A DNA stretch of 64,000 bases from Apostichopus japonicus (taxonomy: Eukaryota; Echinodermata; Holothuroidea; Aspidochirotida; Stichopodidae): positions 24,957,989 to 25,021,988 of the forward strand of contig NC_092572.1 in NCBI RefSeq assembly GCF_037975245.1, given 5' to 3'. Below, piece by piece: positions 1-64,000 of this stretch. The translations under genes and the position numbers were made by a program. The stretch's first letter is position 1. The number at the start of each line of letters is the position of its first letter. Below the pieces are notes generated by a model that saw only the letters and a list, made by a program, of their open reading frames with translations, made no database searches and was not told the DNA's origin.

Positions 1-219
1 TGCTTTTGTCTGATCGTTTGCAACCTCAATTTCATGAATCTTGCCTGAGTTGCTTTCTATCCGTGAAAGAATTTCATCCATGTTTTTGGAGAAAGCCCTT
101 TCCATACAATTCTGTAGCTTGATTTTAAATTCCTCACTGTTGAATACCTTGTTTATCACCATTGAAACAAGTTCTGTTGTGTCCTTTGTTTGAGATCGCA
201 GAACAACGCTGGAGTTCAT
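1..219 (-). CDS. Partial ORF, LINE ORF1-like coiled-coil protein (N-terminal part)
   Basis: An open frame starts at an ATG (complement of 217-219) and runs off the left edge with no stop, giving 73 residues. It is rich in Glu, Lys, Ser and Asn, with a helical, heptad-like stretch (KLQNCMERAFSKNMDEILSR). The composition recalls the coiled-coil start of ORF1 proteins of non-LTR retrotransposons, but no diagnostic domain is visible, so the assignment is a guess from style. A host coiled-coil protein is the alternative. The rest of the frame lies outside the window. No neighbouring feature helps to identify it. Confidence 0.35.
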   Translation of the reverse strand, partial: MNSSVVLRSQTKDTTELVSMVINKVFNSEEFKIKLQNCMERAFSKNMDEILSRIESNSGKIHEIEVANDQTKA

Positions 220-2741
220 AGTTATTGATCGCTTGGGTGAAGCAGATGAGTATAATGCTATGTGTGGCTTGAACCAACGCCGATGTATGATTAGGCTTTG
301 TTAAGATGGGATAGACAGTTTCGCTACCCTGTACTAGATATAATTGAGGTTAAATACGGATACGTAGATACCTTCAAACTCTGTGATGTTCAGGTTTCTT
401 CGATTCTTTATATCCAAGTCTTCCAAAGGGTGATTCATCAGTGTCTAATGCTACATGGTTGCATTAAGTCAGATGTTTAGCAAAAGTTGTAAACAACACT
501 GTTGAAGTTGAAGTCAGTCTGGTTATGGATTATACTATGAAACGTTAATGGGGTGGCTCAAGCTTTTAAAAAGACCTGTTGTCAAAATTATTAACTCATT
601 CCGCCCCGTAGTGTACTTTGGATGCAAAATGTATTCGTAATATGTTGGAAAATAGCTCAACCATAACGTGTTTTCAGAGAGTTGTGATTAAAAAATTATT
701 TACCAACATTACATCCACCATTGTTTTGCAATATTGGTACCAAATTTGCTGCCCATCTCATACACCTTGGAGTAGTAATCTGAAACTTTGCGGGTTGATC
801 TAAATTAATGTAGGTTACCATGGGGTGAACTTACCCTTTCTGAAGTGAAGGATAAATAGAGGTCACAGGTCAATTAGCCAAAGACAGCACTTTTGACGTT
901 ATGCGTATACAAATGGCCGAAACCCTCAGCCCATGCTGTATCAACACATTCTGCACGTTTACAGAGCATGATTTAATATAAAACGTTAAGGTCAGGTGAT
1001 CTAATTTGCAGGAAGGTAAAACTTCGACAAGTTTGTGCGAAAGGGTCCTTTATTATAAGGGCAGTTGGGAAGTGATTTAGCGCATATATGACTTATGTCG
1101 TCATAGGTGCAAATTTCCTACGTCAAACGTCAAATAACCGAAAACAGCCATTATATATACCAATGAAGTAATATGGCCAAAAACTTCATACGTAAGAACT
1201 TTACCAAAGACTGTGTCTACATTGTATCGATTAATGTAAAACTCAAATTATCTCGTGGTCAAGAAAAGTTCAAATGTCAAGCTTTTCCAAACTAGTGCAC
1301 TTACCAAAATGACTTGAAATGTGTAGTTTACTAATGTCAATTTAAGAGTCGATGATTACCGGTACCTACATTTGATGGCTTAACCAAATTGCTGGAAAAT
1401 TTAATTAATTTAATAGGATTGCCTAGTAGTTGTTAAATTAGTTTTATATATTTTATTTATCAATTGTATTTATGTCAACCCTCCCATTATTACTTCAAAT
1501 TTCGACATTTGATCTCAAAATGTTGACATTTTGTCTAAAAAATTGTTCTTTTATTTAGCTTTTCGCATGCATTCAACCCACTATCCATTTCTCCAAAGGA
1601 TGAAATCAAAGCCCCGTATATGATATTATTGTCACAAGTACAGCATGTTTAAACATTGCTTTCAACCGACACACAACTTTTTTAAATTTTCAATTATTGA
1701 TAAACCGGTGCTTCCAAAAAAGTAGTTAATATCAAGCCCAACATATAATACAAACTACACATTCGCAATTTACAGCGATTGTGCTTGTTTCTTATATCAT
1801 TCCTATGCATGCAATGATCATGGAAATATGATACTTTGGTAGCATACGCCTATAAAAAAGACTCTTTGACTTACATACTAAACCAAACAATGTGGTTCCT
1901 AGATCTAGCCGTATCCTTACGGCGCAGAGTTTTTGCTACGTGAGCATGAAGTTCTCGTCACTTGTAAACAACCTCTTTACTCAGTAGTGAACAAGTTTCT
2001 TACGCCTCATCTTGGGAGGGCTAAAGTGGACTCAAATTGCCCCAATTTACCCAATAGTTGCACCTTATATACTTCCATTACCGCTCTTTAAGACATCTAA
2101 GCCACAAAAAACAGACCTCATTTGTAATACATCATAACAGATGTTTCCCTGCTGCTTTTTGGCACTTTTTCTAAAAGAAAAACTAGCGGCGGATTAATAT
2201 AGACGCTTATAGGAGTATGTCCCCTTGTAGTCACTTCATTGCTGTTCTCTTTTAGTGCTTTATTTTGCATGTATGTACATGCGTACATGCGCGCTTAATA
2301 CACCTCAAAAACCGCAAGGTCGAAAGTAATCAAACCCTGGATGTATATGCATTGGCATGATATGTAGTGAATACTTGTCTAAGTAAAACACATAACTTTT
2401 GGTGATCAAATGAGGTCAAAGGGCAAGGTGGGCAATATGGGTTAAAAAGTTATGTCGATAATTCCTATGATGTAGGCCTGTGCATGAATTAAAGCCTTTC
2501 CGTGACTTAATACGTCATGTGTTTAAGGTCAGATTTGAAAGGAGGTCAGGCCAAATTGATTGCAAACTTGGGGTATATACATTGACATGTAATGAACTGC
2601 CTCTATACATAGGACGTCATTAGTTCAAAAGTAAATTTTACAAAGTTGAAATAGCAACTACGTTTGGTCATTACTCGTCTACAAAAGTTACAAATTGTTC
2701 AAAGTCCTCAGGTTAATTTGGTTTAATAGACTCCATCATAG
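220..2741. other. Gene-less stretch, no supported feature
   Basis: I see no coding exon, RNA gene or strong repeat here. Short phrases such as aggtcaaaggtca recur around 2400-2560. They belong to a repeat family seen again at 13.8-14.2 and 22.0-22.5 kb. Confidence 0.5.
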
Positions 2742-3121
2742 CAAAACGTAAATGGTCACGATATAAAGAGCGGTCACGGGTCAAACTTGGCCATATGATT
2801 GCAAAACTCCTATTAAATCGTACGGTCAGTCGATGACGGTACCATACCTATCAGCAGCAATGGTAAATGAATTCGTCTCTAAACTATTGGAAAACGGTAT
2901 ACATTGCAACGATTTCGAATTAGTAAGAGATCAAAACGTAAATGGTCACGATATAAAGAGCGGTCACGGGTCAAACTTGGCCATATGATTGCAAAACTCC
3001 TATTAAATCGTACGGTCAGTCGATGACGGTACCATACCTATTAGCAGCAATGGTAAATGAATTCGTCTCTAAACCATTGGAAAACGGTATACATTGCAAC
3101 GATTTCGAAGTAGTAAGAGAT
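2742..3121. repeat. 190-bp tandem duplication, two copies
   Basis: A 190-bp unit (2742-2931) is repeated directly at 2932-3121. I find only about three substitutions between the copies (at tcagcagc/ttagcagc, aaactatt/aaaccatt and gaattag/gaagtag), so the duplication is recent. It contains no coding signal. Confidence 0.9.
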
Positions 3122-5206
3122 TTTTGTTCCTGGAGCTCTGAGTGTATTATTGAGTGTATTATTTTTTTTTTGAAGAATAATTTCGTAAAGTAAGTTTACA
3201 AAACGACTAATGAAGCAATCAACATGTTTTACTGATTCCTGTGGTGTAACAGTGGGATTTTACACCTTACTTTGAAATTGATTCATGACTGTACTTAAGT
3301 GAGTGGACATTTCTAGGTCAGTCTAACCATGGAACTGAGTTTCATTAGACACACTAACGTTGTTTGACTAAGTTGGCTGATATTTGACCAAATTGATTAA
3401 CTGGGCCTAGGCTGTGTAAGGGTATCTTAGCATTCACATTGTTTAAGCAATACATATTATATAAGCCTATACGTTTATGCAGTATGCATTTTAGAGTTGA
3501 CTTATGGTTAACAACTGGGTCACCTTCTGTCTCCTGTCTTCTGTCGGTTAAACTTGTACGTATTAATAGTTCTTCTTTTTTACATGAGTGTGTTATCAAT
3601 GATGTTTATTGCGCAATGAAATGTAATCACATGCATTAAGCGTTAGGGCTGCGAATTGCAACAAGCGGTTTATGTAATGTTTTCCTTTAGTTGTCTATAT
3701 TTGACAAAGCTTGCAAGGGGATAGACATAAAAAAGTGCTTAGATTGCATATGGTGGTAGCATAAAACTCCATGGAGTCCTTATTATCAACCATATTAAAA
3801 GTCGAGTGCCACAGAAGACATTTTGCTAGTTACTGCCAAATTGAAAATCGGAAAAGTGTTGACTGATGGATCAGATAAGCAACTCTCAGGATTATCCTCA
3901 CGTGTTTCTTTGTCACCAATGACCTCGTTAAGCGACATGCATGCGTCACATTTACATAGGTAAACGGGATAGTATTTCGATATCGACCCTCAAATGATGA
4001 AAGAAAAGACCAAAACAGCAAACTTTCATAACTGCCTTTAGTAAAAATATTTCTCACAGTCTTTCTTATGATGTAATGAATTAAAACACATCATATCGTT
4101 AGCAAATTTATGCTTTATTGACCGCACAAAACAAAGCAAACATATCATGGCTAATCATTTCATGTTAGAAATGCTTTGTACTGTCTTATTAAATAATTCA
4201 AATAGAGTCAGGTTTCTATGTTCTGCGTTCATTGGCGCCAAAAGAGAAAAACAGCGGAGGCAGGTAAAGTTGATTTTGTCAGTAACGCGTTACACGTATG
4301 CTCCCAAAGTATGAGCTCATTTACCTCTTAACAAAATAAAGAGCATGTTAACTGTTATTTTTGAGCCGAATAAAAGATATTTTTGTTACGAAAGATAACA
4401 TGTTTTTTTCCCCGGACATTGTGTATTTCAAGGGGTCACTCAATGCCCATCTACTTTTTCGACCAACACCTGTTAGTATTTGCCCATATCTTAAGTTGTT
4501 TGTCATTAAACAGGAAATATTAGTGCATGGCCTATTTTCCCATTCTGCTTTACCAAGAGTGACGCATTGCCCCCTCCTCTTTTAGACCTCCCCTTTACTA
4601 TACACCACTATATACTACATACTATACACTACTCTATAACAACATGTCTGAAAAATATTTGTGAGTAACACATTACTATCATATACCACACTTTACAAAT
4701 ATACAAGAATGTGGGTATTATACTATATCTCTCTTTCTCCCCCCCCCCACCTACCACTCTCCCTCCCTGCATGTTCACATACATTGAACAATTTTGGTAT
4801 ATTTTGATGTATAGTTTTAATTCTTATAGTTATACAATTCACAGAATTCACATATAGTCCTAAGAAAATAGGTATGAAAAAATATTGTAATGATAGTGGT
4901 TAGTTGGATAATAAACACAGTACACTTATTGAGTACATCCACATTACATGCAATAACATATTTGCCAAGTTGTATGCCATATTATGATGATTTTTCTGTT
5001 CCTACTATCAAACCTCATTATTTCTATTTAAAATGAACAACATTTATAACACACACGTAAGGAAAACTATTTGAAAAAGAAGAGTTATGTACTGAGTTGT
5101 TTGTGTTATAATAACGTCCCAAATAAGTTTAAGCAAAAATATTAAACACATTTTCACTGTTGTAAAACAAAGGCAACAAAGGCAGCAGTCGTCCTGTTGC
5201 TCCTCG
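3122..5206. other. Gene-less stretch downstream of the ZU5-UPA gene
   Basis: No coding exon is supported. The stretch would hold the 3' UTR of the minus-strand ZU5-UPA gene. Short poly-C and CCCTCC tracts lie near 4740-4770. Confidence 0.45.
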
Positions 5207-5242
5207 TCACGGCTCTTCATCTTCGGAAACATCGTTCCATAT
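5207..5242 (-). CDS. Terminal exon, acidic C-terminus
   Basis: The 36-bp last coding exon encodes IWNDVSEDEEP and a TGA stop. Its acceptor is cattttag. The frame follows directly from the preceding phase-0 exon. No Death domain follows. Confidence 0.65.
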   Translation of the reverse strand: MWNDVSEDEEP

Positions 5243-8200
5243 CTAAAATGAAGCGCATAAGAAATTTGACTCTTAAACAATATTTAAATGAGTTATTTCC
5301 CTGGACATGTAGTACTCGATTAAATAGGTTCAATTTACAGCTTTATATTTACTGTTTATGTAGAAAACATTAATTATAGCAACGTTTCAAGTTTTGGAAA
5401 ATCGTAAAATTAACAATTATAATTCGTCTTAAAGAGTGTGATAAGAAGTGTGATTGAAATATTATGCCTTATAAATTGTGTAATTCGATCGTACGTGTCC
5501 CTACTCAACTATTGGGTGACTTTATTGACAACATTGTGTTCAAATTATGACATATAACAATGTACTGAAAGATTCACTTGTCATCGACTAAGTTTTCAAG
5601 AAGTATATGGACATAAATATTAAAAACTAGAGCTGAGGAAGCATTTTTTGCACTACACCTCCGGTACTTTTTTTAGACAATAACTTTCACCCTAACATTC
5701 ATTTAACAGCTATACAAACTTTTCCAAGTTGTGTAATTTGTATGCATCTAATGTATCACATTTACGTTGACACATTTCACTGTGTGCGATAATGAATGTA
5801 ATCAAAACAAACTTCAAACCCACTTTAACGGTTCCTTAGAAATTAAGTTTATTGCTCCTATTTTTAAATTATCAATTATTTCTTTAATCATATATTTGAA
5901 TAACTTATTTTCTTATGCATTAACAATCTAAAGATTTCAATTCATCGAATATCCTTTGTAATAAATTTTGCCTAGGATCATTACAAACCTTTGGACGAAA
6001 TGAAATACTGGTCGAGTCATGCTGCCGATAAACCCTAAACGTTGCGTAAGGTACACCGGATCTTCTTACACTTGAAATACAGCGGAGAACGAATTCACAT
6101 GACCTATTCTTTGATGACGCAATGTCCTGATAAGATATTTCCTAATAAATAAAAATAAATAGTAGATGTTTACTATTCAATAATATATAATATTAAAACA
6201 TTTGCCAGTATTGAAACCAAATGATGAATTTCATCATGTTTTTAAGAGGGAGTTATCGGAAAGTTTAATGTTTTCAGTGTCACTGTCGCTTTCCTTTTTC
6301 TGTATTCATTATTCAGAATATACTATTATAGGTATGGTAGTAAAACTGTGTTAGCTGTTACAGATGTTACAATTTCTTTCAAAATCTCAGCAAAACAACG
6401 AAAGACTTTTAATTATTAGAAATTAACGATATTTTCGTCGTACCTTCCGACTTTCATCTGCTGTAGTTTTCCACTCCCTTGGTGTTAAATACTTTAGAAA
6501 TATAATCAATGGAGTCGGTTCTTCCTTCTTGAACCAAAACGGTTTGAACTGTCCTACTGTGATGTTTTCATCTATAAAGATCTGAATCAACAAAATCATG
6601 TTATCAGTGATGGTAATACCACACCAATGTTATAGTAGGTAAAGAAATATAGATCATCACATATCTTCATATATCGTACATAAAAGAAACTTTATAAATT
6701 TTTAACATTAAAATAATTTAAGTTATTTCGTTAAATTTACAATGCTTCATCGTGCCATCTAACGGTTTAAACCAGTACAATGGTTTGTAATGTTTGTGTT
6801 TGCATTACAACATGGTATGATCAGAACTTCACTACTTACATCTTCATTGCCCGGCACATCGGCAAAGTAACCAACATTCACAGTTGACTCATTGTCAGTG
6901 TCAATTACCTTGCTGCCGAAAGTGAATATCTTTAGACGTTTGGCCTCAACTATTTCATTGTTTATTCTGAATGTTACCCAGCAAAATTTCTTCAAGTATA
7001 GTTTACATGATTCTTCCTGTAGTTCAAATTTGACTTCTGTGTCTCTTTCCCAGTGGGGTGGGGCTTCTGTTAATAAGAAGTATAAAATGAAAAACGTACT
7101 AAAAGGAAATAAAACATGGCCTATTATCGTATAATGGAATGAAATATATACTTGGAATAAGTTGGAATATGGTGTGTCAACGCACTATGGTGTGTCAACA
7201 CACTATAAACGAACGTTGAGTCGTAACGTTCACACGATATTGTTCGTACATTGGCATTAAAATCACTAAAAACACAATCATGGAAGCAACTATCACGCTA
7301 ATAGGAGTAAGCTTAAAGGCAGGGAACAGTAAGTAAGGAGTTATTATGTATTCAATGTATTGAAATATAAAAATAAGGCTGTTGCAGATAAAAGCCTCTA
7401 ATAATATGCCTTTTCTGCGAGGAACTTGCAACTTATTTTAATTACCGTTGTAGCCATCCAGTTCAACTCTGGGATAGGTAATATTGAAACCACATTATAT
7501 AACTCATTTTCTAGTGATACAGTCAGGAGACTACCTTAACAAGAGCAAATTACATTAAACATATAATGCTAATGATACAAGAGTCTGTTTTGAATTGGCC
7601 AAAATGGAATAATCACGGTCAAAAAATCATTACTGTCATCGTTCTGTTATATCGTCGTAACATCATTAAATAAACATTCTTTCTTTGACGTACGAAACTA
7701 CAGTTTTGTTTGAAAGTAATATGCAAGTCTCTCGCTAACACTCTCCCAGATTATATCTGACTACTCTAGTGTGGAATGAAATAGTAAATATTAAACACAG
7801 TGATACTAAGTCGTATATTATTTGATATAGTCCCTTTAATATGGGACTATACCTTTAACCATCACGGTAAATCAGTTTGTTATGTTTTTTTTCTTCAAAT
7901 AGGTATCAGTTGAAAAAACCCCATAGAAACCAGTAATGTTAAGGGTCAGATACAATTTGCTCTTTTTAAACTGCATTGGGTAAATGGTTAAAAATAAATT
8001 ACACTTACTTGGGTGGTGGTGACTTGCAAAAACCTCCATCGACTCGTTCGTAAATTTTTCCTTCAATTGTAGACAATGTGGTAGATGAAGTTCAACAGCA
8101 GTCTGGAACTCGAAATTGTCCGGAGTCAATTCCACAATGACAGCTGAATTGCTTGCAAATGTAACGTCATCTCCTGTATCTAGATTGCCAGAGATTATTT

Positions 8201-8870
8201 GTATGTGGATTTCACAGTCTTCCAACAGTGCTCCTGGGGGAACTAGAAGGGAAACATCTGTTCCCTTGATCTCTATTCGGCCGCCGTCCTTCGTAATTAT
8301 CTCACTAGACTTGAAACTTACTGCACGTCTATATGTTTGTTCCTCTGTAAGTCAAGTGAACGAACAAATAATATGTGTTTATTGTAACAGTCACACAACT
8401 TCATATGAAGAATAACATTTCACTTAATACGGACATTAGTATTTTAAATGATAAGTGCCCTGTCACATTCAGACAAAAAACTAGACAAGAACAGAAAAGG
8501 CCACATATACACTTACTCATTTCTTTAATAGTATTGCTTCGATATGTTGTAATTTTACTACTTGTTAATAATTTTTATTAATATTCAGAAATGAATTAGA
8601 TAAGCGTTAAGTCACAACTGAAAACAGCGCTATGAAACATTCCACTCTTATGTAAAAAAAAATTATATTTTAAATTAATCATAACTTTCATGTATTTTGT
8701 TCTTATTAAAGCTAGAAGAGAAATTAGAATACCGAAGTGATAGAAAGTCAAGCAGGAGACGAGTTGTAAAAAGAAAGTAACGACGTCTTATCATACAAAC
8801 ATATATTACCGGATTCGTTATGTATGCAAATTGCATCTTTGATTTCGGTATTTCTTGGAAGAGAGCCTCT
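5207..8870 (-). CDS. ZU5-UPA domain protein, 3' exons of a multi-exon receptor gene
   Basis: Six exons join in frame: 8810-8870, 8009-8344, 6840-7066, 6444-6581, 5989-6141 and 5207-5242. Their lengths total 951 nt, or 316 residues and a stop. The product has a short linker, a ZU5 domain (VPPGALLEDCEIHIQI, then ELTPDNFEFQ and VELHLPHC) and a UPA domain (LYLKKFCWVTF, AKRLKIFTFGS). It ends in an acidic tail, IWNDVSEDEEP. ZU5-UPA pairs occur in UNC5 netrin receptors, ankyrins and PIDD, where UPA packs on ZU5 and usually precedes a Death domain. No Death domain follows here. All splice sites are GT/AG. The N-terminal part lies upstream on the minus strand. Exon 11796-11843 and the Ig-TM-coiled-coil exons at 28.9-43.5 kb are in compatible phase. 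The domain call is firm; full gene extent is inferred. Confidence 0.85.
5989..6141 (-). CDS. UPA domain exon 3
   Basis: The 153-bp exon (phase 0 to 0) encodes 51 residues including CEFVLRCISSVRRSGVPYA and FRVYRQHD. It ends the folded part. The splice sites are tttattag and gtttgt. Confidence 0.7.
6444..6581 (-). CDS. UPA domain exon 2
   Basis: The 138-bp exon (phase 0 to 0) encodes 46 residues beginning IFIDENITVGQFKPFW. This continues the UPA beta-sandwich. The splice sites are ttgattcag and gtacga. Confidence 0.75.
6840..7066 (-). CDS. UPA domain exon 1
   Basis: The 227-bp exon begins with two bases completing a Lys codon and ends in phase 0. It carries the UPA signature of a Cys-containing strand and Trp (ESCKLYLKKFCWVTF) followed by AKRLKIFTFGS, like the KRLRVLAFG stretch of UNC5. 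The donor is gtaagt. Confidence 0.8.
8009..8344 (-). CDS. ZU5 domain exon
   Basis: The 336-bp exon (phase 1 to 1) encodes nearly the whole ZU5 domain. Hallmarks are a Gly-Gly turn (TKDGGRIEIKG), the VPPGAL loop, a central ELTPDNFEFQ and the closing ELHLPHCLQLK strand. The donor is gtaagtg and the acceptor ttacag. The codon split at its 3' end (A/AA, Lys) is restored by the next exon. Confidence 0.85.
8810..8870 (-). CDS. Linker exon before ZU5 (phase 0 to 1)
   Basis: The exon is 61 bp, with acceptor ttttacag and donor gtaata. It encodes RGSLPRNTEIKDAICIHNES and one extra base that completes GAG with the ZU5 exon. It is hydrophilic, as expected for a cytoplasmic linker. It was chosen because its phase matches the ZU5 exon exactly. 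Confidence 0.65.
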
Positions 8871-11795
8871 CTGTAAAAGAAACACATTGTAGTACCGTAA
8901 AAGATCAGTTTCTGTCAGATCAAATACCTATATGTTTCACTCCTTTCACATTCAGAAACTTCAGAAACTGATCGTCCTGTCCATTAAGCATACATTATAA
9001 TGCAAATAATTTAAGCTTTTGATCCCCTGATTAATTTGAATATGTGATGAAATACTCAGTCAATCGAAAGAAGTTGAACCCTCAGGCCGTAGCTTGTTGC
9101 AAACAGAAAGAAAGAAATACAATCACATACATCGGTTGAGCTCGGACGGTGTCTCTGTATTTTGATAACAATAACGTGCTTAATTTACAAAAAGGTAAAT
9201 CCTTCAAACGAAATATTGTTGAAACCGAACATTTTGATCAAAATTCAATTATGATCAATTATGACATTATAGCACTAATTTAAACCCAGGGATTATATTG
9301 GGAAAAGTAATTGTACATTAGTAGTGCTCATTCAGCATGCATTTCATCGAACAGTGGTGAATGGGGATAGCACATGTGCGGGTAATTTACTCTGTTAACT
9401 TGTTTTTCTTGATGTTGTACGCCTCCCTCTCCAGCTGACTCTCAGAACTCTTCTACAGAGCCACACTTCGAGAACCTCAATTGCCATCTCCTCTGTGTTT
9501 CTCAAAGTCCAGCCTTTACGTGTTTTTCCAGTTGGGATATATTAACAGTTTTGCAATAGCATGCCAGATGAGGTCAATACCCATTGTTACTGATATGTTA
9601 TTAAGGATATTTCTGTTTTTGTTCCTTCACAAAATCAAACCCATTTTAATAGGCCCGTACTTTCGCTAGAAGACATTGTAGTGCGTTTGAATGAGCTGTA
9701 TCATGTACAACACTACGTGTATGTCAATCACGATACTAGAGATAAAAATGAATGTTATCCGTTATTGGCTTTACCTTACACCAATGAAATAGAAACACTT
9801 TTCCATGTGTACATAACAGCTTTATTGATTTTGGCCCCATAACCATGGTAACCACATATCTTTGTAGTACTTGACATACCGATTATACTTGTGAAGGTTA
9901 AAAGTCAATTAAATTTTCCCCTTTGTGAACGGTACAACAAAATCACTTTTCGCTTTATTTGGACTCTGATCGACTTTTCGGTCTGAAGGTCTGCAAGACA
10001 GTTTCCATTATAGGGCTCATTCCTAACAACCTTTATCACAATCGGCTAGGCCGTTGACAATAAGTTTCAGCACAATTTGAAGTGTGGCTATGGCAACACT
10101 GGACTCGCTACCATCTCATCCATGGTTGGATTAAAATTTAGTCGTTTAGCTTGAATGCTGCTTCATTGTTTAATTCGGTCAAATCGGTTAATGTATTTCT
10201 GGGTTGGTAAACCTATCATTCTTGTATCGGCACTAATATTGGACAACTATGTGGGTTTGTAGATGATCTACTCAAACTGTTTTTACCATCCGTTAAGAGT
10301 TGTATACAAGACACTACACATATCCTTACCAATTTCCAGAACATAAAGTCATTCCCATCTCCCATCACATTATCTGCTGGACGATATGGATGTTTGTAAC
10401 CTATGTACTTATATACCAAATTCAGAAAGTATATTAGAATGTGAAATAATTTTCGATGTGAAAGTTTTTATCCGTATCTTTCAAAAATGTTTTTGCATAA
10501 ATGCTTGAGTTTATGCTAACCCATAACTACTTTGTGTTCAACCGGCAGCTTTGTCTAAACTACATGATACAGCTATGAGCAATGGTATGGCCCCCAGCTG
10601 GCCACTATTTTCATGGCTGATCTAGACGAGAGGATGCTCAATACATACCGCTTGAAACCCTATACTATAGGGATATTGATGACACATTTTTTTTTTCAAT
10701 TTGTCTCATGGCGTACACACCCGACGTAAGTTTGTTTTGGTCTGCTATGACTTTCAGGCTCTAATCAATTTTTTTTCGATTAATTTGGCAGTTCAATTTC
10801 TTTCTTGGTGTTTACAACATTCTACTTTGTATAAAAAAACACTCCAGCAGTCATACATATCTGAAGTTTTATAATTCATGCCACATTAATTTGAAACGTT
10901 TGTTTCTTCTCAAAGCATCAGAACTAAACGTTTCTGTCCACACAGTGTGAATTTGCTTAATATAGTGCTAACCTGGTAGATTATTTTCTAAATAATGGCT
11001 AGTCTCTATTGCTCACCAAGCACTGCATTTCTAAGATTTGCTGATACTCACGTGAAAAATTACTTTTATGTTTATATGAACTCAAATTTCTCAATCCGCT
11101 TTTTCCTATGATAGTGAACTTTTTGGCAATTACATCAGGTTATACGTTCTGATTTTGGTTTGTTCATGGCATATTCGTCCATATAGGGCTTAAAAAAAAC
11201 ACCTCCTTCACTGGCTAGGCGACAAATTCCTAATATCAATTTTCTTTTCATGTCCGTCCAACTCCCTGACGAGATTGTCAAAGATTGTCAATCTCTCATC
11301 ACGGATCAGGTGTTTACCCCTTTCGGTACCAGTTACCGCATTCGACCACCGCTTTTCAATTGTGACAATTCTAATGTCGCTTATCTTTCATCCTATAATA
11401 TACGTGCAAATGGTAACTTTGTAAGTCAGAAAAGTTTTAAATTTAGATAAGATTCAAGAAACATAAAAAGGAACCTAAACAGCTTAACCAGAAAACCATT
11501 CATTGCTAGATATGGATAGATCGGTTGGATTAATATATATTATTTGATATTATTTCTACATTATGATCTGCTTCAATATACTAATATCAAAATTGGTACC
11601 TTCATATTTTCTTTGGCTGGTACATATCATTTATTCGGATATATTCATATCAGTTCGGTTATATTCATATCAGTTTAGGTATATTTCCAGTGCTTATAAA
11701 ACCGTTGGCTCTCAGTACAGATACTCATTCCTCCTTATATTTTGTTATGGAATTAAATATAGGGAACCGTTCTGTTATAAAGTTGGTTTTCTTAC
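8871..11795. other. Gene-less stretch, probably intronic
   Basis: I see no convincing coding exon. It is probably an intron of the ZU5-UPA gene. A minus-strand exon-like stretch near 10.33-10.39 kb was considered and rejected. Confidence 0.4.
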
Positions 11796-11843
11796 CCCGG
11801 ACACTAGCGATGATGTTTCACCGGTAGAGGAAATTGTAAAGAT
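11796..11843 (-). CDS. Possible linker exon upstream of the ZU5-UPA exons
   Basis: A 48-bp stretch lies between an acceptor (cgaattcag) and a good donor (gtaagaa). It reads IFTISSTGETSSLVSG in phase 0 to 0 and would join directly to the linker exon at 8810-8870. It is Ser/Thr-rich, as expected of a juxtamembrane linker. It is short, so chance is possible. Its phase also matches the coiled-coil exons at 29.5-34.9 kb. Confidence 0.4.
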
Positions 11844-12128
11844 CTGAATTCGTGATAATAGCTTTGTTATCTAAATTAAACATTTGATCATTACTGTATA
11901 CGACATGTGGGACCATATGATTCATTATAAAGGATAATAGGTATTGTTTGCGAATTCCATAAAAAGAAAAGGAAATGTCTTCAAACCTGATCGTCTCTTC
12001 GGCTTTCGTCTCGATTCCTGTAAGAAATGACAAGTTGTAACCGATCATTAGGATTAATGTTTTTGCATTGAATAATTGCAACAAAAAACAACATGATGTA
12101 GAACTGTGGCTTCTGTTTTTATTTTATT

Positions 12129-12195
12129 TTTGTATTTGATTCTGTCTACCATGATGCTCTGTGGAAGACTCTTAAGAGGATAGGAAACATTTAGG
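12129..12195 (+). pseudogene. LINE reverse transcriptase fragment (motif A region)
   Basis: The plus strand reads FVFDSVYHDALWKTLKRIGN before a stop. This matches the reverse transcriptase segment around the first catalytic Asp (the KAFDSV.H..LW..L...GI pattern of non-LTR elements). It is too short to be active. A second reverse transcriptase fragment with the YADD region lies at 27499-27970 in the same orientation. The two may be halves of one LINE split by the large element between them. Confidence 0.6.
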
Positions 12196-12579
12196 GTTTC
12201 TAGGAACTAGTTTAACCTGACTTTTATCCGAGAAAAAAAAATTGTTCGACGTTGATAAATTTACCAGCAATTATATAGCTTCTGATGACGTTTGCACTCG
12301 GGTATAAAAAATATAGTATATATTAGGACAAAAACTACGCTATGACTGCCATTGTCTATAAACCTTCAAAATGTGTGTTAAAAAGTTCAAATGCATTGAA
12401 ATCATACTGCAGGTACATAAATTTGAGACAAAAAATAACACAATGAGAAAATTGTTCTTTGTTTGTACTAACTTATGTATTTTATGTTATATTTTATGAC
12501 CATGACCATAAACTTTATTTTAGTAGGTTACTATCTTAAATGAAGTAAAAGGAAAATAAATACCTTTTGTCCCTGTAAA

Positions 12580-13410
12580 AGAGTGAATCATTGTAAACAA
12601 TCACCCCACTGCTAGGAGTGTCATTAAGCACCAAGATTTAATGCCATTAAGTGGCTTACAATACAGTTCTGAGGGGCGTACCAATACGCCCTACTACTGG
12701 TTGTAGTGTCATTTATCACCAAGAAGTAACACCATAAAGTGGCTTACAGTACAGTTCTGAGGGGCGTACCAATACGCCCCGCTACTGGTTGTTGTGTCAT
12801 TTATCACCAAGATTTAATGCCATTAAGTGGCTTACAGTGCAGTTCTGAGGGGCGTACCAATACGTCCCACTACTGGTTGTAGTGTCTTTTATCACCTAGA
12901 AGTAACATCATCAAGTGGCTTACAGTACAATTCTGAGGGGCGTACCAATACGCCCCGCTACTGGTTGTAGTGTCATTTATCACCAAGAAGTAACACCTTT
13001 AAGTGGCTTACAATACAGTTCTGAGGGGCGTACCAATACGCCCCGCTACTGGTTGAAGTGTCATTTATCACCAAGAAGTAACACCTTTAAGTGGCTTACA
13101 ATACAGTTCTGAGGGGCGTACCAATACGCCCCGCTACTGGTTGAAGTGTCATTTATCACCAAGAAGTAACATCATTAAGTGGCTTACAGTTCTGAGGGGC
13201 GTACCAATACGCCCCGCTACTGGTTGTAGAGTCATTTATCACCAAGAAGTAACATCATTAAGTGGCTTACAGTATAGTTCTGAGGGGCGTACCAATAGTG
13301 TCATTTATCACCAAGAAATTGTACCATTAATAACGACACTAAGCGGTTTATAATGCAGTTCTGAAAGATGTATTAAGACCCTCAGATTGTTCTAATGGGC
13401 ATACCAATAC
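12580..13410 (+). repeat. Left palindrome array, 88-bp period, about eight copies
   Basis: The core GGGGCGTACCAATACGCCCC starts at 12673, 12761, 12849 (one change), 12937, 13024, 13113, 13196 and 13283 (truncated). Decayed copies sit near 12590 and 13396. Each core has 8-bp inverted arms around a CCAA spacer. The linker is also conserved (ctactggttgtagtgtcatttatcaccaagaagtaac). The same core appears in inverse orientation at 26.27-26.78 kb, so the two arrays behave like sub-terminal repeats of one mobile element. Such arrays are typical transposase or host-factor binding platforms; that role is inferred. Confidence 0.9.
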
Positions 13411-14509
13411 CCCTACTTATGATTTTGCACCAAAAAAATACAATGATAGGGGAAGTCATTTTAACCTTAACCTCCCACCTCCCCCCGCTCCCCCCCCACT
13501 CACCCTCACACTTATTGTAATTTGTTTGAGAACCAAGAAGATATCCAGAATGCAACAGTGTTTTCGATGATGTAACAAGCAGTTTTTTCATGAATCTGTC
13601 GTAATATATTGTGAAGGGGTACAACATACTTGATCTTGGTAATAGAGTGACCAGCAGTGTGATGTGACAACAAAAAATAAATTCACAATGACACAGGCTG
13701 TCCTGAGATTCTAGTACTAATGTGATACTACATACTAACTATGGCATCTGTCTTGTTGAAATATTGTGTAAAGCATGGTTTTCACAATGTGATCCATGAC
13801 CATTGACCTCTGCCCACGCCATGAACTTTGTTGTCTTAAATTATCTTTGAGTAAGGGGTACAGGAAGCTAAATGAGAGAAATGTCAGTAAAAGTATGTTA
13901 GATTAGCTTTATTTTTTATTTCATTCACGCTTAAAATAAGCAATTTAGGATTTGTAGTGCAGTAGACCTTGTGGCTGTTTCAGGGTTGCCACTTCCTGAT
14001 TATGAAAATATATACCCTACAGGACAATTAATCTCCCCGCCGTTCACAAATGACCTTTGAACTTCACCAAAATCAATAGGCTTTTTTTTAATCAGTGCTA
14101 TAGTACCTTCATACCACGTATGAGATCTGCCCAAGCTTCCAGTATTGAGATATCTTGTTTACAAGGTTTTCAAAAGTTGACCTCTGATGACCCCAAATGA
14201 CCTTAACCAATAGGCTCTTTGTATGTGGTACTTCTATACACTAAATATGGTCCGACATTCTCTTCTTCAGATATTGTGTTTACAAGCTGGGTGTCACAAA
14301 CGCACATACACACCCGCACTTATACATACACCATCTTGAATGCAAACACCATACAACATAACAAAAGAAGCTTACAGTACTTTTTTAGATTGAATAAATG
14401 ATCAATAATCTTTTATGTATCTGATATACTGTAGGTTATTGTCAGGATTAATAATGAACTCCATGTAATTATGACTGAATGAAGCCTTGAGATGTGACAC
14501 TTAAATTTA
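13411..14509. other. Spacer between left array and methyltransferase-like gene
   Basis: No coding exon is seen. It holds poly-C tracts near 13485 and inverted copies of the AGGTCA-type repeat (tgacctttgaacttcac near 14050; tgaccttaaccaataggc near 14200). It would contain the 3' UTR of the minus-strand gene. Confidence 0.4.
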
Positions 14510-14751
14510 CTAAATGCTTTCTTCTTCTTCTGTCTCTTCCTCTTCTAGTTCCAGCTCCTCCTCTTCTGCCTCCTCACCTTCTACTTCCTCCTCTGCTTCT
14601 ATTTCTATACCTATTTCTTCCTCCTCTTCTGGTCGCTTAGCACTGGCTAAACACCTTGCCATCCTCACTCTGGCCATCTTTATTTTGTCGTCATCCCAGT
14701 CCACACCTGCACAATTCCTCCCACTTTTCAGAATTACAGCAACTCCGTTAC
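14510..14751 (-). CDS. Methyltransferase-like exon 4, motif I/II and acidic tail
   Basis: The 242-bp terminal exon opens with GNGVAVILKSGRNCAGVDWD, completing motif I and motif II. It ends in about 40 residues that are mostly Glu. The acceptor is cgtacag and the stop is TAG. The serine-rich frame on the opposite strand is its shadow. Confidence 0.75.
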
Positions 14752-17700
14752 CTGTACGTATGAATATTTAAACAAAGATGATTAATGTAAAGTAGGGGCT
14801 AACTCCATCCTGAAGATCAGAAAACGTGAGATTCCGAGGACTGGGATTCATATCTTGCTAAATAGCAACAATGTTTGAAGTATGTGAATTGATAACTCCC
14901 CATATTCAAGCACACACATTGAACGGCTTAATATTCTCTGTTTTTGCACTATATCCCTAATCACCATTTAATGTGGATAGTAAACCAATTAATATAAACG
15001 TTGCACATGATTATGCAGATATTAGTTTTCTAAAGAAGTACAGCTCACTCAATATCATACATGTTAATCCCATTAGGATAACCAGCAACTAAGTACAAAC
15101 TTTAACAGTACTTTCTTTTAAGAAACCACAATAAGGCATTTATAAACACACAGATACATTTTTCTAGGAAGCAGTACTTGTTCCAATGACAGCATCACAA
15201 TATGTTCTTACCTGTGCCACAACATGCATCCAAAACCCACTGGCCAGTTGTAGTGAATGTTGCAACCAATCTCTGGTACAACTCTCCTGAGATGATTATT
15301 TCATCATCTAAAGAAATTTCATCCTCTGTGGTAAAAGGATCATCCCTAGCAACAGTAAGCACATTAAGGTCTGTGCCATCATCCCATCTAAGTTTCCTTG
15401 TAACGGTCTTCCCCTTAAATGCAATGGCCAGACCAAACAGACTCTGCGTGAGCATTTCTGTGTCATCTTCAGAAAAAAAGGGAGAAATAAAACATTATTG
15501 TACCCTGACAGTCTTACCCTTTATTTTCCATCTGATGCATTGATAGTAAAATAACAAATGAACAAAGACTGCATCAATCATAATTTTTCAACAGTTAACC
15601 TTTTACACAAACATAATTGTTTTGCTCATTTTGAATATAGCATAGTAATTCATGTACAGAGCTTTATTGGTTGATTGAAATGTACTTTAAAATCGGAAGA
15701 CAGGCATATATATTAGGACATTTTACTCATCATAATCAAAGTCCTTAATTTTCACAATCTACCTGACTCTCATAAATATGTTTATATACTTTCTCATAGA
15801 TTTCTACCATTCTGAAAACTAGGACGTATTTGAATATTACTTTTTGATTGCGGAACTACCACTGGCAAATCAGATTAACCTCTTGCAACAGCATTTTTTT
15901 TTTTGCCATATTTAATACCTTTTAACTACATTATGACAATTTAGACATATGGTTACTAAATCACAATCAGGTACATGTGCTAAGGAATGAAATCCAAACT
16001 CATTTGTTACAACTAGTCTGCTGTGCTATTTCTTTTTTCTTTGCTGTTTTCAAAATAGGCCAAAATTATAACTTCTGTGCTTCAATATTTCCTATTGTCT
16101 TTAGAACCACTACCAGTCAACAATCCCTTGATTGTAAGTCTTACCATGCTGTTAAATGCTTAAATCATAAACTTAATAATCTTATTGAGTAGCAAACATA
16201 AAATTAAATAAACCAATTGAATAAGTCAACATTTACAGAGACATATTCCTAAGCTTGACATTAAGACAACAGTACTTTAATCAGTAACTTGTATGGGAAA
16301 GTTTTTGCAGATTCCCAGGAAATGGCAAAAACCCAATATACAATATACACTACTAAAACACATTACTAGAGCAATATACACTTCTACTTTGTGAATAAAA
16401 GCTGTCTGACAGCATTTGAATTCAGAAACTTACCTGATCTTGCATTTCTAATGTGAAAGTAAGCAGGGATCACAGAATTAAAATGCTCTGTTGCCCTTAT
16501 GTCTTCACACATAATCTGCAAATCTGCTGCTGGACACATCACAACCAACTTAAAATCTCTGAGCCCAACATTCAGATTCAGGGAAACAGCCTTGTTTGTG
16601 AATCTCTTTACGTCTTCACATATCCATCCCTGTAGAGATCATAACAAATTAAGAAAAAAAATGATGAGTATTAACCACTGTAGATTAATCTTGCAGAGAG
16701 TCATTTTAAGTGAACACCCCATACTCAATCCTAGATATACAATACATAGCTCTCCCCTCTTTTCATAAAGCCAAATAAAACCTTCAAACAAACCAACCGT
16801 TAAACAACATATGATGATTATACTGTAGCAACAGTGATGCATGTCCCTACAAGTGCAAAATTACTGTTTGTTGTGTGACTAGTACCGTAATGCAGTAACT
16901 AGTTTAACATTTTTGAAGCATGAGTTTGCAGTTTAATTTGACGTTGCCACCCATTTTGATTATATAATCACCCAAATGTTGTTTGTACTGAGTAAGGTTA
17001 TTAAAGGTCTTAGGTCTGACTATGTAACTTAAATGTGTACCAAGACAGTTATAGCAAGCTTGATACACAGAGTAGAAACAACCAGCCTTCTTCAAATAGT
17101 AATTTTGTAAATGTAAATGGCACATAGCTTTGAAAAATAACATTGTATTATAAATTAAACAGTGAGAGAGCATCATACATGTCATGATTCTAGATTAAGG
17201 TTCATACTTTGCTTAATGTAATGCACAAATTGTGCATGCAGTGTCCCAGACACAATCAGATTGACACATATAAGTTTAGAATGATCTGCTTTCACATGAA
17301 AAAGACAAAAGAGTCAATCCATGTCAAATCAACAGATTTTTGACCGATTCCATGTCGACCCTCTCAGATTTGGCTGAAACTGATATATTGTCTTGTCACA
17401 TGTCGTTGGGCCAAAAAAAAATGTTCCAAACATTTTGCTTGCTAATATATGGCCACACCTAGCAACAAATCAATGGTAGCTTTTAAAAGGCCCTAAATTA
17501 TGCCCAAAATAAGCTAAATTGGATGTCTGCTTTCATGTGTTTTACAACATTTGCAATTTCAGACATCAAATACTCAACATGTATGTAAAAATGCCTCCAC
17601 ATTCGAAGGGAACTGTACGGCCCTTTTAGAAATACCATAGTTTTGTTGCAAAAATGTATCCAACATATTTTTTTCCCAATATCTGCATCTGCGACAGCAC

Positions 17701-18134
17701 ACTATATATCAGTTTCAGCCAAATTTGAGAGGTTCGGCGGGAGGCCTCTGTTGAATTAACATTGATTGTCCCAAAATGATGACAGTAACTTGTTCAATCA
17801 GAATTCGAAGTAACTTTATGGGAGTTGACAAACCTTTGGCGTATTCAACACAATCAAAGGAAATCCTTTAAACACATCTGGCAGATGAATTGCTGGCAAG
17901 GTAATTGCCCTTGGGTCAAGCTGGCTCAACACACAGCTGGCTCCTCCAATTTGATATGGTCTTGATAGGCCATTGGTCTCTTCCTTAGCCTTCAGGAGAC
18001 TACAATAACTCTTCAGTTCCTGAGGGACCTTATGAAGGGGAAAATGAATGAAAGGCAGAAGCATTTCTCTCCCTGTCTCTTCTGGGAACCTCTCTTCTGC
18101 CTCCTCCCACGAAATCAAGCATTTGATCCACTGC
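14510..18134 (-). CDS. Beta-class amino-methyltransferase-like protein, 5' end not found
   Basis: Four exons join in frame: 17834-18134, 16434-16629, 15212-15466 and 14510-14751, about 330 residues. The last two carry a clear SAM-binding motif I (WVLDACCGTG) and motif II acidic loop (GRNCAGVDWD) followed by KIKMARVRMARC. This is the C-terminal arrangement of beta-class N4-C/N6-A DNA methyltransferases. Where DPPY is expected upstream, the protein reads LIVLNTPKGW, so the usual catalytic motif IV is replaced by NTPK. It ends in an almost pure Glu tail. Splice sites are all GT/AG. No ATG is in frame before a stop near 18194, so an upstream exon is missing. It lies head to head with the DUF7869-like gene. 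Loss of catalysis is an inference from motif IV. Confidence 0.7.
15212..15466 (-). CDS. Methyltransferase-like exon 3, start of SAM motif I
   Basis: The 255-bp exon (phase 1 to 1) begins DDTEMLTQSLFGLAIAFKGK and ends WVLDACCGT, which is the first half of motif I. The donor is gtaagaa and the acceptor tttctgaag. Motif I is interrupted by the intron and continues in exon 4. Confidence 0.75.
16434..16629 (-). CDS. Methyltransferase-like exon 2
   Basis: The 196-bp exon (phase 0 to 1) reads GWICEDVKRFTNKAVSLNLN and then FKLVVMCPAADLQIMCEDIR. It resembles the beta-strand and helix after motif IV in amino-methyltransferases. The splice sites are ctctacag and gtaagt. Confidence 0.7.
17311..17780. 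repeat. Fold-back (MITE-like) element in a methyltransferase-gene intron
   Basis: The segment around 17360 (ctctcagatttggctgaaac) reappears in inverted form around 17735 (gtttcagccaaatttgagag). Flanking bases also match, to roughly 100 bp per arm. It sits between exons 1 and 2 of the methyltransferase-like gene. No ORF is inside. A non-autonomous fold-back element is the simplest reading. Confidence 0.6.
17834..18134 (-). CDS. Methyltransferase-like exon 1 (first recognised)
   Basis: The exon is open with a good donor (gtttgtc) and reads QWIKCLISWEEAEERFPEET through DPRAITLPAIHLPDVFKGFP to LIVLNTPK, ending in phase 0. I placed its start at an acceptor acatag. The frame stays open to about 18193, so the start is uncertain. 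The opposite strand from 18137 codes for the transposase-like protein. Confidence 0.6.
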
Positions 18135-18136
18135 CT

Positions 18137-18695
18137 ATGTTTCAATCTGATTGCTGTGATCGTAGCTGTATGAAATCGCTTTCTTACGATGACCTAGAAC
18201 AGTCTTTTCTTGAGGTTAGTGAATTAAGGGAAACTGAGTTAAAGCAATTCACACTGGACAAGATTTGGATTCATCAGGAAAGATCATGTCACGCCAGAGA
18301 CAAATCTTATTCTATTTATGTGATTTGTGGGAAGATTGTTCGTGAGAAAGCATTTTGTATGTGCTATGGTATTAGTAGCAAGTTATTCAAAGATTGTCTA
18401 AAATCATTTCAAGTTGGCAAGAAAAATGCAATTCATGGCAATAAAGGCAAGAAAAGGATGAGAGCAAAAACTACATCTGCACTAGCTTGGATGAGGTGTC
18501 TATTCGAACGTATTGGGGATTACATGCCCCACAAAACAGAAGTGCACCTTCCAGTGTCATAACACGAAGACTTCTCTATATGCACGCATGAAGAAGGAAA
18601 TGATAGAAATGGGCATTGGTGAACAGAGCATCATTTCCAAGGAATACTTTATGGAAATCTGGAGTAAATATTTAGATGAGTTCAAGATTCTTAAG
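18137..18695 (+). pseudogene. Transposase-like exon 1, frameshifted
   Basis: The ATG at 18137 opens MFQSDCCDRSCMKSL, a Cys cluster. The frame continues to RIGDYMPHKTEVHLP, then shifts by one base near 18553, after which CHNTKTSLYARMKKEM and FMEIWSKYLDEFKILK follow in another frame. The donor is gtattt in phase 0. One surplus base explains the break. Confidence 0.65.
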
Positions 18696-19722
18696 GTATT
18701 TATCTTGTAAATTTGCATTAATGATTTTATGATAGCTATTATTGCATACATAGCATGGGAAAATGGAATAAAATTTCAAATTCCTCATAGCTACTGTAGT
18801 AGCTTTAAATTGATTAACTAGCATGAAGTCTTTGATAAAGTATACTGATTATAAACTTGTGAGGTCTAAAGTTCTGTTTTAGGACTGTGTTCTCCCAGAA
18901 TTCAATTTCACACTAACAATTGCTGAATTTGCTGTGTACATTACAGATGATAAGTACATGGTCTGCTGATCAATCACAATTGGTGGGTTTCATCCAAGCT
19001 AGGTGTCAAACCCACAGGCATCACATTGCATCCTGTTACCTTGGCTGACAATGGAGGCTTTAACTTCATACACACCTTTCTGTCTTTGTCATTCTCCAGT
19101 TGATTCCCTTTCCCCTTCCCATAACCCTCTCTTTGTCCCTCCACTGTTTATTTCCTACCTCTCCTCTTCCCCTGTTGTAAGTGCTTTTTGAAAACGTCTA
19201 GCAACTATAGTATGCTATAATATGGGGCCTATGCAGATTAATGTATGTTTAATCAATAGAAATTTCAGGTTTTATTCCAATTTTCCAAAAGTGCGGATGA
19301 CATCTGAGTGAAATGAATGCCAGCAGGACACTACCGTTCTCTCAAATGAAGGTCTAATTTCCAAACACCCCTATCAATTGGTCTAATGAATAACGTGAGA
19401 AGATGTTGTACAGCTTTACTTGTTCTTTTCTCAATAGCTACTCTCAACACCCTATATTCCTTTAAAGGAATTCTCTGCAATACCTAAGAATTCTTAGCTT
19501 CAGTTATAATTAGTTAAAATTTCCAACATGCCCATTGCATACTTCTGGGGACCAGGGGTTGTTATGAAAACAACATGTTTCAATTTTGACACAATAAACC
19601 TCTTTCACTAATCACTACATAACTTTTTCTTGATTAGGTTAAGTGGTTCAAGTTTATAGCATTTTGTGAAGTCTAACTTATACTTAAATGCTTAAAGTAT
19701 TACAACATTATATTTTTTCTAG

Positions 19723-19844
19723 ACAACTGAGTTTACTGTGTGTGGCACTTGTCAGTCCTTGAAAGAGGTAGCAGAAAGAGCAAGAACTGGAAGGGAAACT
19801 GAAGAATGCCGACAACTGCAAGAAGTTCATCTTAATCACGTTAA
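19723..19844 (+). CDS. Transposase-like exon 2
   Basis: The 122-bp exon (phase 0 to 2) encodes TTEFTVCGTCQSLKEVAERA and a helical stretch. CGTC may be part of a zinc site. The acceptor is tttttctag and the donor gtgagt. Confidence 0.65.
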
Positions 19845-20993
19845 GTGAGTCAAAATATGTTACTAATTTAGAATTAAAAGTTTATGTCTGCTTTCGTTTT
19901 TGAATCCTTGCAGAAGTCAAAATGATTCAATAGATAAACTATCTATTCCTTCCAGTCCTCTATATGTGTGGGTGTGTCAGTGATGCTCCTTGTTAACATG
20001 TTATCTCTTTCAAAATGCAGAACTTGCTTGAACTACAAATTGGATATGTAAGTAGCCCTAACTAAGCTTTACGTGGAAGAAAAAGGTAATTGGATCAACA
20101 GAAGCCAAATGTTGAAAACATTGTAATAAGGATAACTGAAGTTGCAAAATTTGCTTGAATTGCCAACTTGATATGTGGTAGTCTACATGGTGCTAATGCA
20201 TGTGGGTAAAAATTCAGTTATTTTCAACAACTCTCACACAAGAGTATAAATATCTTGGGATCACCATATGTCAAGATGTAACCATTGTGCAAACTTTAAA
20301 CTTTGTTTCAGACAAAGGCCACAGTCAGTTTGTTCCTTAGTATTGGTTTATGGAGGTCAACGTTCATTCAGCACAAGGGGGGAACAGGGCAACAGGCCTG
20401 CAGGGCAAGCAAGGAAACATAACAAAGCTTGTTTGAAGGGTAAAAAAATGCAAATATCATGAATTTGCTGTTTAATCATGCAAGAAAAGTGGTGGTGCCA
20501 ACCTTGAAGATTTAGGGAGGGACAACTGGACAGGTGGGGGGGGGGGGAGTGGTGACAAAATTTTTGTTTTGGTTGGGGAGTGGGGACACCTAAAAATTAT
20601 TTAGATTTAGCAAAAATGGTACCATCACTTATAATTAATCAGGAAGTTAAACCCTCAAAATATTTTCTTTTTCTTGCCAGCACCGTAGTGACAAAAATCT
20701 TGGAGATTTGGTCTCAGCGTGTCCTACGAGATTCTGTACATACTGCATATGTGCCCAATTAGAGTTCTGGCAGTATGAATTTTTCATTATTGGTATATTG
20801 CAAAACGTTTCCTGAAAATAGCCTAAAAATACCAGGATACTGTAGCTTTTTTTTCAAGATATAGTTAAGATTATTTCTAAAATAATATCGGATCAAAAAT
20901 CATATCAATATTTCTTATCTGGTATCTTAAAACCCTTTATCAGTTTTTAAGAGTTTATTTTGTAACATAGTATGTTCTATTGTACTACTGTAG

Positions 20994-21163
20994 GTCAGAA
21001 AGAGAGCAGTGCCATCTTGCCCGCACCAAGGCGTGCCAGTTTTCTTCGGATCTGACAACCCTTATAGTGGATGGAATGGACCAGTCGAAGACGGATCTGC
21101 CACATTTTGTCCAGAATGATAAGGATGTTAAACATCTTGCTAAAGTCCCAGTCCACATAACAG
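20994..21163 (+). CDS. Transposase-like exon 3, first acidic motif
   Basis: The 170-bp exon (phase 2 to 1) contains LTTLIVDGMDQSKTDLPHF, the likely first catalytic-type Asp of the RNase H fold. The acceptor is ctactgtag and the donor gtcagt. Confidence 0.7.
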
Positions 21164-21670
21164 GTCAGTATTATTAAGTGACCTAAGAGTGCACAAGAGG
21201 GGAAGTGTTTATGTTATTATAAGTGTAAGCATCACGTTTTCTGGTTTCCAAGAAATTGTAATCCTACTGTATGAAATTGTGATATCATGTAGGTGTATAG
21301 TATGTGCGTTAGCAGTATATGTGTGGGGGTATGTGTGTTTGTATGATGCCTTGCTTTTCAACACAGTGTCTCAAAAGGGGAAATTGTATAAGAATGAACA
21401 ACTAAGGTTACAAAAAGTCTAGTGTTCACTATTGTTTTTGTTGAGGTCAAATTGATTCTGTTCTTTAATTTGTTGTTCTGATATAGATAATGGCCTTGGT
21501 ATCCATAAAATATTATGTGACTGTTTCTTTTCCCTTCTTTTTTGGTTAAAGCATATAGTAGGTAAATTATCAACTTACTTTTAATAGCAAAAAACAATCC
21601 TACAGTAATAACAACCACGTTATCATACATGTCAATGAAGTAGTATATTCATTCTTCTCTTTCTTTTCAG

Positions 21671-21909
21671 GTGTCCTAATTCACACTAAAGGTCCATGTG
21701 ACAAGTTTGCATATGTATACACTGATGTGAAGTATATCCCACATGATTCAAATATGACCACAACGTGCATTTTGCGGACACTTGTGAAGCACAAGGATAC
21801 TCTTGGGAAGGATCTCTTTTTGCAATTGGATAATTGTTACAGGGATAATAAGAACCGATATCTTCTGTCCTTCTGCTCCTTTCTGGTAGAGTTGAAGATC
21901 TTCAGAGTG
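21671..21909 (+). CDS. Transposase-like exon 4, second acidic motif
   Basis: The 239-bp exon (phase 1 to 0) has DLFLQLDNCYRDNKNRYLL, where the LDN is the likely second catalytic-type Asp. The acceptor is a clean cttttcttttcag. Confidence 0.7.
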
Positions 21910-22032
21910 GTAATATATATTAATGTTATAACTTGTTAACAGCTGTCTTACTTCATTGCTGAATTGGAAGGAATCTATGCGATTATGATTTTGTGCATGT
22001 GTGTACAGTATGTGACATCCTGGCTAGTAAAT

Positions 22033-22490
22033 ATAATATCTCAAGAAGTAGAAGTTGCTTGAACTTCAAACTTCATGGTATGCAATTGAGGTAGCCCATG
22101 GTGTGAGGATGCCCATGGTGTGAGGATGAACCCTATTGTTTATCATGGAGGTCAAAGGTCATTTGAGGTCAACAGACTTGTTCAAGTCATAAAACTTTGT
22201 AAACGTTATATCTCAAGAAGTAAAATTAGTTGGTTGAACTTCAAACTTACAGTGCTATAATGGTAGCCTGTGGTCAGTAAATGATTCTTATTGTTTTTCA
22301 TGGTAGTCAAAGGTCATTTGACTTCATCAGACTTCAAAGACTAGATACCTTGTAAACATTTTATCTCAAAAGTACTGTAACTTTGCTTGCAGTTGTTATG
22401 TAGGTAGCTCTTTGTAAGTAGATAATCCCCTTTTGTTTCGGCTGGAGGTGATAAGTCATTCAAGGTAAACAGAGGTCAGTTTTTGAAAAT
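22033..22490 (+). repeat. About three divergent ~140-bp tandem units with AGGTCA motifs
   Basis: Units share atctcaagaagtaaaa, gaacttcaaactt, cttattgtttttcatgg and ggtcaaaggtcatttga. They lie in the intron between transposase-like exons 4 and 5. AGGTCA resembles a nuclear receptor half-site, but here it seems to be part of a dispersed repeat family (also near 2.4, 13.8 and 14.2 kb). Confidence 0.55.
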
Positions 22491-22537
22491 GTTACAAACA
22501 TGATAACCTTTGACTAAAATCTTCACTCAATCTACAG

Positions 22538-22643
22538 GTCACTGTGCATTTCTTACCTGTGGGCCACACTCACGAGGATGTAGACCAAATGTTCAGCTGT
22601 ATCGCCAGGGCACTGAAGAAACAGAACACTTATACATATCAAG
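22538..22643 (+). CDS. Transposase-like exon 5, third acidic motif
   Basis: The 106-bp exon (phase 0 to 1) holds HFLPVGHTHEDVDQMFSCIA, the signature by which I recognise the family. The splice sites are tctacag and gtattt. Confidence 0.75.
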
Positions 22644-23734
22644 GTATTTTATTTAGTCAATCACTGAACCAGGATCTGTCTCATCTTTATTTACAGTTAC
22701 TTTACTTTTGGGTAATAATCTCATAATTATCATGAACTAATGCTGTCAGATCAGAATGTGCACATGTCTGTGTGTGAAAAGTTGTAGGTTAAGTGAGCAT
22801 ATCCAGAGGCCAATATCAAATGGAAGGTTGTATTGTGCTACCATATTGGATGTTGATATTACGGCTACAAAACCATAGAGATACATGATATAGGACAATT
22901 AACATTTATTTTACATGGGTATGACTTCTCAATAGCTGGTGGCAGGTTGGGTAGGGTCTTGTGTATCTCATGCATACTGTATCTGTAAGTAGGCGTTTAT
23001 GACAACAATGTAAAACTATTCTATCAATCTAAAAGTTACATTGAAGTTGTTCGATTTGGAATTGTGACTACCAATTTCAAATGACCTATTTTACATTGCA
23101 TAGGCAACTTTAATTGTTCTTAACACCTAAATAAAATACTACTTCATGGGAATTATGATATTGGAATCACAATGCTTAGAGTTAAGCAATATTCAACACA
23201 ATATGGGCCAAACTATAAGCTCAAAGAAGAGCTCACCATGAGTTGGGCAACAAATACTTGTCTCATCTGTGTAAAAATCCCACATCCAACCTTTGCATAT
23301 CAAAAAATAGGATGCCTTAAAATAGGTTGTCATAAAATAATCATGCACCAAACATCAACTTGCAAGGATTGTTGGCAACTGGATCGTAGGTTCCTAACCC
23401 CTACCCATGTCAAATGACACCATATGCTGCTGTATAGAAGAAATCGCTTAATCTTTTTCACACAGAATGTTGTAAAAATGTGTTATGCTTCATGAATTTG
23501 TATTAAATGTGCATTCTCAATGTTTTATTTTGGTAATGCAAACTGTTAGAACAATCTGTATATTTTTTTTTAGTTTGGGTAAATTATGTCAACTTCTACA
23601 TAAGTTTAAATTAATATTTGTACTCCCAACTGAATTGAGTATATTGACAGATACATATATTTTAAGTAATGTCACATTCTATGTATTTTGAAGTGGGTAT
23701 TCATTGTATTATTAATTTACTTTTGTTTTCATAG

Positions 23735-23967
23735 AACTAAGTTCTTTCATCAAAGCTAGCTTCACACCTGCCGTTGAGGTAGAGGAAATTCAACATAACT
23801 TGAATGTGAAGGAATGGTTAACTCCTCATCTTTCTGGTAGTTTTGCAAACCATTCCAAGCCCCTATGGTTTGAATTTACCTATCAAAATGGTCGTGCTGA
23901 AATGAGGTACAAGATGTGGCATCAGGATCTATGGCAACCAGAGACATGTGGATTACATTGTCTCAAG
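23735..23967 (+). CDS. Transposase-like exon 6
   Basis: The 233-bp exon (phase 1 to 0) reads ELSSFIKASFTPAVEVEEIQ and then NVKEWLTPHLSGSF and LWFEFTYQNGRAEMRYKMW. The acceptor is tttcatag and the donor gtaaaa. Confidence 0.65.
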
Positions 23968-24236
23968 GTAAAACAAAATATTAATTGTTTATTTCAAATA
24001 GTTTAAATAAATAAAGTCAAATTGGAGTGAAAACATTGATTTATTAAACACTGTTTAAATTCAAGATAACCCCCCTCCCCCTCTACCAACAAAGAAATGT
24101 TTTATTCACAATGATCTTGAAAGAAAATTTTACAAATTATGAAATAAGGTAATACATTTGGAAATCCCCAAGTCAGACTTATACAAAATATTACCTTACT
24201 ATCTAATGTCTATATTTTTTATATTTCATTGTGCAG

Positions 24237-24404
24237 TCAATGCCAGATCTCTCAATCAAGCCAGGATGGGTTGTACCATGTTTAGAAAGAACTGATCTTC
24301 CAAATCTTTTGAAGGATATTCCTGATCGATATTGTGAACGTTTGCCCGTCACAAAGAGAGCTCAATTGAAAGAGTATCTTAACTCCATTTCACGTCTTGA
24401 AGAG
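24237..24404 (+). CDS. Transposase-like exon 7
   Basis: The 168-bp exon (phase 0 to 0) reads SMPDLSIKPGWVVPCLERTD and then PVTKRAQLKEYLNSISRLEE. The acceptor is ttgtgcag. Confidence 0.65.
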
Positions 24405-24935
24405 GTAATAAAGGTTCATACAACGTTTTTTAAACATTACATTAACAATAAACTTAGAGTTTGCCTGTAAGTAGAAGTTAAGTTAAGCAAGTGCCTCCTT
24501 ATGTTTTGACAATGAAGTGTCATCCCAAACAGTGCTAGAGTGAACAGTGCTAGAGTGAACAGTGCTTGCTATTTCTACAAGTAAATTAGTCATACCAATC
24601 TGCAATCATTGTTTTACCGATAGATATTAAGGATGGCAAAAGGTAACATATTATAATATAACTTAAAGAAATGAATTCCCATAAATGAAATAGATCTTTT
24701 TAATTATTTTATGATTGTTTAGTCTTCACTTAGCCCATGACACTTAATATAGGTATTGACCGTGGTCGTGGTTCGAATACAGTTCTTTTTTCAAGCCAGA
24801 AATAACAGATCAAATAAGTATTTTATTTTTTTCCATCAGAAGGATAACAAACATAATTTGCTGTAGGCAAACATTTTTGTGTGGTTCTCCTTATAAGGTT
24901 ATTTTTCTGATCATAACTCTTCTCTTGGCACATAG

Positions 24936-25064
24936 CTACCACCTCTGCCTGACATTTGGGATCTCTTAGAGCTTGACCAAGTTGAAAGAATTCCTGATAG
25001 TGAGGAACAAAGTTCTGACCAGTTAGAGACTTTGAAGGGTAGAATCCAACCAACATGCCCTGTG
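24936..25064 (+). CDS. Transposase-like exon 8
   Basis: The 129-bp exon (phase 0 to 0) is acidic and proline-containing (LPPLPDIWDLLELDQVERIP). The splice sites are ggcacatag and gtgaga. The open frames on the opposite strand here are shadows. Confidence 0.6.
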
Positions 25065-25559
25065 GTGAGATGTTTATGTTTTTCACTGTACAATGTCTTT
25101 TTCTTATTATTCTGAACTAAAATTGGTGATGTTGAGTATGTAGATTATTTCAATACTAGAAATTGAACAATTAATGGGCAATTCACCTTTTAACTATCAA
25201 ATTTGTATTCCTATGCTGGAGGCTCTGTAACCAATGTATTAATGCTGGCATGAGTATGCATGTGTCACACTGCTTCAAACAAAGTTATTGGTACTGATGA
25301 CTGTGAAAACATCACTTGTGTACAACATGTAAACATTATAGGTCAGCAGCTGACTTTTATAATATATTGTTTGTAACATATCAATGCTTATTGTTATAAC
25401 TTTTGTTGTACACTTTCACTTTCATACAAAATAAATTAACCATGTTGCATTTTCCAAAATGCGATTAGTCTGTGTGTTCTGGTTTATCATGATATCTCCA
25501 AAAAGGTGCTCAAGATGTGCTTTTACCCTATTCTGTTGTTTTTGCTGAAACCTTTGCAG

Positions 25560-25940
25560 GTAACAATTGGAACTCAAGGCCGTGATGTTGTTGCTAAAGA
25601 AGTCATTGAGGTATCTGACTAATCATCGATTCAAGTTGGGAACATAGCAGCCGTGAACCTCATTGATTCAAGCAAACGACCATACATTGGAAAAGTCACA
25701 AAGATGGAAAAGAATGAGGTTATCATACATTGGATGAAGGGATCATGGACTGGAGACTGGAAACTGCTAGACTGTTGCCAAGGAAGAAATAAGCAGCCAT
25801 ACACATCATCAGTTTCTTTCCATTCCCTAATGTTGTGGGGCTTTAATTTTACCCCAAAAAATCGCCTTCCAAAGAGGGTAGTTTGTGACTTGAAAGAAAG
25901 ATATGCAGCTATAAATGAAGAAGTTGAGCTGAATAACTAG
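25560..25940 (+). pseudogene. Transposase-like terminal exon with in-frame TAA
   Basis: The exon reads VTIGTQGRDVVAKEVIEVSD, then TAA at 25620-25622. The same frame continues SSIQVGNIAAVNLIDSSKRP, YIGKVTKMEKNEVIIHWMKG and on to a TAG at 25938. The conserved-looking residues after the stop indicate a nonsense mutation rather than the true end. Confidence 0.65.
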
Positions 25941-26235
25941 GACACCTTATGTGTTACACATATTATTGAGTGGGCAGTGTTTAATATTATTTTCATGTAA
26001 CAAGTGGTGTAAAGGAAGATATACATGTAGTTTTTAAAAACATACATAATTTTCTCTACCCTCCCCCCTCCCCACCATTAAAGAGCTGCTATTGATATGC
26101 CTCCTACTGAAAGTACATTATAAAATGCCTCTGGTGTTGAAATGGTCACCAGAACTTCTCTAAATGAATAGAAATCTCAATTTGTTCGTCCAACTTCCTT
26201 AAGTTTGGGAAATTAATTAAGTATCATTTATTAAG

Positions 26236-26840
26236 TAATTTATCATAATGGTGCATTGCTAAACTTAACTGGTTGGGGCATACTGGAACGCCCCAAAGAT
26301 ATATACAATTTTAGAGATGTATTTCTACACTAAACTGGTTGGGGCGTACTGGTACGCCCCAAAGATATATACAATTTATCATAGTGGTGTATAGCTACAA
26401 TTAACTGGTTGGGGCGTACTGGTACGCCCCAAAGATATATACAATTTATCATAGTGGTGTATTGCTACACTTAAGTGGTTGGGGCGTACTTGTACGCCCC
26501 AAAGATATATACAATTTATCATAGTGGTGTGTTTCTACACTAAACTGGTTGGGGCGTACTGGTACGCCCCAAAGATATATACAATTTATCATAGTGGTGT
26601 ATTGCTACACTTAACTGGTTGGGGCGTACTGGTACGCCCCAAAGATAGAAACAATCGCTAGTAGGGTTATATTGCTACTGGTTAGGGGTGTATTGGTACG
26701 CCCCAAAGATAGAACTTATTACAAGTAGAGGTGTATTGCTTCACTTAACTGGTTGGGGCGTATTGGAACGCCCCCAAAATACAACAAATTTGTAAAATTT
26801 ATCAATTGTGCCCCAAAATGACTATTTATCAAAAAATACT
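26236..26840 (-). repeat. Right palindrome array, 70-bp period, about eight copies
   Basis: The core GGGGCGTACTGGTACGCCCC starts at 26275 (variant), 26341, 26411, 26481, 26551 and 26621, with variants near 26685 and 26754. A decayed copy lies near 26810. The linker aaagatatatacaatttatc and atagtggtgtattgctacac is conserved. On the minus strand the core reads GGGGCGTACCAGTACGCCCC, one base from the left-array core, so this array is its inverted counterpart. It starts 0.3 kb after the transposase-like stop codon. Confidence 0.9.
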
Positions 26841-27498
26841 TGTATATTATGTTCGCTTTGGAAAAATCATACCAAAAATAATCATATATTAAGTTTTTGC
26901 TATATTTTGTCAACTTGATTGATAACAATCTTTGCTTTTGTTAGTAAGTGATGGTTTATTCAAAATTAAGTGAATGTTATGGCGAAATTGCTTAATTTGT
27001 TAGTATCTGTAACAGCAAACTCTTTTAAGACATCTAATCCACCAGAATAGAGAGAAAATGTTTATGTCTGCTCGTTTTACTATGAATAAACAAGGTAACA
27101 CTGTTGTGTAAAATTATTCCATGTAAATGGCTATGTATCCAGCATTTCTCAATCAATGTATATTTACAGAATTTTACAAATAAGAAATGTTACATGCAAA
27201 TAAATGAGAAAATACGCTACATATTTCAAATGTGATATTTTTCATGTACTTATACAAAGCAAAAACCAGGCCTTGGTTAACGGACCACATTTCAAGGTAA
27301 AAGGGTAGAATTTACTCGTACATCTTTCCTTTTTCAGCTTTTACTTAGAGAAAAAGTGAAAAGTTATATTTCCTTAATTACCCAAATGTTTCCTAGTCTC
27401 TTTCTTGCGGATTTTGACGTCCCACGGTACCTTATCTGGATGTTCAAGCCAGTGGAGTGGCAGTGCAGGGACAAATAACAGAACCCTTCCTTTTAAAA
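26841..27498. other. Stretch between right array and LINE fragment
   Basis: I see no coding exon here. It may include the extreme end of the large element and decayed LINE sequence. Confidence 0.35.
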
Positions 27499-27970
27499 AA
27501 GAGAGTCAGAAAGGCTGTTTGGTCTCGCCACTTCGTTTCAACGCAGTTGGGAGATGATCGTGAGAGAGATAAAGAAGAAACTCCCAGAGCGTAGTGGAAA
27601 GATCACAGGAAGACGAGCGATATGGAATATCCGCTATACCGATGATATCACCCTGATTGCTACCAACAAGAAGGAAATCATAACCATTGCAGAACACCTC
27701 ATACATGAGAGCTTATAATAAGTGTACGTATTAACAACTCAAAGACATCCACTATGACAGTGCATGGAAAGGGAAATGTGAAGAAAGATCCAGTATGATG
27801 AGCTTGAAAATCTGAGGAAATATAAGTTCCTGGGATCAAACACAGCTGATGAAGGAGAGAGAATCACATACATCAAGGCCAGAATAGGAAAAGCCAAGAG
27901 CATAGTTTAAACATTATCAGATGTATGGAAGTCTAAGCTTGAAGTGGATATACATACCGCCGAAGAATAG
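27499..27970 (+). pseudogene. LINE reverse transcriptase fragment (YADD region), decayed
   Basis: The plus strand reads MIVREIKKKLPERSGKITGR, then WNIRYTDDITLIATNKKEII, with TDD in place of ADD at the polymerase active site. Downstream are KTSTMTVHGK and YKFLGSNTADEGERITYIKA, typical of the palm end and thumb of non-LTR reverse transcriptases. Frameshifts and stops interrupt it. It is dead. It continues, in protein order, from the motif A fragment at 12129. Confidence 0.75.
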
Positions 27971-28887
27971 AAAACCGTCGGTAAATAATGTACAGTAGTG
28001 CAAAATCTTTAAACCAGGAAAGTTGAACTGTTGCATGAAACATGGTACTACAATGCTATTCCGTTAAGTACATCACTTGCACCAACTAAAACCTTGGGTT
28101 AAGTTTACAGTTTCTTCATAATTTGTATTTTTAATTTCCATCTTATATATTCTTGTTCATCATTTGACAACACTTGATAAAATTAACGTGACAACCGTCT
28201 TTGCCTTGTCTGGAGATCGACGGCTGTCTTACTATTGAACATTTTCCGCTGACTTTGTCTTAAAACAACATCTTCAGTTGATCTACATAAGGTCCAATGC
28301 TTTTAAAACTAAACAAAAAAAAAGTATAGTAGTGTAATAGCTTGGAAAGTTATGCCTCGGTTGGTTTCAGGTGTGGGTTGATGGCATTTAGTAAGTTAGG
28401 TTAAATAGTAACTAGACTCAATTTTAATTGCTGGTAGTATATACCTGAAACATTGATCCAGTAACCCCTTTTTAGAGCAATCAAAAGAAAAATAAATTAA
28501 CACAAACAAAAACGCACGAATGCTAGTTAAGATAATGTGTAGGACTCATCTGTAATTTCTTCTTTGTAAATGTTCCTGGCCATTGACAATTACTAAACAC
28601 CAATGTTCGTATAGGTTGATCTTAGATTAAGTTTTGAAACAATGTAATATTCACAGTAACAATGCACCTGAATTTGATTGAGGCGGTTAGTTTTTTGGGA
28701 GGGGGATTGTGGAATAGTCTTCGTAGCAATAAAATAGCGTATGAGGTATAATCCAAGATTTTCAATAACCCAACAAGTTTTTTTCATTTAGAATACAAAG
28801 TTTCAAAAGAACGTTATTTCATAACAATTCAAATTCAAAGAAAGAACAAGATCATGTGTCATTTACCTTCGCTTGATTAATTTAAGT

Positions 28888-28992
28888 TTACTTCTTGCTT
28901 TCTTCAAATGAATTATATAAAGGAATTATCTTTAGTTTTGTTTCCTTCTCAGTAAGATTGTTCTTAACTTTTTCAAGTTCATCTGTTGTATC
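28888..28992 (-). CDS. Coiled-coil exon 8 of 8, terminal
   Basis: It reads DTTDELEKVKNNLTEKETKL, then KIIPLYNSFEESKK and TAA. The donor GT of the other copies is changed to AT here, so the frame continues to a stop. It would be a terminal exon. Confidence 0.5.
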   Translation of the reverse strand, partial: DTTDELEKVKNNLTEKETKLKIIPLYNSFEESKK

Positions 28993-30738
28993 CTGCTCGT
29001 ATTTAGAGGAACGAATACAAATGTAAGAAACAATACTTTCAAGATATTTTCAAAAAATACATGAATTGTTTTATACCTATAGACACAATTTCAGAAATGT
29101 ATATGCCTTTATGATACAGTCGCTCTAAAAATAACTTTAATATTGTCAAACATTAGTCCTATATGTAATCAAATTCATTTGTATTCGTTCATGAAGTCTG
29201 ATATGTGAAACAGTATAAGTATATATGAGATATATTCGGGTATCGCTGATCAGTTATCTTTAATTCATATTCAGATGAGTTTTCTTTGCCTTGTTTTAGG
29301 CAGTGAAGGACTTGGAGATGGTGGAATATCTCCTTAGAATTAACATGCATATGAAAAAAAAAGATGAATAACAAATCATACTGATAGGTCTCTACATTCT
29401 TATCACTAAGAATACCAAATTCTAAAAGGATATTTTGTTCATGAAGATTCCAATTCCAATAATGAAGATGTACATGTGTCATTTGCATACACTTGATTCA
29501 TTTAGGATTACTTCTTGCATCCTTCAAATGAATAACTAGAAATGAATTACCGTTAGTTTTGTCTCCTTCTCAGTAAGATCGTTCTTAACTTGTTCAAGTT
29601 CTGCTGTTGTATCCTGCTCGTATTCAGAAGAACGAATACAGATGTAAGAAACAATACTTTCAAGATATTTCAAAAACACATGACTTATTTTGAACCTATA
29701 GACACAATTTCAGAAATGTATATGTCTTTATGATAAAGTTGCTCTAAAAATAACTTCAATATTGTCAAACATTAGTCTTATGTGTAACCAAATTCAATTG
29801 TATTCTTTCAAGAAGTCTGATATGTGAAAAAAGCATAAGTATATATGAGATATATTAGGGTATCGCTGATCAGTTATCTTTCATTTATATTCAGATGAGT
29901 TTTCTTTGCCTTGTTTTAGGCAGTGAAGGACTTGGAGATGGTGGAATGTCTCCTTAGAAATAACATGCATATGAAAAAAAGATGAATAACAAATCATACT
30001 GATAGATCTCTACATTCTTATCACTAAGAATACCAAATTCTAAAAGGATATTTTGTTCATGAAGATTCCAATTCCAATAATGAAGATGTACATGTGTCAT
30101 TTGCATACACTTGATTCATTTAGGATTACTTCTTGCATCATTCAAATGAATAACTTGAAATGAATTACCATTAGTTTTGTCTCCTTCTCAGTAAGATCGT
30201 TCTTAACTTGTTCAAGTTCTGCTGTTGTATCCTGCTCGTTTTCAGAGGAACGAATACAGATGTAAGAAACAATACTTTCAAGATATTTCAAAAACACATG
30301 ACTTATTTTGAACCTATAGACACAATTTCAGAAATGTATATGTCTTTATGATACAGTTGCTCTAAAAATAACTTCAATATTGTCAAACATTAGTCTTATG
30401 TGTAACAAATTCAATTGTATTCTTTCAAGAAGTCTGATATGTGAAAAAAGCATAAGTATGTATAAGATATATTAGGGTATCGCTGATCAGTTATCTTTAA
30501 TTCATATTTTGTTCTATGCATTAGTTCTGTGACATTTGTAATGTGACTTGAATGTCCGTACGTTCTCCTCCTCTTTGCTATTGAGAAACCACGAATAAAA
30601 TGATAATTCCTTTTTTAATGAGATTTATTAAATGGATTTTATGTAGAAAAAAGGTTAAAAAAAAACATTTTCTAATCGTTTAATAAAAAAAGAACTCATT
30701 ATGCCCTGCATTTCTATGTATTTTTAATATATATTTTT

Positions 30739-30826
<88 letters not shown>

Positions 30827-33800
30827 AATGAATATTTTCTTTTAAATAATTAATATTTCTTTCTTTAACTCCTTAGTTCCCAATTGTGCTCATATTATTG
30901 TCCTTTTGGGAAAAATATTTACACATTGTAATTACTTAAAATTTGGTCATTTTTTTTTTCAATAGGGACCCAAGTATTGACAGATAGGTATTGAAATGAG
31001 GCTTTAATTTTTTCAGTCTTATTTATAATTGTACTAATTAGATATGTCAATATGCAAATGAGGTCATCATACATACACTGTACTTTTCTTTGCCCATTTG
31101 AAAATATTTTGATGAAATCTACTGGACTTTTGATAGTTCGATGAGTTCAAGACATGTTATTTTATAAGTAAAATATAATTTGATGTTTGAATGTGAAGAA
31201 TATGACTGATTTTTGGACGTTTTGTTAAATTTTCAATCGCGAATAAATTACTTTTTTTACAGGCTACCAAATTTAGGGTTTAAATCAAAGTTATGGTCTC
31301 CATGCTGGTTAAGGGGTCTTCCGAGGTGATAAGTATAGACTGTTGTTCATCCACATAATATTTGGCACCTCAGTTGTTGCTATAACTGGAGCAAGGGTTT
31401 AATACAAGGCTAATTAGTATGCGCATATTTAAAAAAGTTGTACAAACAATACACAAAAAAGGGAAACAAATTGCTTTACCTTTTGAAATTTCTTATTCCA
31501 ACTTAAAAAACCGGTTCATTCCCCTCCCTCAATTATATCTACTACCAGGTTGCCAACCCCTCTCTTTGCTGTTGTCTCCAATTCATTCATTAATCTTAAT
31601 ATGTATTTCTATCATTCATGATACTATTGAAATCCATATGTTGCTGGAGAAACTTACTTAGACCCATTTATGTGCAAATTTAGACATTAGAAAATTCAAT
31701 ATCACATTGTAATTTACTGACTGATGTACATGTGTCATTTGCATACGCTTGATTCATTTAGGATTACTTCTTGCATTCTTCAAATGAATAACTTGAAATG
31801 AATTACCATTAGTTTTGTCTCCTTCTCAGTAAGATCGTTCTTAACTTGTTCAAGTTCTGCTGTTGTATCCTGCTCGTTTTCAGAGGAACGAATACAGATG
31901 TAAGAAACAATACTTTCAAGATATTTCAAAAACACATGACTTATTTTGAACCTATAGACACAATTTCAGAAATGTATATGTCTTTATGATACAGTTGCTC
32001 TAAAAATAACTTCAATATTGTCAAACATTAGTCTTATGTGTAACCAAATTCAATTGTATTCTTTCAAGAAGTCTGATATGTGAAAAAAGCATAAGTATGT
32101 ATAAGATATATTAGGGTATCGCTGATCAGTTATCTTTAATTCATATTCAGATGAGTTTTCTTTGCCTTGTTTTAGGCAGTGAAGGACTTGGAGATGGTGG
32201 AATATCTCCTTAGAATTAACATGCATATGAAAAAAAGATGAATAACAAATCATACTGATAGGTCTCTACATTCTTATCACTAAGAATACCAAATTCTCAA
32301 AGGATATTTTGTACATGAAGATTCCAATTCCAATAATGAAGATGTACATGTGTCATTTGCATACACTTGATTCATTTAGGATTACTTCTTGCATCCTTCA
32401 AATGAATAACTTGAAATGAATTACCGTTAGTTTTGTCTCCTTCTCAGTAAGATCGTTCTTAACTTGTTCAAGTTCTGCTGTTGTATCCTGCTCGTATTCA
32501 GAGGAACGAATACAGATGTAAGAAACAATACTTTCAAGATATTTCAAAAACACATGACTTATTTTGAACCTATAGACACAATTTCAGAAATGTATATGTC
32601 TTTATGATACAGTTGCTCTAAAAATAACTTTAATATTGTCAAACATTAGTCTTATGTGTAACCAAATTCAATTGTATTCTTTCAAGAAGTTTAATATGTG
32701 AAAAAAGCATCAGTATATATGAAATATATTAGGGTATCGCTGATGAGTTATCTTTAATTCATATTCAGATGAGTTTTCTTTGCCTTGTTTTAGGCAGTGA
32801 AGGACTTGGAGATGGTGGAATATCTCCTTAGAATTAACATGCATATGGCATATGAAAAAAAAGAAAGATGAATAACAAATCATACTGATAGGTCTCTACA
32901 TTCTTATCACTAAGAATACCAAATTCTATAATGATGTTTTTTTTTACTGAAGATTCAAATTCCAAGAAGGAAGATGATCATGTGTCACTTGCTTATGTTT
33001 AATTCATTTAATTTTCCTTCTTGCATCCTTCAAAAGAATAATTAGAAAGTAAATACCGTTAGTTTTGATTCCTTCTCAGTAAGATCGTTCTTAACCCTTT
33101 CAAGTTCTGCTGATGTATCCTGCTCGTTTTTACATGGACGAGTACAGATCTGAGACAAAATACATTCAAGATCTATTCCATTAATATATGAACTATTTTG
33201 AAATTTTACACAGTATTAACAAAAAATTATGTCTTCATAATAAATCTGCTATAAAACTCCCTTTACTAATGTCAAGCATTAGTCTTATATCTATACACAT
33301 TAATTTGTATTCGCTCAAGAAGTCTGATTTGTGAAAAAATATAAGTATATATAAGATATATTAGGATACCGCTGATCAGACATCCCTAATTTATATTCAG
33401 ATGAGTTTTCTTTGCCATTGTTTAAGGCTGTGGAGTACTTAGAGATGGTGAAATGTCTTTTTAGGAATAGCGTGCATATGAAAATTAAACAGATGAATAA
33501 CAAATGATAATTATAGAACTCTTCATTCTTATTACTAAAAATACTAAAGTCTACAAGGATGTTATGTTTTTGTAATAGTGATTAAAATTCAAAGTAGAGA
33601 GATGTGCATATGTTATATCCTTGATTATGATTCATTTAAGTTTTCTTCTTGTATTCTTCAAATGAATTATTAGAAGTAATTACCGTTAGTGCCATCTCCT
33701 TCTCAGTAAGATCGTTCTTAATCTGTTCAAGTTCTGCTGTTGTATCCTGCTCGTATTCCGAGGAAGGAATGCAGATGTAAGAAAAAATAATTCCAAGATA

Positions 33801-35657
33801 TATTCAAAAAAAAATGAATGATTTGAACCTTTACACACCTTTACACACCTTTAGTCTTAGATCTAAACACATGCATTTGTATTCGCTCAAGAAGTCTGAT
33901 TTTTGAAGAAAAAAAATAAGTATACATGAGATATATAAGGGTACCGCTGATCAGACATACCTAATTCATCTTTAGATGAGTTTTCTTTGCCATTGATTGA
34001 GGAGGACATGGATATGGTGAAATGTCTTTTTAGAAATAGCGTGCATATGATAATTAAGCAGATGAAAAAGAATGATAATAATAGAACTCTTTATTCTTAT
34101 TACTAAAAATACCAAAGTCTACAAGGATGTTTTATTTTTGTAATCATGATTAAAATTCAAAAAAGAGAGCTGAATATTTTTAGATTTTATGATGTCCTGT
34201 CGTGTTGGTTTTAAGGTTCTAACTTCAATTTGATTTCTAACTTTTTAGCGTTCAAATTGTAGATTTTGTGGTCAGTCTGTTTTATCGCTTTACTTTTCAC
34301 CAGTGCTTTCAATAGTTTTTCGATCTAATATTCCTGTATATATCTGTAGATGGTATATGTATTTACTCTGTTTTTTGTATTTAATGTTTTATTTCATTGT
34401 ATTTCTAGATTGTTTGTAAAGCGCACATATGCATCGCGCGTAGTGCGCTATATAAGATTTTATTTACATTTAAATTAGTCTCATATCTAACCACAGTCAT
34501 TTGTATTTGTTAAACAAGTCTGATGTGTGAAAAAAGGTATTAATATATAAGAGATCTATTAGGGTATCGCCCATCAGTTATCATTAATTCATATTCAGAT
34601 CACTTTTATTTGTCTTCGTTTAGGGGATGGAGTGCTTGGAGATGGTGAATGTCTCTTCAGAAAACGTGCTTTTGAAATTAACCGATGAATAAGAAAGTAT
34701 ACTGGTAGAGCTCTCAGATTTATAAATAAGAATATATAGTTCAATTAGATTTTTTGTTCAGGAAGATTAACATTCAAAGAAGGAAGGGGATCATGTGTCA
34801 TTTGCTGTAGCTTAATACATTTAAGTTTACTTCTTGCATTCTTCAAATTAATTATTATAAAGAAAGAAATTACAGTTAGTGTCGTCTCTTTCTCAGTAAG
34901 ATTGCTATTAACCTTTTCAAGTTCTGCTGTTGTACCCTGCTCATATACAAAAGAACAAATACAGATGTAAGTAAAAAATACTTTCAAGATATATTCAATA
35001 AATATATGAATTATTTTTAACCTATACCCACAATTTGCAAATATATTATTTCCTCATGATATAGCTGCTGTATATGAATATATATTTTTGTTATTAAATA
35101 TATTTAATAATGTCAAGCATTAGTCTTTTATCTAACTTTATCTTCATGAGAAAGCTGCTTTTAGAGAAAGTTGAATAATGCCAAACATTACTCTATTATT
35201 TTCCTCATTCTTTTCCATAAATTATGGTATAGTTAATCCGTTATTGTCATATTGAATAACGTAATCTTCAAAATACAGACTAATTATGTTTAAGAAAATA
35301 TCTACAAATAACGATAAAATCCTTACAACAAATTAATTGTCATTTTATGGCTGTTGTATCTAAGTATCAATCTTCAAGAATAAAATTCAAAGGTTATATA
35401 ACAACAAAACATGTTTATTTATTTATTTTGTTCTATGCATTAGTTCTGTGACATTTGTAATGTGACTTGAATGTCCGTACGTTCTCCTCCTCTTTGCTAT
35501 TGAGAAACCACGAATAAAATGATAATTCCTTTTTTAATGAGATTTATTAAATGGATTTTATGTAGAAAAAAGGTTAAAAAAAAACACTTTCTAATCGTTT
35601 AATAAAAAAAGAACTCATTATGCCCTGCATTTCTATGTATTTTTAATATATATTTTT

Positions 35658-35725
<68 letters not shown>

Positions 35726-38700
35726 AATGAAAATTTTCTTTTAAATAATTAATATTTCTTTCTTTAACTCCTTAGTTCCCAATTGTGCTCATATTATTGT
35801 CCTTGGGGGAAAAATATTTACACATTGTAATTACTTAAAATTTGGTCATTTTTTTTTTCAATAGGGACCCAAGTATTGACAGATAGGTATTGAAATGAGG
35901 CTTTAATTTTTTCAATCTTATTTATAATTGTACTAATTAGATATGTCAATATGCAAATGAGGTCATCATACATACACTGTACTTTTCTTTGCCCATTTGA
36001 AAATATTTTGATGAAATCTACTGGACTTTTGATAGTTCGATGAGTTCAAGACATGTTATTTTATAAGTAAAATATAATTTGATGTTTGAATGTGAAGAAT
36101 ATGACTGATTTTTGGACGTTTTGTTAAATTTTCAATCGCGAATAAATTACTTTTTTTACAGGCTACCAAATTTAGGGTTTAAATCAAAGTTATGGTCTCC
36201 ATGCTGGTTAAGGGGTCTTCCGAGGTGATAAGTATAGACTGTTGTTCATCCACATAATATTTGGCACCTCAGTTGTTGCTATAACTGGAGCAAGGGTTTA
36301 ATACAAGGCTAATTAGTATGCGCATATTTAAAAAAGTTGTACAAACAATACACAAAAAAGGGAAACAAATTGCTTTACCTTTTGAAATTTCTTATTCCAA
36401 CTTAAAAAACCGGTTCATTCCCCTCCCTCAGTTATATCTACTACCAGGTTGCCAACCCCTCTCTTTGCTGTTGTCTCCAATTCATTCATTAATCTTAATA
36501 TGTATTTCTATCATTCATGATACTATTGAAATCCATATGTTGCTGGAGAAACTTACTTAGACCCATTTATGTGCAAATTTAGACATTAGAAAATTCAATA
36601 TCACATTGTAATTTGCTGACTGTACTCTTTGACTTCAGGTTTTAGCTCTATTGTTATGTATTTCGTATTTCGACGTCAATTTCTTCTTATACTCGATATA
36701 TTATACTTGTTTAATAAGACAGGGAACGAAGTAAGAACGTTTTTTTTTTTTTTTTTCTGTATGCACTTCTTATAACCTCCTAATGTAACGCCGTACTAGC
36801 AAATTTCTTCTCCTCTTTGATTTAAACTGAAATATTAAATGATAATTAAAATTAAATTGACGATTTTACTTTGTCTTTTAAAATTTGTTTCTGAATATCT
36901 GATTCATTATTTAATGGAACTATAAATCTAATCATTTATACGTTAGACGTCATATCTGCTCAATTGTATGTTATTTAAAGCAAATCGAAACATACGTTCA
37001 AGATATTAAAATATATGATCTCTGACGTTGTTTATTTACCTATTACGAAGTAACCTAATCCAAAATAAATCAAATTGAATTAGCGGAATAGAAAGAGTAA
37101 TATTATTCTGACTGAATATTAGTAAAAATAAGGTTGGGCGAAATGACCATGCTGGTTGGGCGAAATGACCAAGCTGGTTGGGCGAAAAGACTATGATGGT
37201 TGGGCGAAATGACCAGGCTGGTTGGGCGAAATGACAGTTGGGCGAAATGGTTGTTGGGCGAAGTGACTAGAAAGCGCTTGATCCACTATCAACACCAATT
37301 GGGTAGCAAACAAGCAACATGAAACAATGTGATCCTAGCGTTATCACTTCAAGTAAGGTCATGCGAGTTGTTTCGGAAATAAATAAAAACTACACATGAC
37401 CTCGGTTAAAAGTTGTTGTGCGATACACTGTGTAATGCGTTTCTGAAAATAATTCATGACATAAAAACTTTAAATTGATAATTTTATGCAAAGTTTTTTA
37501 CAAACCTCAATACGTGTCTGTTTCAATTGATCTTTCCCGATGGTCCTTTCTCTTCGTTTAACTATTATTGGTTACATAAAACATAAAATCATCTTTTCTA
37601 TATATTCTTGTAAACTTTCACGTCTATTCCGTGTATGCTTCATATGGCATCCTTTCTTTTTTATGGTTCTAGTATATAATATATGTTTCGTTGAGGGTTC
37701 TGTCAACGTTTATGGTACAAAAAATGAATGTTCTTTCTTTCTATGGCATGTTCCTATACGAGCGACGGCCTTTTCCTTTTCTTAGTTTCACGTTCCCTTT
37801 ATTTCTACCTCGTTCAGCTTTAATTTAGCTCCTTCACTGCCACTTTTGCCATTTATAAAAGTACCATAAAACACCCAATTTAATTCCTGAAGTGATGAGT
37901 CAATGTTATATCAATGAAGGTGGAAATTGATTGATTTTCCGATTCCTTCTCTTTCGAACTAAAGTTCTGCCAAACATTTCATAATTACACAAGAGATATT
38001 TACGGTTTTGCTTGTTTTATTTGGGGGGGGGGGGAGTTGAAGGCCGAGATAGAAAAGGGAGGGCACTTGGCTTTACGGTTCTACTTATACGTCATGTCGA
38101 CGGAATTCCGATACTCGTTAACAATACATGATTACGTAATGCTTAAGGATGCAAAAAACCATGGCTAAATATTAAGCATCCAATTAACTCAACAAGTAAA
38201 GCAATCAATAAAATATTTGAGGGGGTTATCCCAGAACGAGTTGTGACAGTATCCTTTCATTTCAATTTTGTTGAAACTAAATAAATAATATGCACAGTAG
38301 TTAGTGAAAAGGACATTCAATAAAAGTGTTTTGTAAGTTTTGGTAGTTTACTTTACATACCGTATAAAGTTTGCATTAAGATAATTGATAAAATCATAAG
38401 CATCATGGAGATCCACCCAACTGATGATATATCTGATAAGAAAAAAATCATTATTTTTTCGATTGAACCATTGCGTTTAGCAAAATAAATAGACAATGTA
38501 TGATAGATATACATGAACATTTAAAAATATAATTAGCATCCAATTAACTCAACACGTAAAGCATTCAATAAAATATTTGAGGGGGTTATCCCAGAACGAG
38601 TTGTGACAGTATCCTTTCCTTTCAATTTTGTTGAAACTAAAGAAATAATATGCACAGTAGTTAGCGAAAAGGACGTTAAAAAAGTGGAATTCAAGTTTTG

Positions 38701-41700
38701 GTAGTTTACTTTACATACCGAATATATTTGGCATTATGATCATTGATATCATCATATGCAGTATGGAGATCCACTCAACTGATGATATATCTGATAAGAA
38801 ACAAACCATTATTTTTTTCAATTGAACCATTGCGTTTAGCACAATGAATAGACAATGTATGTTAGATATACATTAACATTTAAAAATATAATTAGCATCC
38901 AATTAACTCAACACGTAAAGCAATAAATAAAATATTTGAGGGGGTTATCCCAGAACGAGTTGTGACAGTATCCTTTCCTTTCAATTTTGTTAAAACTAAA
39001 GATATAATATACACAACAGTTAGGGAAAAAGGACATTAAAAAAGTGTTTTTTTTAAGTTTTGGTAGTCTACTTTACATACCGTATATATTTGTCATTATG
39101 ATCATTGATGATATCATAAGCAGCATGGAGATCCACCCAATTGATGCTAGATCTGATAAGAAAAAAAATCATTATTTCTTTTCGATTGAACCATTGCGTT
39201 TTGCACAATAAATAAAAAATGTATGATAGATATACATGAACATTTAAAAATATAATTAGCATCCAATCAACTCAACACTTAAAACAATCAATAAAATAGT
39301 TGCGGGGTTATCCCAGAACGAGTTGTGACAGTATCCTTTCCTTTCAACTTCATAAAACTATAGAAATAATATGCACAATAGTTAGTGAAGATGACAATCC
39401 ATAAAAGGTGTTTGTAAGTTTTGGTAGTTTACTTTACATACCGTATGTATATACAATTATGATAGTTAATATAATCATATGCAGTATGAAGATCCACGCA
39501 GCTGATGACATATCTGATAAGAAAAAAAAATCGTTATATTTTTTCCATGGAATCATTGCATTTAGCCAATAAATAGACAATTCATGATAGACAAACATAA
39601 ACATTTAAACATAAAATTAGCATCCAATTAACTCAAACGTTAAGCAATCAATTGAATATTAGAGGGGGTTATCCCAGAACGAGTTGTGACAGTATCCTTT
39701 CCTTTCAATTTTGTTAAAACTAAAGAAATAATATGCACAGTAGTTAGTGAAAATGACAATCGATAAAAGGTGTTTGTAAGTTTTGGTAGTTTAATTTACA
39801 TACCGTTTATATTTTTCATTATGATAACTGATATAATTATATGCAGTATGTAGATCCACGTAACTGATGATATACCTGATAAGAAAAAAAAATCATTTAT
39901 TTTTTCGATGGAATCATTGCATTTAGCACAATAAATAGACGATGTATGATAGACATACATAAACATTTAAAAATATAATTAGCATCCAATTAACTCAACA
40001 CGTAAAGCAATCAATGAAATATTTGAGGGGGTTATCCCAGAACGAGTTGTGACAGTATCCTTTCCTTTCAATTTTGTTGAAACTAAACAAATAATATGCA
40101 CAGTAGTTAGTGAAAATGACAATCGATTAAAGGTGTTTGTAAGTGTTGGTAGTATACTTTACATACCGAGCATATATGTCGTTTTGAAAATTTCTAAAAT
40201 GAAAGGCATCATGGAGATCCACATAACTGATGATATATCTGATAAGAAAAAAAACATTATTTTTTTTCGATTGAACCATTGCGTTTAGCACAATTAATAG
40301 ACAATGTATGATAGATATACATGAACATTTAAAAATATAATTAGCATCCAATTAACTCAAAACGTAAAGCAATCAATAAAATATTTGAGGGGGTTATCCC
40401 AGAACGAGTTGTGACTGTATACTTTCCTTTCAATTTTGTTGAAACTAAAGAAATAATATGCACAGCAGTTAGTGAAAAGAACATTAAAAAAGTGGTTTGT
40501 AAGTTTTGGTTGTCTACTTTACATACCGTTTATATCTTTCATTATGATCATTGATATCATCATAAGCAGCAAGGAGATCCACCCAACTGATGATATATCT
40601 GATAAGAAAAAAATCATTATTTTTTTCAATTGAATCATTGCATTTAGCACAATAAATAGACAATGTATGATAGACATACATAACATTTAAAAATATAATT
40701 AGCATCCAATTAACTCAACACGTAAAGCAATCAATAAAATATTTGAGGGGGTTATCCCAGAACGTACAAGTTAAATTTGTTTCCTTAGAGGGCTCCACTT
40801 GAAGAATATAACTTTTATTTGGTTTACACTGTTCGATACCGAAACTGAAATCTGAATGGAAAAAAAGGTATATGTAAAAACGAAACAAATGCAACCTTTC
40901 TTTAATAGAAACTCAATAATGGAAGGTTTTTTGCAATTCTCGACAAAACCAAATACTGAATGTTCACAAAAAAAAAATATTAATACAAACCAGACAGAGC
41001 CCATAAATAGTCAAAAACAGTCTTTAAAAATGTACATTACCAAGCACAGTGTTTTGTGAGCATTTATCCTCCATACAATGAGCAATCAGTTCATACAACC
41101 ACATCACCCACAAGGTTACATAAAATATAATATGATGTTCATTGTGTGCATAGAAAGAAATTTCCAAACATGTTTTCAAGACTTATTTAAAAGTTACAGT
41201 ACTGTGGAACAAGGCACACGTGATTCACATCATAACTTACCATTCACCGTGACCTCAATTGACACAGCTCCGCGACAGTTGGTATTTTCTGATAGAATTC
41301 TGCAATGATATATTCCCCCTTCTGCTAGGGTAACATCGTAAATGACGAGACTACCATCCTCATTCACTAAATATTTCTCCGAATCAGAGCTAGGGATGCC
41401 AAGAACTCTTGATGCTAAGCTCTGGCTAGTTGAAAAATCTTCTCCTTTACTCCAGAAGTAAGCCGTCTCATCACCTTTAGGTACACACGGCACCACTGCT
41501 GTTCCACCTGTCTCGATGGAGAATACTGGCCAGTTTGCAAGAGCTGGTTGAACTAGATTAAATGAATGTAAATTTTTATTTGATTTTGAATACAGGATCA
41601 GAAGTTTTATTTACCCGGCTTTATCTGAACGGAGTGACAATCTCGTTATCACCATTGCTTTCATGGATACAAAAAACGATTAACTCGTTAACTCAAATCC

Positions 41701-43542
41701 AAGTAGTATGCACACACATTGGTATATTGCTGAAAACACTGCTGTGCAGAGGAACTGTGTTCTAAAGCGTTGAATATTATTGAACATTAACTAGCATTGC
41801 CTAGTTGAAGAATTAAGTAGTAGGGTGTTGGGCGATTGAGGGGTTTGGGGGTACAGTTCAAAACACGGGACATTCACCATTGTGATTATATTACACAACA
41901 TCATAGGCGGATCCAAGATTTAATGAGTAAGGCTGGGTGATCATTAGATTATTGCAGTGAACTTCTATTTGAGGAGAGGGATCCGAGGAAATTATATTTA
42001 CCTACTGATGCGGCCTGATGCATTTTTAAATAATAAGTTAGTTATATAGTTAAGTCGAACCCAATATTTTTTTCTTGGGAAAAAGAGGGAGGGGAAGGCA
42101 GACGGAATTTCCGAGGAACAGGTCAAAGCTTTTATATACACAGTTTAAATTCCGAATTAACAATTCGCATATCCAACAAATTGGACGAAGATGGTCAAAC
42201 TTAAAAAAATAGGAGAAAAACTTTTAACTTTATGTTCAACATCTCATTTTGGATATCGTAGCATCTGCAATTTAGGCGAAACATCTTTCTTGCACATAAC
42301 CTAACACTACTGGTCTTATAAAATACATGCACATTATGATGTATTTCTTGGTCGTATTATTTTCGTATCATTTAGTAAGTTTTCCTTTGCTTTCTTTTCA
42401 TTGTTCATTGTATTTTCAATATATTTCGGTCTTGATTTTTTCTCATTTTTCAACTCTTTGACAAGACCCTCGGTTCTTTATTGGTTTCACTTCCCTCTAC
42501 TCCATTGCTTTTCATATTGTGTGCAACTTGTTCTATTTAATGTTGTTTAAAACAAATAAACGAAACGAGTTTTCTTTTCTCATTGAACCGAGCTATAACA
42601 TAAATAAAATATGAAGGTAGCCTTTATGTGAGTGTTGTCACAACAGACTAAGCAAAACGTTTCCCCCTTTTTCTTTTTCACATATAAAGACTGATATTGT
42701 GATGCAAGCATCTCTTATTTGACGTCATTTCATTCAAATGTGCAGGTTTTTTCACCTTCCTCACTCCTGTAGAAGCCGATAGGTTAGTTCATTGTCTAGG
42801 GTCTAGAGTCCAAATGTGCAGACCTTTATGATAATGTAGAGGAGCAATATATATGATTTATTACAAAACATTGGGTACAAAAAAAATAACTAGGTGAAAT
42901 ATTGACATTGTTTTGAAAATATATCACAATTATCCATTTGAGGGAGCAGATTTATTGGGGGGGGGGGGGTGCTTTACTGTGTGGACACCTTTTTAATATG
43001 TTGAATGCAGTTTTAATACACATACAAAGAAATATCTAATGGAACGTTACCATATCAATATAGATTAAATATACTGCATAGAGTTAGGTATCTTGGCTAA
43101 AAGTATTTTGCTACGTATATTTTTTTAGATTTAGTTCGAAAACTACCGCAATCAGTGTAATGCATTTGTTGAGATTGCACATATCGTCACTTCTTACTGT
43201 AATCTTAATAGCACATACTAACGATTTATCAGCACAAAAAGGTTTTTACTGTAGTACAAAACTTTAGGATTTACAGTAGTAACTGTAATCTGTGTGAATC
43301 AGTTGAATCCGTCGATTAATAACCGTGATATTATCCAATATACGTTAAGGCCAAGTTAATAATTCTCGAACTAAACAATAGAAAATGAAACTAGATGATA
43401 GGCATTTTTCCATAGTTGAGCGACGTGTTAAAACTTGAACATTCACTTCGTGGTATCTTTGAAGAAATCAACAAAGAATGCACTTACCATATATACTTGA
43501 AAGGCAGATGGCCAAACTGAAAGAAACGCAATTGAGGTTCAT
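28888..43542 (-). CDS. Ig-TM-coiled-coil receptor gene with tandem alternative exons
   Basis: The signal peptide exon (43488-43542) and Ig exon (41241-41552) are followed by seven tandem 72-bp TM exons (38361-40598), a basic juxtamembrane exon (37506-37561) and eight coiled-coil exons (28888-34936). All junctions are phase-compatible: 1-1 for Ig and TM exons, 1-0 for the juxtamembrane exon and 0-0 for coil exons. The topology is sensible, with Ig outside and KRRER right after the TM on the inside. Only one TM exon is presumably used per mRNA. The coil exons can all be joined without breaking frame or heptad register. The last coil exon has lost its donor and runs into a stop. Donors of the other coil exons are also in phase with the ZU5-UPA exons beyond 12 kb. 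Exons are read directly; their grouping into one gene and the splicing pattern are inferred. Confidence 0.65.
29551..29613 (-). CDS. Coiled-coil exon 7 of 8
   Basis: The 63-bp exon encodes the consensus peptide. It is the last copy with a working donor (gtaatt), so it is the likely exit to exons further downstream. Confidence 0.6.
30169..30231 (-). CDS. Coiled-coil exon 6 of 8
   Basis: The 63-bp exon encodes the same peptide as exon 5 and is separated from it by the inserted 1.2-kb duplicate. The donor is gtaatt. Confidence 0.6.
30505..31723. repeat. 1.2-kb duplicated segment, copy 1
   Basis: This segment is nearly identical to 35424-36622 and differs mainly in the (TA)n length (30738-30820). 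It replaces part of one coil-array unit: array sequence breaks at ttcatat and resumes at atgtacatgtgtcatttgc. The 80-residue open frame in it is probably not a gene. Confidence 0.9.
31807..31869 (-). CDS. Coiled-coil exon 5 of 8
   Basis: The 63-bp exon differs from the consensus only in its last residue (Met for Thr). The donor is gtaatt. Confidence 0.6.
32425..32487 (-). CDS. Coiled-coil exon 4 of 8
   Basis: The 63-bp exon encodes DTTAELEQVKNDLTEKETKL plus T, the consensus of the set. The donor is gtaatt. Confidence 0.6.
33057..33119 (-). CDS. Coiled-coil exon 3 of 8
   Basis: The 63-bp exon encodes DTSAELERVKNDLTEKESKL plus T. The donor is gtattt. Confidence 0.6.
33684..33746 (-). CDS. Coiled-coil exon 2 of 8
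   Basis: The 63-bp exon encodes DTTAELEQIKNDLTEKEMAL plus T. The acceptor is acgagcag and the donor gtaatt. Confidence 0.6.
34330..34475 (+). repeat. Retroposon 3' end with GCGC hairpin tail
   Basis: The sequence tgtaaagcgcacatatgcat and gcgcgtagtgcgctatataa followed by a T/A-rich tail resembles the 3' ends of many LINE/SINE families. A related fragment is at about 45730-45790 (catcgtgcgtagtgcgctat). Confidence 0.5.
34874..34936 (-). CDS. Coiled-coil exon 1 of 8
   Basis: The 63-bp exon (phase 0-0) encodes 21 residues, GTTAELEKVNSNLTEKETTL plus T. Leu recurs every seven residues. The donor is gtaatt. Confidence 0.6.
35424..36622. repeat. 1.2-kb duplicated segment, copy 2
   Basis: This is the counterpart of 30505-31723, outside the coil array. 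It includes a (TA)n run at about 35660-35720. No terminal repeats or clear target duplications are visible. Segmental duplication or an unrecognised transposon are both possible. Confidence 0.9.
37133..37271 (+). repeat. 22-bp minisatellite
   Basis: The unit gttgggcgaaatgaccatgctg is repeated about six times, the last copies shortened. It lies between the coil and TM arrays. Confidence 0.85.
37506..37561 (-). CDS. Juxtamembrane exon leading into the coiled coil
   Basis: The 56-bp exon (phase 1 to 0) reads VKRRERTIGKDQLKQTRIE. The basic start fits the inner face of the membrane and the rest is helical. It converts the TM exon phase (1) to the coil exon phase (0), so it is the expected connector. 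The acceptor is ccaataatag and the donor gtttgt. Confidence 0.55.
37906..37958 (-). CDS. Possible alternative terminal exon, short basic tail
   Basis: After acceptor gaactttag, in the phase expected after a TM exon, the frame reads VRKRRNRKINQFPPSLI and stops at TAA. The basic cluster right after the membrane fits a stop-transfer sequence. Using it would give a tail-less receptor. The acceptor has a weak pyrimidine tract, so it may be chance. Confidence 0.35.
38361..38432 (-). CDS. Alternative TM exon 7 of 7
   Basis: It reads ISSVGWISMMLMILSIILM followed by QTLY. It is a good membrane helix. It is the copy nearest the juxtamembrane exons. Confidence 0.7.
38719..38790 (-). CDS. Alternative TM exon 6 of 7
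   Basis: It reads ISSVEWISILHMMISMIIM followed by PNIF. It is hydrophobic with one Glu near the outer edge. Splice sites are intact. Confidence 0.65.
39081..39152 (-). CDS. Alternative TM exon 5 of 7
   Basis: It reads LASIGWISMLLMISSMIIM followed by TNIY. It is a good membrane helix with intact splice sites. Confidence 0.65.
39442..39513 (-). CDS. Alternative TM exon 4 of 7
   Basis: It reads MSSAAWIFILHMIILTIIIV followed by YTY. It is a good membrane helix with intact splice sites. Confidence 0.65.
39804..39875 (-). CDS. Alternative TM exon 3 of 7
   Basis: It reads ISSVTWIYILHIIISVIIM followed by KNIN. It is strongly hydrophobic with intact splice sites. The first codon becomes Gly rather than Asp. 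Confidence 0.65.
40167..40238 (-). CDS. Alternative TM exon 2 of 7, divergent
   Basis: It reads ISSVMWISMMPFILEIFKTT, with Pro, Glu and Lys in the helix. This is the weakest membrane segment of the set and may be degenerate. The splice sites are intact. Confidence 0.55.
40527..40598 (-). CDS. Alternative TM exon 1 of 7
   Basis: In phase 1 it reads ISSVGWISLLLMMISMIIM followed by KDIN, a membrane-spanning helix. The acceptor is ttcttatcag and the donor gtatgt. Confidence 0.7.
40768..40875 (-). pseudogene. Truncated second Ig exon
   Basis: After an acceptor (tttccattcag) the frame reads FSFGIEQCKPNKSYILQVEP then SKETNLTCTFWDN. This looks like the A-to-C strands of an Ig domain and resembles CEPTQYLVVGKPGKLECAF of the NACHT receptor. 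It then runs into the repeat unit of the TM-exon array and a stop. Its 3' half was probably lost when the array expanded. Confidence 0.5.
41241..41552 (-). CDS. Ig domain exon (V-like)
   Basis: The 312-bp exon (phase 1 to 1) encodes one Ig domain. Visible are TAVVPCVPKGDETAYFWSKG with the first Cys and core Trp, DGSLVIYDVTLAEGGIYHC with the second Cys and the D.G.Y.C motif, and a closing G strand SIEVTVN. The acceptor is taatctag and the donor gtaagt. Confidence 0.85.
41553..43487. other. Intron 1 of the Ig-TM-coiled-coil gene
   Basis: No coding sequence is supported. It contains a poly-G run near 42957-42970 and one copy of a diverged duplicate (about 43183-43300) whose partner is at about 44093-44205. 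Confidence 0.45.
43488..43542 (-). CDS. Signal peptide exon of the Ig-TM-coiled-coil gene
   Basis: ATG opens MNLNCVSFSLAICLSSIY, a typical short hydrophobic signal peptide. It ends in phase 1 at donor gtaagtg. The split codon G/TT joins the Ig exon as Val. Confidence 0.75.
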
Positions 43543-44639
43543 CGTGTCGGCGTGATGCAACGTAGAAACAGATTATAAATTCAATGCCATACATATACAA
43601 TATTGGTGTTAACACAAGCAAGCCTGTAGCTTCTTTCACTTAATAATCATTAGATTAATCCTTGACAAAGTGTTGGTAGAACCCCACAGACTGCATGACT
43701 TTGCGCAAAAAATGTAACTGTCATCAAACAGTAAAAGGCATAGACTACATTACAGTACATGATAATTATATCACACGAGGTGTAGTGATATGTATTCCAG
43801 CTACAAGGTACAAAGGTTGCTATGCAGCACTTTACAAACAGCCAGCCCGAATCGAAAGTTAATACCTAGTAGATGCCACAGCCTTTGTCACCGATGCCAT
43901 GTTGACATGATGATTATACTATATTCATTGTGGCAATGCGCATACGATACACACATAGACATAATAACTACTATAAATCTTAACATTTTATACCACAGTG
44001 AAAACTGGATCATGCATTAAATCGAAAGTATGTGCTATGGGAGGGTATGTGTAACCCCAACAAATCCAGTTTGTTGCAATTTTTGGTTTACCCATATTCT
44101 CAGTTCTTAATGTAAACCTAATAGCACATGCTACCGATGTATCAGATTTATCGGCATGTTCCACTTCTTACTGTGGTACACAAATCTGTGTGAATTGGTT
44201 GCCATGCGCTATGGCATAGCCGAGTTACTTCGTTACTAGACTTAAATTAGTCATAATGGCCAATGCGTACTTTGAGCGGTTACTTGCAAACTGTTTACTT
44301 TAGGATATAAGACTACATATGATGAATACTGTATACTGAGTATATTTTAATATCATAATTTTACAGTATGTATAGTCATCAACAGCTGGCACAAGGGGCA
44401 TCAATCCAAAGACAAGGGTAGGGGGAGAGAAATTGTACATACGAAGAAAAACATACATGCATACGCACATACATAAGCCCATACAAACACACATGCATAT
44501 TAACAAATAAATATAATATATGCATGACTCAGAGCTTCCCTATAAAATCTGTTACATAAATATGCTACTGGTATTAAATTATGCTCTAATGTATTCCACC
44601 TCATTAATATTTAAATATATATATATATAATTGAAATCG

Positions 44640-44930
<291 letters not shown>

Positions 44931-45027
44931 GTGTTTGTGTGTGTGTACATATATTTGATACAGGTGTCCAACGCCTACAGTGAAATTGCGACCTTCCTTA
45001 CCGGTTTCGAACCTCTGGACATACAAT

Positions 45028-45115
45028 CAGCATCCATGGCCTAGTTGGTAAGGGTGTCCGCGTACAAAGCGGGAGGCCCGGGTTCGAATCCCGGTGGAGA
45101 CTGGAATTGTTTTCA
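45028..45115 (+). repeat. tRNA-derived SINE-like fragment B
   Basis: The sequence has an A box-like tggcctagttggtaagg, an anticodon-like stem ccgc/gcgg and a perfect B box ggttcgaatcc with ccggg/cccgg arms. The acceptor stem pairs poorly (about 5 of 7) and a (TA)n run follows, so it is a tRNA-derived retroposon rather than a tRNA gene. Sister copies are on minus at 44.64-44.77 kb and 58.64-58.70 kb. Confidence 0.65.
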
Positions 45116-45147
45116 CTCTTCTGGATGTTCCTTCTCATTACGTTTTC

Positions 45148-45149
<2 letters not shown>

Positions 45150-45203
<54 letters not shown>

Positions 45204-45204
45204 G

Positions 45205-45270
<66 letters not shown>
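45150..45270. repeat. (TA)n microsatellite
   Basis: A TA run with ATGTATA interruptions directly after SINE-like fragment B. Confidence 0.9.
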
Positions 45271-45273
<3 letters not shown>

Positions 45274-45274
45274 T

Positions 45275-48200
45275 TCATCAGTTTTTTCACAGACCCTCAA
45301 TGCTTTTTCGTCGCTCAAATAACGACAACAGTTTTTGTATATGTAACCTACGGAAACATACTTTTTCTTGTTCACAACTCCATAGTTTGCCCCGTCATCG
45401 AAGCTATAGGCATGTGGTACGTCTAAAATTGCATTCTCGCTGTGATCATAACCTTGGAAACTAGATGTACAGATGTCAACTGATAAATGCAGTCGTCATT
45501 TATGGTTTGAACAAGCTTAGCCTGTACTTAATAATTGTACTAGGTATACTTGAAATGCTAGGATGAAGTAATGTTCACTTTGTTTTCATTCAGTTAGATC
45601 GATTTTGCAAATTTGTATTGTTACTTTAAGCCTTTAACTGAGCAAGTTTACTTGAGATTCAGTGTTTTACAATTTAGGACGATTCATAGACGATAGATAT
45701 AGGAATAAACATAACATGCATCATTTTACAGATGCATCGTGCGTAGTGCGCTATACAAGAATACATTTACATGACATTACATTACATAAATTCCATTTGT
45801 TATGAACAATGTCATATATTTGTCAAAGGTCGATCTTACAATTCAGCCTTAACATGTGTCGTTGTATATTCGAATTACCTATGTTGAAATCTAAGAAGGG
45901 CGACAATCGACTAGTAACAGTATTTTAGTCACAAGATTATTGCTTTTGTCACCTTTTATTGCTGGCACAACTACATAAGCTAAATTATTACCGTATGGTA
46001 CAGCTGTTTACTTATTATAAGCTAATTGTTTATAATTAGATGGACGTGACAGCAGAGAGATTCTTACATCCCTTTTTTATATCAGTTCTTATCTTTCAAG
46101 GGCAATTGGATTTATTTGAGATGGCGGTGGAGTAGCCTACTTTCGTAAATGAGTAACTAACTCAAGAAGATGTATATAACATTTTAACGATTGAAAGGAA
46201 GGTTCCGTAATGAATTTTCTTGCACCAACAGAACTACTTGTCTCATTTACCACTACAGCCCCCCCCCCCCGTTCCGCCCCCACTCTCAATACTGAGGCCA
46301 TACACAAGGATTATGTTATTTATGTGAACAAAATTGCTACTCATATCTGTAAGTCTTTACTTGGGTTCAATATTTACACATCAGCGCCACATTCCAATCA
46401 TAGCGCTACCCCCAAACTATGTGATGCAACTCACCAGTAAAGTTAGCAAAGTTACGCTGTTATCAAACATCTGAATATAGAGCTTGTTTGTCGTTACAGT
46501 TGGGGTATGATGCGATTAACGATTATAAAGTATGTGGCATGAATATTGATATTCCATGATGTTTTGTTTCATTCTTGTCATATTCTTGTCATATGTTCGA
46601 CTCCAGTGCTCAAGTTTCGATGGCCTGTATGATGTGTAATTGAGGTACGATCCTTCCATTGTGAATTTATCTCGGAACGTTGGTAGAATCCGTGCATTCA
46701 TTTAGTGTTATTATACTACATCGCCCTTTTTTCCTTTACGATAACTAAAGTCTCTGTACACAGCTAATCATATCTTCAATCACCCACACAACAAATAATC
46801 TTTAAACTTGAAAAACGAAAGTAAACATAGCTATCAATCGATAGCAAACAATAAAATGAACTTTGAATTGCAGTTATAGGCAGACAATAAACAATAGTCT
46901 GTGAAATGTTTCATATGTAATGTATGTTGAGTTTATAGCCATGTAGTAGATATTGTGAATTTTAGACTTGTTGCTGCTAATGACATAGGAGAAAGACTTG
47001 GCTACTGTCGGGACGAAGTGTTATGATGAAAGAATGATCACTCGCCTTTTCTCCTCTTTATTTCTGGGTTGTTATAAATACACCACTTGCACATGTGGGC
47101 GAAAACATGGATTGTCACCTTTAATCCACCCGGTGTAAAATAATCTTTCTGTTAACAAATAAATATTTTCATGCATTAACCGGTCAATCGTCTTCAGATA
47201 GCACAAATCAATATTTCGAAGAGTAAATAATGTACATTGTTCTAACAATATGGGTTCTCAGATGTAAATATATATGTTGTATATTATTTCAGTAAGGAAT
47301 ATTGCATGGAGTATGCACTAAATATCCAAACAGTATGAACTTTAACTACTTAAATCAGCTGTTTGCGTTTTGTCGCCGTTTTTCCATTTTTTACATATAT
47401 TCATCACTAAAGAGCAAACTAAGGTACTAGTCAAGTTTTTTTTTTCCCTGTCAAGAGCGTTAATTAGCAAGTAATGAAGGACTTTGCAGAAATGAGTAAT
47501 GTGTCTTCCCTAGAAGCCTCATTTTAAAATTAATCGCATACAGTTCCCCAAATCCACTAGTTTGAAATCAACCAATCAGTGATTAGCTAATATGTTTATT
47601 TATGAGCCGGGGCTTAAAATAGATCCTTTGAAAATCCGCTCTATAGTAATGTGAAAATCCGCCCTTTGGTAAGACTGCCGTTTATTTTTCGCCACTGCCC
47701 ACATCTTGACTTTTCAAGGTTATTAGACTGGAACGTTAGCCTGTGTGTTACGTAATCAGTTCGCCAAGCCTTGCAAATGAAATTCAACTTGGAAGTCACT
47801 TGCACAACTCAAATTTCCCGAGATCTCAGCGAATGGCCATTAACATGTCGCTCATAGAATTTAAATATTCATATTATGGGCGGGCTTTATTGCGATCTTA
47901 ATGGTGGAAAATATCTTCAAGAAAAAACGTTCAAAGTTGTAATTGTTTTCGACCAGTATTCCACAATTTGTTATATTTGTTATATTTAAATAGATAACTA
48001 TTTATCTATGTCGTTATGGTATCGTGGGGTCAATGAGGTTGAGAAAATAATAGAAAAGGACGCAAAAAGCTGCTTCAAGTTAATCGTAGAGATTTAAAAC
48101 ATCATGCAATATAACAAATTTTTATTCCCTTACTTTTGAGCATTTTTGTTTTTGATTTGAGTAACAGTTTTTAGTTGCAAACAGGTTGCATCATTTGAAG

Positions 48201-51200
48201 AACATTTTTGTAGTACAACTTCAAACACTACACAAGTGTATAACATCGGAATATTATATTGACACAAATGGACATAAGTATTCATTTAATTCGACATACA
48301 ACTATACCATACGACGGACTGACCTTCGACCTAACTTGTTAAACACTGATTGTTAAGTAATCTTGCTTAGAGAATCTCAGTTCTAGGCTTAGGTACTTCA
48401 CATATCAGGGTGGTATCCCTTCCCTCTCCTTCTATGCAACTGACTTGAACACAGACAAGTGTTATCCTCTGAAATTAATTGAACTTTGTATTGTCAAACA
48501 AAATTTTATCATACTGCAATAAATTCTGGTAATAAATAACATAGATTTCGCCAATTAATTCAGAGATAAAACAAACTTGCTCTAAACATTATCCAAAGCG
48601 AAACTGTCTGTCTACAGAATGAACTTTGGCACGCCATAAATTTGTAATCGGGCTAACTGTAGCTCATGACCTTGGTAGTATAAATACAAACCATCACTAC
48701 TTAACTGCTTTATATTCTATGTCGTAAACTTGAACGATAATTGAAAGGTTTAAAGCTTTAGCTTTCGTCACCTTGAGATAATATAAGAAGCATGCAATTA
48801 CCCTTCTGTACATTACATAAACTGAAGAATAACACAAAAGAGGTAAAACTGCTTACAGTTTCGAAATCTTAAGTGTTTTTTTTTCTTTCTTCTTAAAACG
48901 CATCTGAAAGTGAAATTCATGTCTCGTCGATACTGTCTGCCAATACTGTGAATTCGCTTTTCATAAAAACAATTCAAGGTACCTGGAATAACAACAATGA
49001 ATAGCTTTGACTCTGCCCTTTAAGCGTTTATATACGGAATGAACTTTAGTCCGCCATAAATGTTCAATTGGGCTGACTGAACATATGGCTTCATTGACTT
49101 ATCACAATGCATCCTTAAACCAAAGTACCATATTTCACTCGGTCTATTATTATAAACTTAACTTTCTTGAACGAAACTGTTATGCTAGTAATAGCATTTA
49201 AAGGAACCAAAGATTAAAGATTCGTTTCTGAAAAGTAGATGCAGTCGGTTTATACCAGCCGGAAAGAGAAACATGGATGACAAAGTTGGTTTTAAATAAC
49301 AACAAAACGATACGATTCTGAACATTTTATAGATGAGATAATTCTTCATAGTAGTGTGTGAAACATCCACAAAGCAGTGATGTAGCGAGTCCCCTTTTAA
49401 ATGACTGTAACTGCAGTCGTGTTACAAGACGTGTCAAGTCATTCAAAAGTTGGCCCAAGGGAAGTCAAGTTAGACACATGGTCGAGTTAAGTCACCAAAT
49501 TAGTCAAGTTAAGTATAGACGAGTCCAAACGTCTATCAATACAGAGTATGTAGCGGCATTTTAATCTCTATATTATACTTCGAGTCCATTGTTTTCTTCT
49601 GTGTCAAGTGGCGGCTGAGTCAGAGTTACATCAGATCAATTGCATTGTTGACTTGCATTAACTGAAGAGATTTTGGAGGCCGATCTAATTGAAGTCATAG
49701 CGGGGTCAGACGGCGGTCAACTGAAGTCATCAGCAAATGCATAATAATAATGAGAATATAATAATGAGAATTTAGGTACCATTCTCTGACACTACATTTA
49801 AAAGCATTTTCAAAAGTACATCGGAATTTGAAGAACAAAAATCAATTTGTTTGACTTGTTTTTTTATTTAGTATTTTGGTAATGTAATGGTTTTAAACAT
49901 GATAAACTGATGCAAAAATCTGGTCTAAGTGATATTTAAAAAAAAAAGAAATAATACAGGACTCGCTTCTTTACCCAGGTTTGCTTGCATAATTGTAGTG
50001 TGAACAGCTTCCAACTAATTGCTGGCTGTTTTGTTTGTCGTATTAAGTAATATTAGCAGACATGCCTATTCTACTCTACTCCAATCAGATATACACATCA
50101 TTCTATTGATCAAATTAGTGATAATAATAATAATAATAACAATAAGAATAATATTAGTAATAAAATGCTTAAAATAGTTCAGCCTCAGTCATATATGCAA
50201 GGCAATCTTCATTGGAGTGCTGCATGTCCCAATTATTGGTTGAAGTTTGTACTTCAATTCATCACAATGAGTCTTGATAAGAGTGCTCAGAAAACGCCAA
50301 TGACACTGTGTTGAATGGTTACGAAAGTCAGTTTCTTATCTCTTTAAATATCTGCATCGGTACCGTGCCGATAAGGATTTGGAACCCAACGCTCATTTCC
50401 AACTCCCTCGTGCACATAGGTAATCCCTATGTTAACCCTCATCGCTGCTTCTGTGATTTTCTGTTAATCTGCCTTTCAGTATCACTGGAATGTTATGAAA
50501 AAAATATTTGGTAAAACTAATCACTTTGGTTAGTCAGTATGTTGGATTCATTTAACTCATACGTGTCATGCATGTCTGTTTTGTCTTACTTGTGGAAAAT
50601 GAGCCATCAAAGAGATTTATTTTGCAGCTACAATACTACAACTATACATAACAAGCTATTAACAGATACTTATTCACTGTAACATAATCACCACATGCCC
50701 TTGGTAGTTTCTTTGGCTGAGATAAATTAAGAATCAAAGAAACGTTTCTTTGATTATATCTCTTCTCGTGCTGTTATCAACATATAGCAACTGATGCACA
50801 CTATAATAACATCTAGGAGGAAGACAAATGAAAAGCTACAAACCTCCATTCCTCCCGAAAGTTTTCTACCTAGATATGAAAGGGGGAAAATTTGAATATT
50901 ACCTTTATTTATGTATAACTAATACTAATAACTAATAGCAAGCAGGACATTTCTAAAGTATTTCAAGGCACTTAAAATAATTGATGGATGTAAGTTATTT
51001 GGGCAACAGATTTGAACACTTTTTTGTATCTCCTTGGCTAGGATTATCTTACATCGCAAAAGTTATGAAAATATATCATAATTGATTTACATATCTTAAA
51101 TGTAAGTTAAAGACTGAATAATGTCATTGTCACAATGAACGCCGTCCATTTTATTTCACAGCATTTTGCAACTGAAAGTCCTTGTTAGAATGAACAATAT

Positions 51201-51656
51201 TCTTCACTTACACCAGATGATTTTACCTATTACCATCATTTGCATATTTGAAAGATCAATTAACATGTATTTACTGTAGTGTGTATTAGTGACACATTTA
51301 GGGCAGCAACCCACCATTTGCATGTTTAAATTTTTTAAATAACACCCACGTTGTTTTAGTGAAAGAGTTTGACACCAACGCAGGCTATTAGTTGACTCAA
51401 TGCAAATGATCCTAACAGAACCATCTCTTGGTTTCATTAAGAAAACAAACCTTAAAGAGATCACCTGTCCACCATGACAAGTGAGGTATTCTTTTTCATG
51501 CTTTCCTAATGAACACTATCTGGAATTTTTTGCGTACCAAAAAATAGCGTAGAAATATCTCATCACGCCACCGGTCATGGATTTCGTCTAACCCTTATGA
51601 AATTGCTCGTGAAATAGGCATTTAGAGGTGTCATGATTATCTTGAATAGTACAGAT
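45275..51656. other. Long gene-poor stretch
   Basis: I find no supported gene over 6 kb. Contents are a poly-C run at 46261, a GCGC-tail retroposon fragment at about 45.73 kb, a diverged direct repeat (48617-48660 and 49037-49080, gaatgaacttt and cgccataaat), a (TAA)n-like run near 50120, and a degenerate LRR-like stretch near 51.36-51.42 kb. Confidence 0.4.
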
Positions 51657-59494
<7,838 letters not shown>

Positions 59495-61150
59495 ACTTGA
59501 TTTTTCTCCCTTTTGAGTAAAGAAAAACGTAACCAGTATGCATTATTCACATTACTTTGTGAGAACTATGTCTAAACGTTACATAATGTTCATAATATTA
59601 CATACTACTAGTAGAACGTAAAAAGTATGGCTTGGAATCAGTATGAAACCACCAGCTATGCTAGTAGGGCAGCTATTGTGATAGTCGTACAAGTACAAGT
59701 TAGCTAAATAGAGTTAGTTTTGTTACCTACCTGAAACGAAGTAACAAATAGCTTAAAATGTCTCAGGCTCTCCAGCCAATTCGAAGTAGATATATTTTCG
59801 ACAGATTTTCTTTCCAATTACTAACATTCAGTGCGTATACATCTATATGTACATTGTCTGTGGGCTGTATGCACGGTTGCTTAGTTTGTTGACTTTACCA
59901 AAGTTCATATTTATAACAGCGATAAAAATATGCCAAGTAATAACTTCTGTTAACTTCAGGAGTCTCCTAATATACAAATGAACGGTTAATTTTTAACTCT
60001 AACCATAAGTGTTACAAAACATCATACCGTGATAGCTGTTATAAGACAAAAACGTGGAGTTCGGCCACTATACATGTTTAAATCCGCGTATAGATGGAAA
60101 TATTGGAAATGCTTAGTACACTCGGAGGTTACTTACTGGAATAGATGGGCGATACGACTAGGTGATATTGGAAGAATATTATGAAACCAATTGTCACAAA
60201 TGGACATAGTTTGTTAAATGAATGAAACTAACCATATCGTGGGTTTGTTTGTTTCAAATATATGGTATTAGGAACACCACCAATGCAATCGTATTATACG
60301 TGACGTTTCCAGACTGTAAATATATAAATGAATAAGAAGGGAATTGTAGTTTATGGTTTCTTGTTACTTTATTTGCTTTTGTTATTTGTATAAATGATTA
60401 TGCATCCTCTTTTACAGTCAACAGTAACGTAAACATAACCCTATTTAAAACAAGGGAATTAAAGACGCAATGGTTTGCATAAAATGTCACGTAATTTACG
60501 TTGACAAATGTATTGATAGTGCAAGTGATAAACTGTCGATATTTGTTACAAAAGATGCAAATTAGTATTCTGTCTTAGCTTCCATACTACAATAGTTGAA
60601 CAGTGTCAAATACAGACTTGGATTGTGAAACTAATAGCATATCACAATCCCTTGTTTCTTGATGATGGCAAGACAAAGAACCAAGAACATTGTACTCACG
60701 TGATAGCCCTTCAAGCTTTTTTTTTTTGCATATGTTCTATTTGAAGAAAAACGAAAGTATTAGAATCCATTGTACTTCATTAGGTTATGATAACGATATC
60801 TTACGACGATTAAAACAGTATAAAATTACTATCGGTACACTCCACAAGTGTTTCTGCGATGTGAGTTGCATTTAAGCGCATATTATTTAAACCATGATTT
60901 CAAGGCTTGGTTGTTAACGCTTGATATTTACTCCGTTATAATAAAATACAACATTCCTTTTGAAACATATCTTTAATATAGCGTGAGGCATTTGAACAAA
61001 TTGGTTAATATTGGACTGGCCTTAAAACTATGGGTGTGAATGTTCTATTCCTTTTGAATGATATGAATGTTAGTGATCATGATCGAAAAAGCAAGAGAAA
61101 GGGATTTTCTTTTTTTTCGAATCGGAAGGAAAATATTCAGAACGCAACAC
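59495..61150. promoter_or_regulatory. Divergent intergenic region between two Ig receptor genes
   Basis: Two signal-peptide starts point away from each other, at 59494 (minus) and 61151 (plus). The 1.66 kb between them must hold both promoters unless upstream non-coding exons exist. I see no decisive core element, so this is assigned by position only. Confidence 0.4.
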
Positions 61151-61469
61151 ATGTTTTATGCGATCAATTTACTGCTATACTGTTCCTGCATCACAAGCAA
61201 TGGAACAGCAATTCAGATGCCCTCAGTATTTGTGAATGAAGCCGTGCTAATAAGATGCAATACTACATCAAATTTAAGCAGACAGTGGAAATTCGATGAT
61301 TTAATATTATTTTACAACAAAGTTTGTGTAGATGTTCGATGTAGTCAAGCCATCGGTCTTGATGACAGATATTCTCTCTTCATCAGATCAGTATCACTGA
61401 TCGATGAAGGAACTTACGAATGCACCAGCGGTTCATCAGTAATCACACGGTACCATTTAATCGTTGAAG
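61151..61469 (+). CDS. Signal peptide plus Ig domain exon, 5' end of a further Ig receptor gene
   Basis: ATG opens MFYAINLLLYCSCITSNGTA, a signal peptide, continuing without an intron into an Ig domain. The domain shows VFVNEAVLIRCNTTSNLSRQ, a core Trp (RQWKFDD), DRYSLFIRSVSLIDEGTYEC and a closing strand YHLIVEG. The exon is 319 nt and ends in phase 1 at donor gtttgtc, like the other Ig exons here. The gene is divergent from the Ig-NACHT gene. Following exons were not recognised with confidence before the window ends. Unlike the other two receptor genes, signal peptide and Ig are not split by an intron. Confidence 0.75.
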
Positions 61470-61887
61470 GTTTGTCTCTTTTTTGAAATTTAAGTTGTGT
61501 AAATAAAAATACGAAAGGTAGACTCAATACTATTTAACGATGACTGAAAATTGTGGTTATATACTAAGGCAAGTTGAGAGTTTATATGAAACCTTGAAAG
61601 AAAGGTGATTGCTTCTAAACGAGTCATAATAAAGCATAACTAGATATACTAAAGGCTCTACTTAGGAAGAATGAAATGTTATCTAAAAATTATGATGTAT
61701 GACTCAAGCAAAAAACTTGACTGAAAACTATGACACTTCATTTAATGCTTCATTTCGTATAGTATGTGATTTTTATATAAATAAAAAGCCTACATGCAGC
61801 TACATATCATGTAAAACATATGTGAATCAAAATGGCTGCAGTATGAAATGTATTGTAAAATAGTTCCGAATCACTGCAAATTACAAT

Positions 61888-61889
61888 AA

Positions 61890-61920
<31 letters not shown>

Positions 61921-62040
61921 TAATATATATATACATACATACATATATATATATTTATATATATATATATATATACATATAATATATATATATACATACA
62001 TACATATATATTTATATATATATATATATATATTTATAAA
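61888..62040. repeat. (TA)n-rich microsatellite with TACATA variants
   Basis: Two near-copies of a TA/TACATACATACATATATAT block. Reading frames through it are artefacts. Confidence 0.85.
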
Positions 62041-62107
62041 TTTCAATGCATTATGTCCTATATTACATATACTATATACTACTAATAATAATAATCATGC
62101 AAATTAT

Positions 62108-62229
62108 CAAGAGCATGGAAATAAGATATGACTCCTAATTGACAACTTAGGAGTACTGTATTGGAAAATGTTCTAAAACAGTACTCCTTATTTGTCGATT
62201 ATTAGTCATATCATAATCCTCTGCTCTTG
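62108..62229. repeat. Imperfect 52-bp inverted repeat (hairpin)
   Basis: The left arm 62108-62159 and right arm 62178-62229 pair over about 80 percent, with an 18-base loop. Shared stretches include gatatgact, ggagtactgt and aagagca. It could be a MITE or a structured RNA precursor. Confidence 0.75.
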
Positions 62230-62379
62230 TTATTTTTAATTTATTTTCGAGTACAAAATGTATTATTATTATTTATTTATTTATTTTTTTGTTAAATTTA
62301 TTTATTTTTAATTATTTAGTTATTTATTTATATACATATTATGAATGTTCCGCACGCCAGAAAAATTCCAAATCTTGAC

Positions 62380-62490
62380 CATATCGTCGCGTTCGGACTC
62401 ACCCGGCAAAGGCAGGAATTGAACCCTTATCTTCATGTTAAAGTCCATACTTTTGACTTGTTAATAAGATTGTATCCAACAAGCTAGTAG
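62380..62490 (-). repeat. Possible tRNA-like retroposon fragment
   Basis: The minus strand contains aagggttcaattcctgcc, a B box-like motif, preceded by a plausible tRNA-like half. There is no intact cloverleaf. Confidence 0.3.
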
Positions 62491-63320
62491 CTAGAAACTT
62501 TTACAAAGTTGTTTGTCACCTTGATATACCGATTGAATGTGCGTTACTAATATGAATGCAAAATATATTCTAGGAAATGCCTTTGTGCTATTTCCAATAG
62601 TAACGTTGTATACAAAGCTAAACACCATATGCTGTTCCTCTTTTTAATTTTATTTTGTAAAAGTGTCTCAAATTAGGTTCTTGTATCATACATTTTGACA
62701 GAGGTGTTTTTTGAACGACACAACTTCGTCATGTAAAATTCTTTTAAATTTCTTCTTTGCAGTATTTCTGATATATCAAGTATAAAATTCAGCATGTCAC
62801 AATGCAGAACAGTGACGTGACGCCGGTTGCCGGAATCCATTCATCTGGTGACGATTTCATCCCGCTATTGATCTTTACGGTAACTTTGCAGTGAGGAGTT
62901 CAACGGTGAGGAAATTTGAACCACCTTGGTATCAACGAAAGGGGTTGATATTAAAGAAAAAAACATCCCTTTTCAGGATGCCTTGAGATTGTGATGGTGG
63001 GTGACATCAGTATCGGTCTTACACAATTTACCAGTACGGAGCCGCCAGTACTAATGCATTTTGAAGGTATTATGTATAATGGTAGTTTAACTTCAGTTAA
63101 AATCTGGTGGGGCAATCTTTTAAGCTGGGGTTGGCGAAAGAGAGTCTTGATAAAAAATGGCAATGGAGAAATAAAACAGCATAGCACAGTGGTACCGTTT
63201 AATCAAACCTCCTGTAGCAAACAAGGGTCATAAAATAATGTGCTTACAATATAAGGCTCTTATAGTTAGACTTGCAATACACAGAACGCTAACTGTCAAC
63301 GCAATTACACAATACCTCAA

Positions 63321-63470
63321 CGCGGCGTATAAACGCAGCGTAGAACGCAGCGCCCAACGAAGCGCGCGACGCAGCGCCCAAAGCAGCGTCCAACGTAGCG
63401 CTACACGCGGCGCCACACACAGCTCACAACGCGGCGCTACCCGCAAGGTACAACGCGATGCTACACGCCG
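63321..63470 (+). repeat. GC-rich 12-bp minisatellite
   Basis: About twelve copies of a 12-bp unit close to acgcagcgccca, open in frame on both strands (RSAQRSA type). It is much more GC-rich than its surroundings. I see no sign that it is translated. Confidence 0.8.
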
Positions 63471-63773
63471 TTATCCTATGTAAATACATTTACAAAAAAT
63501 CGATAGACTAAATGACCGTAATTTGGATCATTTAACCTATCTTACTGTTTGATAGCTCAAAACTAGGACTTATGCACTAATGCTGCTTATTGCGGAATGA
63601 CTGAACTATGTCTATTCACCGAAGAGCACTGATCCTTAGGAACGTACATATAGTTTCACACAGTTCAGAGCGAAAGTAATTCATGTTAATTAGGTGAATG
63701 TTAACAATCGGTTAATAACGTTAATCCTAAATAAAGTACAATAGCATCTGCAATAAAAGCAAATTGGACTAAC

Positions 63774-63908
63774 CTGTGTTAGTTTCAAAACCGTCACCGT
63801 ACACGAGGGGCTCTCTTCCGTCAAAGTGTCTCTCATCAGCAAGTCGCCGAGGAACTTACTTTCATTGTTAAACGCTTGTGGACAACTGTTTGGCGTATCT
63901 TCCCCCAT
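63774..63908 (-). CDS. Possible first coding exon of an unrecognised gene
   Basis: ATG opens MGEDTPNSCPQAFNNESKFL, then GDLLMRDTLTEESPSCTVTV and LKLTQ, ending in phase 0 at donor gttagt. It is 45 codons, with balanced composition and codon use. I do not recognise the protein and cannot find the next exon. Confidence 0.35.
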
Positions 63909-64000
63909 CTAGTCTTTGGGTTCCCTCTGACCTCGTAGGTTGACACCAGCGCAGTTGTGTTGTTTGACACCACTAGCCACCGGAATCCAAATTATTCCCT

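Follow-up and report, generated by a model that had tools for sequence, protein, structure and literature searches.

Seven transmembrane exons in one receptor gene

The analysed window is a stretch of 64,000 nucleotides from the sea cucumber Apostichopus japonicus. It was confirmed to contain an immune-type (Ig) receptor gene in which seven transmembrane (TM) exons lie side by side (Table 1). A preliminary description of this DNA had claimed seven tandem 72-nt exons within 38221-40765; the interval covers the array, and phase (1-1), acceptor and donor are identical in 7/7 copies. That description gave no strand; the array is on the minus strand. The exons, spaced at 358-363 bp, belong to units of about 361 bp (tandem-repeat family D2) with introns of about 289 nt. 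All seven carry AG and GT flanks, with an acceptor (TTTCTTATCAG) invariant in 11/11 columns and a donor (G/GTATGTAA) invariant in 9/9 columns across the copies. All are open in phase 1-1 (frame f2), and one of the seven has a stop when read in phase 2-2.

Table 1. Exons and repeats of the array gene (positions in the window)
Feature	Position	Strand	Phase and state	Peptide or remark
Signal-peptide exon	43488..43542	minus	open, ends phase 1, GTAAGT donor	MNLNCVSFSLAICLSSIY
Ig1 (V-type) exon	41241..41552	minus	phase 1-1, open	Pfam V-set/Ig_3 in paralogue P0001
Ig2 exon, 5' remnant	40768..40851	minus	possible chance donor GTACGT, phase 1	broken where the first dispersed-repeat end starts
TM exon copy 1	40527-40598	minus	72 nt, open, phase 1-1	ISSVGWISLLLMMISMIIMKDIN
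TM exon copy 2	40167-40238	minus	open, phase 1-1	ISSVMWISMMPFILEIFKTTYML; poorly hydrophobic
TM exon copy 3	39804-39875	minus	open, phase 1-1	ISSVTWIYILHIIISVIIMKNIN
TM exon copy 4	39442-39513	minus	open, phase 1-1	MSSAAWIFILHMIILTIIIVYTY
TM exon copy 5	39081-39152	minus	open, phase 1-1	LASIGWISMLLMISSMIIMTNIY
TM exon copy 6	38719-38790	minus	open, phase 1-1; stop in its phase 2-2 frame	ISSVEWISILHMMISMIIMPNIF; weakly hydrophobic
TM exon copy 7	38361-38432	minus	open, phase 1-1	ISSVGWISMMLMILSIILMQTLY
Dispersed-repeat end (~80 bp), eight copies, family D4	38155..40764; starts 38155, 38515, 38874, 39238, 39598, 39961, 40323, 40681			flanking every TM exon on both sides
Longer repeat copy (apparent)	37640..38248	minus		inside the ancestral juxtamembrane exon; limits set by eye
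Candidate juxtamembrane/repeat hybrid exons, one per unit	38276..40444; starts 40444, 40082, 39719, 39357, 38995, 38636, 38276	minus	in frame with TM exon	
Candidate adaptor exon	37506..37561	minus	phase 1 to 0, weak acceptor	(V)KRRERTIGKDQLKQTRIE
Coiled-coil exons (63 nt), eight	28930..34936; 34874-34936, 33684-33746, 33057-33119, 32425-32487, 31807-31869, 30169-30231, 29551-29613, 28930-28992	minus	phase 0-0, all open	

The N-terminus encoded by the signal-peptide exon resembles that of the annotated paralogue P0001, on which Pfam recognized Ig domains only. The Ig1 exon differs from that of the paralogue with pN 0.067 and pS 0.112. The Ig2 exon is full-length in the paralogue at C12:24866370-24866065 (near 24.866 Mb), which has a stop close to the end of Ig2 and two TM copies, the first truncated and the other full; its 81-nt TM exon contains a stop in phase 2-2. 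No protein carrying the Ig1 of the array gene was found by protein searches restricted to lengths of 123-392, 211-670 and 80-255 aa.

On the 3' side of the array, the candidate adaptor exon aligned loosely with the FNTKTGEQEKELGQ.. exon of sister genes. The donors of the coiled-coil exons are GT in seven of eight copies and AT in the last. These exons differ less than their own introns (0.105 vs 0.171; variable columns, p = 0.068), purifying selection among them was not detected with the codon model (omega 0.99), which counts against a functional array, and the neutral probability of eight copies without a stop was 0.27. Within 36900-40800, minus-strand AATAAA occurs at 39901, 38021, 37803 and 37036, and ATTAAA at 39795, 37884, 37824 and 36915, so that a polyadenylation signal is not present in each unit. 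A search of Rfam with 28000-44000 had no hits with an E-value of 0.1 or lower. A 42-nt stretch (KENSSEYKL) repeated in 620-bp units was discarded as an exon; it has stops in 5/7 copies, and of the two open copies one lacks an AG acceptor and the other a GT donor.

Homology with the single transmembrane exon of sister genes

The reading of the 72-nt exons as membrane helices, put forward in the preliminary description, is borne out by sister genes whose annotated proteins have the order Ig-(Ig)-TM-coiled coil: these genes have a single TM exon of 87 nt in phase 1-1, with which the units align over about 250 nt that extend into the introns. Identity between the seven units and sister locus L032 was 69-75% over 258-289 columns (E 2e-46 to 3e-19), and at the protein level copy 4 matched the sister TM segment with 48% identity over 21 aa (E 0.074). 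Genome-wide, 16 TM-exon matches were obtained, all on C12, corresponding to seven single sister exons, the seven of the array and two of the paralogue. The lengths of 87, 81 and 72 nt differ in frame, and the sister exon ends at a donor position matching that of the array exons. The array is not a chance pattern, because its units are true tandem duplicates and one sister TM-exon locus, which lies on the contig of the array at a distance of about 11 Mb, matches all seven copies as a DNA query. With the sister TM exon as homologue, the idea that the 72-nt exons encode an Ig half-domain, as in Dscam, was dropped.

Sister genes P0002 and P0004-P0006 (C12, 13.99-14.39 Mb) share with the array gene a signal peptide, Ig1, an optional Ig2, a TM segment and coiled-coil repeats, and their TM exon and its introns are homologous to the array units; unlike the array gene, each has one TM exon and no TM array. 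As expected for a gene of the P0002 type, the Ig1 exon is 86% identical to P0002 residues 23-129, the TM exons are homologous and in phase 1-1, and the tandem 63-nt coiled-coil exons are open in phase 0 in 8/8 copies. Two elements of the family are incomplete. Only 84 nt of the Ig2 exon are left up to the possible donor; Ig2 is likewise cut in sister L035, and a complete Ig2 is therefore optional in the family. The juxtamembrane exon, uninterrupted after the TM exon in the five sister loci inspected, is broken in the array gene, where the repeat end interrupts it 27-29 nt in, in 7/7 units.

A dispersed-repeat end in every unit

The 80-bp repeat end occurs at 38 further places in the genome. 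Alignment of six genomic copies revealed a sharp boundary at TGTCAC, and another stretch of about 60 bp, present in the longer copy, was common to five of the six; the repeat is probably a transposable element. The candidate hybrid exons would extend the protein by 2-34 residues before a stop (e.g. VLTKLKGKDTVTTRSG...), with VL and a stop in the fourth unit and VSTKLK and a stop in the last.

Amino acid change in the helix exceeds intron change

Beyond what the preliminary description had claimed, the helix residues were found to have changed more than the introns. Among the seven TM exons, 16/24, 14/24 and 7/24 columns vary at codon positions 1, 2 and 3, respectively, compared with 48/163 in the introns. 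The excess at positions 1 and 2 (30/48) was significant against introns (p = 6.7e-5) and against position 3 (p = 0.012), with position 3 at the intron rate (p = 1). When each unit was left out in turn, p ranged from 8.8e-6 to 0.003 for the first comparison and from 0.0056 to 0.05 for the second. The codon model, our own implementation and not a published program, gave omega 55 or 66 (p = 3e-8 or 8e-9) depending on the tree; the NG86 method was used alongside it.

The excess was absent from six single-copy sister TM exons, which varied at 9/29, 10/29 and 14/29 columns for positions 1 to 3 and 34/102 for introns (5/29, 10/29, 14/29 and 27/108 when sister L037, with a stop in its TM exon, was removed); the sister TM exon is thus not accelerated, unlike the array copies. 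The excess at positions 1 and 2 and the high omega in the copies, together with the absence of this pattern from the sisters, suggest that the helix has been under diversifying selection. In stop-free neutral simulations, whose FastTree branch lengths imply more divergence than the introns show, the observed pN-pS was reached in 0/2000 runs at each of two rates; pN alone was reached in 5.6% of the runs at the exon-matched rate, which counts against selection. Furthermore, the synonymous difference among the TM exons (0.037) is below the intron difference (0.119), and positive selection alone is no explanation for this. Helix hydropathy was above neutral expectation (P = 0.007), with best 19-aa values of 1.36-2.38 in the array copies vs 2.75-3.42 in three sister helices tested.

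Origin and use of the array

The best explanation, to which we give slightly less than an even chance, is a cassette array of TM exons in a remodelled receptor gene, with one helix per transcript. The gene would consist of a signal peptide, Ig1, a remnant Ig2, seven TM exons and eight coiled-coil exons. The dispersed repeat (a probable transposable element) would have inserted in the exon just 3' of the TM exon; the TM exon and 80 bp of the repeat end would then have been copied in tandem, and a deletion would have taken most of Ig2. With the end of Ig1 in phase 1 and the TM exons in phase 1-1, direct splicing of Ig1 to any one of them is possible, as is annotated for a sister gene also missing most of Ig2 (P0004-P0006, L035). 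Each product would be a membrane protein in which a single Ig domain is followed by one of the seven helices, ending in a short tail or, through the adaptor exon, in a coiled-coil tail. Selection may have diversified the residues of the helix, those of its cytoplasmic half somewhat more strongly, plausibly altering partner choice or sorting.

The chief rival, a quite possible one, is a decaying gene in which the TM exon and the repeat end were amplified in a copy already without its juxtamembrane exon, the copies being open through youth and chance and none of them used. The truncated Ig2, the broken juxtamembrane exon, an uncertain acceptor for the next exon, the failure of the protein searches (80-670 aa) to return this Ig1, the stop and the truncated TM copy of the 24.866 Mb paralogue, and the lower hydropathy relative to the sister helices are consistent with decay, and seven copies without a stop had a neutral chance of 5% and 12% in simulations (P = 0.066 in a separate estimate). 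Under decay, however, the three codon positions and the introns should all have changed equally, whereas positions 1 and 2 vary about twice as often and position 3 does not; decay also sits poorly with 20/20 splice-site columns invariant in seven copies. The cut Ig2, the juxtamembrane exon broken in every unit and two poorly hydrophobic helices were also counted against functional use of the array.

A further reading, which we consider improbable, is joint inclusion: the exons would not be alternatives, and transcripts with at least two of them would encode several hydrophobic segments in one protein. With a length of 72 nt and phase 1-1, each exon is symmetric, so several could be included together, as is annotated for the tandem coiled-coil repeats of a sister gene, in varying number (P0004-P0006). 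Moreover, one inverted-repeat scan did not find a constant-region site pairing with all units among the 25 of 29 pairs listed, which included weak matches (72-76%) of acceptor regions with the insides of copies 1 and 6; no device for mutual exclusion emerged from it. Against joint inclusion, chained 24-residue hydrophobic segments would be unusual for a type I receptor, and several copies carry polar residues (K, D, E, H).

A true frame of 2-2, encoding polar peptides with tyrosine motifs (YIISWVDLHDAYDFINYLNANFIR), looks coherent as a peptide and has omega 0.59, but this is not significantly below 1, the frame has stops in one of seven copies and in the paralogue's 81-nt exon, Ig1 ends in phase 1, and sister genes use phase 1-1 for the homologous exon; we rejected this highly improbable reading because the sister TM exon was found.

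Comparison with known receptors

Alternative exon arrays are usually taken as varying the extracellular binding of a receptor. If an array varies the membrane helix, with amino acid change above the neutral rate, rapid evolution can act on which partners are chosen within the membrane. Such an idea could be tested at this locus, where one ectodomain goes with seven natural helices, single-helix sister genes serve as controls, and the paralogue adds a full and a truncated copy. Rather unlikely in our estimation is the fullest form of the cassette account, in which this gene would be the first among receptor genes to have turned the membrane helix into its diversified and selectable part. Once a mobile repeat had done away with the former juxtamembrane exon, diversifying selection would have driven the seven TM exons apart while they stayed hydrophobic, and one ectodomain with seven helices, plus short repeat-derived tails, would change helix partners, sorting or signalling.

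The statement in the preliminary description that no receptor with such a TM array had been described does not hold: Drosophila Dscam exon 17 and Penaeus monodon Dscam exon 32 are two-member arrays of mutually exclusive TM variants, one per mRNA (PMC1397879, PMC3364881, PMC6851185). As in arthropod Dscam1, tandem TM-encoding exons lie here in an Ig-superfamily receptor gene, homologous, of the same phase and each with its own splice sites. Dscam1 has two variants, described as mutually exclusive, vs seven here that may be alternative to one another. Since Dscam already has TM arrays, the novelty lies in seven accelerated copies and not in alternative TM exons as a kind. Papers on Dscam1-like array genes describe RNA selector structures (PMC8042237, PMC6071210), and none was found at the TM array in the one scan. 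The exon 4, 6 and 9 arrays of Dscam1 likewise gather many tandem exon duplicates in a single gene, but they vary the ectodomain and not the TM helix. The array gene is unrelated to Dscam1: it encodes a short Ig protein, with Ig1 and the Ig2 remnant upstream of the array instead of an ectodomain of 10 Ig and 6 FNIII domains, and has a repeat end in every unit and an accelerated helix.

The source name of P0001, 'tyrosine-protein phosphatase non-receptor type substrate 1-like', refers to SIRP-alpha-like proteins, which share the type of an Ig-domain membrane receptor. The sequence match was weak (2wng, E 0.0016) and the similarity is that of generic Ig domains, with contactin and NCAM chains outscoring it.

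Anatomy and reading frame of the transmembrane exons

Within the window, which spans C12:24957989-25021988, the array consists of seven repeat units of about 361 bp on the minus strand, each with one 72-nt exon, and both the acceptor TTTCTTATCAG and the donor G|GTATGTAA are identical in all seven exons. Read in phase 1-1 every exon is open, and in phase 2-2 one of them contains a stop. The preliminary description of seven tandem exons sharing acceptor, donor and phase 1-1 was thus confirmed. Seven open frames are only mildly unexpected under neutrality (5% and 12% of simulated runs; P = 0.066 in a separate test).

The receptor family was reached through annotated relatives of the window gene, whose proteins comprise a signal peptide, an Ig domain (Ig1), an optional second one (Ig2) and a transmembrane (TM) helix beginning (D/G)KSSARWI, followed in P0004-P0006 by a coiled-coil-like tail of 21-residue repeats. 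Genome matches of another relative, P0002, formed a cluster at C12:13.99-14.39 Mb with seven single sister TM exons, six of which entered the TM comparisons. The sister exon is 87 nt long, in phase 1-1, and its donor starts as in the window exons. One sister TM locus used as genome query gave 16 matches, all on C12: the seven single sister exons, the seven window copies and two in the paralogue L009 (annotated as P0001), located about 92 kb ahead of the window start. This paralogue has a full-length Ig2 exon with a stop close to its end, followed by one truncated TM copy and one of 81 nt. The seven window units were 69-75% identical to the sister locus L032 across the exon and both flanking introns, and some other sister loci aligned more poorly or piecemeal. 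This homology, together with exon lengths (87, 81 and 72 nt) that differ by multiples of three, indicates that the exons do encode TM helices in phase 1-1, as had been proposed. On two hydrophobicity scales five helices look membrane-competent and those of copies 2 and 6 do not; by hydropathy all seven are weaker than the three sister helices tested.

Features of the window and of related loci on C12
Feature	Position	Strand	Remarks
TM exon array	38361-40598	-	copies 1-7 run 40598 to 38361
Ig1 exon	41241-41552	-	V-type
Candidate adaptor exon	37506-37561		phase 1 to 0; weak acceptor
Coiled-coil exons	28930-34936	-	eight 63-nt phase-0 exons, ~620-bp units, all open; second tandem exon array of the same gene
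22-bp minisatellite	37132-37241		GGTTGGGCGAAATGACCATGCT-like units
Large segmental duplication	27403-48607; C12:24848001-24878000		second region ~92 kb before window; 94-96% identity in longest stretches
Paralogue L009	C12:24864500-24868800		
Sister gene L035	C12:14228598-14229703		most of Ig2 lost, yet many annotated isoforms (clusters P0004, P0005, P0006: 6, 1 and 10 members) with varying coiled-coil repeat number
Sister gene L037	C12:14392160 region		may be a pseudogene, since TAA is the first full codon of its TM exon
NACHT domain	53283-54887	-	E 3.6e-20
TM-like ORF	55982-56335	-	
Ig-like ORFs	56642-57010; 57579-58370	-	weak, below Pfam cut-offs
Further ORF	58714-59238	-	no Pfam match
ZU5-domain ORF	7872-8351	-	E 1.3e-11
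Tandem array	12608-13297		~88-bp units, about 90% identical

Excess amino-acid change in the helices

Of the new results, the most interesting is an excess of amino-acid change among the seven helices. Variable columns amounted to 16/24, 14/24 and 7/24 at first, second and third codon positions, respectively, and to 48/163 ungapped intron columns, 12 acceptor-side and 7 donor-side columns having been excluded beforehand. Positions 1 and 2 taken together were more variable than introns (Fisher p = 6.7e-5) and than position 3 (p = 0.012), whereas position 3 and introns were equally variable (p = 1). Whichever unit was left out, these differences persisted (p of 8.8e-6 to 0.003 against introns and of 0.0056 to 0.05 against position 3). 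The most variable 72-column stretch of the unit coincides within two bases with the TM exon (37 variable columns; three-base periodicity of 9), the maxima in 131 windows not overlapping the exon being 26 and 7, respectively. An author-written codon model gave an omega of 55 on the intron tree (p = 3e-8) or 66 on the unit tree (p = 8e-9) in phase 1-1, and a non-significant 0.59-0.60 in phase 2-2. In stop-free neutral simulations the observed pN-pS was attained in 0/2000 runs at either of the two rates used, each of which exceeds the divergence of the introns themselves. No acceleration was seen in the six single-copy sister exons, which served as a control (9/29, 10/29 and 14/29 variable columns at positions 1, 2 and 3; 34/102 in introns). 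Residue diversity is somewhat higher in the second, cytoplasmic half of the helix (37 residue types across 11 codons) than in the first (30 across 12).

Some results count against selection. Synonymous difference among the copies is below intron difference (0.037 and 0.119), a value so low that it was rare in simulations (P = 0.001 or less), and positive selection does not explain it. Moreover, at an exon-matched simulation rate the observed pN alone was attained in 5.6% of runs.

Origin of the array

In the five sister loci examined, a juxtamembrane exon follows about 88 nt past the TM exon. A dispersed-repeat end (TGTCACAACTCGTTCTGGG...) interrupts this exon in the window gene and in the paralogue. 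The 80-bp end occurs in at least 38 other genomic places (40 of 72 candidates scored) and has a sharp boundary common to six aligned genomic copies; we read the repeat as a candidate transposable element. Each array unit comprises a TM exon, intron, juxtamembrane stub and 80 bp of repeat. This composition, with eight repeat ends accompanying the seven TM exons, suggests that the repeat would have inserted first and tandem amplification would have followed. The Ig2 exon of the window gene breaks off where the first repeat end begins, so a deletion probably fused the two.

The broken surroundings of the array make simple decay of the gene a serious rival explanation, against which the excess amino-acid change argues. 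The repeat end is already present in every unit, which places the divergence of the copies later than the loss of the juxtamembrane exon; if the excess is due to selection, the gene remained in use once that exon was gone. Among the coiled-coil exons purifying selection was not detected (omega 0.99, codon model). Protein database searches covering lengths of 123-392, 211-670 and 80-255 aa, with lengths above 392 aa covered by the P0002 query only, returned the paralogue and no protein with the Ig1 of the window gene, an absence from the database that is not proof of silence.

Possible splicing and relation to known receptors

Alternative splicing of the seven exons is plausible. Because Ig1 ends in phase 1 and every TM exon is in phase 1-1, Ig1 can splice in frame to any of them, and it would join one directly, as annotated in P0004-P0006, proteins of L035, a sister gene with a likewise cut Ig2 exon. 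The tail might come from a juxtamembrane/repeat hybrid exon, one per unit, predicted to add in frame 2 to 34 residues before a stop (with several lysines in most), or from the candidate adaptor exon leading to the eight coiled-coil exons. Joint inclusion of several TM exons remains a live rival, since one scan found no device enforcing one exon per transcript.

The statement that no receptor with such a TM cassette array had been described does not hold: exon 17 of Drosophila Dscam has two mutually exclusive variants encoding the TM domain (PMC1397879, PMC3364881), and TM exons 32.1 and 32.2 are present in the Dscam of Penaeus monodon (PMC6851185). Ig receptors with alternative TM exons are therefore already known, although in Dscam exon 17 there are two variants and here seven copies. 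The array may work like Dscam exon 17; the window gene itself is not a Dscam, as its architecture excludes this. Among the literature matches listed, with subscription journals mostly outside their scope, none dealt with a TM-exon array of more than two members in a single-pass receptor or with the receptor family of the window gene.

Other features of the window

The window also contains an apparent Ig - TM - NACHT gene, and an Ig-NACHT receptor is reported in the same species, Apostichopus japonicus (PMC8699970). A ZU5-domain ORF and a tandem array of short units were found elsewhere in the window.
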